DNA of 64,000 bases. Source: a bacterium MS4 (GTDB lineage Bacteria > Bacillota > Clostridia > Oscillospirales > Acutalibacteraceae). The position numbers were made by a program, and so were the translations under genes. A model generated the notes under the pieces. That model made no database searches. It saw only the letters and a list, made by a program, of their open reading frames with translations, and had not been told where the DNA came from. The DNA lies in contig CCFG01000008.1 in the NCBI GenBank assembly GCA_000752215.1, forward strand, positions 265,091 to 329,090, written 5' to 3'. Shown here in pieces: positions 1-64,000 of this stretch. Positions within the stretch are counted from its first letter, which is position 1. Each line of letters starts with the position of its first letter.

Positions 1-117
1 TTTTGTTCCGGACTTCTTCTGAAATCCATCCATTCCGCCGTTGAAAACATCGGCGGCCGAGAATATAATGGAAAGTACAGACAAAATAAAATGGAAGAAA
101 GACCATGGGGATATTTC

Positions 118-1758
118 ATGCCGAATGAGACAATTTATCAGAATTTTTTGGAATTATGCGGGGTGCCGAGCGTTTCGGAAACCGACGGCGAATGGAAGAT
201 GGCTGAAAAAATCGCCGCGATGCTGAAAGAAATTCCGTATTTTCATTCCCGTCCGCACCAGGTGCGGCTTTGCCCGGTGCCGGGCGACCCCTGCCGCAGA
301 AGCTTTGTGTGCGCGCTTCTGGAAGGTGGGATAAAGAGCGAAAAAACGGTGGTCCTGCTCAGCCATTTTGATGTGGTGGGCGTTGAAGAATTCGGGGTAC
401 TGAAAGAACTTGCCTTTGACCCGGTGGCTTATACGCATTATTTAAGGACCCATCCCGAGGTGCGGCTGCCCGAAGAAGCGAAAAGGGATCTGGAATCCGG
501 CGATTATCTATTCGGCAGGGGAACCATGGACATGAAGTTCGGCATTGCGGCCGATCTGGAAATGCTGAGAAGGGCCGGGGAGCACCTGCCTGATTTTGAG
601 GGAAACCTGCTGTTCCTTTCCGTCCCGGATGAAGAGGCAAATTCAGCCGGTATGCTGGCCGCGGTGGAGCTGCTGCTGTCCATGAAAAAGGAAAAACGGC
701 TGGATTACCGCTGCTGCCTCGTATCCGAGCCCCATTTCCCCAAATATCCGGGGGATGGGGGAAAGTATCTTTATACCGGGACGGTGGGAAAGCTGCTTCC
801 GGCATTCTACTGCGTCGGAAGGGAAACGCACGCCTGTGAGCCGTTCGCGGGCTTGAACCCCAACCTTCTGACCTCCAAAATCATCGAAAGGGTGGACTCG
901 AACCCGGAGCTGTGCGATTTTGCCGGGGGGACACATGTTCCGCCGCCGGTTTGCTTAAAGCAGGCGGATGTCAAAACAGCCTATTCCGTACAGACGCCGA
1001 CTGCAGCGTATGCGTATTTCAACTACATGACCCTGACGCAGACGCCCGAACAGGTGATGGAACGCATGATTCACGCAGCGGAGGACGCTTTTTCCGCGGC
1101 TCTGGAAGATATTCGGAATAACGCCGGAAAATACGCGCGGATCGCCGGGAACCCCGCCCCGCTGCCTTTCGTGGAACCAAAAGCGGTTTCCTTTCAGGAG
1201 CTGTACGATTGCTGCCTGAAAGCGCACGGGCAGGAATTTGACCGGCATTTGAAGGAATATATTCGTAAACTGCAGGCGGAAAATCCCGGCGAGGACCTGA
1301 GGGAGCTGTCGGTCGCGGCTGTCAGGGAAGCCCATACCTTTTACCCGTACCGGGGGCCGATGGTGATCGTTTTCTATGCGCCTCCGTTCTATCCGCATTC
1401 CGACCTTCCGTCTCCGGACAGCAGAGCGGTGGAAACGGCGGGGTATCTTGTGGAGACGGCCCGGACGCAGTACGGGGAAACCCTGCTGAAGGAACCGTTT
1501 TTTCCCGGCCTGTCCGACATGAGCTATCTGGGATTGTCCGCCCGGATTGACATTTCCGGCCTGACGAAGGATTTTCCCGTATGGGGTTCCGGGTACCAAA
1601 TCCCTTTGGAAACGATCGCCCAGCTCAACATCCCGTTTCTGAACATCGGGCCCCACGGCAGGGACGCGCATCAATTTACGGAGAGGCTGTGCCTTTCGTA
1701 CTCTTTTGAAAAAGCGGTGCCGCTGCTCTGGGCCGCCGTCCGGCATCTGCTGGCTTAG
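118..1758 (+). CDS. M20 family metallohydrolase, RocB-like
   Basis: A 546-residue zinc-dependent amidohydrolase or peptidase of the M20 family, closest in layout to RocB, which is tied to arginine use in Bacillus. Metal-binding and catalytic signatures are visible: SHFDVVG near residue 80, GRGTMDMKFG near 135, the VPDEEANS acidic pair near 170, VSEPHFP near 205, and a late GPHGRDAHQ near residue 510. The start at 118 is chosen because GGGGA lies 6 bases upstream; an in-frame ATG at 91 has no ribosome-binding site. No signal peptide is seen, so it is cytoplasmic. The substrate is not determined by the sequence. No operon partner is obvious on either side. Confidence 0.85.
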   Translation: MPNETIYQNFLELCGVPSVSETDGEWKMAEKIAAMLKEIPYFHSRPHQVRLCPVPGDPCRRSFVCALLEGGIKSEKTVVLLSHFDVVGVEEFGVLKELAFDPVAYTHYLRTHPEVRLPEEAKRDLESGDYLFGRGTMDMKFGIAADLEMLRRAGEHLPDFEGNLLFLSVPDEEANSAGMLAAVELLLSMKKEKRLDYRCCLVSEPHFPKYPGDGGKYLYTGTVGKLLPAFYCVGRETHACEPFAGLNPNLLTSKIIERVDSNPELCDFAGGTHVPPPVCLKQADVKTAYSVQTPTAAYAYFNYMTLTQTPEQVMERMIHAAEDAFSAALEDIRNNAGKYARIAGNPAPLPFVEPKAVSFQELYDCCLKAHGQEFDRHLKEYIRKLQAENPGEDLRELSVAAVREAHTFYPYRGPMVIVFYAPPFYPHSDLPSPDSRAVETAGYLVETARTQYGETLLKEPFFPGLSDMSYLGLSARIDISGLTKDFPVWGSGYQIPLETIAQLNIPFLNIGPHGRDAHQFTERLCLSYSFEKAVPLLWAAVRHLLA

Positions 1759-1841
1759 TCCGGCGTTCCGGAAAGCGTGCTTTGCCCGGCTGCGGGATAT
1801 TCGGCGTAAAAACGAAAGCTTCTTATAAGTTTGTTTTAAGC

Positions 1842-1870
1842 TTGCGGTTTTTAGATTGATTCATTATAAT
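1842..1870 (+). promoter_or_regulatory. Candidate sigma-A promoter (distal)
   Basis: TTGCGG, a 17-base spacer and TATAAT precede the secreted beta-helix protein at 2013. The -10 is perfect, the -35 matches in four positions. Confidence 0.5.
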
Positions 1871-1928
1871 AGGGAATATGGAAAATATCCCCACATTGCC
1901 CGGGGTCAGCGGAAACGCTCTTCATTAA

Positions 1929-1957
1929 TTGGGAAAAGGGACGATATATTCTATAAT
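1929..1957 (+). promoter_or_regulatory. Candidate sigma-A promoter (proximal)
   Basis: TTGGGA, 17 bases and TATAAT form a second tandem promoter candidate for the gene at 2013, 87 bases downstream of the first -10. Which one is used cannot be told from sequence. Confidence 0.5.
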
Positions 1958-2012
1958 AAGGAAAGACAGAAGCCGAAACGGGTTTTCTTTGCTCACAGAA
2001 GGAGGAATTTGA

Positions 2013-3866
2013 TTGAAAAAGATACTTTCCGTTTTATTGTCGCTGGCGGTGATCGTTTTGTCGGCCCCGGTAGCCGTACAGGCGGCGTCCAGTGACGAAA
2101 TTATCGATAAACACGGTGCAAAAACCTACCAGGGAACTACTTCTGCGTGGGGCACTACATGGAATGAGGACAATTTTACGGAAGTGACCAATTCCAACGT
2201 GATTGCCAGCGGCAACCTGACCATCAAGGCGGGAGAAGTCAAGGACGTCACGGTGTCCGGCAGCAGCAGTAAGGTGACCATTTCCGGCGGCACCGTGGGT
2301 GACGTCGACTGTGATGGATCGGTGCAGCTTTCGGACGGAACCGTCGGCTCTTTGGAAGCAAACGGGGATATCACGCTCAGGAGCGGCACCGTTAAGCGCG
2401 ATGTCCGGTCTTACCAGAAGGTGACGATCAGCGGGAAAGTTACCGTCGGCGGATCCGTCATCGGCAATGAAGTTGCGGCTTCCGGCAGCACGGGCAGTAC
2501 GGTTTCGGGCTCCATTCAGGCCGACGGCACCATTACTTTGACCGGAAACGGACTGAAGATCAAAGAACTGGACGGACAGGATACGGCGACGCTCAATCTG
2601 AAGAGCTACAGCGGAAAGCTTCCCTATATTACGGATATGGACTCCATTGTGGTGGACGCCAGCAGCACGGTGACGGCAAACGGCAGTGTGTACGCGGGCA
2701 ATTTGACAATTGCCCAGAAAGGGGAATTTGTCACCACCTCGTGGCTGGAACTGGATACGCTGACGGGACCCGGGACACTTTCCTTCAATACCGGAAAGCT
2801 GACGATTCACGACGGGATATCGGGCAAGCCGTTACTGAATTTCAACAATTCTGCCAGAGACGGCCAGACGGCCTTTAAAGCCGACAGAGGCAGAGTGGGC
2901 GAAGACGAAGTCGTCCTATATGACTTTGCTTTGGAAAGAGAAACGTCGGACGACGGCGATATGGATGAATTTGTATTGGACAGCAACTTGAAAGAAGGAA
3001 TTACCCTGAGCAAATCCTCCGTTGCGCTGGACGGCAAAAACCCGGTCACGGTCGTAGCGAGCGTCAAGCCTTCTTTCTCGAAGTTTGCGGATGGAACCAA
3101 GGTCGTCTGGGAACTGCACGGGGAAACCAGCGGCTTCACGATCAGCCAAAGCGGGCTTTCCTGCCAGGTGTCCGCAAAGGGCGCGTCGTCCGAGTCCTAT
3201 AAGGCCACGCTGGTGGCTTACCTTGTAGATCAAAGGGGTGACAGGCTGGCGGATTACCGGTCCGACTCCTGTATCCTGACCTACGGTACGCAGTCGTCGC
3301 AGCCCTCCGACTCCGGGCTGACGCTGGATACCTATGCCGTCACCATCGGGGCGGGCGACACCTACTGGGTTCTGGCCGTTACGGATTCCAAAACGCCGCC
3401 GGTCGCCATGTCCTACAATTCGTCCGTGGCAAAAGTGGGAGCGGCCGCCGCGTATAATAAAAACGGAAAAACCGGCTGGGTGTATCCTGTTACCGGCGTG
3501 GCAAAGGGCGGTGTGACTATCGATATCGGCGGGCAAAAAATGATTACGGCCATCGCCGCGGGCAGCATTGTGGTGGATACCTCCTCTTACACTCTGAACC
3601 CGGGCGGAAAATACTATATCGGCGTTAAAATCGGCGGGATCGACCGCAAGAACCTCAATGTCCATTCCCAGAACGCCTGCACCTCGGTCGATTACGCCGG
3701 AAAAAATAAAAGCGGGCTGGACCTGTATGTGGTGACCGGCAGGCAGACCGGGGTCGGAGCCGTTATTTTTGAAATTGTCGGCGGCCAGTCGGTACAGGCA
3801 CAGATCACTGTGGAAAACGGCGCCAAGCCGCACGGCGTGAGCGCCAGACTGATTGCGGCGGCGTAG
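2013..3866 (+). CDS. Secreted beta-helix surface protein of unknown function
   Basis: A 617-residue exported protein. The TTG start at 2013 follows GGAGG at 2001 and begins a typical Sec signal peptide (MKKILSVLLSLAVIVLSAP, cleavage near the VQA-AS site). Residues about 60-270 are rich in short Gly/Ser/Thr/Val repeats such as VTISGGTVGDV and ITLRSGTV, the pattern of a right-handed beta-helix or bactofilin-like polymer-forming fold. The second half has Ig-like stretches (near residues 330-420, and again 430-600). No LPXTG, SLH or choline-binding anchor is seen. It stands alone between two promoters and a terminator. Function unknown; adhesive or cell-surface structural roles are guesses. Confidence 0.7.
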   Translation: MKKILSVLLSLAVIVLSAPVAVQAASSDEIIDKHGAKTYQGTTSAWGTTWNEDNFTEVTNSNVIASGNLTIKAGEVKDVTVSGSSSKVTISGGTVGDVDCDGSVQLSDGTVGSLEANGDITLRSGTVKRDVRSYQKVTISGKVTVGGSVIGNEVAASGSTGSTVSGSIQADGTITLTGNGLKIKELDGQDTATLNLKSYSGKLPYITDMDSIVVDASSTVTANGSVYAGNLTIAQKGEFVTTSWLELDTLTGPGTLSFNTGKLTIHDGISGKPLLNFNNSARDGQTAFKADRGRVGEDEVVLYDFALERETSDDGDMDEFVLDSNLKEGITLSKSSVALDGKNPVTVVASVKPSFSKFADGTKVVWELHGETSGFTISQSGLSCQVSAKGASSESYKATLVAYLVDQRGDRLADYRSDSCILTYGTQSSQPSDSGLTLDTYAVTIGAGDTYWVLAVTDSKTPPVAMSYNSSVAKVGAAAAYNKNGKTGWVYPVTGVAKGGVTIDIGGQKMITAIAAGSIVVDTSSYTLNPGGKYYIGVKIGGIDRKNLNVHSQNACTSVDYAGKNKSGLDLYVVTGRQTGVGAVIFEIVGGQSVQAQITVENGAKPHGVSARLIAAA

Positions 3867-3912
3867 CCGTATCAAAGTCGCGGCGGCGTAGAAAGGCCGA
3901 TTTCAAAATCAG

Positions 3913-3975
3913 GGAGCATATCCGGAAAAGCCCGCGAAACGGGCGGTTTCCGCATATGCTCTTTCCGTTTTCTTT
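3913..3975 (+). terminator. Intrinsic terminator
   Basis: Long stem-loop with arms GAGCATAT...ATATGCTC around an inner GCCCG/CGGGC stem, followed by a T-rich run. It ends the transcript of the beta-helix protein. Confidence 0.75.
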
Positions 3976-4041
3976 TTATTTGCGGAAGCGGAATTTCTGC
4001 CCTGCAAAAAATTTGCTGCCCCTGGGCTGAAATTTTGAGTT

Positions 4042-4053
4042 TTGTGGTATAAT
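4042..4053 (+). promoter_or_regulatory. Candidate extended -10 promoter
   Basis: TGGTATAAT matches an extended -10 element 43 bases upstream of the DUF2156-type gene; no good -35 is seen. Confidence 0.45.
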
Positions 4054-4095
4054 AGGAATGATCCTCAAAAGTAAGAGATAATTTAAGGAGAATGT

Positions 4096-5001
4096 ATGCT
4101 TTCATTCAAACCAATCGAAGCCGATAATATTTTGGCTTTATCCAAGTATTTCGAGTACCAGCAGTACAGGACCTGCGACTATTCTATCGCAGGAATCTTT
4201 ATGTGGAGGAAATTTTTTTACAGCGAGTATGATATCTATGAAAATATGTTGCTTTTCAAAGTTACATATCTGAACGGGGCGGTCGCGTTTACTTTCCCGG
4301 TCGGCCCCGGCTCCGTTGACGGTGCGCTGACGCAGCTGGAAAATTACGCAAGGGAAAAGGACATCCCCCTTTATTTTTGTACGGTGCCGCTGAACGCGCT
4401 TGACGTACTGGAAAAAAGGTACGGCGGCAGAATTACCCACACGGAAAACCGCGACTGGTTTGACTATCTGTACCTGTGTTCCGACATGCAGACGTTTGCC
4501 GGAAGAAGGTTCAGCGGCCAGCGCAACCATATCAATAAGTTTAAAAAGCTTTATCCCGATTACCGATATGTTCCCATTGAAAACGGAAATATAGACAGAG
4601 TGGTCGAATTTTTCGGCAGCTATGCGGAAGAGCACGTCAAGGACAACCCCATCGCCAAAGAAGAATCCTTTCGGGCGAAGGAAATTCTCCCGTATTTTGA
4701 GCAGTTTGGGCTGTGCGGCGGTTTTATCGAGGTGGAGGGGAAAATCGTTGCCTTCTCCGTGGGGGAAATCGTGGGGGATACCCTGTTTGTCCATATTGAA
4801 AAAGCGCTGAAGGAATACGAAGGCTCCTATCAGGTAATGGTAAAGGAATTTGCCGTACATGAGGCGGATGAGAGAGTGATCTATATTAACCGCGAGGAGG
4901 ATATCGGCGACCTGGGGCTCAGAACCTCCAAGCTGTCTTATCACCCCGTTCACATACTGGAAAAGTATTTCGTGACAGTGGAGGAATCCGCATGGAAATA
5001 G
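4096..5001 (+). CDS. DUF2156 / LPG_synthase_C domain protein
   Basis: A 301-residue protein of the phosphatidylglycerol lysyltransferase C-terminal (DUF2156) type, a GNAT-fold family without the MprF membrane domain. Family-like features are the N-terminal YFEYQQYRTCDYSIAGIF region, the central FSGQRNHINKFKK segment and the C-terminal YINREEDIGDLGLRTSKLSY stretch. Related stand-alone proteins in Firmicutes are presumed acyltransferases or aminoacyl-tRNA-dependent transferases; the acceptor is unknown. Preceded by AAGGAGA. Its last bases overlap the next gene by 10 bases, so the two are translationally coupled and probably act together. Confidence 0.75.
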   Translation: MLSFKPIEADNILALSKYFEYQQYRTCDYSIAGIFMWRKFFYSEYDIYENMLLFKVTYLNGAVAFTFPVGPGSVDGALTQLENYAREKDIPLYFCTVPLNALDVLEKRYGGRITHTENRDWFDYLYLCSDMQTFAGRRFSGQRNHINKFKKLYPDYRYVPIENGNIDRVVEFFGSYAEEHVKDNPIAKEESFRAKEILPYFEQFGLCGGFIEVEGKIVAFSVGEIVGDTLFVHIEKALKEYEGSYQVMVKEFAVHEADERVIYINREEDIGDLGLRTSKLSYHPVHILEKYFVTVEESAWK

Positions 5002-7274
5002 CCGAAATTTCCGAATCCGACCGGGAACAGGCCGCCGATCTGGCGGTTTCCTGTTTTATCAATGATTTATATTTTCAAAAGATGATCCCGGAGGAAGAGG
5101 AAAGAAAATCGGAGCTGAAGAAAAATTTTCTGGACGCCGTCTCTTACTGCGGCGCGGAGGATGGGGCGTACGGCATCCGCGAAAACGGATGCCTGATCGC
5201 TTTCGTCCTTTTTTTCGATTACGACCGGCTGAACAAATCCAATCCGCGGCAGCTGTCCCGGTTTTTCGGGTATGAGGCGAGCGGAAGGTCCCGTTTCCAG
5301 CTGACCCATCCGTCCACCATGTCGGACCGCAAATTTATTCAGCTGAAGGCGGAGGAATGCGGCGTCCGCACTACCTATCTTCTTTCGCTGGGCGTCGACG
5401 AAGCACACAGGCGTGCGGGTCTGGCTACCCGCCTGGTTCAGTTTGTGCGCGAAAGCTTCCCGAACCATTCCCTGCTGAGCGATATCTCCAATCCGGAATC
5501 CCTCGGCATTTACAAAAAGCTGGGGTTTCGCATTGACAGGATCAGCGGGGATTATTATCTGGTCAAGGGAAGTCCGCTGACGGAAAGCTTCGGCTCGGAA
5601 AATGCGGAAAAGCTTTATCTGGCGGTTCCCAATGAAGAAACGCTTTCAACTGTGTTCGGTGAAAAGCAGATTCCGCACCGTGCGGCGGAAATACAGGGCT
5701 TTCGGATAGAGAAAAACAGCGCTGTTTACAGCTTTATCAAAAAGCCCTCGGAGCGCTGCCGGGCGGTCATCGCGCAGGTGACCCGGGAGCAGCTGTTTTC
5801 CTATCAGAAATATATCTGCCTTGCCAACAATACGGAGGAATCTCGCACTGAAGGCGATACGGGCTATTTTATTTATTACAGAACCCATCCCTATGACGGC
5901 CCGGTCCTATATAACGGCCTGCTCAGGGAAATGCTCCCTGCCAGACAGTCGGAGTGGAGCATCGTTCCGGATGTATATGTGAGCTTTCCGATTGAGTACC
6001 GTGATCTCTCCGTTTTGGAAAACGCGGGGCAGAGGAAATACGATAAAACCATGGCGCAGCTTTTGGATCTGCTCGATTTCCGCACGCATTTCGAGTCGGG
6101 AGTTCCGAAGCAGAACGATTTCCCTAAAAACAGCGGCAGCTTCAAGGAACGCATTCGGCGGTACTACCTTGGGAAGATCAAGATCGTCGTCACCTGTGAG
6201 ACGACGCCGGACACCTACCTGACCGGGGGCGGCGAAATCGGCTGCCCCGCTTATGTGGACCTGATTCTTTCCGTCGACCGCCAGAGTAGCTGCGGCGTTG
6301 TGTCGGTGGTGTCCCTCTCCTGTCCTTTTCTGCTCAGCCATTTTCTGGACAGCGTTGTCCGGAACCAGTTTACGGTTAAGACGGACAACGAGAATACCGA
6401 GAATTTTTACGAATATCTTGAGCGCGGGTATCAGGTCCTCAAAAGGGGAACGCCGAAGGCGTTTGTCACTATCCCAAATCGGCGCAGTCAGATCAAAAAT
6501 AACGAGCTTGCTTCCCTGCTGTTTATGGAGACCATTTATCAGCAGGGAGAAAACATGGGCAGGGTCATAGACCGGGACGTTGTGGAAATCGTAGAGAACG
6601 AGCATGGAATGGCGCAGTATGAATACGCCCACGGGTACGCTTATTCCAATATTTTCGTTCAGATATCGGACACATTTCCGTTTGAAATTACGGACCGCAT
6701 CGAGTTTGAATCCATTACCCAGTTCTATATCGAGCTTCTGATGTTTGAGGAATCCGCCATCGTTTCGACCAATGAGAAAATTGTGGAATTCCTTTCGCCC
6801 GGCTGCGATCCTACGCCAAACGAGGTCCTTTTCAGAACACATCAGATTTTCGATGAATACTCCCGGACGATAGAATTCTGGGATATTCAGGTCAATTACC
6901 CATCCTCCAAAAAATCGCTGGCCATGCTGCGCGACGCGTTCCGCATCAACGAGCAGCTGCAGCGTCTGGAGCGAAACCAGAATCAGCTCCAGCGCGTGTT
7001 CGATACCCAGCGCGACCTTCTGGACAGACGCGATTCTTCCCACCTGAACCATATTTTGCTGTTTTTGGCTCTGCTGCAGGTCCTGCCACTGTTGATGCCG
7101 GGAATATTCTCCGACGGTGAGATTTTCACCCAGCAGAAAATACTGGCGTGTCTGTTTTTGGCGGGCGGGCTGTTTGTTTATGTAAAACTGAAAAACAGGG
7201 TTCTGGCAAGAAGCGTAAGAGGGAAACGCTCCGGACAAAATAAAGAAACGGTGGAAAACCGCCGGATAAAATGA
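4992..7274 (+). CDS. GNAT acetyltransferase fused to a large region with C-terminal membrane tail
   Basis: A 760-residue two-part protein. Residues about 1-195 form a GNAT N-acetyltransferase domain (LGVDEAHRRAGLATRLV is the acetyl-CoA loop, followed by SNPESLGIYKKLGF). Residues about 200-640 match no family I recognise. The end is a Gln/Arg-rich helix (near 650-685) followed by two hydrophobic segments (near 688-706 and 718-737) joined by a short loop, an outline like CorA-type channels, but the GMN signature is missing. ATG at 4992 overlaps the upstream stop. No terminator separates it from niaR, only 35 bases. Function unknown; the GNAT call is solid, the CorA resemblance is only architectural. 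Confidence 0.7.
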   Translation: MEIAEISESDREQAADLAVSCFINDLYFQKMIPEEEERKSELKKNFLDAVSYCGAEDGAYGIRENGCLIAFVLFFDYDRLNKSNPRQLSRFFGYEASGRSRFQLTHPSTMSDRKFIQLKAEECGVRTTYLLSLGVDEAHRRAGLATRLVQFVRESFPNHSLLSDISNPESLGIYKKLGFRIDRISGDYYLVKGSPLTESFGSENAEKLYLAVPNEETLSTVFGEKQIPHRAAEIQGFRIEKNSAVYSFIKKPSERCRAVIAQVTREQLFSYQKYICLANNTEESRTEGDTGYFIYYRTHPYDGPVLYNGLLREMLPARQSEWSIVPDVYVSFPIEYRDLSVLENAGQRKYDKTMAQLLDLLDFRTHFESGVPKQNDFPKNSGSFKERIRRYYLGKIKIVVTCETTPDTYLTGGGEIGCPAYVDLILSVDRQSSCGVVSVVSLSCPFLLSHFLDSVVRNQFTVKTDNENTENFYEYLERGYQVLKRGTPKAFVTIPNRRSQIKNNELASLLFMETIYQQGENMGRVIDRDVVEIVENEHGMAQYEYAHGYAYSNIFVQISDTFPFEITDRIEFESITQFYIELLMFEESAIVSTNEKIVEFLSPGCDPTPNEVLFRTHQIFDEYSRTIEFWDIQVNYPSSKKSLAMLRDAFRINEQLQRLERNQNQLQRVFDTQRDLLDRRDSSHLNHILLFLALLQVLPLLMPGIFSDGEIFTQQKILACLFLAGGLFVYVKLKNRVLARSVRGKRSGQNKETVENRRIK

Positions 7275-7309
7275 TACCATACTGAAAAACGGAAGGAAGG
7301 GGGATACTG

Positions 7310-7831
7310 ATGGATGCAGCGCAGAGGCGCCGGGAGATTCTTGAGATTCTGAAAAAAAGCGCACAGCCTGTCAGCGCCAGTACCATTGCCAGACAATTCC
7401 AGGTGAGCCGGCAGGTCATTGTAGGAGACATCGCGCTCCTGCGGGCGGCGAACGTCGCTATTTCCGCCACGCCGCGGGGATATATCCTGACGGACGGCGC
7501 CTGTGACAAGAACCAGATCATCCGGACAATCGCCTGCAGGCACAGCAGGGAAAACCTTGCGGAAGAGCTGTATACGATTGTGGACAATGGCTGCGGCCTG
7601 ATCGACGTGATCGTGGAGCATGCGGTTTACGGCCAGATTTCCGGCCAGCTGCATATTTTTTCCCGCTACGACGCCGACTGTTTTCTGGAAAAGCTGTCGA
7701 AGGATCACGCGTCGCCCTTGTGCGACCTGACGGGCGGAGTGCATCTGCACACGATTTCCTGCCGGTCGGAGGACGCGTATCAAAGGGTTCTCACCGCTTT
7801 GGAGGAAAAGGGAATTTTGTTTTCCCGGTAA
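7310..7831 (+). CDS. niaR: NiaR-type niacin-responsive repressor
   Basis: A 173-residue regulator with an N-terminal HTH_11 winged helix (residues 5-60, SASTIARQFQVSRQVIVGDIA) and a C-terminal 3H domain whose histidine motifs are visible (VEHAVYGQ and GVHLHTI). Proteins of this family (B. subtilis YrxA/NiaR) repress NAD-synthesis and niacin-uptake genes with nicotinic acid as co-repressor. GGAAGGAAGGGGG precedes the ATG. The next gene is a niacin-type ECF transporter with its own promoter and a matching palindrome, which supports the assignment. Confidence 0.85.
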   Translation: MDAAQRRREILEILKKSAQPVSASTIARQFQVSRQVIVGDIALLRAANVAISATPRGYILTDGACDKNQIIRTIACRHSRENLAEELYTIVDNGCGLIDVIVEHAVYGQISGQLHIFSRYDADCFLEKLSKDHASPLCDLTGGVHLHTISCRSEDAYQRVLTALEEKGILFSR

Positions 7832-7837
7832 ATCCTC

Positions 7838-7866
7838 TTGACAAATCCGAAAATCTTCTTTACAAT
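7838..7866 (+). promoter_or_regulatory. Consensus sigma-A promoter of the niacin transporter
   Basis: TTGACA, exactly 17 bases, then TACAAT. It lies between niaR and the ECF transporter gene and overlaps nothing coding. Confidence 0.8.
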
Positions 7867-7871
7867 ACTAA

Positions 7872-7895
7872 TTACAGGTGTCAAGACATATGTAA
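7872..7895 (+). promoter_or_regulatory. Candidate NiaR operator
   Basis: A 24-base palindrome with half-sites TTACAggTGTC and GACAtaTGTAA separated by two bases, starting 5 bases after the -10 element, so a bound repressor would cover the transcription start. Position and symmetry fit NiaR control of the following gene; the exact consensus was not checked. Confidence 0.7.
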
Positions 7896-7928
7896 AGATA
7901 AATATGAGGATTGTCAGAGAGGGATATT

Positions 7929-8519
7929 ATGAGGAATCGTGAAACAAAATTAATCAGTATGGTCATTGCGGCGCTGCTTTGCGCCATTGGGATCGTCATT
8001 CCGATGTTCGCCCCTAAAATTATTTTGGAACCGGCGTCCTTTACCCTTGCCAGCCATGTCCCGATTTTTATCGCCCTGTTCATTTCCCCGCCGGTGGCCG
8101 TTGCGGTTTCCATCGGAACTTCGTTTGGCTTTTTATTTGCCGGATTTCCGATCGTGATTGTGCTGCGTGCGTTCAGCCATCTGTTTTTTGCGCTGACAGG
8201 CGCGTTCATTCTGAAAAGAAAAGAGAATATGCTCGCTTCCGTTGGAAAATCCACGATGTTTGGGCTTCTTCTGGCGCTGATTCACGCGGTCAGTGAAGTG
8301 ACCGTCGTTACGCTGTTTTATTTTGGAAACAATATGCCGAAAAATTATTATGCCAACGGATACTTTATGTCCGTGATTCTGCTGGTTGGGGTCGGCACCA
8401 TTGTTCACAGCATGGTCGATTTTGGGATCGCCCTGTTTGTGTGGAAGCCGCTGAGCCATGTGATCAACATTCCGGTCAGCGCAAAGACGGTGCTGAAACG
8501 GGAAGCCGCCGTAAAATAA
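7929..8519 (+). CDS. niaX: ECF transporter S component, predicted niacin transporter
   Basis: A 196-residue integral membrane protein with about six hydrophobic segments and short loops, the form of substrate-binding S components of energy-coupling-factor transporters. Its place next to niaR and behind a NiaR-like operator points to niacin uptake (NiaX). ATG at 7929 is preferred over an in-frame TTG at 7911 because AGAGAGGGA sits 6 bases upstream. The shared EcfA/EcfT module is not in the window, as usual for group II ECF systems. Confidence 0.7.
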   Translation: MRNRETKLISMVIAALLCAIGIVIPMFAPKIILEPASFTLASHVPIFIALFISPPVAVAVSIGTSFGFLFAGFPIVIVLRAFSHLFFALTGAFILKRKENMLASVGKSTMFGLLLALIHAVSEVTVVTLFYFGNNMPKNYYANGYFMSVILLVGVGTIVHSMVDFGIALFVWKPLSHVINIPVSAKTVLKREAAVK

Positions 8520-8525
8520 ATATTT

Positions 8526-9647
8526 TTAAGATCCTCCCGCTTCTTTGTTTGCAGCGGGGGGATTTTTTGTCTCCGGGTGTATTCTTGCCTTTATTTCCGC
8601 GCCGATCAGAATAATAATGGGGAAGATGATCTGAAAGGGAATCGCGTAGATTTCATATACCGGAATCCATTCCACCCATTCCACCGTGTTTTCGTAAAGG
8701 ATACCTGCCAGAGTCACCATAAGCAGAGCGCAGGGAACAACATAGAACTTTTGGTCGGCTGCGTCCAGCAGCTTGGCGAGGCCCAGAGAAGAGGAATACA
8801 GGCAGACGGCGACCTTAATAAATCCCGCCAGCATCAGGTTGATGCCGATCAGAACCTCGGCACGGGAAAAAAAGTCGCCTATTGAAATGATGCCGACGGT
8901 TTCGTAGGAAGGGAAATAAAACATGGTCGCAGAGGGAAAACCCAGGATCAGAATATTTCTGAGATTGACAACGATCACGATCGCCAGTGTCCATATCAGG
9001 GCTTTGAAAAAAAAACGGTAGGGTTTCGCCTGCGGATCGAGCGAAGAGAAAAAGGAGAGGCAGAGAAAGGCCTCGCCCAAGGGCAGAACGCAGAGGGAAA
9101 AAGCACTGCCGAGCAGCGTCTTCAGATCGGTATTCATGATTGGCTTCAGATTGCCAATATCCATATCTTTGGCGCCGGCCATGAAAGTGGCGGCAACGGA
9201 TACCACGATAATCGGAAAGGTGTACTTTGACATTCTGCCGATATTTTCCGGCCCGCTTTTTACGGTCCAGACAGAGAGAAGAATAATAAAAAACAGGATT
9301 GCCGGTTCGGGTGTTTCCGGCATATTCAGAATATGAACAAAGGTGGAAAACACCTTTAATATGATACCGCCGAGATGAATGGAAAAAAACACATAAATAA
9401 AGATCAGTATCCGGCCGAAAACCCTGCCGAAAATCTGTATCAGGATTTCGAATAAATTTTTTCCGGGGTACAGGGACGTCAGCCGGATATAAAGAAAAAG
9501 GAGGGGAAGTATCATGATCCCTGCAAGCAGGCTGGCAACCCATGAGTCCTGTTTGGACTGCGGGTCGATACCAATGACCACCAGGCTGCCCAGCCAGAAC
9601 ATAATGATCGTGGCCTGAATCTGTTTTTCCGTTATCTTAGGATTCAT
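8526..9647 (-). CDS. gerB: Spore germination permease, GerB family
   Basis: A 373-residue, roughly ten-segment membrane protein of the GerAB/spore permease (APC superfamily) family, the germinant-binding subunit of spore germinant receptors in the inner spore membrane. MNPKITEKQIQATIIMFWLGSL at the start and the SKQDSWVASLLAG segment are typical of the family. It follows the small gene by 9 bases, with AGAGGT before its ATG. It is the last gene of a gerA-gerC-small gene-gerB operon, which is most likely under forespore (sigma-G) control, although I could not pick a convincing sigma-G promoter. Confidence 0.9.
   Translation of the reverse strand: MNPKITEKQIQATIIMFWLGSLVVIGIDPQSKQDSWVASLLAGIMILPLLFLYIRLTSLYPGKNLFEILIQIFGRVFGRILIFIYVFFSIHLGGIILKVFSTFVHILNMPETPEPAILFFIILLSVWTVKSGPENIGRMSKYTFPIIVVSVAATFMAGAKDMDIGNLKPIMNTDLKTLLGSAFSLCVLPLGEAFLCLSFFSSLDPQAKPYRFFFKALIWTLAIVIVVNLRNILILGFPSATMFYFPSYETVGIISIGDFFSRAEVLIGINLMLAGFIKVAVCLYSSSLGLAKLLDAADQKFYVVPCALLMVTLAGILYENTVEWVEWIPVYEIYAIPFQIIFPIIILIGAEIKARIHPETKNPPAANKEAGGS
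8530..8572 (+). terminator. Intrinsic terminator of niaX, inside the gerB 3' end
   Basis: ATCCTCCCGCT pairs with AGCGGGGGGAT (one G-T) and is followed by TTTTTG. The left arm also encodes the last codons of gerB on the other strand. Confidence 0.7.
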
Positions 9648-9656
9648 CTTTTACCT

Positions 9657-9878
9657 CTAATGAAAAATAGACGAAATGATCTGGCTGATGATTTTGTTAG
9701 GGCTCATCATATCAACGCCGAAGCTCGTCATGATATTGACCGTCAGAGTAATCAGGTAGACGGGAACGGAAAACCAAAGAGCCTTTTTGTCTTTCTTTTT
9801 AAAAACAGGAATAAGGTCAAAGACAATCAGGATCGTATAAAGAACAAGAAAAACAATCATAGAGCTCATATCAGTCAC
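9657..9878 (-). CDS. Small two-segment membrane protein, candidate germinant-receptor D subunit
   Basis: A 73-residue protein with two hydrophobic segments (MIVFLVLYTILIVFDLIP, and a second near residues 35-52) split by a short charged loop KKKDKK. Small genes of this size and topology in ger operons are known in Bacillus as D subunits that modulate receptor activity. Start uncertain: GTG at 9878 overlaps the gerC stop; ATG at 9869 and TTG at 9881 are alternatives. The assignment rests on context, size and topology, not on a motif. Confidence 0.6.
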   Translation of the reverse strand: MTDMSSMIVFLVLYTILIVFDLIPVFKKKDKKALWFSVPVYLITLTVNIMTSFGVDMMSPNKIISQIISSIFH

Positions 9879-10995
9879 CAACTCTCGCTGTGTTATTGAC
9901 TTTAATATCTGCTGTTACGGCGATATCCATCGCAGTGAAAATTTCGTCCCATTTTGCTTTGTCCTGCTCCCATAGCTGGGGATCGTTTTGATAAATCAGA
10001 TTCCCAAATCCGAAAATATCGGTTTTGTATTGTTTCTGGGCCATTTTTATCAGATTGGACACGCTGGTTTCCAGCCCGCTTTTCGCACTTTTTTCAACTT
10101 CCTGTATTCTTTCGGTTGGGATGTGCTTCTTGGTAGTCTGATTTTCGCCGAGCGCACATACGGTTTTGATATCTATTTTGACTGCCGGAGGATTTTGGGT
10201 AAGGATGGGAGTGATTTTTGTTCTGCTTTCCTCAATTTCAAGAGTGATGTTTCTGCCGTCGGAATCAGGGCTTGTCAGCAGCAATCCCCCTTTTATCTGG
10301 TCTTTGATGAACAGCATAAGCTGGGACTGATCGACGTCCAGAAAACCAATCAGCTTGTCCTTTTTAAAAATGGCCGTACCGGCCAGTTCAACAGTGGTCG
10401 CCGTCTGCTGTTCTGCAACTTTAATGGAAGGCAGGACCAGGGAGGTACCCTCTCCGGCAAGCATATTGTTGGCCTGATACAGTTTGGTTCTGGGCGTTTT
10501 CGAGAGGCTGGCTACGTTTTGTGCCAGCATTTGATCGATTTCTAGACAGATCAGGTGATCAGTTACCGGTTTTTGCTGAAGGATTTCTCCGGCTGTTTTT
10601 TCCTCTGAAATCATGGGGACCAATGTCAGCCTTGGCTCGGCGTCACGGGAAACAAAGTCCAGAAGAGGGGTGATTCCTTCCGAAGCGAGGTCTTTACTGA
10701 TTACGACCACTTTACACTCGCTGAACGTCAGTTTTTTTTGGCTTTTGCTGATGGCGTTCCTGATTCCATCGAACACGGTGTCCCCTTCGGTTTCCAGCAG
10801 CTTGGAACCCGGATTGTCTCCGGACAGGTCCAAAAATTCAAAGGTAAAATGATATTTATGCCCCTCTGTTCCTCTGTCGATTGCGAAGCCGGAGACCATG
10901 GAAAAGCGCTCTATTTCCTGATAATTCCAACAACCATTTAAAAGGAGCATGCTCACGATTAATAGAAGGACGCAAAGTCGTTTACCGGTTTTCAT
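9871..10995 (-). CDS. gerC: Spore germination lipoprotein, Ger(x)C family
   Basis: A 374-residue lipoprotein subunit of the germinant receptor. ATG at 10995 is chosen (GAGGAGCG just upstream); the open frame extends 24 codons further without a ribosome-binding site. The signal peptide ends in a lipobox LLLNGC, then WNYQEIERFSMVSGFAIDRG, the classic GerC start. The C-terminal part (FGFGNLIYQNDPQLW) is also family-typical. Its start overlaps the gerA stop in an ATGA arrangement, so the two are coupled. Confidence 0.9.
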   Translation of the reverse strand: MKTGKRLCVLLLIVSMLLLNGCWNYQEIERFSMVSGFAIDRGTEGHKYHFTFEFLDLSGDNPGSKLLETEGDTVFDGIRNAISKSQKKLTFSECKVVVISKDLASEGITPLLDFVSRDAEPRLTLVPMISEEKTAGEILQQKPVTDHLICLEIDQMLAQNVASLSKTPRTKLYQANNMLAGEGTSLVLPSIKVAEQQTATTVELAGTAIFKKDKLIGFLDVDQSQLMLFIKDQIKGGLLLTSPDSDGRNITLEIEESRTKITPILTQNPPAVKIDIKTVCALGENQTTKKHIPTERIQEVEKSAKSGLETSVSNLIKMAQKQYKTDIFGFGNLIYQNDPQLWEQDKAKWDEIFTAMDIAVTADIKVNNTARVGD

Positions 10996-12494
10996 TTTTC
11001 GCTCCTCGAAGCTTCCCTCGTTTCGTTTGGGGAAAGGTATTTGGGCCTTTTTTTCATAAACCACCACGGCGCTCTGACTGCGATATCCTTTTTATCCTGT
11101 AGAGTATTTGCGTAAGCGCTGTTCATAATGGGAATGCCAAAAGAATTGAGATTGAAAAGATGGATCAACAGTCCCAGTGTGCCAAACATATAACCGTACA
11201 GTCCAAGAATGGACGCCATGGCAAGCAGGGTAAAGCGCAGTATAATGGTCGCTCCTTTTACACGGGGAATCATCAGGCCGGAGATTCCCGTGACTCCTAC
11301 GATGATAATCATAGGGGCGCTTACGATCTTTGCTTCCACGGCAGCCTGCCCGATCACCAGTGCACCGACAATGCTGAGTGCCTGTCCCATCATTCCGGGC
11401 ATTCTGGACCCGGATTCCCGAAGCATTTCAAAAACCACCAGCATTAAGACCGCTTCCAGTACGGTGGGAAACGGAACGCCCTGCCTCGCTTCCGAAATGC
11501 TCATTGTCATGGCGAGGGGAAGCATCTCGTCGTGAAAGGTAGTGAGGGCGACGTAAATCGCAGGTATGCTGGTGGCGACAAAGAAGGCGATTAATCGCAG
11601 CATGCGTCCGATGGACGCGAAAAAATAGTTCAGATAGTAGTCTTCGTCGCTTTGAAAGTTCTCGATGAAAAGGAACGGCACCGTTAACACGACGGGACTT
11701 CCGTCCAGAAACAGGGCGATTCTCCCTTCCAGCAGCTTTGCCGCAACGACGTCCGGCCTTTCCGTGCTTCCCACCGTTTTGAAGGGAGAGAACGGGGCGT
11801 CTTTAATAAATTCATTGATATAGTTTGAGTCCAGCGTGCCGTCGATGGAAAAGGTCTGAAGCCTTTTCTTTAGTTCTGCAAGGACATCCTTGTTGACGAC
11901 CTTGTCCAGATAGCAGATGCAGGCCTTTGTGTTGGACCTTGTCCCAAAACTCTGGAACTCCATTTTCAGATCCGGTGTTCTCAGCTTTCTGCGAAGCATG
12001 GAAAGATTCATCATCAGCGCTTCGTTGAATCCTTCTCGCGGGCCGCGCAGGACTTTTTCATTTTCCGGTTCGGAAATAGAGCGGCTGTTCCAGCCCTTTG
12101 TATTCAGAATCAGAAAGTCGGAAAAGCCGTCCATCATCAGGACACAGTCTCCGTAGACGATCCCCTGAAGAATTTTGTCCGTATCCGACGTGCGTTCCAC
12201 ACTGTCGGACAGCATTACCTGCTTCGCAATGATATCCAGTGACAGAACGTCTTTCTGCCTTGGCCTGTACTCCACCAGCGGTTTGATAACGTCCTCGTTT
12301 ACCAGCTTGTTGTTGACCATCCCGTCAATATAAACAAGGCAGAACCCTATGGACGGGAACGCCGGATTTTCGACCGGCCTGAAGGTCAGCGTTTCATCGT
12401 TTTTAAAAATGCCCTGCAGCAGTTCCTTGTTGACGCTGATCCTGCCGGTAAAGGCAACTTTTTCTTCTTTTTGGTCCGTGTTTTTCTTTTCCAT
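10992..12494 (-). CDS. gerA: Spore germination protein, GerA family
   Basis: A 500-residue receptor A subunit: a soluble N-terminal region (about 1-270), then a membrane domain with several helices (about 275-440) and a short basic tail. Family stretches include GDCVLMMDG, SRSISEPENEKVLRGPREGF, RRKLRTPDLKME and APFSPFKTVGSTERPD. ATG at 12494 is preferred (AAGGTG 5 bases upstream); an ATG ten codons earlier has a poorer site. First gene of the ger operon. Confidence 0.92.
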   Translation of the reverse strand: MEKKNTDQKEEKVAFTGRISVNKELLQGIFKNDETLTFRPVENPAFPSIGFCLVYIDGMVNNKLVNEDVIKPLVEYRPRQKDVLSLDIIAKQVMLSDSVERTSDTDKILQGIVYGDCVLMMDGFSDFLILNTKGWNSRSISEPENEKVLRGPREGFNEALMMNLSMLRRKLRTPDLKMEFQSFGTRSNTKACICYLDKVVNKDVLAELKKRLQTFSIDGTLDSNYINEFIKDAPFSPFKTVGSTERPDVVAAKLLEGRIALFLDGSPVVLTVPFLFIENFQSDEDYYLNYFFASIGRMLRLIAFFVATSIPAIYVALTTFHDEMLPLAMTMSISEARQGVPFPTVLEAVLMLVVFEMLRESGSRMPGMMGQALSIVGALVIGQAAVEAKIVSAPMIIIVGVTGISGLMIPRVKGATIILRFTLLAMASILGLYGYMFGTLGLLIHLFNLNSFGIPIMNSAYANTLQDKKDIAVRAPWWFMKKRPKYLSPNETREASRSEK

Positions 12495-12576
12495 CTTTTC
12501 ACCTTCCCGGCTAAAACAATACATTTGTTACTATTTGTAATAATGAGAAATTTATGCGATTCCACTGATTTTAAAT

Positions 12577-12620
12577 AAAAACCCGCGTGCACGGAATTCA
12601 ATTCCATGCATGCGGGTTTT
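12577..12620 (-). terminator. Intrinsic terminator of spoIIID
   Basis: Long stem with AAAACCCGC/GCGGGTTTT outer arms and GGAATT/AATTCC inner arms, with a T run on the minus strand, immediately after the spoIIID stop. Confidence 0.8.
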
Positions 12621-12622
12621 CA

Positions 12623-12871
12623 TTATGTCTTTTTGTATTTCAACCTTGTGGCCATTCCGCCGCGGATGTGACGCTGCGCTTTGTTGATCTCAAGGATTTG
12701 CTTGACCTGTCTGTATAACTGGGGATCGACATATTTCAAACGCTGCGCCACATCCTTATGTACGGTACTTTTGCTGACACCAAATTTTTTTGCTGCGCCG
12801 CGCACGGTGGTTCTGTTCTTGATTATGTACTCGCCGAGCTCTACGGCGCGCTCCTCAACAATACCTTTCAC
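12623..12871 (-). CDS. spoIIID: Sporulation transcription regulator SpoIIID
   Basis: An 82-residue DNA-binding protein of the mother cell, acting on the sigma-E regulon and leading to sigma-K. The HTH is GAAKKFGVSKSTVHKDVAQR and the downstream basic segment is INKAQRHIRGGMATRLKYKK, both strongly conserved in SpoIIID. The GTG start at 12871 gives the normal length and follows GGAGGGTGG; an upstream in-frame TTG at 12886 overlaps that ribosome-binding site and is rejected. It shows that the organism forms endospores. Confidence 0.95.
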   Translation of the reverse strand: MKGIVEERAVELGEYIIKNRTTVRGAAKKFGVSKSTVHKDVAQRLKYVDPQLYRQVKQILEINKAQRHIRGGMATRLKYKKT

Positions 12872-13395
12872 TGTTCCACCCTCCAAACGATTCCGATTGG
12901 TAAATAATTATGCTTTGAGAAGAAGAATTAGTACAAAGAGGGGGAATGAAAAGAAACTTAATGAAAGGATATTTCTTTATGGAGGACGTCACCGGGAGAA
13001 AAAGAGGAGTATATTCAATTTTATGAGAATGGGCGACAGGAAATTCCCCAATTCGATAAGATCGGCAAATAGATGAGCTGGCAGAAATCGTTTCGACACA
13101 ACGGCAAAAAAAGAACAGGAAGGAAGACTTTCCTTGCGTACCAGTTTTCCAATTGCTTATGGAAGATCAAAGACAGGCTGAAAGCAGGTAGACTGTCTTT
13201 ATGACAGTTTGTTTTCTGGAAAACCATTTAAAGATGGAAGTTTACTTCAGATTAAAGATTTAGTTATAATCCACATTAATTGTTAACGGATTAAGTTATC
13301 ATCGTATATAAGTATAAAAAATTGAAAAATGGCAGAAAGCTTTTGAACTTTATATTCAAGCAATGATCAGTATAATAAAAGTCAGGGGAATGGTA
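12872..13395. other. Gene-free stretch upstream of the PTS operon
   Basis: About 520 bases with no supportable gene. Short open frames here have no ribosome-binding site or recognisable motif. One weak promoter candidate on the plus strand is TTTACT (13241), 18 bases, TATAAT (13265-13270), pointing to the PRD regulator; a sigma-E promoter for spoIIID should also lie at the left end but was not resolved. Confidence 0.4.
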
Positions 13396-15546
13396 ATGAA
13401 GCTGAGACAAAAACTCTTATTGGATAAAATTGATCAAATGGGCAGCGTTGACCTCAGTGAACTTGCGGAATGTTTTTTTGTCAGCGAAAAGACAATTCGC
13501 AATGATATTCAGGAGATCAATGATTACATGAAAAAGCAGAATAACCAATTGTGTTTTGAAATTTCCGATGGAATGGTTGCTTTTATTGGTGACGAAGGTT
13601 CTAAAATGACGATCAGGCAGCACGATGCCGTTGATAATTATTATCTTTACAAACTTTCGGGAGAAGAACGGGTATTTATGATTATCGCCCAGCTGATCTG
13701 CAGCGATTCTTATATTACGATAGATCAGCTAGCAAATCAGCTGTATGTCAGCCGGGGAACGATCAATTCAGACCTGCTCCGGATTAAGCAATGGTGCAAA
13801 AACAATAGCATCAATATTCAGTTTATCAAAAGCAAAGGCATCCGGATGGAAGAAAGCGAAAAAAAGAAACGTGAGATCTTAACGGGGCTAATCAGTGACC
13901 ACATGCACATAGGCGGATTTGATGACAGACATTGGGAAGCAATGAATTTGTACCATAAGATGTTTAAAGACATTGATATCTCCGCTATCAAAGAAAGCGT
14001 ACTGATTGCTGAAGAAAAATTCAACTATATTCTTTCAGACGATGGATATGAAGAACTGGTCGTTCAGATAGCATTTTCCATTATCAGGGACAAAACTCAT
14101 CCTTTACATTTAAAGAGGGCAAAAAATGCCATACCATCGAGCCGGTTGGAATACGATATGGCGCAGTTTATTGTTGATCAGATCAACCAAAGGCTTCATG
14201 TAGAGTTGGCCCGGGATACAGTCGATTATCTGTCAGAACACATCAACGGCGAAGCCCTGCACTCGCTGATAGAATATGAAGAAACAAAACTTCCGTACAT
14301 TCAGATTATTGCGGAGCAAATGATTGTAAGTGTAGGAAAAACGCTGAATTTTGATTTTCACTGTGATAAAACGCTTTATAACAGGCTTGTAAAACATCTT
14401 TGTTCCGCGATACGTTCAGTGAAAAATGGAATTACCATGGATAACCCGCTGAAAAAGACGCTGATTCAGGAAAACACTGCGCTTTTTGAAGCCATTAAAA
14501 GAAGCAGCGGACCGTTACGGCAATTTATTGGAATGGATATTTCAGATGATGAGTTTTCCTATTTATTGATTTATTTTGCGAGCACTATGGAAAGTACAGG
14601 CCAGACTTTAAAAAAGCGGAACCCGACGGTGGCGGTGCTCTGTAATACGGGCCATGGCACAGCGCAGCTGGTGGTTGAGGAATTAAAGCAATACTTTAGC
14701 TTTGACATTAAATATGTACTTGCCGCCCATCAGTTGGCAAGGGTGCAGAAAAAACAGATTTTTGATTTTGCCATTACCACCATTCCACTAAAAACAGATT
14801 TGCCTTTTGTCCTGGTAAGTCCTATTATTCGCCGGCCGGATATTGAGAAAATCAATCAGATGATGATCAATTTGGGGTTTGTCAGTTCTGATCAGGCCCT
14901 GGAATCCTCCGGGGGTGATTCCAAACTTTGTTTGAAATCAAGTTTAGCGGACAGCATCCGGCTTTTGCTAAAAAAATATGATTCAGGGGAAGAACTGCAA
15001 TTGGCGGATCAGGTTCAGAATACATTAGATCAATACAAAAAAGATCAAAAAAACGTACACTTAAAGGAGAAAAAACAACCGATGCTGAGCGATGTATTAA
15101 AAATTGATTATATTGAACTTGATGTCCTGGCGGAGGATTGGAAGGAAGCTGTAAGGGCAGGCGGTGAAATTCTTTTCCGTAACGGAGTGGTTGCAAAGTC
15201 GTATATTGAGGCGGCAATTCAGAATGTTATGGATTTAGGCCCTTATATTGTGCTTACAAAAGGAGTGGCAATTCCGCACGCGGGTAAGAAATTCGGGGTG
15301 TACAGCACCGCAATATCGTTTGTTCGGTTAAAAACACCAGTTTGTTTCGGCAACAAAGAGAATGATCCTGTTAAATATATTTTCACCTTGGCGACGATAG
15401 ACTCTTCCTCGCACTTGGTTGCTTTAAAGGATTTGGTGTCATTGTTTGATCATCCGGAGTTTTTCCAGGTTCTTGACCAGGCTGAAACTCCAGAAGATAT
15501 TATAGCTTATATCAAAAATTTTGAAATGGAGAAGGAGCGTGAATGA
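13396..15546 (+). CDS. PRD-containing transcription regulator with EIIB- and EIIA-like domains
   Basis: A 716-residue activator of the MtlR/LicR type. Domains in order: HTH (about 1-60, SEKTIRNDIQEIN), a second Mga-like HTH (about 85-140, SRGTINSDLLRIK), two PRDs (about 170-285 and 290-395) that are phosphorylated by HPr and EII, an EIIB-like domain (about 400-490, VLCNTGHGTAQ with a candidate phospho-Cys) and a C-terminal EIIA type 2 domain (about 575-710, AIPHAGKKFG with the phospho-His). ATG at 13396 follows AGGGGA by 6 bases; two ATGs further upstream in frame lack a site. It overlaps the IIB gene. No separate EIIA gene exists in the cluster, so its EIIA domain may also serve transport. 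Confidence 0.88.
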   Translation: MKLRQKLLLDKIDQMGSVDLSELAECFFVSEKTIRNDIQEINDYMKKQNNQLCFEISDGMVAFIGDEGSKMTIRQHDAVDNYYLYKLSGEERVFMIIAQLICSDSYITIDQLANQLYVSRGTINSDLLRIKQWCKNNSINIQFIKSKGIRMEESEKKKREILTGLISDHMHIGGFDDRHWEAMNLYHKMFKDIDISAIKESVLIAEEKFNYILSDDGYEELVVQIAFSIIRDKTHPLHLKRAKNAIPSSRLEYDMAQFIVDQINQRLHVELARDTVDYLSEHINGEALHSLIEYEETKLPYIQIIAEQMIVSVGKTLNFDFHCDKTLYNRLVKHLCSAIRSVKNGITMDNPLKKTLIQENTALFEAIKRSSGPLRQFIGMDISDDEFSYLLIYFASTMESTGQTLKKRNPTVAVLCNTGHGTAQLVVEELKQYFSFDIKYVLAAHQLARVQKKQIFDFAITTIPLKTDLPFVLVSPIIRRPDIEKINQMMINLGFVSSDQALESSGGDSKLCLKSSLADSIRLLLKKYDSGEELQLADQVQNTLDQYKKDQKNVHLKEKKQPMLSDVLKIDYIELDVLAEDWKEAVRAGGEILFRNGVVAKSYIEAAIQNVMDLGPYIVLTKGVAIPHAGKKFGVYSTAISFVRLKTPVCFGNKENDPVKYIFTLATIDSSSHLVALKDLVSLFDHPEFFQVLDQAETPEDIIAYIKNFEMEKERE

Positions 15547-15839
15547 TGAAAAAGGGATTGGTTGTCTGCAGAACAGGCATGGGCAGCTCCATGATGCTTT
15601 GTATTAAGCTTAACAGTGTCATCGAGAAGAATCATTTTCCATTGGAGTTGGAGCACGATGTTTTAAGCGGGGTGGGTATGCATCGTCCCGATGTTGTGAT
15701 CATTATGAATGACCTGGCTGAGGAATTTGAAGGAAAGGATGTGTATGTAATCGGAATCAAGGATATCATGGATACCAAGTATATGGAACAGGAACTAAGA
15801 AAGTTCTTTGAAAAATGCGGAGAAAAGCTAATAAAATAA
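15543..15839 (+). CDS. PTS IIB component, ascorbate (SgaB/UlaB) type
   Basis: A 98-residue cytoplasmic phosphocarrier. The active-site loop VVCRTGMGSSMML places the phosphorylated cysteine at residue 9. It overlaps the regulator stop by 4 bases and lies 24 bases before a UlaA-type IIC gene, so it should pass phosphate from an EIIA domain to sugar moved by that IIC. The substrate may be ascorbate or another pentose- or hexose-like acid or polyol; the sequence does not decide. Confidence 0.85.
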   Translation: MMKKGLVVCRTGMGSSMMLCIKLNSVIEKNHFPLELEHDVLSGVGMHRPDVVIIMNDLAEEFEGKDVYVIGIKDIMDTKYMEQELRKFFEKCGEKLIK

Positions 15840-15863
15840 CTTGAGAACAGGGGAGGTTCTTTA

Positions 15864-17150
15864 ATGTCTATCATAACGGCAATATTAAACTTTATTGTTT
15901 TTGATCTTCTTTCACAGGCATCCATTTTAGTCGGGCTTATGGCTCTTGTAGGATTGATTTTACAAAAGAAAAAGCCAGTGCAGGTAATTACAGGCACGGT
16001 TAAAACGATTGTCGGCTTTCTGATTTTCGGCATTGGTTCAACAGCGGCACAGGGGGCGCTTTCCTCTTTTCAAACCCTTTTTACCAAGGGCTTTCACGTA
16101 CAGGGGGTCCTTCCTTTGGCCGAAGCCGTAACAGGACAGGCGCAGACGAAGTTTCCCATGGTCATTGCTCTGGTAATGGTGTGCGGGTTTGCTTTGAACC
16201 TTCTGATTGCCAGATTCACGAAATTCAAATTTATTTTCCTGACCGGCCAGCATAATCTGTTCCTTGCCGCTATGTTGACCATTTTGTTTAAAGCCCTTGG
16301 TTTCAACGATTTGGCCACTATTATTACCGGCGCGGTGCTCCTCGGATTTTCGGCGGCAATATTCCCTGCGCTGGCACAGCCTTATATGAGAAAAGTTACG
16401 GGCAATGATGAGATCGCAATCGGCCATTATTGCACCATTGCCTACGCGCTGTCGGGCTGGCTTGGCAGCAGGGTTGGTAAACCGGAAGACAGTACCGAGA
16501 ATTTAAAACTGCCGGGTTGGCTTTCCATCTTTAAGGACTATATCGTTTCCGTTACGCTTTCTATCGGTATTTTCTATTATGTCGCAGCAATAGCAGCCGG
16601 CAGAGCCAATGTGGAAGCGTTGTCGGGGGGAGTACACTGGCTGGTGTATCCGCTTTTGCAGGCTTTGGCGTTTTCAGGCGGATTGTACGTCATCATTACA
16701 GGCGTCCGGATGTTTCTGTCAGAAATTGTCCCGGCATTTGTCGGGATTTCCGAAAAATTTATTCCAAATTCCAAACCTGCTTTGGACTGCCCGGTCGTAT
16801 TTCCATATGCGCCGACTGCAACGGTTCTTGGTTTTATCTGCGCGTATCTTGCGGGAATCGTATGCATGTTCTTCTTTTCAGCAGTTGGTATGACGGTCAT
16901 TATTCCGGTTGCTATCCCTTATTTCTTTATCGGCGGTACCGCCGCTGTCTTCGGCAACGCGACGGGCGGATGGAAAGGTGCGGTGCTTGCAAGCGTGGCG
17001 ACGGGCATTCTGATCGCCGTTGGTCCTGCGCTTATGTATCCGGTTATGCAATCCGTCGGACTTTCTGGCACAGCTTTCCCGGAAACCGATTTCAATGCTC
17101 TCGGCCTGATCATCTACAACATAGGAAAGCTGTTTGGTTTGACAGCGTAA
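15864..17150 (+). CDS. PTS IIC component, ascorbate (UlaA/SgaT) family
   Basis: A 428-residue membrane permease of the ascorbate-type PTS family, with about 11 hydrophobic segments. Characteristic pieces are GFLIFGIGSTAAQGALSSF near residue 55, LTGQHNLFLAAM near 125 and IGHYCTIAYALSGWLGSRVG near 190. GGGGAGG precedes the ATG. It works with the IIB gene just upstream. Neighbouring transketolase genes suggest that the imported sugar phosphate feeds the pentose-phosphate pool. Confidence 0.88.
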   Translation: MSIITAILNFIVFDLLSQASILVGLMALVGLILQKKKPVQVITGTVKTIVGFLIFGIGSTAAQGALSSFQTLFTKGFHVQGVLPLAEAVTGQAQTKFPMVIALVMVCGFALNLLIARFTKFKFIFLTGQHNLFLAAMLTILFKALGFNDLATIITGAVLLGFSAAIFPALAQPYMRKVTGNDEIAIGHYCTIAYALSGWLGSRVGKPEDSTENLKLPGWLSIFKDYIVSVTLSIGIFYYVAAIAAGRANVEALSGGVHWLVYPLLQALAFSGGLYVIITGVRMFLSEIVPAFVGISEKFIPNSKPALDCPVVFPYAPTATVLGFICAYLAGIVCMFFFSAVGMTVIIPVAIPYFFIGGTAAVFGNATGGWKGAVLASVATGILIAVGPALMYPVMQSVGLSGTAFPETDFNALGLIIYNIGKLFGLTA

Positions 17151-17188
17151 ACATACTGCAAATTTAGCTGTTATATAAGAAAATTATT

Positions 17189-17216
17189 GCCGCAAAAGTT
17201 TGCTCGCTTTTGCGGC
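17189..17216 (+). other. Intercistronic hairpin without T run
   Basis: Perfect 10-base stem GCCGCAAAAG/CTTTTGCGGC with an 8-base loop between IIC and transketolase. No U tract follows, so it is more likely an mRNA stability or processing element than a terminator. Confidence 0.5.
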
Positions 17217-17252
17217 ATAGTTATGAAGGTCTGATATGAAGTTGGAGGTATT

Positions 17253-18077
17253 ATGGGAACAAATCAAAAATTATCGTTTTTGGCAATGGAAAATCGGGAA
17301 CGCATTATTAAAATGATTTATCAGGCAAAGGCCGGACATCCGGGCGGGTCACTTTCCATTATCGATATCCTTACTGCAATTTATGAAATGGATGTGGATC
17401 TCAACGCAAAACAGCGCAGCAGGGTAGTACTCTCAAAGGGCCATGCCGTACCGGCACAATATGCGGTTTTCAATGCAAAAGGGCTTATTAAGGATGAGGA
17501 AATGGGGACGTTCCGTTCTGTTAATTCGCGGCTGCAAGGCCACCCGTACATTGTGGATATCCCCGAATCGGACGCGACCACAGGATTGCTTGGACAGGGC
17601 CTTTCCATTGCGGTAGGGATTGCCGTTGCTAAGAAAGCAAGCAATGATGGTCATCGTGTTTATGCTATCGTGGGCGACGGAGAGCTCCATGAAGGGCAAA
17701 TATGGGAAGCAGTACTGGAAGCACCTCAGTTTAAGACTGACAATTTAGTGCTGATTGTTGATTACAATAAGCTTTCATCCAGCGGACCTGTGAACGAAGT
17801 AATTAATCTGAATCCCCTCACGGATAAATTCAGAGCTTTTAACTGGGACGTATATGAAATTGACGGACACAATATGGATCAGATTGTTGAGGTACTGAGC
17901 ATTGCACGCAAAGGAACCGGAAAACCGATTGCCATTATTGCAAATACAGTCAAAGGCAAAGGAGTTTCCTATATGGAGAATAATCCCAAATGGCACAGCT
18001 CCGCATTGACCGATGAAGAATACACGACCGCGATGAAGGACATCCAAAGGGAGAAGGAGGGAATCCGCCTTGATTGA
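17253..18077 (+). CDS. Transketolase, N-terminal subunit
   Basis: A 274-residue thiamine-diphosphate-binding half of a split transketolase. The TPP motif begins GDGELHEGQIWEA and ends near VDYNKLSS; AGHPGGSLSIIDIL and LSKGHAVPAQYA are also conserved. It pairs with the next gene, whose TTG start overlaps this stop by 8 bases. It interconverts pentose and hexose or triose phosphates, and here probably channels the sugar taken up by the PTS. GGAGG lies 8 bases before the ATG. Confidence 0.9.
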   Translation: MGTNQKLSFLAMENRERIIKMIYQAKAGHPGGSLSIIDILTAIYEMDVDLNAKQRSRVVLSKGHAVPAQYAVFNAKGLIKDEEMGTFRSVNSRLQGHPYIVDIPESDATTGLLGQGLSIAVGIAVAKKASNDGHRVYAIVGDGELHEGQIWEAVLEAPQFKTDNLVLIVDYNKLSSSGPVNEVINLNPLTDKFRAFNWDVYEIDGHNMDQIVEVLSIARKGTGKPIAIIANTVKGKGVSYMENNPKWHSSALTDEEYTTAMKDIQREKEGIRLD

Positions 18078-19005
18078 AAATTTAATCAGCTTAAGAGAAA
18101 AAGTGGGTCGGATTTTATGTGAATTCGGAAATGACGAACGCATTTTTGTTTTGGACACCGATTTGGCAAAGTCGACGACCACCGTTGAATTCCTCAGCCA
18201 ATATCCGAATCGTTTTTTGGAAATGGGAATCTCGGAGCAAAGTGCAATGTCGGTGGCTTCCGGCCTTGCCATTGAGGGGAAAATCCCGTTTTACGTAAGC
18301 TTTGCGTTATTCACAACCGGGACCGCATGGACGCAGCTCAGACAAGCCTGCTACTCGAATTTAAATGTGAAGGTCATCGGAACACACCCCGGTCTGGACG
18401 ACGGACCGGATGGGGCCAGCCATCATGCAAATGAAGACCTGGCGCTTACCAGGGCTCTTCCCGGGATTACCATACTCACTCCGGCAAGCGTTGAAGATTT
18501 ACGGGACAGCATTGCGCTTGCAATTAACACAGATGGCCCGTTTTATATCCGTGTCGCGCGTGATGCGGTTCCCGTTTTGGACATCCCGCATACACCGGTG
18601 AAAATAGGGAAAATGATTGTAAATTATGATGATGGAAACGATCTCGCAATCTTTTATGAAGGTACCGCAATGAAGGCGGCGTTTGAAGGGTACTGCACGT
18701 TAAAGCACGAAGGTTTTCAATGCAAACTAATTAATATTTCCTGCTTGAAACCCATCGGTGCAGATGCATTATGTTCCATAGCGAAGACAGTCAAAGGCAT
18801 TGTTACCGTGGAAAACCACTCCGTGATGGCGGGACTGGGAGGCGCTGTTGCCGAGGTCCTGATGAATGCTGGTATTAGTGTCAAATTCACACAGGTTGGC
18901 ATTCAGGATGTTTTTACGGAATCGGGCGCAATAGCGGATTTAAAGAGAAAATATGGGATTTACGGAGAAAAAGTCGCCGAATGTGCAAAAGCGCTTTTAA
19001 AGTAA
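18070..19005 (+). CDS. Transketolase, C-terminal subunit
   Basis: A 311-residue partner subunit carrying the pyrimidine-binding and C-terminal domains: DTDLAKSTTTVEF, MGISEQSAMSVASGLA (the glutamate that activates TPP) and HHANEDLALTRALPG. TTG start at 18070 with AAGGAGG 9 bases upstream inside the preceding gene. Same split form as in many Clostridia and archaea. Confidence 0.9.
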   Translation: MIENLISLREKVGRILCEFGNDERIFVLDTDLAKSTTTVEFLSQYPNRFLEMGISEQSAMSVASGLAIEGKIPFYVSFALFTTGTAWTQLRQACYSNLNVKVIGTHPGLDDGPDGASHHANEDLALTRALPGITILTPASVEDLRDSIALAINTDGPFYIRVARDAVPVLDIPHTPVKIGKMIVNYDDGNDLAIFYEGTAMKAAFEGYCTLKHEGFQCKLINISCLKPIGADALCSIAKTVKGIVTVENHSVMAGLGGAVAEVLMNAGISVKFTQVGIQDVFTESGAIADLKRKYGIYGEKVAECAKALLK

Positions 19006-19052
19006 TCGGGTCGCCATGAAGCTGACAGAAATCATCAAGTGAGGTTAGAATA

Positions 19053-19310
19053 ATGCAAACATTTCAATATAAGGTAAGAGATGAAGATGGTCTGCACGCA
19101 AGACCGGCAGGTTTGCTTGTAAAATGTACGCAGAGTTGCAGCTCAGACGTCAGGATTTCACTGGGGGAAAAAAAGATGGATGCAAAAAAGCTCTTCGCCA
19201 TTATGAGCCTTTGCGTGCAGCAGAACGATACCATTACTTTTCATATACAGGGTAAGGACGAACAGAGTGATTGTGCGAAGCTGAAGGAATTTTGCCAGAA
19301 AAATCTCTGA
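19053..19310 (+). CDS. HPr-family phosphocarrier lacking Ser46
   Basis: An 85-residue HPr-like protein. The PEP-dependent phosphorylation site GLHARPA is intact with His at residue 15. The regulatory segment reads DAKKLFAIMSL, so the residue at position 46 is Lys, where HPr of Firmicutes normally has the Ser that HPr kinase phosphorylates. It ends the PTS-transketolase operon, suggesting a dedicated phosphocarrier that takes part in transport but cannot signal through CcpA. Not Crh, which keeps Ser46 and loses His15. Confidence 0.85.
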   Translation: MQTFQYKVRDEDGLHARPAGLLVKCTQSCSSDVRISLGEKKMDAKKLFAIMSLCVQQNDTITFHIQGKDEQSDCAKLKEFCQKNL

Positions 19311-19381
19311 AAAGGTACGGAATCATCGCCCGTGAATGATGCGCATGTTTTTTATATACTGCCAAATATCAATAAAAAGTG

Positions 19382-19416
19382 TCCTCTCAGTTTTTTAGTT
19401 CAAGGGGAGGCTTTTT
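19382..19416 (+). terminator. Weak terminator after the HPr gene
   Basis: CCTCTC pairs with GGGGAGG across an A/T-rich loop and is followed by CTTTTTC. Short stem, so moderate support. Confidence 0.45.
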
Positions 19417-19533
19417 CTGGTCAAAGATTAATCATTCATTCAAAATGTAGCTATGCGCTACTAGGCTGTCTTTCCGGATCCTCCACAGCTATCGCCCAGC
19501 CAGAACGGCGGGATCTGATGGTTCTGGATCAGC

Positions 19534-19569
19534 AAAATGCCCCCGAAACACGTTGTTTCGGGGCATTTT
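19534..19569 (+). terminator. Strong stem-loop, likely terminator
   Basis: Sixteen-pair stem (AAAATGCCCC... with one bulged C) closed by a 3-base loop and ending in TTTT. It lies between the PTS operon and the broken recombinase and can act on both strands. Confidence 0.65.
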
Positions 19570-19680
19570 CGTGTCAAACGCATTCCAAAATCTATGGGGC
19601 AATATCCATACGGTTTTGGAACGGGTTATTCCATCGGGACGCTAACAATGTTCCGTTGTTTTTATGTCATCGGAGGAAAA

Positions 19681-20208
19681 GGCAAAAATTATATTTTTGG
19701 ATACGCAAGAGTATCCACGGAAGCACAGAACCTTGACCGTCAGCTTGATGCTTTGAAACGGTACGGGGTAGACTTTATCTATAACGAGAAAATGACCGGC
19801 CAGAATTGATGAAAATGCTGGATCGTATTGACAAGGGTGATACGATTGTGATCGAATCGTTATCACGTCTTGGCAGGAGCACAAAAGACCTGATTGAGTT
19901 GGTGGAGTTGTTTGAACGGAAAAAGGTGCATCTGGTTTCCCTAAAAGAGTCCATCGATACCAGTACGCCAACCGTGAAATTACTTTTTACTCTAATGAGT
20001 GCCCTGGCTCAATTTGAACGTGTGTCATCGCCGAACGAACAAAGGAAGGGCTCAAATCAGCCCGAGCCCGTGGCCGTATGAGCGAGAGGCCGAAAATTGA
20101 TGAGGGTAAAAACAGGCGGTGAAGCTTTACAACACAAAGCAGTATTCCGTCAAAGAGATTGAAGAGCTGACTGGGGTAAAGAAGGCGACGCTGTATCGAA
20201 ATTTATAA
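19681..20208 (+). pseudogene. Broken serine recombinase / resolvase
   Basis: Remains of a Tn3-type resolvase or invertase. Pieces in order: GYARVSTEAQNLDRQLDAL in the first frame to MTG near 19800; a small deletion, then PELMKMLDRIDKGDTIVIESLSRLGRSTKDLIELVEL in another frame to QFER near 20020; a third shift into VIAERTKEGLKSARARGR; then a last shift into the C-terminal HTH (YSVKEIEELTGVKKATLYRNL) ending at 20208. At least three frame changes, so it is not functional. It marks the left edge of the AT-rich polysaccharide island. Confidence 0.85.
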
Positions 20209-20411
20209 TGATGAGAGGGGAACGATTACGCAAGAAATAAAAATATCGGCAATTTGTTCTATGCAATAATATTTAAATACGTATTTGGAGTATAGAACAT
20301 GTTTAAATTTGGAGTACTTAATGTGCTTTACTTGATATTCATTCTAATTTAAGGTAAAATGATTTACATAAAATAAAAAGATATTTATATAAAGAGTGTA
20401 AGGAAATGTAT

Positions 20412-21200
20412 ATGGTAAAAAGATTGAAAACTCAGGCGTTCACTTTTTTTCATTACAGTGGATTGCTCCGCGAACTGGTTGTTCGGGACATTAAAGTACG
20501 CTATCGAAGGTCGTTTTTAGGCCTTCTATGGACAGTTTTGAACCCACTGCTAATGATGGCGGTCCAGACGATAGTCTTTTCTACTTTCTTTAAATCAAGT
20601 ATTGTAAATTTTCCGGTCTATTTACTTATCGGTAATATTGTCTTCTCAATGAATTCTGATTCCACTTCTCAGGCGCTGACATCCATTATTGGCAGTGCTG
20701 GGCTGATTAAAAAAGTGTATATTCCAAAATACTTATTTCCGCTGTCGAAAGTGCTGTCCTGCCTTGTAAATTTTGGCTTTTCGCTTATTGCTTTGATTAT
20801 TGTTATGCTTGTAACCAAGTCTCAGTTTCACTTTGAAATGATTCTCTCCTTTGTGCCGCTATTTTACCTGTTGCTTTTTTCAATCGGTCTGAGTTTAATC
20901 CTTTCTTCTATAACGGTTTATTTTCGTGATATTGCTCATTTGTACAGCGTTTTTATCACAGCGTGGATGTATTTGACACCAATCTTTTATCCTATGGATA
21001 TGTTACCACCGCAAATACAGGCTATTATAAATTGGAATCCGATGTATCAGTATATTAAATATTTTCGCTTGCTTATCATGGATGGAATTGTTCCTGCATG
21101 GCGGACGAATTTATTCTGTTTTGGACTCGGGGCAATTACGCTGGTAATAGGGGTCTATATGTTCCAAGAATTGCAGGATAAATTTATTTTACACATATGA
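20412..21200 (+). CDS. Polysaccharide ABC exporter permease (Wzm/TagG/RfbA type)
   Basis: A 262-residue ABC-2 type permease with about six membrane segments. LVVRDIKVRYRRSFLGLLWTVLNP near the start is the hallmark of this family, as is YLTPIFYPMDMLP near residue 195. It exports lipid-linked glycan or teichoic-type polymer with the next gene's ATPase. ATG at 20412 is preferred, 7 bases after AAGGA; the ATG at 20406 is too close. First gene of the AT-rich surface-glycan cluster. Confidence 0.9.
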   Translation: MVKRLKTQAFTFFHYSGLLRELVVRDIKVRYRRSFLGLLWTVLNPLLMMAVQTIVFSTFFKSSIVNFPVYLLIGNIVFSMNSDSTSQALTSIIGSAGLIKKVYIPKYLFPLSKVLSCLVNFGFSLIALIIVMLVTKSQFHFEMILSFVPLFYLLLFSIGLSLILSSITVYFRDIAHLYSVFITAWMYLTPIFYPMDMLPPQIQAIINWNPMYQYIKYFRLLIMDGIVPAWRTNLFCFGLGAITLVIGVYMFQELQDKFILHI

Positions 21201-21233
21201 AGATTAACGCTGATCCGCGAGAGGGGTTTGGGA

Positions 21234-22781
21234 TTGGAAGATTACAGAACAAAAAACTATTATATGATAGAGACTTTGAAAAACGAGATTCAAAAGTTCT
21301 CCGTTATCTCGTTTGACATTGATGATACCTTGCTCCTTTATGATGTGATGTATCCGAGTGATGTGATGAAGCTTATCGAGGACTATGTACAGCAGAACTG
21401 TAATATAGCGGGTTTTTCCTATATTTATTCTGAGATATTACAATCGATGCGGGCGCAACAGGCTGATCGGAAAGACGACGTATCCTATTCTGAGCTTTAT
21501 CAGCAGATCCAGGAAAAACTGGGTATTGATTGCAGAGAAATCGCGGAACATCAGTTGCGGCAGGTTCGGGCCCATACCTTTGCAAATCCCGTTATGAGAC
21601 AGATTTATGACTATGCAGTACAAGGCAAGAAGAAAATTTTTATAGTTGCCGATTCCATTTACTCCACAGAGTTCCTTTCAAATCTTATGCATGAAAAAGG
21701 AATTAATTCATTTGAGAGAATTTATTCATCCGGTGAAGTAGGTCTTTCTAAGGCAACCGGAAAATTGTATCATCACATTTTGAAATCAGAACAAATTGAT
21801 CCAAAAACATGGCTGCATATTGGGGATAATCGGCAGTCAGATTTTGATATTTTGAGACATACGGGTATTACCGCGTATTTTTACCAACCACTCCGGGATC
21901 GATATTATGCTGACAAAGCAAAGAATGAAGCACGCCTAAAAGAACAGGGGCAAGATATCACAATAGAAAAACCGGAAGAAAATACGCTTTCTTTCTCTAT
22001 GAAAAAAGCAAAAAAAATCAACGACTATTATACGGAAATTAGCTATCCAAACCCAGAGATCGCGGTTCATATAGAAAATGTCTCTATGATGTTTAACTTA
22101 AGCAGCGAAAAAGTTGACAGTATAAAAGAATACATCATTAAACTGATAAAACGGCAGTTAATGTTTCAGGAATTCTGGGCATTGAAGAATGTCAGCTTTG
22201 ATGTTCATAAAGGGGAAAAAGTCGGGCTCATCGGATTAAATGGCTCCGGGAAAAGCACTATGCTGAAAGTTGTTTCAGGCGTTTTGAAACCGACCGAAGG
22301 CTCTGTTAGCGTAAGTGGGAACATAGCGCCATTAATCGAACTTGGAGCAGGATTTGACTTTGATTTAACTGCAAAGGAAAACGTGTTTCTAAACGGAGCA
22401 ATCCTGGGCTATCCAAAAAGAGAAATGGAGAATCGTTATCACGATATTATTGAGTTTTCGGAATTGCAGGAATTCGAAGATGTTCCAATCAAGAATTACT
22501 CTTCAGGTATGGTTGCTCGATTAGGTTTTGCGATTGCAACCTGCCATGTACCGGATATTCTCATTATTGACGAGATTCTATCAGTCGGGGATTTTGAATT
22601 TCAAAAAAAATGCCATGCCAAGATGCGGGAATTAGCCGGAAAGGGCACGACTGTTCTGTTCGTATCTCATTCCGCCGGGGACATCATCGACATGTGCGAC
22701 AAGGCGGTATGGCTTGAGCATGGCTGTGTTGTGGATATGGGCGAAGCGGAATACATTGTCAATAATTATTTGAACCAATGA
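21234..22781 (+). CDS. HAD hydrolase domain fused to Wzt/TagH-type ABC ATPase
   Basis: A 515-residue fusion. Residues about 20-230 form a HAD-superfamily domain: SFDIDDTLL (Asp28 and Asp30 of the DxDxT motif), a later KATGKLYHHIL region and HIGDNRQSDFD. Residues about 275-515 form a polysaccharide-export ATPase: Walker A GLNGSGKST near 333, signature YSSGMVARLGF, Walker B ILIIDE near 442, then SVGDFEFQKKC typical of Wzt/TagH. No C-terminal glycan-binding domain follows. Ordinary Wzt proteins start directly with the ATPase, so the HAD fusion is unusual. TTG at 21234 is chosen, 7 bases after GAGGGG; the TTG at 21228 is too near. It follows its permease by 33 bases. Confidence 0.85.
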   Translation: MEDYRTKNYYMIETLKNEIQKFSVISFDIDDTLLLYDVMYPSDVMKLIEDYVQQNCNIAGFSYIYSEILQSMRAQQADRKDDVSYSELYQQIQEKLGIDCREIAEHQLRQVRAHTFANPVMRQIYDYAVQGKKKIFIVADSIYSTEFLSNLMHEKGINSFERIYSSGEVGLSKATGKLYHHILKSEQIDPKTWLHIGDNRQSDFDILRHTGITAYFYQPLRDRYYADKAKNEARLKEQGQDITIEKPEENTLSFSMKKAKKINDYYTEISYPNPEIAVHIENVSMMFNLSSEKVDSIKEYIIKLIKRQLMFQEFWALKNVSFDVHKGEKVGLIGLNGSGKSTMLKVVSGVLKPTEGSVSVSGNIAPLIELGAGFDFDLTAKENVFLNGAILGYPKREMENRYHDIIEFSELQEFEDVPIKNYSSGMVARLGFAIATCHVPDILIIDEILSVGDFEFQKKCHAKMRELAGKGTTVLFVSHSAGDIIDMCDKAVWLEHGCVVDMGEAEYIVNNYLNQ

Positions 22782-22822
22782 AATTATACGGCTATTTTAT
22801 GCCGTAAGGGAGGTCGAAAATT

Positions 22823-24184
22823 GTGCGGAATAAAATCAGATATTACGACAGTGTATTGCGGAAAAATAAGTGCATGGATTTTCATACCCCTGCGGAACGA
22901 ATGATTCAAGATTTTAATACCCATTCTGATAATAAATTTCTATACGAGACGACTGCATTTATGACTGCTCCGGTATTGGTCAGTTACGTAATATGGGTTT
23001 TGGACAGCGCAAGAAAAAAAGGGATCAGACGTCTTTATTTCCTCGCGCGGGATGGTTACATCATGTATCAAATCGCACTGACTTTGTGCAGAGCGTATCA
23101 TTTGAATATAGATTGCCGATATTTTTATTGTAGCCGATATGCATTGAGAATGCCTCTTTTTTTAATTGACAGGGAAGAAGCGTTGGATAAGGTTTGCATT
23201 AATGGATATTGTGTCACTGCGGAGATCGTATTGGATCGCGTTGGACTTGACAAGTGGGAAAAGGAACAAGTTTTTTCCGAACTGGGAATAGAAAGCAAAA
23301 AGCAAATTTTAAGTAAGGCTGGGTTAGCGGAATTACGGCAGCGTCTGGAGCATAGCGATACTTTTTTAAAACTGGCATTGAAAAGGTCAAACGAATCATA
23401 TTCCATGATATACAGCTATTTTCTGCAGGAAGGCTTTTTTGATTCCATCCACTTTGCAATTGTTGATAGCGGGTGGTCCGGCTCCATGCAAAGATCGATT
23501 AGGAGAATACTGGAATATGCCGGGAAAGAGGATATCCTTCAAGGCTTTTATTTCGGAATGTATGAAATGGGTAAACCGGAAGACGGCCAATATTACTGCT
23601 ATTATTTTTCCTCAAGCAAACATTATTTTCGTTCCATCAATTTCAACAATAATCTTTTTGAATGTCTTTGCAGCGCGAACCATGGTATGACAATCGGATA
23701 TGAGAAAAATAATGAAGGCCGAATTGTTCCGATCCTGAATTTATTTCATTTTAACCAAAATACGGAGTTGCAGTTAAAAGTACTTCAAAATTTTGCCGTT
23801 CGTTTTGTTGAAAACAATTCTGTGCTTTCTGAAAACAATATTTCTATGGTTCACTTCCTTTTGAAAAGCTTTATGGGGTACCCATGTCGCGCGGAAGCCG
23901 ATTTTTACGGCGGCATTTCTTTTTGTGATGATTCAACTGAAAAATACATGGTTCCTCTTGCCGACAGGCTCAGTATGGAGGATATTCGTCAACAATTAAT
24001 TTCTACAAAGGTTATTCGGAAATTTAAAATTAAAAAAGCAGCAAAAACTTATAAAGAATCGTTTTGGATTCAGGGAACATTGGCAAGGTACAAATATCCG
24101 TGCACAAAATTGCTAAATGTAAATTTTAAGTTATCGATTTTTATATACAGCTTTTTGAAATATTTAAAAATCGGCAAAATATGA
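22823..24184 (+). CDS. ARDGY-domain protein of polysaccharide cluster
   Basis: A 453-residue soluble protein that matches the C-terminal part of the 725-residue protein at 24333. Shared landmarks in order: FLARDGYIM near residue 73, YFYCSRYALRMPL near 103, VDSGWSGSMQRSI near 214, GFYFGMYE and then LFECLCSANHGM. It has no HAD domain of its own; the domain that would normally precede it is fused to the ABC ATPase just upstream. Related proteins (COG5610-like) occur in capsule and teichoic clusters without a proven reaction. GTG start at 22823 follows GGGAGG by 9 bases. AT-rich codon use like the rest of the island. Confidence 0.65.
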   Translation: MRNKIRYYDSVLRKNKCMDFHTPAERMIQDFNTHSDNKFLYETTAFMTAPVLVSYVIWVLDSARKKGIRRLYFLARDGYIMYQIALTLCRAYHLNIDCRYFYCSRYALRMPLFLIDREEALDKVCINGYCVTAEIVLDRVGLDKWEKEQVFSELGIESKKQILSKAGLAELRQRLEHSDTFLKLALKRSNESYSMIYSYFLQEGFFDSIHFAIVDSGWSGSMQRSIRRILEYAGKEDILQGFYFGMYEMGKPEDGQYYCYYFSSSKHYFRSINFNNNLFECLCSANHGMTIGYEKNNEGRIVPILNLFHFNQNTELQLKVLQNFAVRFVENNSVLSENNISMVHFLLKSFMGYPCRAEADFYGGISFCDDSTEKYMVPLADRLSMEDIRQQLISTKVIRKFKIKKAAKTYKESFWIQGTLARYKYPCTKLLNVNFKLSIFIYSFLKYLKIGKI

Positions 24185-24205
24185 ATAGCTGTGAGATGGT
24201 AAACA

Positions 24206-24290
24206 ATAAGCGATAAGCAATCGTTAGTTTCTGTAATTATTCCGGTTTACAATATAGAAAAACATGTAGAATGTGTTGAATATTGGTTAG
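24206..24290 (+). pseudogene. N-terminal remnant of a family 2 glycosyltransferase
   Basis: The frame reads ...SDKQSLVSVIIPVYNIEKHV, the unmistakable opening of GT2 enzymes, then loses similarity after about 20 codons. The codon where the start is expected is ATA (24206-24208), not ATG. The rest of the gene is gone, and the next gene starts at 24333. Evidence of deletion within the glycan cluster. Confidence 0.65.
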
Positions 24291-24332
24291 TGAAGAGAAC
24301 GATTTCTTTTGAATATTGGAAGGATGACAAGT

Positions 24333-26510
24333 ATGAACGAGAAGCACAATTTGGATGTTGCTTATGATAATGAATTGTCGGAGATTATTAATAAAATAAA
24401 AGATTCTTCCATAGTTTCTTTTGATATTTTTGACACTTTGGTTTTAAGAAATGTGCTCTACCCCAAAGATATTTTTAAGATTCTTGCACAGTATGTGAAG
24501 AAAAAATATCATGTCGATTGTTTTTACGAAATCCGTATCAACAATGAATTTCGCGCCCGTCAGGATACAGACCTTGAAGACATTACATTAGACGAAATCT
24601 ATACGGCGATAGCAAAATATGAAAAGTTAAATCTTGATCTAATTGATATTAAGAAAAAAGAGTTGGAGTTAGAAAAGAAATTCATTGTAGTTAATCCATT
24701 AATGAAAGCGGTTTATGACTATGCGCTGAACACTCATAAAACGATTTATATTATTTCAGATATGTATCTACCAACAAAGTTTGTAAAGGATGTATTAGCT
24801 GGGTTGGGATATAGCAAATATGAACAGCTTTTGATCTCCGGGGATATCAAAAGGACAAAAGCAACGAAAACGATGTATGAATATTTGCTGAAAGAAGTTC
24901 ATTTAGCTTCGGAAAAATGGATACATATCGGTGATAATATACATTCAGACGTTGAGAATCCCCGCAGCTTCGGAATCAAGGCAATCCATTATAAAGCTGT
25001 ACGCGAGCGGGCAAGATATATGGAAAACGAGCAAACACTGTCTATCTCAGCTTCCATTATGCGCGCTATACAATACAACCGCTTGTACTGTGGCTATTAT
25101 GATTTTTCTTATTGGCAAAGATTTGGAATGGAATACATTGCTCCTATTTATTATGGCCTTGCTGATTGGGTGGCAAGAATGAATCGAAACCACAATAATA
25201 TTGTTTTTTTGTCGCGCGACGGATACATTGTAAAACAGGTGTTTGATCTAATCAAACAAAAAAGGCATCTTGATAAGATAGAATCTATTTACCTTTATAC
25301 TTCACGGAAAGCCTATCAATTGCCTGCAATAATTCACATGGACAAATGTGAAGTTATTTTATCTCTTACTGCATGGAATGAACCCTTCGGTCATGTATAC
25401 ACGATCAAAGAATTATTTGAAAATGTCGGTTTGAATATAGAAGAATATCTTGATGTAATTAGACAATTCGGTTTTGAAGGACCAAAGGACAGGATTTATT
25501 TTAATACTTTGCACCAAGCTAAAAAATTAGTTGCATTTCTTTATGATGACGTCATGAAGGCATTAGGTGAAAAAGCATCTCTTGTGGAAGAATATTTGGA
25601 ACAAAGTGGAATTTTAAAATTTAAGAAGATCAATATTTTCGACATAGGCTGGCGCGGTAGTATTCAATATGCCATGTCTTTGTTTATTGAAAATCATAAT
25701 AAGAATAACGTGAAAAAAAATGATCTTTACGGTTATTACTTTGGAACGAATCAATATGTTTACCCACAAATTGTAGACAATACTTTTGGATATTATTTTG
25801 ACTGTTCAGTCCCCCCCGAACACAGCGGTTTCTGCCTTGATAATATTATGATGTTTGAATACATCTTTTCTTGTCCGCAGCCACAGCTCATTGGTTTCCA
25901 AAAAAGTGATGCCAAAATTCAGCCGCTGTTCCGTGATTTCATTGAAAACAAAGAATTTATCTGTCAGTTTCAGGAAAGTGCTATAGACATAATACAGGAA
26001 TTTCTAGCATTTGATGAATATATCTCCGGGATTTCTTCTGCCAGTTGTCTGGATCTTTACCGGCGTCTTGTGATGGACAAACGGTATGAAGACATGAAAG
26101 AATTTTATAATGTTTATAACTTTGTATCATTTAATACTGCAAACAAGCCATATGTCACAAAATACAGTCAGTTGGAAGTCAAGAAGCATGCACGGACAAT
26201 CTGGCAGAAAACAGCCGTTAATTTATGGAAATATGCTTACCTCATTGAAGATATCAATACACAACAGGAATATAATACTTTCCTTAAAAAGAATAGAATC
26301 ATCCCGAATCCAACTATGTTACCAGCTAAAAAGGGGCTTATTCATTTCATATGTAATTATGTTAAATTAGCACTACATGACAGACGCCAGCTTAAATATA
26401 TTATGAAACAAAAATTATCCAAACATCCTTTTTGGCTGAAACATTTTGGTAATTTATATCGTACGCTGCGAAACACAAAAAATTTTGTCTTTCATGAACC
26501 CAGAATATAA
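24333..26510 (+). CDS. HAD domain plus ARDGY-domain protein (COG5610-like)
   Basis: A 725-residue cytoplasmic protein. Residues about 20-230 are a HAD-like domain (SFDIFDTLVL, where the second Asp of DxDxT is Phe; HIGDNIHSDVE). Residues about 285-620 are the domain shared with the protein at 22823: FLSRDGYIV, YLYTSRKAYQLPAI, FDIGWRGSIQYAM, GYYFGTNQ, MFEYIFSCPQ. The last 100 residues are basic. Likely involved in assembling or modifying the exported glycan; the reaction is not known. ATG at 24333 has GGAAGG 9 bases upstream; the open frame begins 8 codons earlier at a TTG without a site. Confidence 0.7.
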   Translation: MNEKHNLDVAYDNELSEIINKIKDSSIVSFDIFDTLVLRNVLYPKDIFKILAQYVKKKYHVDCFYEIRINNEFRARQDTDLEDITLDEIYTAIAKYEKLNLDLIDIKKKELELEKKFIVVNPLMKAVYDYALNTHKTIYIISDMYLPTKFVKDVLAGLGYSKYEQLLISGDIKRTKATKTMYEYLLKEVHLASEKWIHIGDNIHSDVENPRSFGIKAIHYKAVRERARYMENEQTLSISASIMRAIQYNRLYCGYYDFSYWQRFGMEYIAPIYYGLADWVARMNRNHNNIVFLSRDGYIVKQVFDLIKQKRHLDKIESIYLYTSRKAYQLPAIIHMDKCEVILSLTAWNEPFGHVYTIKELFENVGLNIEEYLDVIRQFGFEGPKDRIYFNTLHQAKKLVAFLYDDVMKALGEKASLVEEYLEQSGILKFKKINIFDIGWRGSIQYAMSLFIENHNKNNVKKNDLYGYYFGTNQYVYPQIVDNTFGYYFDCSVPPEHSGFCLDNIMMFEYIFSCPQPQLIGFQKSDAKIQPLFRDFIENKEFICQFQESAIDIIQEFLAFDEYISGISSASCLDLYRRLVMDKRYEDMKEFYNVYNFVSFNTANKPYVTKYSQLEVKKHARTIWQKTAVNLWKYAYLIEDINTQQEYNTFLKKNRIIPNPTMLPAKKGLIHFICNYVKLALHDRRQLKYIMKQKLSKHPFWLKHFGNLYRTLRNTKNFVFHEPRI

Positions 26511-26580
26511 TGTGCTTTTTCGCTGATTTTTACTAAGAACTACAGACAAAACAGCATTCTAAATTGTTTATAATTAAAGG

Positions 26581-29196
26581 ATGTGGCCAGACATGAAATT
26601 ATTTCCTGAGAATATGCTTAAAACGTGTATTGGGTGCTCCTGCTGTGCAAATATTTGTCCGAATGATGCAATTCAGATGCAGCCTGATTCTTACGGATTT
26701 TCTAAGCCTATAATTGATTCTGCTTTATGTACATCTTGTGCCAAGTGCGTTTCGGCTTGCCCTATCCTACATCCAATCCGAAAAAACGCCTCTGAACCGT
26801 ACTGCTATGCCTGTATGGCGAACGATTCATTGCGTGCTGTAAGTTCAAGCGGGGGTGCATTTTCTGTCTTTTCCTTAGAAGTTCTTTCAAAGGGCGGTGT
26901 TGTCTGCGGCGCGGCGCTGGAATCGGACTTGCATGTCCGCCACATTTTCATCGAACGGCCTGAGCAACTCCATCTCCTACAAAAGAGCAAGTATATTCAG
27001 AGTGAAATTGGAACCACCTACAAACAAGCGAAAGACTATCTAAAGACAGGTAGACTGGTGTTGTTTACTGGTTGTCCTTGCCAAATTGCAGCCCTACAGA
27101 GCTATCTGGATGAAGATTATGCGAATCTCATTACGGTGGATCTGATGTGCCATGGCGTGTCATCCTACCAGATGCTCGTTGATTCTGTTAGTGAACAGAC
27201 ACCACTGGATTCTATCCGTTCTATTAGTTTTAGGAATAAGGAAAACGGCTGGAATTATAATGAAAAAATGAACTTATGGGCAGCAAGCAGCCAAATCATG
27301 AAATTAGACTGCGGTAATTTCGAAAAACAACTGGATGTTACCAACAATGCCTTTGAGAAGGGATTCCATTGCAATATTAGTTTGCGAGAGTCCTGTTATA
27401 ATTGTGTGTTTAGTGAGTATCCGCGTCAGGGAGATCTTACCATTGGTGACTTTTGGGGCATTGAACAGTATTCTGCAAAATTAACGGATAATCAAGGGAC
27501 GAGTTTAGTTTTACTAAATAATGAGAAAGGAATTGCTTTTTTTAGATCTATAGAAGATCAATTTATTCTATGCCAGCAAACCCCTCTTTCGGCCGTTTGC
27601 AACCGAATTAGTGCTAAAATTGATGAACATCCTGGACGGAAACGTTTTCTTGATTTATATCCTTACATTCCGTTCAATCAGGCAATTGATTGGGTTTTGC
27701 AGGGACAATTTGATATTGGCATCGTTGGGGTCTGGTATGTAAAGAATCATGGTTCTCAACTCACCTACTATGCTCTTTACCATCTGATAAAGGATCTCGG
27801 TTACCATCCACTTCTTATCAGCCAGCCAGAGAATTCCATCTGGAAAGCTGAATCGGATCACTGCCAATTTATGAATGCTCCCTACCATTCCTACGAAATG
27901 GCGCCTGTTTATTCTGACAAATCATCCATGAAGGTTCTCAACAGGCAATGTGATACTTTTTTACTCGGGTCGGATCAGTTTTGGAATCCATCTGTTTATC
28001 ACATTATTGGGGAATATTCCGCCATGGAATGGGTACATTCGAATAAACGTAAGATAGCTTATGCAGCTTCCTTTGCTCACGATGAGTTTATAGGCAGCCA
28101 AGATGAAAAGGACTGGATTGCTCATTTTATCAATCAATTCAATGACATATCGGTTCGTGAAAAGTCTGGAGTAGACTTGCTCAGGCGGGAATGCGGTAAA
28201 TACGCTGAATGGGTACTTGACCCCGTCTTTTTATGCGGTCGCAAATATTTTGACCAATTAGCCGAAAAGGGGATTAAGCGCGAGCCTAAAGGTAACTTTC
28301 TCTTTGCCTATATTCTAGACCCTAGTAAGGAAAAAGAAAAAGCTATTCAACAATGTTGTAAACAGTATGCATTAGAATACCGAATAGCTATCGATGGTTG
28401 TAATGATCCAGATGCTACCAAAAGCATCTGGTCACTTGAAGTTTTGAAAGAAGTTTATAACGAGGAATGGATCGCCCTGATTCGAGATAGTAGTTTGGTA
28501 ATAACAGATTCTTTCCATGGTATGTGTTTTGCAATTTTATTTCGTAAACCTTTTTTTGCTATTGTAAATACGGAACGTGGTGCAGGACGATTTACATCAA
28601 TTGCATCGCAATTTGGTTTGATGGAAAGACTTGTGAATTCAGCGGCACAAATACCAGAAAGGTTAGGGACCAACAATACAATTGATTACGAAGCTGTGTA
28701 TGCAAGCATTGAGCAGGAACGGATTCGCTCACTGAAATGGCTGTCAAGTGCCCTGCAAAAACCCGCAGGACGAAAAACAATTAGTACTTTTGACATTTTG
28801 GATGATCGTTGCGACAAACTAACTGAAAAACTGAATAGCCAGAAACTGGACATAGAGCGTTTGTCGGCGAAAGATCAATCCACTAACGAAAAATTTGATA
28901 TTATAAGTTGCTCAATTCGAAATGATTTGCAAAGGGAGTCCCTATTTTTACAACAGATTCAGGATGAAATTAAACTTAACGTTCAATCATATAATCTTAA
29001 ACAAAAAGAATTCGATGAGCAGATTGCTATATTGAAACAAAATATCATAAATTTATCCAGTTCACCTTCATACCGAATCGGGAGAATAATAACATGGTTT
29101 CCTCGCAAATTGCGCGGTTTTTTTCGCTGCATAAAAGAGAATGGTTTAATATATACTTATAGGCACTTAATTGAAAAAATTCGGAATGGATTATAA
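26581..29196 (+). CDS. Ferredoxin-FrhB/FdhB domain fused to polysaccharide pyruvyltransferase
   Basis: An 871-residue multidomain protein. Residues 10-60 hold two 4Fe-4S motifs (CIGCSCCANICP and CTSCAKCVSACP). Residues about 75-360 are the F420 hydrogenase/dehydrogenase beta-subunit family (SSGGAFSVFS, FTGCPCQIAAL, DLMCHGVSS, CYNCVFSEYPRQGDLTIGDF). Residues about 375-720 are a polysaccharide pyruvyltransferase (WYVKNHGSQLTYYAL, LLGSDQFWNP, SFHGMCFAILF). The tail (about 735-830) looks like a coiled coil. Such fusions occur in glycan clusters and probably add a pyruvyl ketal or a related redox-linked change. Start is ATG 26581 or ATG 26593; both are served by AAAGG at 26576. Confidence 0.82.
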   Translation: MWPDMKLFPENMLKTCIGCSCCANICPNDAIQMQPDSYGFSKPIIDSALCTSCAKCVSACPILHPIRKNASEPYCYACMANDSLRAVSSSGGAFSVFSLEVLSKGGVVCGAALESDLHVRHIFIERPEQLHLLQKSKYIQSEIGTTYKQAKDYLKTGRLVLFTGCPCQIAALQSYLDEDYANLITVDLMCHGVSSYQMLVDSVSEQTPLDSIRSISFRNKENGWNYNEKMNLWAASSQIMKLDCGNFEKQLDVTNNAFEKGFHCNISLRESCYNCVFSEYPRQGDLTIGDFWGIEQYSAKLTDNQGTSLVLLNNEKGIAFFRSIEDQFILCQQTPLSAVCNRISAKIDEHPGRKRFLDLYPYIPFNQAIDWVLQGQFDIGIVGVWYVKNHGSQLTYYALYHLIKDLGYHPLLISQPENSIWKAESDHCQFMNAPYHSYEMAPVYSDKSSMKVLNRQCDTFLLGSDQFWNPSVYHIIGEYSAMEWVHSNKRKIAYAASFAHDEFIGSQDEKDWIAHFINQFNDISVREKSGVDLLRRECGKYAEWVLDPVFLCGRKYFDQLAEKGIKREPKGNFLFAYILDPSKEKEKAIQQCCKQYALEYRIAIDGCNDPDATKSIWSLEVLKEVYNEEWIALIRDSSLVITDSFHGMCFAILFRKPFFAIVNTERGAGRFTSIASQFGLMERLVNSAAQIPERLGTNNTIDYEAVYASIEQERIRSLKWLSSALQKPAGRKTISTFDILDDRCDKLTEKLNSQKLDIERLSAKDQSTNEKFDIISCSIRNDLQRESLFLQQIQDEIKLNVQSYNLKQKEFDEQIAILKQNIINLSSSPSYRIGRIITWFPRKLRGFFRCIKENGLIYTYRHLIEKIRNGL

Positions 29197-29271
29197 TATA
29201 GATTTTTAATACAAATGTGAAGAAACTTACAAAAATGTGTCTTAATAATTTTTAATTGGGATGAATTATTC

Positions 29272-30483
29272 ATGATAAAGGTTCTGATTGTCGTCTCCTA
29301 TTTATCCGGTGGCGGAGCTGAGCACGTGGCGCGCAAAAATCTCGAATGTTTGCTGGACAATACGGATTTTCAGGTTGGAGTTCTGACATGCGACGCTGAG
29401 TCTGCAAAAAAATATACTATAGAATCCTATCTTCTGCAGGATTTTAAAAAACTTGACGGCAAACTCACCCAGGGCATAGCTGTGTTCGGATATCATTCGA
29501 ATTATTACATAGCTTTAAAATGTATGCGCCAATTTCGACCTGATATTATTCATATTCACGATTTTATACCGATGACCCCTAGTACTTTAAAAGCCATTCA
29601 TGAGTATAAGGCAGAAAGTGGCTGTAAGGTGGTTCTGACACACCATACCTATTCTTACATATGTACAAATGATTCTTTATACAACTACTCTTCGAATCAA
29701 CTATGTGAAGAGTGTATTGGTAAACTAGATACAACAATCATACGCAAAAAATGTAGCGGAAAACTAACGACCGCCTATGCGAAATACCTACAGAAAAAGT
29801 GCTTTACCTCTTATTGGAATGGATTGATAGATCTGCATATATCGCCAAGTGTATTCTTAAAACAGAAGTTGTTACAGGCAGATAAAAATCTTTCTGTACA
29901 AGTGGTTCACAATCCTTGTATTGATGAGGTGCTACCTGTTTCCAATCAAAAGAAGACGGATACAATTGTATATTTCGGGAGAATCAGCCGTGAAAAAAAT
30001 ATTGTTAATTTTGCGAGGCTTTTTGCAGAAATCCCAACAAATTATCAGTTATTAATTGTTGGCGATGGAAAGCTATCTTCTGAATTGGAGCAAATAATTT
30101 CGAAATCACAATCACAGAAAATTCGTTTTGTTCATCGATTTATGCAAACCAACGAGCTATTTAATACGATCTCCTCTGCAAAATATTTTATCTTACCATC
30201 TGTGTGGTACGAAAACAGCCCAGTATCAATTGTAGAAGCAATTAATTGGTCATTGATCCCTCTCGTATCTAACATCGGTGGAATGGAAGAGTTAGTACAA
30301 CTTTTTGGATTGGGGCAGACATTCGATCCAAAAGATTCAGGTGCGATTCAGTCTCTGATACAAAATTTGGACAACTTTGATTGTTTCAATAAACTGCAAT
30401 CTTCCCGTATTCAGCTTCAAAAATTCACTACTATAGCTTATTCGAAACAAATTTGTGACATTTATCATAGATTAATGATATAA
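29272..30483 (+). CDS. Glycosyltransferase, GT4 family
   Basis: A 403-residue GT-B fold glycosyltransferase. Visible features are the Gly-rich N-terminal GGGAEHVARKNL acceptor loop, RPDIIHIHDF near residue 90, VYFGRISREKN near 235 and the C-terminal EX7E-like region WYENSPVSIVEAINW near 320. It transfers a sugar from a nucleotide donor to the growing glycan on the cytoplasmic face. Last plus-strand gene of the island, ended by a shared terminator. Confidence 0.88.
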   Translation: MIKVLIVVSYLSGGGAEHVARKNLECLLDNTDFQVGVLTCDAESAKKYTIESYLLQDFKKLDGKLTQGIAVFGYHSNYYIALKCMRQFRPDIIHIHDFIPMTPSTLKAIHEYKAESGCKVVLTHHTYSYICTNDSLYNYSSNQLCEECIGKLDTTIIRKKCSGKLTTAYAKYLQKKCFTSYWNGLIDLHISPSVFLKQKLLQADKNLSVQVVHNPCIDEVLPVSNQKKTDTIVYFGRISREKNIVNFARLFAEIPTNYQLLIVGDGKLSSELEQIISKSQSQKIRFVHRFMQTNELFNTISSAKYFILPSVWYENSPVSIVEAINWSLIPLVSNIGGMEELVQLFGLGQTFDPKDSGAIQSLIQNLDNFDCFNKLQSSRIQLQKFTTIAYSKQICDIYHRLMI

Positions 30484-30487
30484 AATT

Positions 30488-30535
30488 AAAATTAAGGACA
30501 TAAATCTTGTTGGAATGATTTATGTCCTTAGTTTT
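30488..30535. terminator. Bidirectional terminator between converging genes
   Basis: Nineteen-base arms (left 30488-30506, right 30517-30535) with one mismatch and A/T tails on both sides. It serves the GT4 gene on plus and the GT2 gene on minus, overlapping the last codons of the latter. Confidence 0.85.
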
Positions 30536-31284
30536 CTATATTTTAAAAGTCCATTAATTGTATAATGGACAAAATAATACAAACTACTTATCGTATTCAA
30601 TTTGCAATACTTCCTATAAATTAACCATCTATTTTTCGCAGCGCTTAGTTTATTATAAGATCTTCCTTGTTGAGAGACGCGATATTTTACAAGAACCTGG
30701 TTACATCCGATTCCAGAATAACCGACCTTTAATAATTCGAGCCAATAGACAAAATCTTCATGAAAAAACTCGGATATCATTTTGTGATTTTTAGTCAAAT
30801 CCGAACGTAAGATAACTGATGAGCAACAGATATAATTTTCTTTTAAAAGGTCTTTATAAGCACATGAATCCCGTACGATATGAGGAAGCCCAACCTCTTT
30901 TCCTATGTCGTTTATATATGAATATGAGGAATAGCAAAAATCAAAATTGGTGTTTTGTAGAACAGCGATTTGCTGTTCTAATTTTCTTGGTTCCCAAGCG
31001 TCATCTCCATCCAATAAAGCAACATATTCTCCTTTGGCTTTTTCAAAGCCTATGTTGCGGCTTTGGGCAACCCCGAGATTTTTTCTATTTTTTATAATAC
31101 GAATGCGTTCATCTTTTTCCGCCAAGTCTTTTACTATTTCTAATGATTTATCAGTAGATTGGTCATCAATCACTAATATTTCTAAATTGCTATAAGACTG
31201 GTTAAGCGCAGACTGAATTGTCTGTCCTATCGTTTCAGAGCAATTATACACTGGTATAACAACCGAACATAATTTTCGTTCCAT
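30520..31284 (-). CDS. Glycosyltransferase, GT2 family
   Basis: A 254-residue GT-A enzyme: VVIPVYNCSETIGQTIQSAL at the start, EILVIDDQSTD, then AKGEYVALLDGDDAW with the DxD-type metal site near residue 95. Converges on the GT4 gene. Slightly short for the family but complete through the donor domain. It completes the glycan cluster, yet its opposite direction implies separate control. Confidence 0.88.
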   Translation of the reverse strand: MERKLCSVVIPVYNCSETIGQTIQSALNQSYSNLEILVIDDQSTDKSLEIVKDLAEKDERIRIIKNRKNLGVAQSRNIGFEKAKGEYVALLDGDDAWEPRKLEQQIAVLQNTNFDFCYSSYSYINDIGKEVGLPHIVRDSCAYKDLLKENYICCSSVILRSDLTKNHKMISEFFHEDFVYWLELLKVGYSGIGCNQVLVKYRVSQQGRSYNKLSAAKNRWLIYRKYCKLNTISSLYYFVHYTINGLLKYRKLRT

Positions 31285-31768
31285 TTCATTGCCTTTCTCT
31301 CACTCCATAGTTATGGTTTATGGACTTGGAGACTTTTATTGCACATATTATAACATAATCAAATGCCATTCGTACACTATTCAATTAAATAATAAGTTAT
31401 TGTAGGAGAAGTTATACAAAAGCCCAGGATTCCAGCCTCTTGCTATCGAATAGCGCCAGAATCCCTTGCTATTTCATTATTTCACCACAATGCAAAAACG
31501 TTCATTTAAGTTACAACCGTATGTACAGATAATTCGACATAATTTGCTAAAAAATACTATGCCAGATAAGGTGAAATAAGTTTTGCGAAGATAGAAAGTA
31601 TCCGAAACAGTCAGGAGCATCAGGGATTCGCAGCATGGACACTATGGCCAGAATTTCTTTTAGAATCTGATAGGAAGATGTTCGCGAAAAGGTCTTTCTT
31701 CCAGACCCGATTTTTTCTATCTTTCTATTGGTTTTCTCACACAGCGGGAAGTATTTTGTGTTCATGCT
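31285..31768. other. Gene-free AT-rich stretch
   Basis: About 480 bases without a supportable gene. A 72-codon open frame on minus (31547-31765) has no ribosome-binding site and no motif I recognise; it may be a fragment of a lost gene. A partial inverted repeat GGATTC...GAATCC lies at 31429-31465. Confidence 0.35.
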
Positions 31769-32794
31769 TCAGGTTGGCGGTTTTAATGGGCCACAGCTTT
31801 CGCGCTGGATATAATGAACGGGAAGTTTACGGCTGCAGGGAGGTACTTCACTGCCTTCTATTATACGAAGCAGCATATAAAGACATTCGGCAGCCATGTT
31901 TTCCATCGGCAGGAAAACGGTTGATAGAGAGGGGATGGCATATTCTTCCGTATCGCGGTCGCTGTTGCCTATCGAAACAATGCGGATATCGTTAGGAATG
32001 GAAACATGCTTTTCCCACAATGCGCGGAGCACGCCAAGTGCAATGACGTCAGAGCCGCAGAACAGGCCGTCGGGCAATTGATCGGGCTTTAAGCTGATCA
32101 AAGCATCAAAGCCGCCGGGGAGCGAGTTTTCGCAATAACACATAGCTGCCATTTCCATGCCCCGGCGGGCGGCGACCTCCTCAAATCCCTTGGTGCGAAG
32201 GGACATGCCGGAGTAGACCGGCTCACTGGTCAGGACGGAGACTCTTTGACAGCCGTTATCTGCCAGAGCCTGTGCGGCCTTTGCGCCCATGTCAAAGTCG
32301 TCGACATTAATGGTGGCATATTTTTCGCTGTGGCGGTTGTACAGCACGATAGGGACGGGAAGCTCGGTTTGCTCCAGAAACTCCTGATCGTTAGCAGAAG
32401 CATTACATACAATGGCCGCGTGGCATTCTGTGCGGCTTTGCAAAGCTTGTTCGAGACAAAGCTGTCCATTGGTGTAGGTGAACAGCGGCAGACGAATTGG
32501 ACGTTTGCAGCTGTTGATGCCCTGACGCAGGCCGCGTAGGAAGCGCACCATCATGCCCGCGCGGAAGTCATCGGCCCAGAATACAGCTACAACGAGCGAT
32601 TTCTCGCCGTCACTGCCACTGCGCAGTGTTCGTGCCGCAATACTTGGGCGGTAGGAAAGCTCCTGAGCAAGAGCAAGAACACGCTGCTGAGTTTCCGGCG
32701 TTATTTTGCGCTCATTCCCACGGCCGGCCAGCACGATGGAAACTGTGCTTGGAGAAAGCCCCAATTGTAAAGCCATTTCTTTGATAGTGGCCAT
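31769..32794 (-). CDS. LacI-family transcription regulator
   Basis: A 341-residue repressor: N-terminal HTH MATIKEMALQLGLSPSTVS with the hinge and DNA-contact region to about residue 60, then a periplasmic-binding-protein-like effector domain (VDDFDMGAKAAQAL, DGLFCGSDVIALGVLRAL). ATG at 32794 gives the standard family start; ten extra codons upstream are rejected. It is transcribed away from a palindrome at 32912 and a sugar-enzyme remnant, the likely former target. The effector is probably a sugar or its phosphate. Confidence 0.88.
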   Translation of the reverse strand: MATIKEMALQLGLSPSTVSIVLAGRGNERKITPETQQRVLALAQELSYRPSIAARTLRSGSDGEKSLVVAVFWADDFRAGMMVRFLRGLRQGINSCKRPIRLPLFTYTNGQLCLEQALQSRTECHAAIVCNASANDQEFLEQTELPVPIVLYNRHSEKYATINVDDFDMGAKAAQALADNGCQRVSVLTSEPVYSGMSLRTKGFEEVAARRGMEMAAMCYCENSLPGGFDALISLKPDQLPDGLFCGSDVIALGVLRALWEKHVSIPNDIRIVSIGNSDRDTEEYAIPSLSTVFLPMENMAAECLYMLLRIIEGSEVPPCSRKLPVHYIQRESCGPLKPPT

Positions 32795-32828
32795 GAGTAA
32801 CATTCCCTTCAAATCAATTAACAATTAT

Positions 32829-32834
32829 ATTATA
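32829..32834 (-). promoter_or_regulatory. Candidate -10 of the LacI-type gene
   Basis: TATAAT on the minus strand 35 bases before the start codon; the -35 (TTCCTT, 17 bases upstream) is poor. Confidence 0.4.
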
Positions 32835-32889
32835 GTGCATTATTGCTGAAAAAGGAATCATATATAAAATACAAAATTTTTGATAGCTA

Positions 32890-32918
32890 TTGAACTTTCC
32901 CAATAGCAGTGATATAGT
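32890..32918 (+). promoter_or_regulatory. Promoter overlapping the LacI-type operators
   Basis: TTGAAC, 17 bases, TATAGT. The -10 element lies inside the left arm of the palindrome 32912-32956, so repressor binding would block it. It drives the chimeric pseudogene at 32987. Confidence 0.6.
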
Positions 32919-32956
32919 TAGTACAACGATGTAGTAAATCGTTGTACTAACTATAT
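32912..32956. promoter_or_regulatory. Perfect 19-base inverted repeat with two LacI-type operators
   Basis: Arms at 32912-32930 and 32938-32956 are exact reverse complements with a 7-base spacer. Each half contains a central CG (32927-28 and 32940-41), around which the flanking bases are again near-palindromic (TTAnTACAnCG... form), the look of LacI-family operators. The centres are 13 bases apart. It sits between a divergent lacI-type gene and its probable target. Confidence 0.65.
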
Positions 32957-32986
32957 GTTTTTAAAAGCGTAAAATGGAGGCAAAAA

Positions 32987-33061
32987 ATAAAGAAAGTAGC
33001 GATTGGCGGTGGCCAGGGTTTCTGGGGAGATTCTCCGGATGCGGCTATCCACATGATCCGC

Positions 33062-33069
<8 letters not shown>
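32987..33069 (+). pseudogene. 5' fragment of an AtuA/DUF1446-like gene
   Basis: After GGAGG at 32976 and a 6-base spacer the frame reads (ATA)-KKVAIGGGQGFWGDSPDAAIHM, resembling the opening of AtuA/DUF1446 proteins, and then runs into a GH1-derived sequence near 33065. The start codon is ATA instead of ATG. Similarity to AtuA is from memory of the glycine-rich start and should be treated with care. Confidence 0.45.
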
Positions 33070-33655
<586 letters not shown>

Positions 33656-33721
33656 TCGTAGTTCAGAAGAATAAGAAATGAACATACAATAATACATTGT
33701 ATAAAGCGACGGCCTTAAAAA

Positions 33722-33777
33722 GAGCAAAAAACGTCTTAAAGCGGCTTCTGACAGCCCATTTAAGACGTTTTTTTGCT
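33722..33777 (+). terminator. Intrinsic terminator
   Basis: Arms AACGTCTTAAA and TTTAAGACGTT flanked by A and T runs; loop of 18 bases. It ends the GH1 remnant transcript. Confidence 0.75.
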
Positions 33778-33928
33778 TAAGATGTTTACTGTGTCTTTGA
33801 CAATGGAGAAGCCGCCACGATTTTGCTCTTTGTGGTCGGTGAATCCTCGGTTGCTTGCCGTATGCAGAATCAATCGTAAATCCATGGAGCTTTCATACTT
33901 ATTACACGGATACCAGTGAGGGGTATGC

Positions 33929-34428
33929 GAATATTTTAAAGAGGCAGGATATGAAGCTATTCCTGCTTACGACGGTGAGCAGGCTCTGACGCTCAGATTC
34001 CTTATGACCTTATTTTACTGGATGTTATGCTGCCGAAGCTTACGGGGCTGGCCGTACTTCATGAACTTCAAAAGACAAGCAATGTTCCCGTCATTATGCT
34101 TACGGCGATTGGCGATGAATATACGCAGATCTCCAGCTTTGACGGGATGGCGGACGACTATGTGACCAAGCCGCTTTCCATCGTCCTTTTAGATAAGCGC
34201 GTGGAGGCTTTATTACGCCGGGGAAAATCCGGCGATTTTCCTTACATAGCGGTATCAAGACGTTACTGTAGATTTCATCGGCTACTCAGCGCTGGGCGTG
34301 GGCGGGCCAATCGGCGTTACGCCAAAGGAGATCAAACTACTGCGGTTTCTGGTGGAGCGCAGGGGCAGCGTTCTGTCACGGGACCGTGCGGTATGCAGAA
34401 CAGCATACAGACAAACCGCAACGGTCGC
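33929..34428 (+). pseudogene. Broken OmpR-type response regulator
   Basis: Receiver pieces EYFKEAGYEAIPAYDGEQAL, then after a frame change LILLDVMLPKLTGLAVL with the phospho-Asp, VPVIMLTAIGDE and DDYVTKPLS; after another frame change a winged-helix part VTPKEIKLLRFLVERRGSVLSRD. The N-terminus and the end of the DNA-binding domain are lost. The last bases run into the 3' end of the converging dehydrogenase gene. No histidine kinase is left nearby. Confidence 0.75.
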
Positions 34429-35469
34429 TCAGTTGCAGAGATTGTGCATGGATTTTCCCTGCAGATAATTTTTTAAATCCTCAAAGCAGATATCCACCGA
34501 ATTACGCATGGTGTCGCTCGAAGTACCCGCAAGATGAGGGGTAAGGGTCACATTATCCAGTTTCAGGAAAGGACTGTCCTGAGAAAGTGGCTCGCTGTCA
34601 TAAACATCAATGGCGGCTCCCCCAATTGTTTTCGTCTGCAGCGCCTTCAGCAGAGCGTCGGTATCAACAAGTCCGGAACGCGCCGTGTTGACGAAATAGG
34701 CGGTCGGCTTCATCAGAGAAAATTCGCGATCACTCATAAATTTTTCTGTTTTTGGAGAAAGCCGCAGATGCACGGTCACAAAATCAGACTGCTTCAGCAG
34801 TTCATTCAGCGTAACGGCGGTATAGCCCGCACTCTCAATGGCATCCGCGTTTTGGAACGGGTCATACGCCACAATCCTGGAGCCGAAGCCCTTCAGGCGT
34901 TCGGCAACACGGCGCCCAATATAGCCGAACCCGATAATTCCGACCGTACAGTGGTTCATGTTGTGAATGTAAGACTGGTTGCCATAATTTTTACACCATT
35001 TGCCTTCAAACAGAAGCCTGTGGCTGCGCGCGATATTTTTGTTTTCTGCAATCATCATTCCAACTGTAAAGTCGGCTACGGCGTCCGCGCTTCGCCACGG
35101 GGCGTTAATAACCTTCATTCCCTTCTCGGTTAGCGCGGGAACGTCGGCGTTTTCAATGCCGCCCCGAAGAACGGCGACGACCTTCAGATTTTTGCTTGCA
35201 TTGATTACCTCCCGGTTGATGGAGGCTACGTGTACGGCAATGATTTCCTTATCGACACAGTTTTCCAGCAGAGCGCCGCAGGTGGGCGCCGCGTCGATGC
35301 CATCCCGTTCAATCAGGCCCATGCGGTCCGTGATCGGCCCCATTGCGGACATTTCTTTGTCTTCTATAAGAGTGATTTCCGCCCCGTAGGCCTCCAGTTC
35401 AAACATTTTCTGCATCAGATCCTTGGTCACTCCGCCATCTGATACAAGCAGCACCTTTGTTTTTTTCAT
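34429..35469 (-). CDS. D-isomer-specific 2-hydroxyacid dehydrogenase (SerA-like) 1
   Basis: A 346-residue NAD-dependent dehydrogenase. The Rossmann motif is VGIIGFGYIGRRVAERL near residue 175; the catalytic Arg lies in TARSGLVD and the catalytic His in LTPHLAGTSSD. It resembles a second dehydrogenase at 39433 throughout (VLRGGIEN, ADFTVGM, SDFVTVH). It is downstream of and co-directional with the FGGY kinase (65 bases), so both are probably one operon. The substrate is likely a sugar acid or its phosphate; true 3-phosphoglycerate dehydrogenase is less likely given the sugar context. Confidence 0.82.
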   Translation of the reverse strand: MKKTKVLLVSDGGVTKDLMQKMFELEAYGAEITLIEDKEMSAMGPITDRMGLIERDGIDAAPTCGALLENCVDKEIIAVHVASINREVINASKNLKVVAVLRGGIENADVPALTEKGMKVINAPWRSADAVADFTVGMMIAENKNIARSHRLLFEGKWCKNYGNQSYIHNMNHCTVGIIGFGYIGRRVAERLKGFGSRIVAYDPFQNADAIESAGYTAVTLNELLKQSDFVTVHLRLSPKTEKFMSDREFSLMKPTAYFVNTARSGLVDTDALLKALQTKTIGGAAIDVYDSEPLSQDSPFLKLDNVTLTPHLAGTSSDTMRNSVDICFEDLKNYLQGKSMHNLCN

Positions 35470-35534
35470 TTTTTAGTCCCTTTCAAAAATAATCAAATAA
35501 GAAGATAACCGCAACAGGATAGAAAGACAAATTT

Positions 35535-37055
35535 CTATTTTGCGTCCCAATACGGTTTCAGACAGCGCATAAGATGTTCCCACTCACGGTAGCGGACCTC
35601 AAAGTCCGGCAGATATCGGCTGGAGGGGTTGAATCTTGCCCGGATTCTTACCGCCTGACGGAATCCATCCTGATAATCCTGATAGGTCTTTGCGCCGACG
35701 CCCGCAGTGATCGCGGCACCCAAAGCTCCGACTTCGTCACAGTCGACCACCTCAACAGGAATTTGCAGAATGTCCGCAAAAAGCTGTGCCCATACAGGAC
35801 TTTTTGCGATTCCTCCGGTAAGCCGCGCAGAAGTGATCTTGCAGCCGGCGTTTCGCAGGAAATCAATATGCCATTTATGTAAAAATACGATGCCTTCCGC
35901 CACTGCGTAAACCACCTCGCGGTAGGAAGTGTTCTGGTCAATATTAAAAAAGTTCGCCTTTGCATTGGGATGAACGCTCGGCTGGGCGACAAAGGGATGG
36001 AACAGGACCTCGGTCTGGTCCGGCGACATCTGCCCGATCATCTCATCCAGTACATCGTAGTGGGATACCGAACGTTTCACTGCTTCCATCTGTGCGGTTC
36101 CGCCCAGCGCCTTGCCGAACCAGTCGAAATTAATGGCAGACGCGCCGGTATAGGAACAGTTTAAATACAGCCCCTTTCCAAGGGAAGGCTGGTTTGCAGA
36201 AGCGCCCGGAATGATTTTGATGGACTGGGTCTCATTGATGCACCAGGTACCCGCGACAATCGTCACGACACCCTCATCCGCCGCACCCGCTCCAACCAGG
36301 CAGGCCAAAATATCCATCATGCCCGCGGCTACCGGGGTGCCGACGGAAAGCCCGGTGTATCCGGCGGCTTTTTCGGTGACCGTCCCGGCAATGCTGGCGC
36401 TTTCCCTCAGCTTCGGAAGTTTGTCATACATTTCCGGAATTCCAAACAGGTCCATCAGTTCACGCGAATACTGGAAGGTGCTTAAATCCAGCAGAGCGGA
36501 CCCGCCGAAGCAATTGATGTCGGCGGAAAGTTCGCCGGTCAGCTTGTAGATCAGATAATCCTTGCACAGTAAGATACTCCCGATATGACTGTAAATATCG
36601 GGCCGGTTCTCCTTGTACCAGCGTAGTATGGGACCCGGTTCGCCCGCAAACAGGGTTCCCGCTATAATTTTGTTGATTTTCTCCAAGGAGCCTTCCTGCT
36701 GGTATTTCTCCAGAATCTTCGCAGCGCGGTAGTCCTGTGACAGCGCGCCCTTTGCATTCGGCCTCCCGTTTTCGTCGACGATGAGGACCCCGTTGCCAAA
36801 GGAGCAAATTCCAACCGCCGCAATCTCAGACGCGTCGATCCCGGATTTCCGGATGACTTCGTGAATGCAGTTTTTCGTGGAATCCCAAATTCCGTCGGCG
36901 TCCACTTCTTCAAACCCGAGCCGCCGGCTTTCTTCGGTGACCTCTACACGTCGGTTCTGTTCGGAAGCGGATGCAAGTGCATTTCCTTTTGTGTCAAACA
37001 AGACGGATTTTACAGAGGAAGAACCCGCGTCAATACCAAGTAAATACTTTTTCAA
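35535..37055 (-). CDS. FGGY-family carbohydrate kinase
   Basis: A 506-residue sugar kinase. LLGIDAGSSSVKSVLFD at the N-terminus binds ATP phosphate; the family signature region is TGGIAKSPVWAQLFADIL with VVDCDEVGALGAAI near residue 435. Xylulokinase-like in length, but the sugar cannot be told. It has an excellent minus-strand promoter 170 bases upstream and an intrinsic terminator inside its leader, so expression probably depends on antitermination. Phosphorylates a sugar or polyol for the dehydrogenase that follows. Confidence 0.85.
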   Translation of the reverse strand: MKKYLLGIDAGSSSVKSVLFDTKGNALASASEQNRRVEVTEESRRLGFEEVDADGIWDSTKNCIHEVIRKSGIDASEIAAVGICSFGNGVLIVDENGRPNAKGALSQDYRAAKILEKYQQEGSLEKINKIIAGTLFAGEPGPILRWYKENRPDIYSHIGSILLCKDYLIYKLTGELSADINCFGGSALLDLSTFQYSRELMDLFGIPEMYDKLPKLRESASIAGTVTEKAAGYTGLSVGTPVAAGMMDILACLVGAGAADEGVVTIVAGTWCINETQSIKIIPGASANQPSLGKGLYLNCSYTGASAINFDWFGKALGGTAQMEAVKRSVSHYDVLDEMIGQMSPDQTEVLFHPFVAQPSVHPNAKANFFNIDQNTSYREVVYAVAEGIVFLHKWHIDFLRNAGCKITSARLTGGIAKSPVWAQLFADILQIPVEVVDCDEVGALGAAITAGVGAKTYQDYQDGFRQAVRIRARFNPSSRYLPDFEVRYREWEHLMRCLKPYWDAK

Positions 37056-37118
37056 TACGTAGCCTCCTTCATATTGCTTCCCTTTCCGTTCAGCCGACCG
37101 GGAAGCGCTGAAAACAAA

Positions 37119-37162
37119 AATTCGGCTGACGGCTATGATTTTTCATAGCCGTCAGCCGAATT
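37119..37162 (-). terminator. Leader terminator (attenuator) of the FGGY kinase operon
   Basis: Perfect 20-base stem (arms 37119-37138 and 37143-37162) with a 4-base loop, followed on the minus strand by TTTTTGTTTT. It lies between the consensus promoter at 37256 and the kinase start at 37055, where it would stop transcription unless overridden. Confidence 0.8.
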
Positions 37163-37227
37163 CAAAAATACTACTATTCGGTACTTTATTTTGTTTTTCA
37201 AGCAGCCGCTGCAAGTTACAATCTGCA

Positions 37228-37256
37228 TTATATGGCAATACAATTCCATTGTCAAT
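37228..37256 (-). promoter_or_regulatory. Perfect-consensus promoter of the FGGY kinase operon
   Basis: On the minus strand TTGACA (37256-37251), 17 bases, TATAAT (37233-37228): a full match to the sigma-A consensus. Predicted start near 37221, giving a leader of about 165 bases with a terminator in it. Confidence 0.85.
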
Positions 37257-37302
37257 GAACAATAAATACAAAAAAGTATACATTTTTTTGTATGTTTAAT
37301 CC

Positions 37303-37332
37303 TTGACAAAACGTTTCCAGGTCGATTAAGAT
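37303..37332 (+). promoter_or_regulatory. Promoter of the glpP-gatC arm with AAACGTTT in the spacer
   Basis: TTGACA, 18 bases, TAAGAT. The spacer contains the palindrome AAACGTTT, the core of LacI/CcpA-type operators. It diverges from the kinase promoter, the two -35 boxes being 46 bases apart. Confidence 0.65.
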
Positions 37333-37377
37333 AAAAACTACAGAAATTACCCAAAGCCAAAACAGGGAAGTGAAGAC

Positions 37378-37944
37378 ATAGACTTTCAAAATGAGTTTTA
37401 CATAATTCCTTCTGTACGGGAGATCAAGCACCTGTCTTATGCGCTGACTACAGAAGCACCGTATATTCATCTGAGCAATACGCATATCGGTAATTTAAAA
37501 CCGATGGTCGATGCGGTGCATCAGGCGGGAAAGAAAACGGTTGTGAATGTGGAACTGATCGGCGGATTTAATCTCGACAGGGACGGTGCCCGTTTTTTAA
37601 AGCAGATTTTCCATGTGGATGTCGTCATCGTATCCAATCCCATGTGGACGAATTACCTGAAGGGATTGAACCTTTTTGTGATTCAGCGGATTATGCTGAT
37701 GGATTCTCTTGCCCTTGAAAATTCTTTGCGGATTGTTTCTGAAACTTCCTGCGACGCTGTGGAATTAAGGCCCTCTGTTTACGGGATCAAATATATCAGC
37801 CGTCTGCGTCAGACTCGGGCGGATATTCCGTATTTTCTCGCCGGTTTTATCAATACCCAGAAAATTATAGACGAAGCGCGGCTGCTCCAGTTTAAGGCAG
37901 TAACCCTCAGCAACAACAAACTTTGGAGCTATAAAACAAAATAA
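37378..37944 (+). CDS. GlpP-family antiterminator with ATA at the expected start
   Basis: A 188-residue TIM-barrel RNA-binding antiterminator of the GlpP family, which in Bacillus binds leader mRNA when glycerol 3-phosphate is present and prevents termination. The match covers the whole family length: FYIIPSVREIKHL, HIGNLKPMVDAV, VVNVELIGGFNLDRDG, VIQRIMLMDSLALE, AVELRPSVYG, FLAGFINT, TLSNNKLW. The only codon at the expected N-terminus is ATA at 37378, with AGGGAAGTGA upstream; no ATG, GTG or TTG lies in frame before ATG 37504, which would remove 42 conserved residues. Either a non-standard AUA start or a recent start-codon mutation. It sits between the two arms of a divergent sugar locus that both have leader terminators. 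Confidence 0.75.
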   Translation: MDFQNEFYIIPSVREIKHLSYALTTEAPYIHLSNTHIGNLKPMVDAVHQAGKKTVVNVELIGGFNLDRDGARFLKQIFHVDVVIVSNPMWTNYLKGLNLFVIQRIMLMDSLALENSLRIVSETSCDAVELRPSVYGIKYISRLRQTRADIPYFLAGFINTQKIIDEARLLQFKAVTLSNNKLWSYKTK

Positions 37945-37969
37945 AAGGTTGAATGGTAGTAAAGAATTC

Positions 37970-38001
37970 GACTAAAAGCTGTTGATAAACAGCTTTTAGT
38001 C
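37970..38001 (+). terminator. Intrinsic terminator upstream of gatC
   Basis: Perfect 14-base stem GACTAAAAGCTGTT/AACAGCTTTTAGTC with a 4-base loop and GTTTTTTATTTT after it. It can end the glpP-like transcript or act as its regulated target before gatC, 90 bases downstream. Confidence 0.85.
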
Positions 38002-38091
38002 GTTTTTTATTTTATTTTGGAAGGGAGCGATACGGAAACACCGTTCTTAAGTTTGAGGAGAAAGCTTAATAATTTTAGGAGGATGCTTGTT

Positions 38092-39351
38092 ATGGAATGG
38101 TTCAATCAAATTATCAAATTGGGTGCTCCGGGAATGATGCCCATCATATTCTTCATTCTGGCATTGATCTTCGGCGTGAAAATTGGGAAATCGTTTAAAT
38201 GTGCGGTTCTGGTGGGCGTAGGATTTGAGGGCATTAATCTGATTGTCAGTCTCCTTCTCAACAGCGTAGGACCCGCCGCGCAGGACATGGTCACAAGGTT
38301 CGGCCTCAAATTTACCGTGCTGGACGTTGGGTGGCCCACTGCGTCGCAAATTGCCTGGTCATCCGTACTGGTTCCGTTTGTGGTTGTCGGCGCGTTTGCT
38401 GTGGATCTTCTGCTGCTGGTGCTGAAACTGACCAAAACGGTGAACCTGGATATTTTCAACTTCTGGCTGCTGCTGCTCCCGGGGTGCATGGTGTATTCCG
38501 TCAACCAGAACCTGGTCGCAGCGGTCGCTACCTCCCTGATCCTTTACGCCGTCGCGCTGATCGTCGGCGATAAGACGGCTCCAATCATTCAGGAGAGCTA
38601 CGATATGAAGGGCGTGTCCTTCCCGCATGCTACCTGTACGGCGTATGTGCCGATCGGCATTCTCATCAATTTTTTGATTGAAAAAACGCCGGGACTGAAT
38701 AAAATCGATTTGAACCCGGATAAAATCAGCAAAAAACTCGGTATCCTGGGGGATTCGCTGGTACTTTCTTCGGTTTTGGGCGCCGTACTGGGCCTTTTGG
38801 CGGGCTGGAATGCCGGTCAGATCGTTTTGCTGGCCGTGGAGATGGCAGCGGTCATGAAGCTGCTGCCCTATATGGTCGGGGTTGTTGTGGAAGGTGTGAC
38901 CATCGTGCGTGAGGCCGCGGAAATCCGGCTGAAAAAGATATTCCCAGACCGCGAGTTCTACATCGGCATGGATACCGCGCTGCTGATCGGCGAACCGACC
39001 ATTCTGGCGACCGGCCTTTTGCTGATTCCCTGCACGCTGCTTCTGGCCGTCATTCTGCCCGGGAATAAAATGCTGCCCTTTACCGACCTGGCTTCCATTG
39101 TTTTTCTGATTTCCATGGTCGCCCCGTTCTGCAAAAAGAATATGTTCCGTATTTTCATCACGGGCCTTTTTGTGGTGACCATCGCGCTGTACGGCGGCAC
39201 ATTCCTCGCCCCTCTCTACACGCAGGCAGCGGTGCTGTCCGGGGTCGAACTTCCCGCAAGCGCGCAGGGGACCCAGATCGGCAACCTGGTATCGCCTTAT
39301 AATGCTCCCTTCGCTTGGATTCTTATTGAACTGGGAAAGCTGTTCCATTGA
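38092..39351 (+). CDS. PTS IIC component, galactitol (GatC) family
   Basis: A 419-residue membrane permease with about ten hydrophobic segments, of the galactitol/polyol PTS IIC family (GAPGMMPIIFFILALIFGVKIG, VGVGFEGINLIV, LDVGWPTASQIAWSS, DVGW region conserved). ATG at 38092 is chosen, 10 bases after TAGGAGG; upstream in-frame ATGs lack spacing. No gatA or gatB gene is present in the window, so IIA and IIB must come from elsewhere or the protein works alone. First enzyme-arm gene after the GlpP-like regulator. Confidence 0.85.
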   Translation: MEWFNQIIKLGAPGMMPIIFFILALIFGVKIGKSFKCAVLVGVGFEGINLIVSLLLNSVGPAAQDMVTRFGLKFTVLDVGWPTASQIAWSSVLVPFVVVGAFAVDLLLLVLKLTKTVNLDIFNFWLLLLPGCMVYSVNQNLVAAVATSLILYAVALIVGDKTAPIIQESYDMKGVSFPHATCTAYVPIGILINFLIEKTPGLNKIDLNPDKISKKLGILGDSLVLSSVLGAVLGLLAGWNAGQIVLLAVEMAAVMKLLPYMVGVVVEGVTIVREAAEIRLKKIFPDREFYIGMDTALLIGEPTILATGLLLIPCTLLLAVILPGNKMLPFTDLASIVFLISMVAPFCKKNMFRIFITGLFVVTIALYGGTFLAPLYTQAAVLSGVELPASAQGTQIGNLVSPYNAPFAWILIELGKLFH

Positions 39352-39432
39352 CCCGCTCAAAATATGCGGGCCTGTTTTTATAAAATACATAGCAATTAAA
39401 ACACAAGTAACTAGGGAAAGGAAGTTAGCACA

Positions 39433-40488
39433 TTGAACATTGTTGGCATTGGAGATCTGCTGATCCCCGAAAATTTCATTCGGGAAGGTTTCCGCAATTT
39501 CGAACAGGCAGGAGCTTCCCTGAAAACCGTCAGTTGGAAACTTGGGGATTATGAAGAGCTGCAAAACATCAACCTGCTGATTGAGACCAGAGGAAGCGAA
39601 GCGTACGAGGTTCCGGACGATATTCTGGAAGCCGTACGGGACGCAGACATCATCATTACGCAGTTCTGCCCGATCAATCGGAGGGTGCTGGATGCGTGCA
39701 GCCGGTTGAAAGCGGTCGGAGTATTAAGGGGCGGTATTGAAAATGTGAATCTGCCTTATGCAAGCGAAAGGGGAGTTGCGGTTTTTCATACGCCGGGCCG
39801 CAATGCCAACGCGGTTGCCGATTTCACAGTGGGTATGATCCTTGCCGAATGCCGAAATATTGCCAAAAGTCATCTAAATTTGAAAAATGGGCAATGGGTT
39901 CGGGATTATAATAATAAGGACAGCGTACCGGATTTAGCGGACAAAGTCGCCGGGATTGTCGGATTCGGCGAAATCGGCAGAAGGGTGGCGAAAAGACTTG
40001 CCGGATTTAATATGAAAATCGTTGCGTACGATCCTTTTGTACAGCAGGCCCCGGACGGCGTGAAAATGCTGCCGCTGGAAAAACTGATGCAGGTCTCTGA
40101 TTTTGTCACCGTCCACGCCCGACTTACCGAGGAAACGGAGCATTTGGTCAGCGCAGAGATGCTGGACCTGATGAAGCCGACCGCTTACCTCATCAACACG
40201 GCACGGTCGGGTCTGGTAGATGAAAATGCCCTCTGCGAAGCCTTGAAAGAGAAAAAGATAATGGGGGCGGCAATCGATGTATTTGACGAAGAACCTCCCC
40301 GCAAGGGCTACCCGCTCATTGAGCTGGAGAACATAACGGTTACTCCGCACCTTGCCGGCGGAACGCGGGACGCTTTTACCAGCTCCCCCAAGCTGCTGGC
40401 CGCGGAAATGATCAAGCTCCTCGAGGGAGCGGATTCGCGCTTTGTGCTGAACCCCGATGTTTATCGTCAGCAGTTTCAAAAGAAGTAA
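39433..40488 (+). CDS. D-isomer-specific 2-hydroxyacid dehydrogenase (SerA-like) 2
   Basis: A 351-residue paralogue of the dehydrogenase at 34429. NAD site VAGIVGFGEIGRRVAKRL, catalytic Arg in TARSGLVD, His in VTPHLAGGTRD. TTG start at 39433 with AAAGGAAG upstream. Placed between the GatC-type permease and an SDR, so it probably oxidises or reduces an intermediate of the imported polyol or sugar acid. Having one copy on each arm of the divergent locus suggests two related but distinct steps. Confidence 0.82.
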   Translation: MNIVGIGDLLIPENFIREGFRNFEQAGASLKTVSWKLGDYEELQNINLLIETRGSEAYEVPDDILEAVRDADIIITQFCPINRRVLDACSRLKAVGVLRGGIENVNLPYASERGVAVFHTPGRNANAVADFTVGMILAECRNIAKSHLNLKNGQWVRDYNNKDSVPDLADKVAGIVGFGEIGRRVAKRLAGFNMKIVAYDPFVQQAPDGVKMLPLEKLMQVSDFVTVHARLTEETEHLVSAEMLDLMKPTAYLINTARSGLVDENALCEALKEKKIMGAAIDVFDEEPPRKGYPLIELENITVTPHLAGGTRDAFTSSPKLLAAEMIKLLEGADSRFVLNPDVYRQQFQKK

Positions 40489-40525
40489 TAAATGTAATTT
40501 TAACAGAGAAATGGTGTGACAGACT

Positions 40526-41293
40526 TTGGATTTAAACCTGAAAGGCAAAACGGCTCTTGTCACTGGCGGCGGCAGCGGCCTGGGGAGAGCGATCACCGAG
40601 GAATTTGCCCGGGAGGGCGTCAATGTTACGGTGAGCTACCGCTCAAAAGAAAAGGAAACCAAAGTGTTTCTGGAGGAACTCAACAGCCGGTACGGCACAA
40701 GAAGCATTGCCGTGAAAGCGGACATTTCGAACAAGCAGGATCTGAGTTCTCTTTTTGATACGGCTTGCGAAACGTTCGGAAAACTGGATATCCTGGTCAA
40801 TAATGCGGGAGTCTGGCTCTCCTCTTACGTCAAAGACATGCCGGAAGAAGATTTTGAAAAGACATTCGCGGTGGATCTGGAAGCGCCGTTTCTGCTCAGT
40901 AAAAAAATGGTAAATCATTTGCTTGAGCAAAAAAGCAGGGGGAAAATCATCAATATTGTGTCGCAGGCGGCCTTCCATGGTTCCACGACCGGCCACGCGC
41001 ATTACGCCGCGGCTAAAGGCGGCCTGGTCATTTTCACCGTTTCCCTTGCGCGGGAAGTCGCCCAGTACGGGATCAACTGCAACTGCGTAGCCCCCGGGAT
41101 TATGCGGACCAAATTGATGTCCGGAGCGCTGTCTTCGGAGAATGGAGAAGAATATTACAAAGACCGGATTCCCCTCAAACGGATTGCAGAGCCGAACGAA
41201 GTCGCCTACACGGTGCTGTTTCTGGCTTCCGACAAAGCGGATTATATCACCGGCGCAACCATTGACGTTTCAGGCGGAATGCTGATGCGATAA
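40526..41293 (+). CDS. Short-chain dehydrogenase/reductase (SDR)
   Basis: A 255-residue classical SDR: cofactor motif TGGGSGLGRAI near residue 13, NNAG near 88, catalytic HYAAAKGG (YxxxK) near 157 with Ser upstream in NIVSQAAFHGS. TTG start at 40526; the ribosome-binding site is weak. FabG-like in sequence but placed in a sugar operon, so a polyol or keto-sugar oxidoreductase is more likely than a fatty-acid enzyme. Confidence 0.85.
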   Translation: MDLNLKGKTALVTGGGSGLGRAITEEFAREGVNVTVSYRSKEKETKVFLEELNSRYGTRSIAVKADISNKQDLSSLFDTACETFGKLDILVNNAGVWLSSYVKDMPEEDFEKTFAVDLEAPFLLSKKMVNHLLEQKSRGKIINIVSQAAFHGSTTGHAHYAAAKGGLVIFTVSLAREVAQYGINCNCVAPGIMRTKLMSGALSSENGEEYYKDRIPLKRIAEPNEVAYTVLFLASDKADYITGATIDVSGGMLMR

Positions 41294-41334
41294 AGAAAAC
41301 AACGAAAAAATGATTGATTTGGAGGTAACCTTTC

Positions 41335-42225
41335 ATGTCACTGGTAAATTTAAACACAATGCTTCAGGATGCACGCAAAAACAAATATGCGGTCGGAGCA
41401 TTTGACGTAAGCAATCACGATATGGCGCTGGCTGTGCTGGATGTTGCGGAGGAACAGAAATCCCCCGTAATCCTGATGGGCCTGACGGTGGACCTGCAGG
41501 GCGATAAGCTTGAGTACTGGATCGAGGGACTCAAGTCGATGGCGAAAAAAGCAAAGGTCCCCGTATGCATCCACCTGGATCATGCGACCGATCCGAACTT
41601 TATCCGGAATTGCGTGGACAGCGGTTTCTCGTCCGTTATGTATGACGGGTCCACTCTTCCCCTGGAAGAAAATATCAAAAATACCAAAGAAGTCGTTGAA
41701 TACGCGCACCGCCACCATGTATCGGTTGAGGCGGAACTTGGGCATGTGGGCGACGGCATCGTTGGAAATTCGGAAACCGGAGTAAAAAAAGACAAAAACG
41801 CGGCATTCGATAACCCCGACGATTATCTCACGAATCCCGGGGAAATGACCCGCTTTATTGAGGAAACAAAGGTGGATGCTCTCGCTGTTGCTGTCGGGAC
41901 AGCTCATGGCGTTTATGTTCATAAGCCAAAAATCCATTTTGACCGCCTGGAAGAACTGAACAGCCTCTCCACGGTCCCGATGGTCATGCACGGCGGTTCC
42001 GGTACGCCCGACGATCTGATCCGAAAATCCGTTCAGCTCGGCATCTGCAAGCTGAATATCTTTTCAGAGATGCTGGCTGCTTTCTATTCGGCCATGAAAA
42101 AAGAGTTAAACGAAACGGAAAACATGTCCATTTGGCCCTGCACCGCAAATAAGGAACCGGTTGAGGCGATGAAGAAGGTTGTCCGGGATAAAATATTGCT
42201 GTTAGGTTCCAATAACCATGCCTGA
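41335..42225 (+). CDS. Class II ketose-bisphosphate aldolase
   Basis: A 296-residue zinc-dependent aldolase of the fructose/tagatose-bisphosphate family. HLDHATDP carries the catalytic Asp and a zinc His near residue 82; EAELGHVGDG, GTAHGVY and MHGGSGTPDD give further zinc and phosphate contacts. It should split the phosphorylated sugar made by this locus into a triose phosphate and an aldehyde. GGAGG 9 bases before the ATG. Last gene of the arm, closed by a very strong terminator. Confidence 0.9.
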   Translation: MSLVNLNTMLQDARKNKYAVGAFDVSNHDMALAVLDVAEEQKSPVILMGLTVDLQGDKLEYWIEGLKSMAKKAKVPVCIHLDHATDPNFIRNCVDSGFSSVMYDGSTLPLEENIKNTKEVVEYAHRHHVSVEAELGHVGDGIVGNSETGVKKDKNAAFDNPDDYLTNPGEMTRFIEETKVDALAVAVGTAHGVYVHKPKIHFDRLEELNSLSTVPMVMHGGSGTPDDLIRKSVQLGICKLNIFSEMLAAFYSAMKKELNETENMSIWPCTANKEPVEAMKKVVRDKILLLGSNNHA

Positions 42226-42330
42226 CTTCTGAGCACAGACTGACCGGAAGGTTCGCTGTCCAGAAAGACAAACGATCGGATTGCAGCGGGATTTGCCTTT
42301 ACACCAGAAAAAATTTCGCCGCAGAAGAAG

Positions 42331-42391
42331 TATAAGCAAAAAAACTCAACACCAGGCTCATCGAGTCTGGTGTTGAGTTTTTTTGCTTATA
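42331..42391 (+). terminator. Very strong intrinsic terminator
   Basis: Perfect 25-base stem (42331-42355 with 42367-42391), 11-base loop, internal run of seven T in the right arm. It separates the aldolase operon from the GH31 gene. Confidence 0.9.
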
Positions 42392-42477
42392 AAGACAGTG
42401 AGGAAGCAAGAAGTTTCAATACGGGTGCGTTATATAAAAAATGGCAAAAAAGATGTAATGGTCAGCAATATATTCTA

Positions 42478-42506
42478 TTGATAATGATTAAAAACATCAA
42501 TATACT
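42478..42506 (+). promoter_or_regulatory. Promoter of the GH31 gene
   Basis: TTGATA, 17 bases, TATACT, about 110 bases before the start codon. Confidence 0.65.
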
Positions 42507-42618
42507 AGAAACACTTAAAAAAAACGAAACATTTAATCTAAAAAAGGAGGTTCGCCATAGAACTGAAAATGAGAATCGGCGGATGATACGGGGCTTTGAG
42601 ATTTCGGGAGGAAGAAGA

Positions 42619-45600
42619 ATGATAAAGAAAAAGATTTTATGTATGGTGCTTTCCATTTCCATCGTGTTTTCATTACTGATTCTGCCGGATACTTTCCAGA
42701 CGGAAGTACAGGCGGCGGAAATAGTAAAAATCGGGGATAACACGTCGGTGGCGGAGGATGGAAATATTCTGACCTTTACGTGCGGGGAGCAGGAAGTTAA
42801 GGTCGAACTGTGTACTCCACAGACGGCGCATATTGAGCTGTCACTGGACGGCGCGGACGGATACCGTCCCAGCGATCCTCAATACTACATGGTGCAAAAA
42901 AATATTTGGGATCCTGTAAGCAGAACCGTTACGGACGAAGGCGGATACATCAGGATTCTGACAAGCAAGATGGATATTCATGTACAAAAAAGTCCATTGC
43001 GTATCGCAATGTATGATCTCGACGGCAACCTGCTGAGTAAGGATGCCGATGACCAGGGAATGTATTGGGATGATACGGGAATCCGCGGCGTCAAGAAAAC
43101 AGAGGGTACAAAAAATGCGGGAGGCATTTTCGGCTTTGGCTCCGGAGATCATGGCCGCAGAGCGGATTTGAACCGATACAGCACAGATTTCAGTGAATTC
43201 ACTATGTCACACGGCAGAGTGGTCGCTCCTTTTTTCATGAGTACCGTTGGCTATGGGATTTTCCTGAACACCATCGAGACAAACACGAAGTTTTTTAAAC
43301 AGGGCGGCGGCTTTCAGACACAGGGCTATTTGGATTATTATTTTATGTATGGCCCTGATTTCAAAACAATTCTGAATGAATACGCGGAAATTACCGGAAG
43401 GATGGAGCTTTACGGCAAATGGGCAAACGGCTTCATGCTGTCGAAATACGGCAATGACAATGCAACACAGGCAGAATTCCTGGAATGGCTCCACAAATTG
43501 AGAGATGAAGGCTATCCCAGCGATGCCTATGTTTTTGACTACGGCTGGCGCGGCGATGTTGCGGACAACGGCGGCAACCAAACCGGAGCAGGCCAAAAAT
43601 TCGGCAAACAGATGTGGAGCAACGACACCGCGAAGTTCCCGGATATTCCGGCAATGTTTGACGAAGCGCGGCAGTTGGGGTTCCATGTAGGACTTCACAA
43701 CAACGCGGGTACTCCGGAAGCCTCGGGCGGCAAGACGCTTTACCTTCCTGAAAACGAACAGAAATGGGTAAAATCCTATATGGACAGCGTCATTACCACC
43801 GGGTTCGGGGATTTTTTCTGGCCCGATGAATTTGATGTGCTTGGCTCCAACACGGCGCCTACGCTTTCCTCCAAAGGCGCTTATGAAGCCTGGCAGGCAT
43901 ACACCGATGAATCGCGGCCGATGTTTATGGCCAGAGGAGGTTACGCGGGACAGCACTTTGCGACCGCGTGGTCGGGCGATATTAATCCCACCTCTGCGGA
44001 AATCGGCAACCAGATCGGTTTCAGCATTGATACCGGCCTGATCGGTTATTGGGCGACCTCGCATGACCTCGGCGGATTTATGTCGCGGCCTACCGATGCT
44101 CTGTATACCCGGTGGGTCTCGGAGTTCGGCGCATGGAACGGCATTATGAGAACCCATGGTCACGATGGCCGCGAGCCGTGGACATTTAGCCAGACGGCTC
44201 AGGATACGCTGAAAAAGAATCTGAAGACCCGTTATGAGCTGTATCCGTATATTTATTCTCTTTCATGGCAGGGCTACAGCCAGGGGACACCGATCATGCG
44301 CGCCATGCTGCTGGAAGACGGCAGCCAAAATAACCCGGCGGCATGGAATCTGAACAAACAGTATTATTTTGGAGATTGGTTCCTGGTGGCCCCGGCACAG
44401 GATACCAGCGATACCGTGGTTTCGGTCTGGCTTCCCCCGCAGACTACCTGGTACAATTATTACACAGGGAAACGCTATGAGGGAGGCGCAAGCGGAAAAA
44501 CGATCAACGTCGCGGCAGCCCTGACGGATATACCCGTGTTCGTAAAAGCGGGTGCCATTGTTCCCATGGGTCCGGATATGGATTATGCGGATGAAAAACC
44601 TTTGGATCCCCTTACACTGGATATTTATCCGAAGGGAACCACGGACTTTACCCTTTATGAAGACGATGGGGTAAGCCGTAAATACATAACTGAAAATGCA
44701 TACAGCACGACAAAATACGAAAGTGTACAGAACGGGAATGATATTTCCTTTAAAATCTTTGCAAGGGAAGATCACAACGCGGCTGTTTACAAACCGGCCG
44801 ACCGTTCCTACAATCTGAAGTTCAACCATATCGCTCAGATAAACGGCGTGACCGTAAACGGAGACAACATCTCCGGCGTATCGACACTGGAGCAGTACAA
44901 TGCTTCGCAGGAGGCTTACTGGCTTGATTCAACAAATAACATTGTCTATGTCAAAACTCCCGACACCGGAGAGGAAATCAATGTGGAACTCGCTTCCGGC
45001 GGAATTGTTGAACCGGCGCTCGGCAATGAAAACGAAGGGATTCCCGCCAAGCAGGTAAACGATGGAGACACGTTTGAACTGGAAACGGGAAAATTCCTCC
45101 CGCAGTCCGGCGGTCAGGTAATCGCCGACACGGAGTGGAAAGGCTATACGGGAACGGGCTTTGCAAAAGGCTTTAAGGTGGCCGGAGATGCGGTTCAGTT
45201 CGACGCCGATATTGTAAAGGCGGGCACCTACAACCTGAAAATACGCGTAAACTGCGGAAAGAAAAACGATCCCCAATATGATTCCTCACCCCGTACAGGC
45301 GGATTGTACCTCAACGGAACAAAAGCGGCCGATCTGTCCTTTGCGGTGACGGATGTCTGGGGAAATACCATAAATAGTGTAAAACAGGGAGTCTGGGTCG
45401 ATTATACCATTCCGGGCATCAAGCTGGACGCGGGCGTCAATACCTTCAAAATCCAGGCGGAAGGTTCCAACCCCGGCAACTACAATCTGGACTCGCTTAC
45501 CTTTAATCGATTGGATACCACGGTAAACGCCTTTAGCCGGATTGAAGCGGAGTCGGCCGGAACACTCACCAATGTGTCGAAGGCGGCTCTGGGAGACGGA

Positions 45601-48288
45601 ACCAATGTCCTGAGCACATCCACAAACGGAGCGTGGGCGCAGTTTAATGAAGTGAGAGGTTCCAACAAAGGCGGGCTCCAGCTTCGGGTAAAGAGTACGA
45701 CTGGCGGCCGTATCATAGCTTATGAAAACGGTGTGGGCGATAAGGTGCTTGCCACCTTTGACCTGCCGGAGGACGGGCAGTGGACGACTCTTACGGAAAA
45801 GTCCAAGGACACAGACGCGGATACAAGCAATATTTTCTTCGAATTCGTCGCAAACTCTGCATCAGTTTTGGATTGCGACATGGATTGGTTCCGCTTCATT
45901 CCAAGAATTGATTCCGGCGATACCTTTGAGGCGGAAGATGCACAAGGCGATACAACCAGCGCGGCCGGTGACGGCAGCGGGACCGTACGGGTCGACAATC
46001 AGTGGCCGGGATATACCGGAACCGGTTACGTCGCGGGCTGGAAGTCCGTGGGGCATTATGTGGAATTCCAGGCGGACGTTGCACAGACGGGGAACTATGA
46101 TGTTATTCTGAACGTCGCCAACGGCAAGAAGAATGCTTCGCAGTATGATGATACTCCTCGTACGGGTGTACTTTACATCGACGGCGTAAAGGCCGCGGAT
46201 TTTGGCCTCGAAGTACACGAAACATGGGGCGAATGGTTTGAACATGTCATTGAGGGTATCCCCATTGAAGAGGGCATCCATACCTTCAAGATTCGTTCCG
46301 AAGGCAGTGAAAATTCCGGAAACTTTAATCTGGATTCCATCAGATTTGATCTTCAGGCCTCCTCCGCGAACAGCATAACGGTGACTCCGGTCAGCGGTGC
46401 GACGGTTACTGCAGACAAATCGCAGGCACAGGCGGATGAAGTCGTGAGCGTTACCATTAAAGATATCGTGCAGGGAAAAGCTTTCAAATCGATCTCTGTA
46501 ACCGATGCGGACGGTGAGCCCGTCAATGCTGCGGAGGTAACGGCCGGCAAAAAATATACATTTGTCATGCCCGCGTCGTCTGTTACCGTCGATGTGGAAC
46601 TGCAGGATGTAACTCCTGATACACTGAATATCAGCAGCGTTCAGCAGCCTGATCCGTTGACTGTTGAGTACGGTACCGATTATGACAGCTTAGAGCTGCC
46701 CGAAACTGTGGACGTGACTCTCAGCGACGATACCGATATCAGCCTTTCCGTCAACTGGATAGAGGGCGGCTACAACGGCAATCGTGCGGGGACCTATACC
46801 CTAAAGGGCTCGCTGATTCTGGAAGATGGCATAACCAATACAAGCAATATACAGGCGTCCATTCAGATTACGGTAGAGGACAGTTCCTCCCCCGGCACGG
46901 ATAAAATCATCAATTCATTTAATCCGCTGAATCCGTCGGTGAAAAATCAAACAGTTGCCTATGGAACGCCGTTCTCTTCCCTGAATCTGCCTCAGAAGCT
47001 CAGGGCGGAAGTCGACGGAATAAAGGATACCTGGGTCAGCATAACCAAATGGGTCAGCGACATCACTTACAACCCGCTGGCTTCCAAAACATACCGCTTT
47101 GCTCCGGTTTTGGACAGCGGCTATGTACTGGAAGATAACGCCGGACTTCCCAGCATTTCAGTAACCGTTAAACCGAAAAAGAGCAATCACTCAAGCAGCA
47201 GCTCTTCTTCAAGCAGTACCGGCAATACTCCAAAAACGCAAAGTACGATGTCTGCCACAACAACCGCAGGCGGAGGCACGGCGGCAGAGGTAACAACAAA
47301 ACCGGATACAGCACCGGCTGTGTTGGGAAGCAAGTCAAGCGTTACCGTTTCGATCCCGACAGAGATCACGTCCGTGATCTCCAATGCAACGGCGGAAAAA
47401 CCCGCCCAGGTAACGATCGCTCTGCCTACCGAAACAATACTGGAACAATTAAGCAGCAGTACGGTTCAAACCGTTACTGTGAACATGCAGGTCCCTTCCT
47501 CTGTGGCAAACAATACCAATGCAAATGCAAATATATCCATAACGGCATCACAAGCGGCTTTGCAGGCGGCTAAGGATGCGAAGAAGGACATTACCCTTAC
47601 AGTGACCAATTCGGACATGGGCAGTGAAGCTTATTCATGGACCTTCTCCGGTGCAGACTTGAGCAGTTCCGTTGCTCCCGTTACAAACGTGAATCTTGCA
47701 CTGAACGTTGTCGCGGTAAAAAATGACACATCAGCTGCCGAAGTAGTGGCAAAAAATGCTGCGGATCAAAATTCTTTAGGTACTTTGATTCAATTCAACA
47801 ATCACGGACTTATACCCGGACTCGCAAAAGTCAGGGTGTATGTGGGAAATCAGCAGGGATGTGCTCCGAATTCACAGGTGTTCCTCTATTATCTAAACAG
47901 AACAACAAAGGTTCTGGAGCAATTGCCGAGGAGCGAGTACACGGTGGATGCAAACGGGTATGTGGAAATTGATATTATCCACTGTTCCGATTACGTGCTG
48001 CTGCCGAAAGCCGCGGTAAATCCGTATCCTGTAAAATCAGACAGCACTTACCCCGTCGGGGTGAAGCATGGGGAAAGCTATACCTTTATGATGACAGCCG
48101 GCGAAAATTCGACTCCGTCATTCGGCGTGGGGAACGGCCAGGCATTTACGAGTATGGTAAAGCGTCAGGGAAACAAGTACTATTTCACCGTAAAAGCGGT
48201 TGGGTCAGTTGGTACGATGACTGCGGTCTACAGCACTTTGCCAGGACAGCAGCCGGTAATCCTGTGCTATATCTCAGTAGTCAAGTAG
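42619..48288 (+). CDS. Secreted multidomain GH31 glycoside hydrolase
   Basis: A 1889-residue exported enzyme. ATG at 42619 follows GGGAGG and opens a signal peptide (MIKKKILCMVLSISIVFSLL, cleavage near QAAE). The GH31 catalytic region (about 60-720) shows FFWPDEFD near 402 (nucleophile region) and WSGD near 453 (acid/base), followed by SHDLGGFMSRP. Then come CBM35-like (about 814-964), CBM6-like (973-1090) and a second CBM35-like (1098-1247) module, three Ig-like or Big domains to about 1515, a Ser-rich linker (about 1518-1530) and a C-terminal region of unknown type. No cell-wall anchor is seen. It likely cleaves alpha-glucosides, alpha-xylosides or alpha-galactosides outside the cell. Longer in-frame extension upstream of 42619 is rejected. 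Confidence 0.88.
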   Translation: MIKKKILCMVLSISIVFSLLILPDTFQTEVQAAEIVKIGDNTSVAEDGNILTFTCGEQEVKVELCTPQTAHIELSLDGADGYRPSDPQYYMVQKNIWDPVSRTVTDEGGYIRILTSKMDIHVQKSPLRIAMYDLDGNLLSKDADDQGMYWDDTGIRGVKKTEGTKNAGGIFGFGSGDHGRRADLNRYSTDFSEFTMSHGRVVAPFFMSTVGYGIFLNTIETNTKFFKQGGGFQTQGYLDYYFMYGPDFKTILNEYAEITGRMELYGKWANGFMLSKYGNDNATQAEFLEWLHKLRDEGYPSDAYVFDYGWRGDVADNGGNQTGAGQKFGKQMWSNDTAKFPDIPAMFDEARQLGFHVGLHNNAGTPEASGGKTLYLPENEQKWVKSYMDSVITTGFGDFFWPDEFDVLGSNTAPTLSSKGAYEAWQAYTDESRPMFMARGGYAGQHFATAWSGDINPTSAEIGNQIGFSIDTGLIGYWATSHDLGGFMSRPTDALYTRWVSEFGAWNGIMRTHGHDGREPWTFSQTAQDTLKKNLKTRYELYPYIYSLSWQGYSQGTPIMRAMLLEDGSQNNPAAWNLNKQYYFGDWFLVAPAQDTSDTVVSVWLPPQTTWYNYYTGKRYEGGASGKTINVAAALTDIPVFVKAGAIVPMGPDMDYADEKPLDPLTLDIYPKGTTDFTLYEDDGVSRKYITENAYSTTKYESVQNGNDISFKIFAREDHNAAVYKPADRSYNLKFNHIAQINGVTVNGDNISGVSTLEQYNASQEAYWLDSTNNIVYVKTPDTGEEINVELASGGIVEPALGNENEGIPAKQVNDGDTFELETGKFLPQSGGQVIADTEWKGYTGTGFAKGFKVAGDAVQFDADIVKAGTYNLKIRVNCGKKNDPQYDSSPRTGGLYLNGTKAADLSFAVTDVWGNTINSVKQGVWVDYTIPGIKLDAGVNTFKIQAEGSNPGNYNLDSLTFNRLDTTVNAFSRIEAESAGTLTNVSKAALGDGTNVLSTSTNGAWAQFNEVRGSNKGGLQLRVKSTTGGRIIAYENGVGDKVLATFDLPEDGQWTTLTEKSKDTDADTSNIFFEFVANSASVLDCDMDWFRFIPRIDSGDTFEAEDAQGDTTSAAGDGSGTVRVDNQWPGYTGTGYVAGWKSVGHYVEFQADVAQTGNYDVILNVANGKKNASQYDDTPRTGVLYIDGVKAADFGLEVHETWGEWFEHVIEGIPIEEGIHTFKIRSEGSENSGNFNLDSIRFDLQASSANSITVTPVSGATVTADKSQAQADEVVSVTIKDIVQGKAFKSISVTDADGEPVNAAEVTAGKKYTFVMPASSVTVDVELQDVTPDTLNISSVQQPDPLTVEYGTDYDSLELPETVDVTLSDDTDISLSVNWIEGGYNGNRAGTYTLKGSLILEDGITNTSNIQASIQITVEDSSSPGTDKIINSFNPLNPSVKNQTVAYGTPFSSLNLPQKLRAEVDGIKDTWVSITKWVSDITYNPLASKTYRFAPVLDSGYVLEDNAGLPSISVTVKPKKSNHSSSSSSSSSTGNTPKTQSTMSATTTAGGGTAAEVTTKPDTAPAVLGSKSSVTVSIPTEITSVISNATAEKPAQVTIALPTETILEQLSSSTVQTVTVNMQVPSSVANNTNANANISITASQAALQAAKDAKKDITLTVTNSDMGSEAYSWTFSGADLSSSVAPVTNVNLALNVVAVKNDTSAAEVVAKNAADQNSLGTLIQFNNHGLIPGLAKVRVYVGNQQGCAPNSQVFLYYLNRTTKVLEQLPRSEYTVDANGYVEIDIIHCSDYVLLPKAAVNPYPVKSDSTYPVGVKHGESYTFMMTAGENSTPSFGVGNGQAFTSMVKRQGNKYYFTVKAVGSVGTMTAVYSTLPGQQPVILCYISVVK

Positions 48289-48602
48289 CATAATACGGCA
48301 GCGCGGAGAGGCAAAAAGACCTCTCGGAAAATTCCAGACGGAGAGGTACTTGAATCACGGAAATCGGTGGTTTGGGTACCTCTTTGTTCATCCATTTTGT
48401 TAAATGCTGCATAAGTTCTGTCAAATAGATTAAATAAAAATGGAAGTTATATATAATTATTTTTACCTAATTTTCAAAATTATAGAGTCGAAATTCAATG
48501 ATTATCAGACCGCTCAAATTTATAATTTACGCCGTGCACAGGAGCGCCGGCCATTTATTCATCAATATTTCTACTACAATTATTTAGAAGAGAAGGGTCA
48601 TA
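48289..48602. other. Intergenic stretch after the GH31 gene
   Basis: About 310 bases. Contains GAGAGG/CCTCTC stem pairs near 48308-48350 that may form a weak terminator, and TATAAT at 48452 without a good -35. No gene supported. Confidence 0.4.
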
Positions 48603-49592
48603 ATGAAGAGGATCTTTGCATCTTTGGTTGTTGCGCTGGTGATTATTGCCGCTTTATTTTATGATCTGTATGGAACCGTCAATGATGGGACAGTGGAAAA
48701 TGAGGCGGGAAAACAGCCGAAATATCACATACAGGTTATTACGCAGAATTCGGATGAGCATTTCTGGACGATGTTTAAAAAAGGTGCAAGCGCCGCAGGA
48801 GCTAAATTGAACACCTATGTAGAATTTGTCGATGTTACTCAAAAAGATGTGGATTCATCCGTACAGGCGGTTGAAAAAGCGATTTACTCCAACGTGGATG
48901 GCATTGCCTTGCAGGGACAGGACATTACGAAGACATCTGCCGTGCTGGAAATTGCAAAATCAAAAAACATTGCTGCGATCACTTTTGAAAATGAGCTGAG
49001 TTATATTCCCGATGTGCCGACGGTTGGCTCAAACCTGTATGATATCGGTCAGAAAGAAGGAGAACTGGGGGTACAGGCCTGCAAGGGAAAGGGAAACGCC
49101 GTCCTGATTGTAAACGGAGCAGGGAGCCAAAGCAGTCAGTTTAAAAGCCTCAAGCTACAGGGGATTATGGATGTTTTTTCAAAGCATGCCGGAATCTCCG
49201 TACAGGCGGTTTATACGCTGAGTGCCGGCATGTTTGAAACAGAAAAACTAATGAGTAAAATTTTGGCCCAGAATCCGAAAATCGATTTGATCGTCTGCAC
49301 CGACGAGCGCAACACGCCGAGTATCGCGCAGATCATTGTTGACGCCGACCGGGTGGGCGATGTATCCATTGTCGGGTATGGCGCCATGCCGCAGACTCTG
49401 AAGTACATTGGGGGGCGCGGGGTGATCTACGGCACGGTGTGCCCGGATGCGTACAATATCGGTTACGATACGGTTTCTCAGCTTTATGCCATTTTAAACG
49501 GCAACCAGGTGAGCGAAAGTCTCAACACCGAGCTGTTTCCGATTAATAAGACCAATGTTGATCAATTTATGGTAAAAACGAATGAAAGATAA
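48603..49592 (+). CDS. Membrane-anchored sugar-binding protein, sensor partner
   Basis: A 329-residue periplasmic-binding-protein-like (type 1) protein with an uncleaved-looking N-terminal anchor (FASLVVALVIIAALFYDLYG) and no lipobox. Fold landmarks: ITQNSDEHFWTMFKKGA near 40, DGIALQGQDI near 97, GSNLYDIGQKEG near 138, TDERNTPSIAQII near 225. It overlaps the histidine kinase gene by 11 bases. Anchored binding proteins encoded next to YesM/LytS kinases (XylFII type) bind a sugar and pass the signal to the kinase, which I infer here. Confidence 0.78.
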   Translation: MKRIFASLVVALVIIAALFYDLYGTVNDGTVENEAGKQPKYHIQVITQNSDEHFWTMFKKGASAAGAKLNTYVEFVDVTQKDVDSSVQAVEKAIYSNVDGIALQGQDITKTSAVLEIAKSKNIAAITFENELSYIPDVPTVGSNLYDIGQKEGELGVQACKGKGNAVLIVNGAGSQSSQFKSLKLQGIMDVFSKHAGISVQAVYTLSAGMFETEKLMSKILAQNPKIDLIVCTDERNTPSIAQIIVDADRVGDVSIVGYGAMPQTLKYIGGRGVIYGTVCPDAYNIGYDTVSQLYAILNGNQVSESLNTELFPINKTNVDQFMVKTNER

Positions 49593-51144
49593 GATGAAAT
49601 ATAATGCGGTCAAATCCCGTGATATGAAATTCCGTACACTGCTGATCACCTTTTTCCTGTCTTCTGCCGTCATTATAATGCTGGCAAGCGTGTACACTTA
49701 CATATCTTCCCAGATTTTGATGCAGGATACATCGGAAATGTTCCGGAAAAATTTAGAGCTTACCGGAGCATACAGCCGGCTGAGAAAAATTCAAAATGAC
49801 ATAGAGCTGTATCTTTCCACCGGCAGCTCGGACAGTCTGCTGGCGTTTTATGACGATGGCAACGCCATTACTGATAACGTAAACAAGCTGATGGATGAAG
49901 TAACCTATACGCCGCGGGGCGTGAAAATCAAAAATGTCGCCAACATGATTACGGATTATATGATAAAAGCGGAAAACGCAATCAACGCGAAGCGCGGCAG
50001 GAATATAGACGCTTATGTGACCGCTTATGAAATCACGGTGAAGGAATGTAACTATATAACGGTATATATGGAAGAAATCATGAGTCAGGATATTGTGGAC
50101 AGTGCCGAAAAATATAAGGCAATCAGCGAACGGCAGCTGCAGGCAACGGTGTTCAACAATATCTTTATTCTGTTTGTTATGATCTACGTTATCGTAATGA
50201 TTTTTGTTTTCAGCTTTGAAATTACCAAGCCGATTACAAAGCTAGCTTCCTATGCCGCTGAAATATCAAAAGGGAACTTTGAAATTAAAATTACCCCCGT
50301 CAAGTCCAGCAGGGAAGTAAATATGCTTTACAGCGTTTTTTCTTCCATGGCGGTCAATGTGAAAGAATATGTGAACGAGCTGCAAGAAAAGAGGAGACTG
50401 GAAAGAACGATCAGCGAACAGAAAGTGAACAACTTGAAGATGAGGAATGCGCTGCATGAATCGGAGCTTTTAGCATTGCAGTCGCAGGTCAACCCGCATT
50501 TTATATTTAACACCATTAATATCGGTGCAAAGATCGCAATGCTGCAGGGAGACGCGGCCACTTGTACCTACCTTGAAAACGCCGCCGATATTTTCCGCTA
50601 CAATCTGAACGGGCTGGATTCCAACGCAACGTTAAGAGAAGAAATTGATAATGTGGTTTCCTATATGTATCTTCTTAAAACACGGTTCAGCGACAGAATT
50701 CAGTTTTCTCTTGATCTTGATGAGTCCGATTCTAAACTGCTCGGTTTTGTGGTGCCCCGTATGATCCTGCAGCCGATTGTTGAAAATGCGTATATTCACG
50801 GGATAGGAGAAATCGAAGAAGGGGGAACCATCCGGCTCATTGCCCGGCGGGATGCTCAATACGTTTATCTGACCGTCAGCGATAACGGGAAGGGAATTGG
50901 GGAGGAAAAGATCGCTGCCATTATAAACGGAGAACCGGAAGAATCGGCGGAGGAGAAACCGAGGCAGAGGGGCCACACTACGGGCATCGGCATTGACAAT
51001 GTGATGAAACGGCTGCGCCTTTTCTTTGGGAAACAGGATGTGATGAAAATTGAGTGTACGGACGGAGAAACAAGATTTACTTTTATACTGCCGACAGAAA
51101 TAGAGAAGGGGGAGGAGCATGTATCGTGTGCTGATTGTGGATGA
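49582..51144 (+). CDS. YesM-type sensor histidine kinase
   Basis: A 520-residue membrane kinase: first membrane segment about residues 14-36, extracytoplasmic part to about 190, second segment (IFILFVMIYVIVMIFVFSF) near 195, HAMP to about 265, then the His_kinase box LQSQVNPHFIFNT near 297 (phospho-His) and HATPase motifs QPIVENAYIHG and SDNGKGIG. Overlaps both neighbours. Together with the binding protein before it and the AraC-type regulator after it, it forms a sugar-sensing three-part system. Confidence 0.9.
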   Translation: MKDKMKYNAVKSRDMKFRTLLITFFLSSAVIIMLASVYTYISSQILMQDTSEMFRKNLELTGAYSRLRKIQNDIELYLSTGSSDSLLAFYDDGNAITDNVNKLMDEVTYTPRGVKIKNVANMITDYMIKAENAINAKRGRNIDAYVTAYEITVKECNYITVYMEEIMSQDIVDSAEKYKAISERQLQATVFNNIFILFVMIYVIVMIFVFSFEITKPITKLASYAAEISKGNFEIKITPVKSSREVNMLYSVFSSMAVNVKEYVNELQEKRRLERTISEQKVNNLKMRNALHESELLALQSQVNPHFIFNTINIGAKIAMLQGDAATCTYLENAADIFRYNLNGLDSNATLREEIDNVVSYMYLLKTRFSDRIQFSLDLDESDSKLLGFVVPRMILQPIVENAYIHGIGEIEEGGTIRLIARRDAQYVYLTVSDNGKGIGEEKIAAIINGEPEESAEEKPRQRGHTTGIGIDNVMKRLRLFFGKQDVMKIECTDGETRFTFILPTEIEKGEEHVSCADCG

Positions 51145-52711
51145 CGAACCGATTGAGCTGAAATTTATAGAGTACATTATCAATAAAAAGTTTACGTCTT
51201 TGAAAGTGGAAGGTACAGAGCGCTCGGGCAGAGCGGCCATTGAAAAAGCGGAGAGTACCTACCCCGATATTATAATTATGGACATCAATATGCCGGGAAT
51301 CAATGGATTGGAGGCGATGCGCCAGATTCGAAAAGGAAATCCGAATGTCCGTTTTATCGTAGTTTCTGCCTTCGATTACTTTAATTATGCGGTGGAGGCG
51401 GTCGCTCTCAATGTAGATGATTATCTTTTAAAGCCTGTCAAAGAGGCAACGCTGGTGGAAACGCTCGAAAAGGTAATGAAACAGATTGATGCCCGGCGCG
51501 ACAGAACACGGCGGGAGATGGAGCTGAAAGAGAAATTCGAGATGGTCATGCCGATTTTGGAAACAGGTTTTATCAACGCCATTTGCATTTTTGACGACGC
51601 CGGTACGGATCTTAACAATTATTGCCGTATCTTTGATTTCAAAAGTACCAGCGGGTATGTCATTGCGATCCAGTTTGGCGAAAAGGAGGGCGGTGAGGTA
51701 AAAAACAAAATCGGCGCGGGGGTGCAAAGCCAAAAGCTATACCAGCATTACTACAGTATTTTAAAGTCGATTTGTGTCTGCGTTGTGGGACCAATGATGT
51801 TAAACCGGCTGATTGTTTATATCCTGGACGAGCAGGAAAATGGATTTGAGCAAAAATTTTCCGCTGAAAAAACAGTACAGAATTTCTATAAACGCGCGGA
51901 AAAGCTGGACATCGAAATCTCTGTTGGAATAGGAGGACACTGTAAGAGCGTTGACAATGCGCACGAATCCTACCAGCAGGCTCTGCGCGCGCTGCTTATG
52001 CTTTCCATCTCGAAAATCGACTGCAATATTTTACACTTTGATGATGTTCTGGCGGAAGAGGGGGGAGTGGAAACCTGCTATGAAAAGCAGTTTATGCGAA
52101 GCTATTACCTTAGTGTGGATACGGAGGACGCTTTGGTAGCCCAGCTTGCGTTTGAAAGCATATTTTCACGTATGTGCTCGGAGATAATGCCTGATTTCGA
52201 TGAGCTGAAGAATAAAAGCATTTCTCTCATCCTGGGCTTCAGCAAGCTGTGGGTGAACCTGGGAAGCAATCATTCTGTGATGCTCGGTCAGATTTTACAG
52301 GCTCAGAAACCGGACGAGCTTCGCAGGGCATGCTGCTGCTGTATCGCGTCGGCAGTAAACCGGACCGTTTCGGGAAAGAAGAAAAAAATAAACAGTATCA
52401 TTGAAAAGGCGAATCGCTACATGGAGGAACATTTCAGCGACGAGATCACGCTGGATTCAATTGCCAAGGAGGTCAATCTCAGTCCCTACTATTTCAGCCG
52501 CTTTTATAAAGCGCAGACAGGCGTTAATTTCATCGATCGTCTGATGACGATCCGCATTGAAAAGGCAAAAGAATATTTATCCGAAACAGATGCGTCGATC
52601 AAGGAAGTTTCAAAACAGGTTGGTTATATGGAACCGAATTATTTTTCCAAGCTTTTCAAAAAAATTGCCGGGATAACAGCAACTGAATATAAAGAACAAT
52701 ATGGGAGATGA
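51119..52711 (+). CDS. YesN-type response regulator (receiver plus AraC HTH)
   Basis: A 530-residue regulator. Receiver domain at the N-terminus (LIVDDEPIE, phospho-Asp in IIIMDINMPGING near 55, Lys in LLKPVKEATL near 104), a long middle linker, and an AraC/XylS HTH pair at the C-terminus (VNLSPYYFSRFYKAQTG and VGYMEPNYFSKLFKK). Translationally coupled to the kinase (26-base overlap). Likely activates the ABC transporter operon that begins at 54115. Confidence 0.9.
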   Translation: MYRVLIVDDEPIELKFIEYIINKKFTSLKVEGTERSGRAAIEKAESTYPDIIIMDINMPGINGLEAMRQIRKGNPNVRFIVVSAFDYFNYAVEAVALNVDDYLLKPVKEATLVETLEKVMKQIDARRDRTRREMELKEKFEMVMPILETGFINAICIFDDAGTDLNNYCRIFDFKSTSGYVIAIQFGEKEGGEVKNKIGAGVQSQKLYQHYYSILKSICVCVVGPMMLNRLIVYILDEQENGFEQKFSAEKTVQNFYKRAEKLDIEISVGIGGHCKSVDNAHESYQQALRALLMLSISKIDCNILHFDDVLAEEGGVETCYEKQFMRSYYLSVDTEDALVAQLAFESIFSRMCSEIMPDFDELKNKSISLILGFSKLWVNLGSNHSVMLGQILQAQKPDELRRACCCCIASAVNRTVSGKKKKINSIIEKANRYMEEHFSDEITLDSIAKEVNLSPYYFSRFYKAQTGVNFIDRLMTIRIEKAKEYLSETDASIKEVSKQVGYMEPNYFSKLFKKIAGITATEYKEQYGR

Positions 52712-53784
52712 GTACAGTGTCAGAAAAATTTACCCCAAAACGTTCGATTGGATGCCTTTGCTGTCTTTTGATTTGCAGCTTGCTGTGTGGAACCATCGCG
52801 GGCTGCACCAGTAAAAATGATTTTGCCCCGGTTCCTTCCGGAACGAAAAAAATGACCATCGGCTTTTCTATGGCCACGCTCAAAGAAGACCGTTGGCTCC
52901 GCGACCGGGATATTTTTTCTGCCAAGGCCAAACAGGAGAACATTGACGTCATTGTCACCAATGCCAACAATGACATCAACGAGCAGTACCGGCAAGTAAA
53001 AAGCATGATAGACAAGGGGATCGATCTGCTGGTCATGGTCCCGCAGGATTGTGAGCGTTCGGCGTACTGTGTACAGCTTGCCAACAATGCGGGCATACCG
53101 GTCATCTCTTATGACCGTCTGGTCCGCAATTGCAAAGTGGACGCTTACGTTTCTTTCGACAACGTGAAAGTGGGGCAGCTACAGGCGGAAGAGCTTTTGA
53201 AAAAGGTACCCACGGGCGGGTATCTTATTTTAAACGGTGCAAAATCTGACAACAACAGTACAATGTACCATCAGGGGTATTTCGATAAACTGCAGCCGTC
53301 TGTTCTGGACGGGAAAATTAAAATTATCGCGGAAACATGGGTGCAGGATTGGCTCAGAGAAAACGCGTACAGCTTTGTTTCCGAACAGCTCACACACAAT
53401 GCCGGCCAAATCAATGCGATTCTGGCCGCCAACGACTCGCTTGCCTGGGGCGCCATCGACGCTCTTTCCGAGGCAAAGCTCACCAAAAAGGTGATTGTGG
53501 TGGGTCACGATGCCGATTTGGCCGCCTGCCAGCGCATTGTAGACGGTACGCAGGATCTTACCATTTATAAGCCGATTGATAAACTGGTAGAGAAAACGGT
53601 GGAAATATGTAGAACTTTAGCGCAGAAGAAAAAGATTTCCTATGAGCAAACAATCAACAACGGCGCTTACGATGTCCCTTATCTGATGTGCGATGTAATT
53701 CCGGTGACCATCGATAATATTGACGCTACCGTGATTAAAGACGGCTTTCAGTTAAAGGAGGATGTTTACAGAACATCAAAATAG
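52708..53784 (+). CDS. Sugar-binding lipoprotein
   Basis: A 358-residue type 1 periplasmic-binding protein. Signal peptide with lipobox IAGC (LLCGTIAGCTSK), then GFSMATLKEDRWLRDRD, LVMVPQDCERS, VISYDRLVRN and AANDSLAWGAI, close to the ChvE/XylF group and to the protein at 54115. ATGA overlap with the regulator gene, so it belongs to the sensor operon rather than the transport operon. It may be a second sensor or deliver sugar to the importer. Confidence 0.85.
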   Translation: MSTVSEKFTPKRSIGCLCCLLICSLLCGTIAGCTSKNDFAPVPSGTKKMTIGFSMATLKEDRWLRDRDIFSAKAKQENIDVIVTNANNDINEQYRQVKSMIDKGIDLLVMVPQDCERSAYCVQLANNAGIPVISYDRLVRNCKVDAYVSFDNVKVGQLQAEELLKKVPTGGYLILNGAKSDNNSTMYHQGYFDKLQPSVLDGKIKIIAETWVQDWLRENAYSFVSEQLTHNAGQINAILAANDSLAWGAIDALSEAKLTKKVIVVGHDADLAACQRIVDGTQDLTIYKPIDKLVEKTVEICRTLAQKKKISYEQTINNGAYDVPYLMCDVIPVTIDNIDATVIKDGFQLKEDVYRTSK

Positions 53785-53828
53785 GTTGTGCTGCCGCTTA
53801 TTTACAGCGGCGGGCGCAGGATAATAGG

Positions 53829-53887
53829 AGCCCCTCCTTTTGTTGGTCAGTTTCATTGAGACAGGACTGACAAAAGGGGGGCTTTTT
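53829..53887 (+). terminator. Intrinsic terminator of the sensor operon
   Basis: AGCCCCTCCTTTTGT pairs with ACAAAAGGGGGGCT, extended by GTCAG/CTGAC, followed by TTTTTT. Confidence 0.85.
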
Positions 53888-54004
53888 TGTGTCAAGGGCA
53901 GTCCGGTCAGGCTTTCCTCTCCTGATTCAGGACAATATTTTACCTCGCTATGATCGCGTAAGCATTTTAAACAATATAGTCATAACAGACAGCAATTGGT
54001 TCCA

Positions 54005-54033
54005 TTGTAAAGGAATTGCCGCCATAGTATCAT
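54005..54033 (+). promoter_or_regulatory. Candidate promoter of the ABC importer
   Basis: TTGTAA, 17 bases, TATCAT. The weak boxes fit an activator-dependent promoter. The region 53990-54010 upstream has CAAT...ATTG repeats that could bind the YesN-type regulator; this is only suggestive. Confidence 0.45.
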
Positions 54034-54114
54034 AAATACAACAAAAGACGGCGAATGATGTGAATAAATGTGGTACATTTGCCTCTGGACGTGATATTGA
54101 AAGGTGGAAATGAA

Positions 54115-55266
54115 TTGAAAAAGTTTTTCGCAATAGTCCTTTCCGTTATGATGTTCATAAGTGCGGCCGCTTGCGGAAGCACGACGGGAGCTTCCGGTAC
54201 GGCGGATACGGCAAGCGAAGCTGCGGTCAGCGAAGCAAAAAAAGGCACGGTGGACGTCGGTATTGTTCTTCCTACCAAGGATGAGCCGAGATGGGTACAG
54301 GATGAGACGAGGTTTACCGAAGCGCTGAAGTCGACAAACTATTCTTCAGAGGTACTGTTCAGTCAGGGCTCGTCTGCAAAAGAAAAAGAGAATGTGGAAG
54401 CTTTGATCGCCAAGGGAATCAAAGTTCTGATTATTTGCCCGCAGGACGGCGCCGCGGCCGCAGCGGCGGTTGACGAGGCCAAAGAAGAAGGAATCACCGT
54501 TATTTCCTACGACAGACTGATTACGGATACCGGCTCGGTTGACTATTATGTTACATTTGACAGCGTTTCCGTTGGAAAAGCGCAGGGCCAGTACTTAATC
54601 GACAACGCCGCCGGCAAGAAAAATGTTCCGCTTTACATTTACGCAGGTGCTGCGACCGACAACAACGCTTTCCTGTTCTTCCAGGGCGCGTGGGAGACTT
54701 TGCAGCCGAAGATTGCAGACGGAACGTTTGTGATCAAGAATTCCAGTGCAGCGGAAGGCTTAAAAGACAAGGCGGAGCTCACCCGTGATGAAGAAAGCAA
54801 AATCATTGCACAGGTTACCACAAACTGGGATTTCAACGAGGCAAAAAACAAGGCGCAGGCGCATTTGACCTCCGCTGCCAAAGCCGACAAAGGGGATGTT
54901 TGCATTCTTGCCCCGAACGACGGTACCGCACGTTCCATCGCGGACGAATTCAAGGCTGATAAAGACATCAAGTCCTATGTGATTACCGGACAGGATGCCG
55001 AAAAGGCGTCGATCCAGTATATCATCGACGGCAAGCAGACCATGACCGTATTTAAGGACGTCCGCATTCTTGTGAAGGATTCCATCGCAATGGCTGTTTC
55101 CGTGCTGGAAGGAAAAACTCCCGAAACAACCGGTTCTTATAACAATAATAAGATCGACGTAAAAGCCAAGCAGACGGCGGTTCAGGTTGTCGACGCGAAG
55201 AATGTGAAAAGCGCGATTATAGAATCCGGTTACTATCCGGCTTCCGATTTTACAAACCTGAAGTAA
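54115..55266 (+). CDS. chvE: Sugar ABC transporter substrate-binding lipoprotein, ChvE type
   Basis: A 383-residue binding lipoprotein. TTG at 54115 follows AAAGGTGG by 7 bases and starts MKKFFAIVLSVMMFISAAAC, whose cysteine is the lipidation site; longer in-frame readings are rejected. Core: VGIVLPTKDEPRWVQDETRF, ISYDRLITDTGSVDYYVTFD, PNDGTARSIADEF, VITGQDAEKASIQYIIDG, all typical of ChvE/xylose-glucose-type proteins. Feeds the GguA/GguB-like transporter encoded next. Confidence 0.87.
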   Translation: MKKFFAIVLSVMMFISAAACGSTTGASGTADTASEAAVSEAKKGTVDVGIVLPTKDEPRWVQDETRFTEALKSTNYSSEVLFSQGSSAKEKENVEALIAKGIKVLIICPQDGAAAAAAVDEAKEEGITVISYDRLITDTGSVDYYVTFDSVSVGKAQGQYLIDNAAGKKNVPLYIYAGAATDNNAFLFFQGAWETLQPKIADGTFVIKNSSAAEGLKDKAELTRDEESKIIAQVTTNWDFNEAKNKAQAHLTSAAKADKGDVCILAPNDGTARSIADEFKADKDIKSYVITGQDAEKASIQYIIDGKQTMTVFKDVRILVKDSIAMAVSVLEGKTPETTGSYNNNKIDVKAKQTAVQVVDAKNVKSAIIESGYYPASDFTNLK

Positions 55267-55381
55267 AAAAGCAAATGTTTTTCAATAACTGATACATACC
55301 GCAATAAGAAAAGCAGATGGGATATTGGTGAAAAAAACCGAGCATCTCATCTGTTTTCTTAAAGTGTTCAAAAGGGGAACT

Positions 55382-56911
55382 ATGGATATGGAAGACTACA
55401 TACTCGAAATGAATGACATCACAAAGGAATTCCCGGGAGTAAAAGCCCTGGATACGGTGAATTTCAAAGTGAAACGGGGAGAAATTCACTGTCTGGTAGG
55501 AGAAAACGGAGCGGGAAAATCAACTTTGATGAAGGTGCTATCCGGTGTATATCCGCACGGAACATATAGCGGAAGCATTGTCTTAAACGGAGTGGAACAG
55601 CATTTTTCCAACATTGCGGACAGCGAAAAAGCCGGGATCGCAATTATCTATCAGGAGCTTGCGTTGATTCCGGAGCTGACCGTGTATGAGAATATTTATT
55701 TTGGCCACGAAATTATGAGCGGCAAAACAATTAATTGGAACCAGACCATTATTAACGCGCAGAAAGTTCTGAAACAGGTGGGTTCCTCCGCCAATCCGGT
55801 CGCCAAGGTGAAGGAATACGGCGTGGGCACGCAGCAGCTGATCGAAATCGCAAAAGCGCTCAGTAAAAATGTCAAGCTGCTGATTCTGGACGAACCCACG
55901 GCGGCTTTGACAGAAGCAGACAGCGAAAATCTGCTGAACTTATTAAGGGAGCTTAAAAAACAGGGCGTTTCCTGCATTATGATATCCCACAAATTGAAAG
56001 AAATCATTTCAATCGCCGACACCATCACAACTTTGCGTGACGGAAAAACAATCTGCTCTATGGATGCGAAAGAACGCAGGATTTCCGAAAGCGAGATCAT
56101 TAAGTATATGGTGGGCCGTGAGATCGATAACGTTTACCCGCCGAGGGAAAAGCACGAGTACGGAGATGTGAGCTTTGAAGTAAAGGACTGGACCGTATTC
56201 GACCCGGCCGCCGGCAGAGAGATTCTGCACAACGTGAGCCTCAATGTCCGCAAAGGGGAAATTGTGGGGATCGCGGGATTGATGGGAGCCGGGCGCACAG
56301 AGTTTGCGCTGAGTGTGTTCGGAAATCCGCAGAATTACAAAATCGAAGGCAGGCTTCTGGTCAATGGGAAAGAAAAAAATTACAGACATCCTGAGAAAGC
56401 GATCCGGGACGGCCTTGCCTATGTAACGGAAGACAGAAAGGGCAACGGGCTTGTCCTGATTAAGGATATTAAAGAAAATATCACGATGGCAAACCTGAAG
56501 GCGATCTGCAGCAACGGGATTATCAATCAGAACGAAGAAGTGCGTGTCGCAAATGGATATTTGAAATCCATCAATATCAAGGCTCCGTCGGTGGATCAGA
56601 TCGTGGGGAATCTAAGCGGAGGCAATCAGCAAAAGGTTTCCATCGCGAAATCGTTGTTTATCGGCCCTCACACCCTGATTCTGGATGAACCGACACGGGG
56701 AATCGATGTTGGCGCGAAATATGAAATTTATACGATCATGAATCAGCTTGTAGAGGCTGGCATGAGCATCATTATGATCTCTTCGGAATTGCTGGAGATT
56801 TTGGGTATGAGCGACCGCGTTTATGTCATGTCCGAAGGCAAAATCACCGGAGAAATCAAAACAGAGGACGCAACAGAAGAAATTATTATGGGAATGGCAA
56901 CAGTTGGTTAG
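55382..56911 (+). CDS. gguA: Sugar ABC transporter ATP-binding protein (GguA/XylG/MglA type)
   Basis: A 509-residue protein with two ABC domains. First: Walker A GENGAGKST near residue 40, Walker B LLILDEPTAAL. Second: modified Walker A GLMGAGRTEFAL, signature LSGGNQQKVSIAK, Walker B LILDEPTRGIDVGAK. ATG at 55382 follows AAAGGGG; the open frame runs 19 codons further upstream without a site. Powers uptake of the sugar bound by the lipoprotein before it. Confidence 0.92.
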   Translation: MDMEDYILEMNDITKEFPGVKALDTVNFKVKRGEIHCLVGENGAGKSTLMKVLSGVYPHGTYSGSIVLNGVEQHFSNIADSEKAGIAIIYQELALIPELTVYENIYFGHEIMSGKTINWNQTIINAQKVLKQVGSSANPVAKVKEYGVGTQQLIEIAKALSKNVKLLILDEPTAALTEADSENLLNLLRELKKQGVSCIMISHKLKEIISIADTITTLRDGKTICSMDAKERRISESEIIKYMVGREIDNVYPPREKHEYGDVSFEVKDWTVFDPAAGREILHNVSLNVRKGEIVGIAGLMGAGRTEFALSVFGNPQNYKIEGRLLVNGKEKNYRHPEKAIRDGLAYVTEDRKGNGLVLIKDIKENITMANLKAICSNGIINQNEEVRVANGYLKSINIKAPSVDQIVGNLSGGNQQKVSIAKSLFIGPHTLILDEPTRGIDVGAKYEIYTIMNQLVEAGMSIIMISSELLEILGMSDRVYVMSEGKITGEIKTEDATEEIIMGMATVG

Positions 56912-56924
56912 GAGTGATAGAATT

Positions 56925-58106
56925 ATGAACCTTTTTGCTGAAGCAAAATCTTTGGTGAAGAAAAATATCCGTGACTACGGAATGTACATAGCGCTTGGAG
57001 TCATTATTATCATTTTTACATTGGGTACCGACGGAAATTTTATTTCCTCCAGAAATATCAGCAATTGGATTAATCAAACGGGATATATCGCTGTTCTGGC
57101 AGTGGGTATGACACTGATTCTGATTATCCGGCACATCGATATCTCGGTTGGCTACTTATGCGGATTCATCGGCGCATTTTCGGCCATTTTAATGACGCAG
57201 GCGCATTTTCCGGCTTGGCTGACAATCCTTGCCTCGCTGGCCCTAGGCCTTTGTATTGGTATGTTCGAAGGCTTTTTGGTGGCACAGGTAGGGGTTCCCT
57301 CCTTCGTCGTGACTCTGGCGGGAATGCTGGTGTTCAGAGGGCTGCTGATGCTTGTAACACAGGGGACCGGTACGATTATCGTTCCCGATGATGCCTATAA
57401 TGCGATCGGAAACGGGTTTATTCCGGAAATCACCAAGATCGGCGGCTATAACTTTTTGACCCTGCTGGTCGGTGTGCTGGCGATTATCGGCCTGGTTTTC
57501 TCTCAGGTGAAAAACAGAAACAATCAGATCAGATATCACTTTGAGGTTTTATCCATGCCAATGTTTATCATCAAGCTCGCTTTCATTTCCGCCATCATCG
57601 GTTACGTGGTTTACATTCTTGCGGGCTTCAAGGGTATCTCCTGGACGCTCGTCATTGTGGCGGCGGTGGTTGCGATTTATAATTTTGCGCTGAACAAAAC
57701 ACCGTTCGGGCGTCATGTTTACGGGGTGGGGGGCAATGCCCAGGCGGCACAGCTTTCCGGCGTAAATGTAAAGAAGATTACCTTTATGGTGTTCTCGTCC
57801 ATGGGTGTTCTTGCGGCACTCGCCGGTATCCTGTTTACGGCAAGATCCAAATCAGCCACAACAACCGCGGGTACCGCCTTTGAGATGGACGCGATCGCGG
57901 CGGCTTATGTTGGCGGTGTATCCGCGGACGGCGGCATCGGCAAGGTTACGGGTACGATCGTAGGAGCCTTTGTAATGTCTTCTCTGACGAACGGCATGAA
58001 TCTGATGGGTGTGGATATTTCGTTCCAATACATTATTAAAGGCGCTATTCTGGTTCTGGCCGTTGTTTTCGATATCACAACCCGTAAGAATAAAAAGGCC
58101 GCTTAA
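56925..58106 (+). CDS. gguB: Sugar ABC transporter permease (GguB/XylH type)
   Basis: A 393-residue membrane permease of the ribose/xylose branched family, about ten hydrophobic segments. Motifs: GMTLILIIRHIDISVGYLCGF near residue 65, GVPSFVVTLAGMLVFRG near 125 and AAAYVGGVSADGGIGKVTGT near 325. ATG at 56925 is preceded by TTAGGAGTG; the frame extends further upstream inside the ATPase gene but that is rejected. Completes the importer. Confidence 0.92.
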   Translation: MNLFAEAKSLVKKNIRDYGMYIALGVIIIIFTLGTDGNFISSRNISNWINQTGYIAVLAVGMTLILIIRHIDISVGYLCGFIGAFSAILMTQAHFPAWLTILASLALGLCIGMFEGFLVAQVGVPSFVVTLAGMLVFRGLLMLVTQGTGTIIVPDDAYNAIGNGFIPEITKIGGYNFLTLLVGVLAIIGLVFSQVKNRNNQIRYHFEVLSMPMFIIKLAFISAIIGYVVYILAGFKGISWTLVIVAAVVAIYNFALNKTPFGRHVYGVGGNAQAAQLSGVNVKKITFMVFSSMGVLAALAGILFTARSKSATTTAGTAFEMDAIAAAYVGGVSADGGIGKVTGTIVGAFVMSSLTNGMNLMGVDISFQYIIKGAILVLAVVFDITTRKNKKAA

Positions 58107-58132
58107 GTTGTATTACAAAATCCCCCACTATT

Positions 58133-58192
58133 AAGGAAAACAACAAGATCTATAGCTTCTTCTCTTCGCTGTAGACCTTGTTGTTTTGTTTC
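58133..58192 (+). terminator. Intrinsic terminator of the importer operon
   Basis: AAAACAACAAGATCTA pairs with TAGACCTTGTTGTTTT (one mismatch), followed by a T-rich run. Confidence 0.8.
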
Positions 58193-58332
58193 CTGATGGG
58201 CTGTAACATGGTGAGATTCCATCCTGTGCCTGATGAATGTAACCGGCGCATGACGTAAATTTTATATAGATCAAAGTGGACGATACTCGTAAAAATGATG
58301 ATTTGGCAATGCAAACAAAGGGAGTGAGCTTT

Positions 58333-60342
58333 TTGAAAAAGAGTTGTAAAAGTCTTAGCTCAATTTTGTCTATATTTTTTGTTGCATTTCTGACAGCGAT
58401 TCTGATTGTTGTTGTATCGATTAATTCCATATTTACCGGCAGGGCGTTTGAAAGCTCTTTTGAAGAGGAAAGCAAGGTTGCTTTACAGAATCTGACCGGC
58501 ACCATAAAAGGCTATCAGATCAATGTGAAGCAGGCTGGCGACCAGATGGCGGAAGACCGGAACCTGGCTGATGCCGCAGCTGAAAATAATCATTACACGC
58601 TGTCAAGTATACTGAACAGCCAGGTAAGCGCCTACAGTCTGAGCTATGCTTTTCTGACTGATTCCGGCGGCAGAGTGGTTGTATCAACGGCCAAGGACCT
58701 TGATTTCCCTGATTTTTCAAAGCTGAGCCATGTCCAGTCGGCCCTCAAAAATAAAAAAAGTCTTACCAGCGAGGTCATCGCCGGGAAGACCCTTTGTATT
58801 TGTTACGGTGTACCGATAAAAAAGGACAATGAAATTATTGGAACGGTTTCTGCCGTACGTTCTTTGAATACCCCAAACTTCCTTGACAAACTCAAAGAAA
58901 ATACCGGATGCGATTTTTCCGTTTTTCTCGGTGATGAACAAATCAACACGACCTTCGGAAAAGACGGAAAACGCCGGACCGGCGCAAAAATGGGCAGCGC
59001 GGCCACAAAGACAGTGATTGCCGGCAAACAGAATTATGAGGAAAAAATGAATGTATCAGGTAGCAGTCTGATGGTGTCTTACGCTCCGGTTTTAGGTCCC
59101 GATGGAAAAGCGGCCGGTGCGCTGATGGCTGGAAAAGATATCACCAAAATGGAAAAAACACTGAACGTTACCGTGCTTTTTTCCAACGGAATCGCGGTAC
59201 TGATGATTTTTGTTTCTACCATAATATTGAGGCGGTTTATCAAGAAAAGGATCAAAATACCGCTGAATGAGGTCGTGACCCTTGCCAACAGCATGGAACA
59301 CGGTGAAATCAGTTTTACAGGAAGAGACACGGCTGTTCACGACGCATATTTTGGTGACGAGGTTGGGCAGGTCGCTTATGCTCTCGGAAACACCGTCCGC
59401 AGCCTGCAAATGTACATAGGCGAAATTTCCAGCGTACTGAGCGAGATTTCAAAAGGGGACTTGACGGTAGAAACGCACAGGCAATATTTCGGCGATTTTG
59501 TTGAAATAAAAAACGCCCTGAAAAATATCATTGATTCCATGAATACCGCATTCTACGATATCAGCACTGCGGCCGAATCGGTTTCCTTACGTTCAGAGCA
59601 GATTTCCATCAGTGCAGCGGCACTTTCAAAGGGTTCAACCGAACAGGCGGGCTCTATTGAAGAGCTGTCCGCCTCTATTATGGAGATATCGGTACAGGTC
59701 AGGGAGGACGGGCGGCATGCGGCGAAAGCCGGTAAAAATGTAAATCAGGTGAGTTCAGAAATAGAAATCAGCAGCCGGGATATGAGCGATATGGTTTTAG
59801 CAATATCTCAGATTCACGAATCATCCGGTCAAATCGGAAAAATCATTCAGACGATTGAAGATATTGCCTTTCAGACAAATATACTGGCGCTGAATGCGGC
59901 CGTTGAAGCGGCCAGAGCGGGGGAGGCGGGCAAAGGCTTCTCTGTCGTAGCGGATGAAGTAAGAAATCTGGCCAGTAAAAGCGCGGCGGCAGCAAAAGTT
60001 ACCGCCGCTTTGATTCAGAATTGCGTAAATCAGGTGGAAAAGGGAACTGAAATTGCGGATAAAACTGCCAAATCCCTCTTTCAAGTTGTAAGCAGTATAA
60101 AAACCGTATCGGATACTGTCGATCAGATTTCACAGGCATCGATTCAGCAGGAAAATTCTATTGGTCAGATAACCTCGGGAATAGAGCAGATTTCAAATGT
60201 TGTACAGGCAAATTCCGCAGCAGCCGAAGAAAGTGCCGCCGCCAGCGAAGAACTCTCCGGGCAGGCGCAGGCAATGAAGGCGCTGGTCGGTAAATTCACG
60301 CTGTCGGAGCGCACCAGACAAACAGGCGGAATGCTCCTGTAA
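58333..60342 (+). CDS. Methyl-accepting chemotaxis protein
   Basis: A 669-residue chemoreceptor. TTG at 58333, 8 bases after GGAG, gives a proper N-terminal membrane segment ([20 protein letters not shown]); the frame continues 19 codons upstream without need. Then a Cache-like ligand domain (about 45-265), a second membrane segment (about 280-300), HAMP, and the signalling tip [20 protein letters not shown] with [13 protein letters not shown]. It stands directly after a sugar importer, so a sugar or sugar-protein complex is a fair guess for its ligand. Confidence 0.92.
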
Positions 60343-60649
60343 CGGTCACGGCGTCAAATTCAGGATGGCGCCTGAAACGTTCCCAAATCCAAGACGGACA
60401 CAGTACCCTCCGCGCCGGATGCCTCTCTGCACACGAGCCGGTAGGCTTCGTCGTCGTAAGCAAAGAAGTCCAGATAGCAATAGGTATTTCCGACCGATGA
60501 GGTGACAATCGTACCCACCTGTTTTATAGAACCCGGGCTGGAGGTGGAGGCCTTGCACATCATGCGGAAGGACGATCTGGTGATTTTTCCGCCCAAAATA
60601 CCACACACAATCATCGGTTTAAAAGCGCAGATGGAAAAGACAAAAAATG
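60343..60649. other. Unassigned stretch with open frames on both strands
   Basis: About 300 bases. Open frames exist on plus (60502-60726) and minus (60360-60833), but none has a ribosome-binding site or a recognised motif, and both run through the terminator at 60650. Possibly a decayed gene end. Confidence 0.35.
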
Positions 60650-60686
60650 AGAGCAGGCACATTTGTACAGCAAATGTGCCTGCTCT
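60650..60686 (-). terminator. Terminator of the metal-efflux operon
   Basis: Perfect 16-base stem AGAGCAGGCACATTTG with its complement and a 5-base loop; on minus it is followed by CATTTTTTG. It lies 66 bases beyond the P-type ATPase stop. Confidence 0.85.
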
Positions 60687-60751
60687 TTGTTTATCTGTCT
60701 TTATCCGGCCCAAAAATTGGGAATAGGGTCCCGTGCCTGTGCCGGATTTCT

Positions 60752-63106
60752 TTATCGTATTGTTTTCATCGCCCGCATAGCGTTTAAGATGGCAATCACC
60801 GTAACGCCAACGTCGCCAAACACGGCTTCCCACATTGTTGCAATACCCACTGCGGCGAGAATCAGGACAGCAACCTTTACACCCATTGCGAACAGAATGT
60901 TCTGCCAGACAATAGACCGCGTTTTCCGTGCCACGCGGATGGCGGAGACGATTTTGGAGGGCTCATCGGTCATTAGTACGACATCGGCCGCCTCGATAGC
61001 GGCGTCAGACCCCAGCGCACCCATGGCAATCCCGATATCTGCTCTTGCCAATACGGGCGCGTCATTGATTCCATCGCCTACAAAGACCAGCTTGCCTTTT
61101 CCTTTTCTGCTTTTGTCCAGCTGCTCCAGCTGTTCGACCTTTTGGTGAGGAAGAAGTTCTGTGTAGACGGTATCCAGCCCTATTTCGCGGGCAATGGCTT
61201 CTCCTACGGCTTTACTGTCTCCGGTCAGCATCGCCGTATGCTTCACACCAATCTTTTTCAGGTCGTAGATCGCTTTTTTGCTGTCCGGCTTCAATTCATC
61301 GGAAATTACGATATAGCCGGCAAAATTGCCATCGACCGCAAGATACACCACACTGCCCAACGCGTCTACAGGTTTCCAGTCAATATGCCCGGATTCCATC
61401 AGCTTGCCGTTACCGGCCAGCACGGATTTTCCATCAATCTTTACACGGATTCCCTGTCCGGGAATCTCTTCCTGTTCTGTGAGCCGTTGGGTTTCAACAT
61501 CCTTGCCATACTCTTTCTGTATGGAAAGAGCAATGGGATGATTTGAGAAGCTTTCCGCATGGGCGGCATAGGAGAGCAATTCCTGCTCTGACCAGCCGTT
61601 TGCGCCCACAACAGACGTCACTTTAAAAGTGCCCTTAGTCAGGGTCCCGGTCTTATCAAACACAATCGTGTCAATATTGTTCAGTGCCTCCAGATAGTTG
61701 CTTCCCTTAACAAGAATTCCGTTTTTGGATGCCCCGCCGATACCGCCGAAAAAGCTGAGGGGAATGGAGATTACCAAGGCACAGGGACACGATACCACCA
61801 AAAACGCAAGCGCGCGATAAATCCATGAGCTGAAAGAGGCTCCCGGAATTACGAGCGGCGGAACCACCGCCAAAGCGAGTGCGGCAAAGGTTACGGTCGG
61901 TGTGTAGTATCTGGCGAATTTTGTAATCAGATTTTCGGTAGGAGCCTTTTTGCTGCTGGCGTTCTGTACCAGATCCAAAATTTTGGATATTGTGGATTCA
62001 CCGAATTCCTTTGAGACCTCTATGGTCAATACTCCGTTTTTGTTGATCGAACCGGACAGTACTTCGCTGCCGGGTTCCACGTCGCGGGGCAGGGACTCTC
62101 CGGTGAGCGCGGAGGTGTCCAGAGCAGAGACGCCCTCTGTAATGCGGCCGTCCAGCGGAACTTTTTCGCCGGGCTTAACAACGATAACGTCGCCGATTCC
62201 CACTTCCTCCGGGGAAACCTTACGGACTTCATTGCCCACCTTCAGGTTCGCAAAATCAGGCCGGATATCCATAAGTGCGGAAATGGATTTTCGGGAACGG
62301 TTGACAGCCATCCTCTGAAAAGCTTCTCCCACCTGATAAAAGAGCATGACCGCCACGCCCTCCGGATACTCGCCGATCGCGAATGCGCCGATGGTAGCGA
62401 TGCTCATCAAAAAGTTTTCATCGAATACCTGCCCTTTTGCGATGTTTTTCAAAGCCTGAAGAACAACTTCGCCGCCCACCAGAAGGTAGCTTACAAGAAA
62501 TACAAGAAACCCGACCGGCTGCGGAAAGTCAAACGCGATGCCTACCACAAAAAGAACTGCTCCTATACCGAGACTGAAGCGATACGCCCATTTCCTCAGA
62601 TTCGCGGAGCCGTCGCTTTCAGCCGGTTTTTGATCGGTAAAGGAAATCTGGATCGAGGGTTCGATGTCCAGTGCGATTTTGGACGCCTGGCGTACGATAG
62701 CGGGCAGGTCTTTCCGGTCGACTGCCTCAATGCTCAGCTTCTGTGAAACAAAGTCCAGCGAAGCTGTCTTGACGCCTTCAATGCGCTTGACCTGAGATTC
62801 TATTTTCTGTGCGCATTCTCCGCAGCACAGCCCAAGTAAATAGAGTGTTTTCTGACCCGGCTGGGAAATTGGTTTTTCGCTCATAATCACCTGGGAATCG
62901 TGCTGCTTTACGATTGCCTCCGCCTGGGAAATCAAATTGTTTTCCGCAGAACTGTTCTCTATTTCCATGGTGAGGGTCTTAGCTACAAAATCGACGGCAG
63001 AGAAAGACACACCGTTGAGTTTTCCAATGTCCCGTTCGATCTTGGCGGCGCAGTTTCCACAGCAGAGCCCTTCTAATGTAAACTCTTTTCTAATAGCTGC
63101 GTTCAT
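60752..63106 (-). CDS. cadA: Heavy-metal P-type ATPase (CadA/ZntA type) with two HMA domains
   Basis: A 784-residue P1B-type ATPase. Two N-terminal metal-binding domains with GLCCGNCAAKIE (near 14) and GLCCGECAQKIE (near 92), then the membrane transporter: TGESLPRDV, VSCPCALVISIP (CPC metal site), DKTGTLTKGT (phosphorylated Asp) and GDGINDAPVLA. The CPC site plus an ArsR-type regulator points to Zn/Cd/Pb export rather than copper. Follows the small HMA gene by 23 bases. Confidence 0.9.
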   Translation of the reverse strand: MNAAIRKEFTLEGLCCGNCAAKIERDIGKLNGVSFSAVDFVAKTLTMEIENSSAENNLISQAEAIVKQHDSQVIMSEKPISQPGQKTLYLLGLCCGECAQKIESQVKRIEGVKTASLDFVSQKLSIEAVDRKDLPAIVRQASKIALDIEPSIQISFTDQKPAESDGSANLRKWAYRFSLGIGAVLFVVGIAFDFPQPVGFLVFLVSYLLVGGEVVLQALKNIAKGQVFDENFLMSIATIGAFAIGEYPEGVAVMLFYQVGEAFQRMAVNRSRKSISALMDIRPDFANLKVGNEVRKVSPEEVGIGDVIVVKPGEKVPLDGRITEGVSALDTSALTGESLPRDVEPGSEVLSGSINKNGVLTIEVSKEFGESTISKILDLVQNASSKKAPTENLITKFARYYTPTVTFAALALAVVPPLVIPGASFSSWIYRALAFLVVSCPCALVISIPLSFFGGIGGASKNGILVKGSNYLEALNNIDTIVFDKTGTLTKGTFKVTSVVGANGWSEQELLSYAAHAESFSNHPIALSIQKEYGKDVETQRLTEQEEIPGQGIRVKIDGKSVLAGNGKLMESGHIDWKPVDALGSVVYLAVDGNFAGYIVISDELKPDSKKAIYDLKKIGVKHTAMLTGDSKAVGEAIAREIGLDTVYTELLPHQKVEQLEQLDKSRKGKGKLVFVGDGINDAPVLARADIGIAMGALGSDAAIEAADVVLMTDEPSKIVSAIRVARKTRSIVWQNILFAMGVKVAVLILAAVGIATMWEAVFGDVGVTVIAILNAMRAMKTIR

Positions 63107-63129
63107 TTTCTGATCTCCGTCCCTTTCCT

Positions 63130-63357
63130 TTATATTTCTTTCACAACGATGTCCTCATCATGGGAAACGGCTATATTGGTAATATCGTTAACCAGTGTTT
63201 CAATATCTGTATCCAATTCAAGCGAAATGATTCCGGTGTCAGCATTTACTTCTGCGCTTTTAATACCATTCAAAAGCCGGATATCGTTTTGAATTTTTGC
63301 GGCACAGTTGCCGCAGCAAAGTCCTTCCAGAATATATTGCTTTTTGTTGATTGCCAT
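63130..63357 (-). CDS. Small HMA-domain metal-binding protein
   Basis: A 75-residue single HMA domain: LEGLCCGNCAAKIQNDI near residue 10. It resembles the first domain of the ATPase downstream, so it may pass metal to the pump, or be a metal chaperone or sponge. Its promoter region contains the operator at 63399. Confidence 0.85.
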   Translation of the reverse strand: MAINKKQYILEGLCCGNCAAKIQNDIRLLNGIKSAEVNADTGIISLELDTDIETLVNDITNIAVSHDEDIVVKEI

Positions 63358-63398
63358 AGTTAATTTCTCCTTTTCAAATTAAAATATTATTTGATTGA

Positions 63399-63422
63399 AT
63401 AGTTGTTTAAACATTCAACTAT
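63399..63422. promoter_or_regulatory. Candidate ArsR-type operator of the metal-efflux operon
   Basis: 24-base site ATAGTTG...TTCAACTAT in front of the HMA gene, with the same outer bases and length as the site at 63899. Confidence 0.65.
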
Positions 63423-63507
63423 AAATGCAAAAAGTCCCAAAGCCTATGGCCACAGGCCGCGAAAGCTAATGAAAGATACTCGGGAGAACCAGGTATGTTT
63501 GCAAAAG

Positions 63508-63876
63508 TTACTTTTCGCAAACATGAATCAATCCCTGATCAAAAATGGACTTGACATGTTCATCGTCAAGCGAGTAATAGACCACGCGTCCGTCTTTGCG
63601 GTATTTTACCAGTTTCGCTTGTTTTAAAATCCGAAGCTGGTGAGAAATAGAGGATTTGGTCATGCCTAAAAGAACGGAAATATCACAGACACACATCTCT
63701 GCACGGAATAAGGCACAAAGAATTTTCACCCGCGTTGAATCGCTGAAGACTTTAAATATATCAGCCAAATCCAGGAGGGTATCGTCATCCGGCATATGTT
63801 TGCGGACATCGTTTACGACTTCTTCGTGGATCGTATTGCAATCGCAACGGTCAATATCAGCTGCATACGCGCACAT
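63508..63876 (-). CDS. ArsR/SmtB-family metal-sensing repressor (CadC-like)
   Basis: A 122-residue winged-helix repressor: MCAYAADIDRCDCN at the N-terminus gives three cysteines, and the recognition helix region is CVCDISVLLGMTKSSISHQLRIL, with ELCVCDLS-type Cys of CadC present as EMCVCDIS. C-terminal YYSLDDEHV. Binds Cd/Zn/Pb and releases DNA. ATG at 63876 is favoured, 8 bases after GGAGG; ATG at 63882 is too close. Controls itself and the operon downstream through two matching operators. Confidence 0.88.
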   Translation of the reverse strand: MCAYAADIDRCDCNTIHEEVVNDVRKHMPDDDTLLDLADIFKVFSDSTRVKILCALFRAEMCVCDISVLLGMTKSSISHQLRILKQAKLVKYRKDGRVVYYSLDDEHVKSIFDQGLIHVCEK

Positions 63877-63898
63877 AGTCATAACCTCCAATTGTTGA

Positions 63899-63922
63899 AT
63901 AGTTGAATCATTTTTCAACTAT
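63899..63922. promoter_or_regulatory. Candidate ArsR-type operator at the arsR promoter
   Basis: Perfect 9-base inverted repeat ATAGTTGAA/TTCAACTAT with a 6-base spacer, directly downstream of the -10 of the regulator gene, so it covers the transcription start. Confidence 0.75.
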
Positions 63923-63923
63923 T

Positions 63924-63952
63924 ATTATAGGGTGTTGTTATGCCGATGTCAA
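63924..63952 (-). promoter_or_regulatory. Perfect-consensus promoter of the ArsR-type gene
   Basis: On minus TTGACA (63952-63947), 17 bases, TATAAT (63929-63924). Strong promoter, fitting tight repressor control. Confidence 0.85.
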
Positions 63953-64000
63953 TGCTTCTATCAATAAAATTTTTTCGTTGCTGAAAATATAGTCTTGGCA

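Follow-up and report, generated by a model that had tools for sequence, protein, structure and literature searches.

Within a 64,000-nucleotide stretch of bacterial DNA (hereafter, the window), a single gene joins a HAD domain to the ATPase of a Wzm-Wzt-type glycan exporter. This HAD-ATPase fusion, seen in one genome, adds a new domain architecture to a known type of system. By sequence and predicted fold, the HAD domain belongs to the PRP (phosphoribose phosphatase) family, and the cluster around it looks like a locus for the assembly and export of a ribofuranose (Ribf) glycan. The fusion suggests that chain synthesis and export may be physically coupled in this locus.

Architecture of the fusion gene

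The original prediction placed a HAD domain at the N-terminus of a Wzt/TagH-type ATPase. Our analysis confirmed this: a complete HAD domain and the ATPase share one open reading frame, which is stop-free from the former through to the latter (Table 1). An in-frame stop between the two domains was sought, and the linker contains none, with both remaining frames stopped. In Pfam, the HAD model PF00702 matched residues 24-201 (E 1.7e-5; 25.8 bits, slightly below its cut-off of 26.4) and ABC_tran matched residues 317-448 (E 1.3e-21). Read by eye, a putative ribosome binding site (GAGAGGGG) lies 7 nt upstream of the TTG at 21234; the in-frame ATG at 21999, ahead of the ATPase, has no purine-rich element at normal spacing, as the closest one, GGAAGA, is ~19 nt away. 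Together, these two readings argue against two separate genes. A genome search recovered the fusion frame (526 residues stop to stop) from the same assembly, and is hence no independent check. A single-sequence structure prediction of the full-length fusion had a pLDDT of 35.

Table 1 Features of the fusion gene and its cluster, in window positions
Feature	Position	Strand	Remarks
Wzm/TagG-type exporter permease, 264 aa	20406..21200	+	PF01061, E 9.5e-19
Probable ribosome binding site of the fusion gene	21219..21226	+	putative, read by eye
PRP-like HAD + Wzt/TagH-type ATPase fusion, 515 aa	21234..22781	+	alternative TTG start 21228
HAD (PRP-family) domain, residues about 1-235	21234..21938	+	phmmer, AlphaFold2, Foldseek
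HAD motif I DIDDT (D28-T32)	21315..21329	+	D30 replaces F/Y of 57/57 other PRP rows
HAD motif II region VADS	21645..21656	+	A139 replaces S/T of 57/57 other PRP rows
HAD motif III Lys K173	21750..21752	+	conserved
HAD motif IV GDNRQSD (D198, D203)	21822..21842	+	conserved
Linker from HAD to ATPase, ~40 residues (about 236-275)	21939..22058	+	open in frame
Wzt/TagH-type nucleotide-binding domain, residues about 276-515	22059..22781	+	Walker A GLNGSGKST
Stand-alone gPRT (glycan phosphoribosyltransferase, ARDGY domain), 453 aa	22823..24184	+	phmmer
Bipartite PRP-gPRT with DIFDT and SDMYLP, 733 aa from TTG	24309..26510	+	725 aa from ATG 24333
Ferredoxin + FrhB/FdhB + polysaccharide pyruvyl transferase protein, 871 aa	26581..29196	+	
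GT4-type glycosyltransferase, 403 aa	29272..30483	+	PF00534, E 2.3e-18
GT2-type glycosyltransferase, 254 aa	30520..31284	-	PF00535, E 8.3e-40

The ATPase part carries a nucleotide-binding domain (NBD) of the Wzt/TagH type with an intact Walker A motif, and the adjoining gene encodes an ABC-2 permease (PF01061). The NBD matched the TagH model NF010066 (E 9.5e-58; 195.6 of 320 bits, below the whole-protein cut-off) and, in the PDB, TarH (6jbh, 1.2e-56) and TagH (7dd0, 1.2e-54), while the permease matched the galactan Wzm model NF050109 below its cut-off (E 5.9e-24). The solved TagH/TarH and Wzt ATPases (7dd0, 6jbh, 6amx) resemble the fusion over about residues 276-515; their matched chains, of 242-280 residues, align to the ATPase part only and carry no HAD. 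A C-terminal CBM, as in some Wzt proteins, is ruled out: the fusion ends at residue 515 and NBD matches reach 512-514, leaving no room.

Several matches place the HAD domain in the PRP family, with solved PRPs ahead of other HADs in both phmmer and Foldseek. In phmmer it matched the CrpP module of Bcs3 at 2.1e-8, best over residues 67-214, and 7shg of T. composti at 1.4e-7 over residues 131-220. With the HAD of the 733-aa protein encoded nearby it shares 34% identity (E 4.7e-37 within a small local set; 8.9e-38 across the genomes searched), and this similarity extends to residue 235. An AlphaFold2 model of residues 1-239 (pLDDT 88.1, pTM 0.84) gave 7shg, 8a0m and 8a0c as the eight best Foldseek rows, a fold match that is not independent of sequence because the model's alignment contained PRP rows.

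The fused HAD keeps the nucleophile D28, as well as T32, D140, the motif III lysine K173 and the motif IV aspartates D198 and D203, a core common to 56-57 of the 57 other PRP rows. It departs from the family at the second position after the nucleophile, where the other rows carry an aromatic residue (F in 56, Y in 1), and at motif II, whose Ser/Thr in HAD proteins is a phosphate ligand; the (S/T)DMY signature that follows motif II is gone as well. Activity on Ribf-5-phosphate (Ribf-5-P) may thus be reduced or lost, and, given D30 and A139, we file the domain as a divergent PRP-family domain rather than a proven PRP. The original prediction correctly set the fused copy (DIDDT) apart from the unfused one (DIFDT), but reading the former as intact and the latter as degenerate is not supported. 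Solved PRPs have DIFDT, which is the normal PRP motif and no mark of a dead copy; DIDDT is the exception. In the CrpP of Bcs3, conservation of DxD is confined to its first Asp (PMC10299916).

The probable ribofuranose cluster and its relatives

As predicted, the gene after the fusion consists of an ARDGY domain alone. Its product matched two solved PRPP-dependent gPRTs (phmmer 9.2e-11 for Bcs3, 2.8e-9 for 7shg) and had no match in Pfam or NCBIfam; both stand-alone gPRT proteins that were scanned in the window's family of genomes, this one included, lacked a Pfam match. The PRPP-site residues agree with the assignment: counterparts of CriT R679, D680, S707 and R708 are kept, D occupies the E818 position, and the S678 position is Ala, as it is in 17 of 63 other rows. 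This gPRT aligns at 27% (E 8.6e-14) to the C-terminal portion of the 733-aa protein, in which, again as predicted, a HAD precedes the ARDGY domain (the predicted 725 residues hold if the ATG is the start). The 733-aa protein matched Bcs3 (6.2e-20) and 7shg (2e-13) across both domains and qualifies as a bipartite ribofuranosyltransferase, which neither the fusion protein nor the 453-aa gPRT does. We tentatively assign the cluster to Ribf assembly because its ARDGY domains match solved gPRTs and its HAD matches their PRP domain; the glycan made here would thus contain Ribf. For the GT2-type protein, the nearest model was TuaG (NF047683, E 3.3e-65, below cut-off). The GC content of 2-kb windows was 0.333-0.396 in the six over 20-32 kb, versus 0.405-0.556 in the other 26. 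Broken resolvase pieces lie upstream.

We compared 18 stand-alone gPRT loci besides the window's. The order gPRT-Wzm-Wzt-PRP-gPRT occurs in a row in 11 and is interrupted by other genes in 2; another 3 end at a contig edge, and in the remaining 2 the sequence retrieved shows no Wzm-Wzt. Among the 11 is G134, which encodes a gPRT and a Wzm in a single 811-aa frame (one assembly), a second and distinct case of a Ribf enzyme joined to the exporter. The window's Wzt reaches 63% identity to other Wzts; to the Wzts of in-row modules with rows in the comparison it shows 45% (G441), 46% (G002), 47% (G009) and 49% (G233). Given this greater distance and the different gene order, the module serves as an argument by analogy.

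Known systems share parts of this arrangement. Bipartite PRP-gPRTs (T. composti 7shg; K. pneumoniae O4 and O7) have the same HAD and ARDGY families and the implied two-step PRPP chemistry, and in K. pneumoniae O4 the PRP-gPRT shares its locus with wzm and wzt (PMC11231755). There, PRP and gPRT form one polypeptide and Wzt is separate, whereas in the window a PRP-type HAD, altered at motif II and the motif I +2 position, sits on the ATPase. Bcs3 of H. influenzae type b (CroT-CrpP-CriT) and Cj1432 of C. jejuni likewise hold a PRP module within a multi-enzyme, but fused to transferases rather than to an exporter (PMC10299916, PMC12096443); the Bcs3 authors speculate on coupling between synthesis and ABC export (PMC10299916). 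In C. youngae ORF15 the PRP also has a partner other than a gPRT, in this case a polyprenyl-phosphoribose synthase, which is a UbiA-type membrane protein and not an ATPase (PMC11127046). Finally, E. coli O9a-type Wzt has an extra domain tied to the chain end, which is a C-terminal CBM, unlike the N-terminal HAD of the window's CBM-less ATPase (PMC11127046).

Searches for further fusions and origin of the HAD

The original prediction knew of no comparable fusion of a HAD to Wzt or TagH, and our sampled genome searches found none among the matches listed. The HAD query matched 27 of 200 and 38 of 398 genomes in two family samples, 13 of 391 in the class and 7 of 398 in the phylum; the samples overlap, and each includes the window's own genome. 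The six same-genus genomes listed for the 398-genome family sample had no match at 1e-6. With the full-length query, 51 of 291 class genomes matched at 1e-60 and 30 of 60 relatives at 1e-40, and among the matches listed (the best 5 or up to 25 candidates per genome) the window's own row alone spans the HAD part. Across 346 loci, setting aside those of the own genome, no frame combined a PRP-profile match with an ATPase; this set comprised 74 distinct PRP-profile frames (several of them generic HADs), 164 ATPase frames and one gPRT plus Wzm, with frames cut at some locus ends. Some rows of the 398-genome family sample had no separate locus and were judged by frame length only. A HAD-to-Walker pattern matched only the fusion itself in the window and the loci collected by then, and of at least 120 matches to it in the genome collection, those listed included no HAD relative. 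A protein scan of the collection recovered no relative.

No HAD relative was present in 45 viral stretches; in the viral scan, the PRP alignment recovered six PRP relatives and the 733-aa protein none, and one phage record matched the fused HAD at 27.9%. The HAD matched 44 plasmid records. The whole protein gave at least two long-coverage plasmid records, both from Leptolyngbya boryana, and the one that was read encodes a tandem ABC ATPase lacking a HAD. Among the titles and abstract openings listed from the open-licence literature, none named a PRP- or HAD-fused Wzt; subscription papers lie mostly outside this body of text.

The proposal that the HAD had moved from the neighbouring enzyme onto the motor did not hold. 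In a gPRT tree with many long-branch warnings, the neighbouring gPRT and nine further HAD-less gPRTs (one cut by a contig end) form a supported clade; a recent gift of its HAD to the ATPase is therefore rejected. A normal PRP-gPRT, the 733-aa protein, also persists. The nearest row outside this clade (L028) is bipartite, so the ancestor of the clade may have lost a HAD longer ago. The best-scoring partner of the fused HAD is the PRP of the 733-aa protein, and duplication of that PRP is a possible source; a tree test neither showed nor rejected it (AU p 0.388). The branch of the fused HAD is long, at 1.54 changes per column. When five generic HADs were included in a first FastTree, the domain grouped on their side (support 0.983) and not with the PRPs; in a tree without them, it lay among the PRPs without a firm place.

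Possible roles of the fused HAD

Synthesis-export coupling in ABC-transporter-dependent glycan pathways is understood only in part. Our best overall explanation, to which we give roughly even weight, is a Ribf glycan locus in which a PRP-type HAD on the exporter ATPase couples Ribf addition to export. In the cytoplasm, the locus would build a beta-ribofuranose-containing glycan that leaves through the Wzm-Wzt (TagGH-like) ABC transporter. The gPRTs would move Ribf-5-P from PRPP onto the end of the chain, and the 5-phosphate would be stripped by a PRP-type HAD phosphatase ahead of chain extension, a two-step reaction described in PMC10299916, PMC12096443, PMC11231755 and PMC11127046. A second, divergent PRP-type HAD, riding on the ATPase right at the transporter mouth, would most likely act on, or hold, the Ribf-5-P end from the adjacent stand-alone gPRT, with Ribf addition, dephosphorylation and export all in one complex. 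Of the earlier proposal of a phosphatase coupled to glycan export, the phosphatase-family domain fused to a motor in a glycan cluster stands; in place of a generic cap, the likelier substrate is the 5-phosphate on a terminal Ribf-5-P derived from PRPP, given the match of the ARDGY partner to solved transferases that depend on PRPP.

A further-reaching and less likely reading is that of a built-in chain-end enzyme: the N-terminal HAD would engage the Ribf-5-P end, its dephosphorylation or binding would gate or time ATP-driven export, and gPRT, PRP-gPRT, Wzm and Wzt would form one complex in this bacterial group. Retention of the nucleophile, Lys and motif IV aspartates in spite of the long branch is consistent with a catalytic domain, presumably acting on Ribf-5-P and coupled to the motor. 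With a normal PRP already in the 733-aa protein, the need for the fused one is not obvious. A rather unlikely alternative makes it an active phosphatase on another substrate, such as some other sugar phosphate or a phosphomonoester linked to lipid in the same pathway. DIDDT is the classical HAD phosphatase form, unlike all 57 other PRP rows; further signature positions are altered while the core is kept on a long branch, and the first FastTree sided the domain with generic HADs. However, its best sequence and fold matches are PRPs, the best-scoring of them from its own cluster. It is also rather unlikely that the domain is a reader that binds the Ribf-5-P or Ribf chain end and licenses export, an N-terminal counterpart of the O9a-type CBM. 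The motif II alanine and lost (S/T)DMY (all 57 other rows differ at the motif II and Tyr positions), the ATPase ending with its NBD, the normal PRP in the 733-aa protein and the CBM-coupled export reported for related systems (PMC11127046) favor it, but a domain that only binds could freely lose D28, K173 and D198/D203, which are kept, and D30 completes a classical DxD pair.

Other explanations give the fusion no role. A duplicated PRP may have been joined in frame to wzt during horizontal assembly of the cluster and tolerated without function, as its presence in one genome, the low GC over 20-32 kb, the broken resolvase pieces and the six same-genus genomes without a match could suggest; we consider this improbable, as no decay is seen (the frame is open and the core motifs are intact despite high divergence) and a second enzyme-exporter fusion exists in G134. 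With the fusion in one genome only, selection on it cannot be measured. Least probable is a sequencing or assembly error that merged two genes: only one assembly is available, but the linker is open solely in the coding frame, no ribosome-binding-like stretch lies close before the ATPase, and similarity to the PRP of the 733-aa protein continues to residue 235.

The motor fusion here and the fusion of the partner transferase to the permease in G134 point to a physical synthesis-export complex, and the former offers a single polypeptide on which such coupling can be measured. HAD-gated export, if true, would be a coupling of a different kind from the C-terminal CBM. In addition, the analysis places ribofuranose assembly from PRPP in the window's family of genomes, in many cases together with a four-gene export module.

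An exporter ATPase carrying a HAD domain

The open frame at 21234-22781 encodes 515 residues and, as the original prediction had it, joins a HAD domain to a Wzt/TagH-type ATPase in one polypeptide. The check for an in-frame stop between HAD and ATPase found none, both other reading frames contain stops in the linker region, and only the HAD start is preceded, at normal spacing, by a stretch resembling a ribosome-binding site. The fusion is a real, unusual domain architecture; that it is an artefact is very improbable. The adjacent gene, likewise as predicted, consists of the ARDGY domain alone. A match to phrog_293 (ABC transporter, profile length 1058) covers fusion residues 222-512 (21897-22769, E 5.1e-38), beginning at the HAD end and running across the linker.

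Features of the locus (window positions) and relatives' loci with the recurrent gene order
Feature	Position	Remark
ABC-2 permease gene	20406-21200	directly before the fusion gene
HAD domain of fusion	residues about 1-235	
Charged linker of fusion	residues about 236-275	
Wzt/TagH-type ATPase domain of fusion	residues about 276-515	
Gene of the ARDGY domain alone	22823-24184	453 aa; next after the fusion
HAD-ARDGY protein	24309-26510	733 aa; after the 453-aa gene
Protein with 4Fe-4S ferredoxin, FrhB/FdhB and polysaccharide pyruvyl transferase domains	26581-29196	871 aa
Two glycosyltransferases		after the 871-aa protein
Recurrent gPRT-Wzm-Wzt-PRP-gPRT order		L294, L295, L296, L298, L326, L327, L328, L330, L331, L332, L334, L336, L338, L339

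The HAD was queried against four overlapping genome samples: two from the family (200 and 398 genomes, of which 27 and 38 matched), one from the class (391, 13 matching) and one from the phylum (398, 7 matching), own genome counted each time. Besides our own, no frame in the loci fetched from sampled genomes contained both domains (74 frames matching the phosphatase profile, 164 ATPase frames). A protein scan of the genome collection returned no match, and the 120 matches listed by a HAD-to-Walker pattern scan of it included no HAD relative. The HAD-ATPase fusion, seen in one genome, is therefore likely rare.

Predicted ribofuranose enzymes and the catalytic motifs of the fused domain

The 453-aa gene had no Pfam or NCBIfam match, and phmmer related it to Bcs3 (9.2e-11) and to 7shg (2.8e-9), a ribofuranosyl transferase of T. 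composti. The 733-aa protein matched both across its HAD and ARDGY domains (6.2e-20 and 2e-13); the fused HAD also matched both (2.1e-8 and 1.4e-7). According to published work (PMC10299916, PMC12096443, PMC11231755, PMC11127046), the ARDGY part of such enzymes is a PRPP-dependent glycan phosphoribosyltransferase (gPRT) that attaches ribofuranose (Ribf)-5-phosphate, and the HAD is a phosphoribose phosphatase (PRP) that strips the 5-phosphate off the new ribofuranose before elongation. The 453-aa gPRT keeps the counterparts of R679, D680, S707 and R708 of CriT, the gPRT part of Bcs3, and carries Asp at the E818 position, as do 62 of 63 other rows. With an AlphaFold2 model of the fused HAD (7-row alignment; pLDDT 88.1, pTM 0.84), the best eight Foldseek rows were all 7shg, 8a0m or 8a0c, a result not fully independent because the model's alignment included PRP relatives. 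With its fusion, seen in one genome and of putative activity, the locus looks like a novel form of a known scheme: PRPP-dependent assembly of a ribofuranose glycan and its export by an ABC transporter.

Motifs were counted over 58 PRP rows, some of them close kin, after removal of five rows judged generic HADs. The fused HAD shares with all 57 others the Asp and Thr of motif I, the Asp after motif II, the motif III Lys and the final motif IV Asp, and its D198 with 56 of them. It departs from all 57 at motif I +2 (D30; F or Y elsewhere), at motif II (A139; S or T elsewhere) and at the following Tyr (Ile, as aligned). DIDDT had been taken as intact and DIFDT as degenerate; this does not stand, since solved PRPs carry DIFDT and F or Y is universal among the other rows, which makes the fused copy, and not the unfused one, the exception. 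PMC10299916 describes only the first Asp of DxD as conserved in CrpP, the PRP part of Bcs3. In locus L290 of genome G529, a 486-residue frame at 4553-6010 has a degenerate PRP-like match with DLKHT replacing the usual motif I, and a normal PRP-gPRT lies about 3.7 kb away.

We give even chances to a reading in which the exporter-borne HAD would act on, or hold, the Ribf-5-P chain end at the transporter, thereby coupling Ribf addition to export. As judged from sequence, the loss of the motif II residue is compatible with a shift in specificity or with a role in binding. It would allow the domain to act on another substrate, which we consider unlikely, and would suit a pure reader of the chain end with no enzymatic role; the latter is improbable, however, as the intact core motifs favour an enzyme. 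An incidental fusion is more improbable still. The fusion should surprise specialists, and coupling of synthesis to export is directly testable on the fusion protein.

Probable ribofuranose-export loci in relatives

A search of 258 family genomes with the 453-aa gPRT matched 21, own included. Eighteen of the 23 non-own rows were used (E up to 6.3e-39); the five omitted were a pair of long frames (1066 and 1028 residues), a fragment of 102 residues and two loci from genus g47. An unbroken gPRT-Wzm-Wzt-PRP-gPRT row (Wzm, permease; Wzt, ATPase) was found in 11 of the 18 stand-alone gPRT loci, counting that of genome G134, whose first two genes are fused. Such genes were interspersed with others in two loci, three stretches ended at a contig end, and two held no Wzm-Wzt within the fetched stretch. 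G441, G493 and G233 also have this order, with PRP-gPRT split over two frames in G233 (L298). The window, in contrast, reads Wzm, fused Wzt, gPRT, PRP-gPRT. The stand-alone gPRT of the recurrent order may act as primer, add a second Ribf or serve as terminator; the one scanned (L326) had no Pfam match.

In G134 (L332, 6563-8995; one assembly), gPRT and permease form a single 811-aa open frame with no stop or start codon close to the junction. The exporter is tied by two separate fusions, the window's and this one, to a Ribf enzyme or to a protein related to one. In g47, gPRT is followed by a lone PRP frame of 223-242 residues, and PRP also accompanies gPRT in frames of about 1035-1336 residues. 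PRP without gPRT occurs at the N-terminus of a 913-residue frame (L282 1647-4385, G627) and of an 894-residue frame (L283 2783-5464, G671), each adjoining a stand-alone gPRT; the L283 protein matches Capsule_synth (PF05159) near its end. These parts are thus recombined modules.

Origin of the fused domain and the locus

The HAD had been thought to have moved onto the ATPase from the neighbouring enzyme. In a tree of 64 gPRT rows, however, the 453-aa gPRT groups with nine other HAD-less gPRTs (clade support 97/96), one of which (G627's) starts where its contig does and could be truncated; this rules out the 453-aa gPRT as a recent donor. The tree warns of many long branches, and the next row outside the clade (L028) is bipartite, so the ancestor of the clade may have lost a HAD longer ago.

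By score, the fused HAD has its best match in the PRP of the 733-aa protein, and vice versa (353; next 257 and 310); these two are the only matches to the HAD query in the own genome (E up to 0.001). The AU test neither establishes nor rejects them as sisters (p 0.388), and the fused HAD's branch is long (1.54). An earlier FastTree that included five generic HADs placed the fused HAD on their side (0.983).

The locus looks like a hybrid, as its gene order differs and its Wzt is closer to other exporters (up to 63%) than to the in-row module Wzts available for comparison (45-49% identity). GC is 0.333-0.396 in the six 2-kb windows of 20001-32000, versus 0.405-0.556 in the other 26. Upstream of the permease, at 19537-20081, a serine resolvase (PF00239) lies in two adjoining pieces in different frames, likely a mobile-element remnant; the low GC over 20-32 kb and these broken pieces fit acquired DNA.
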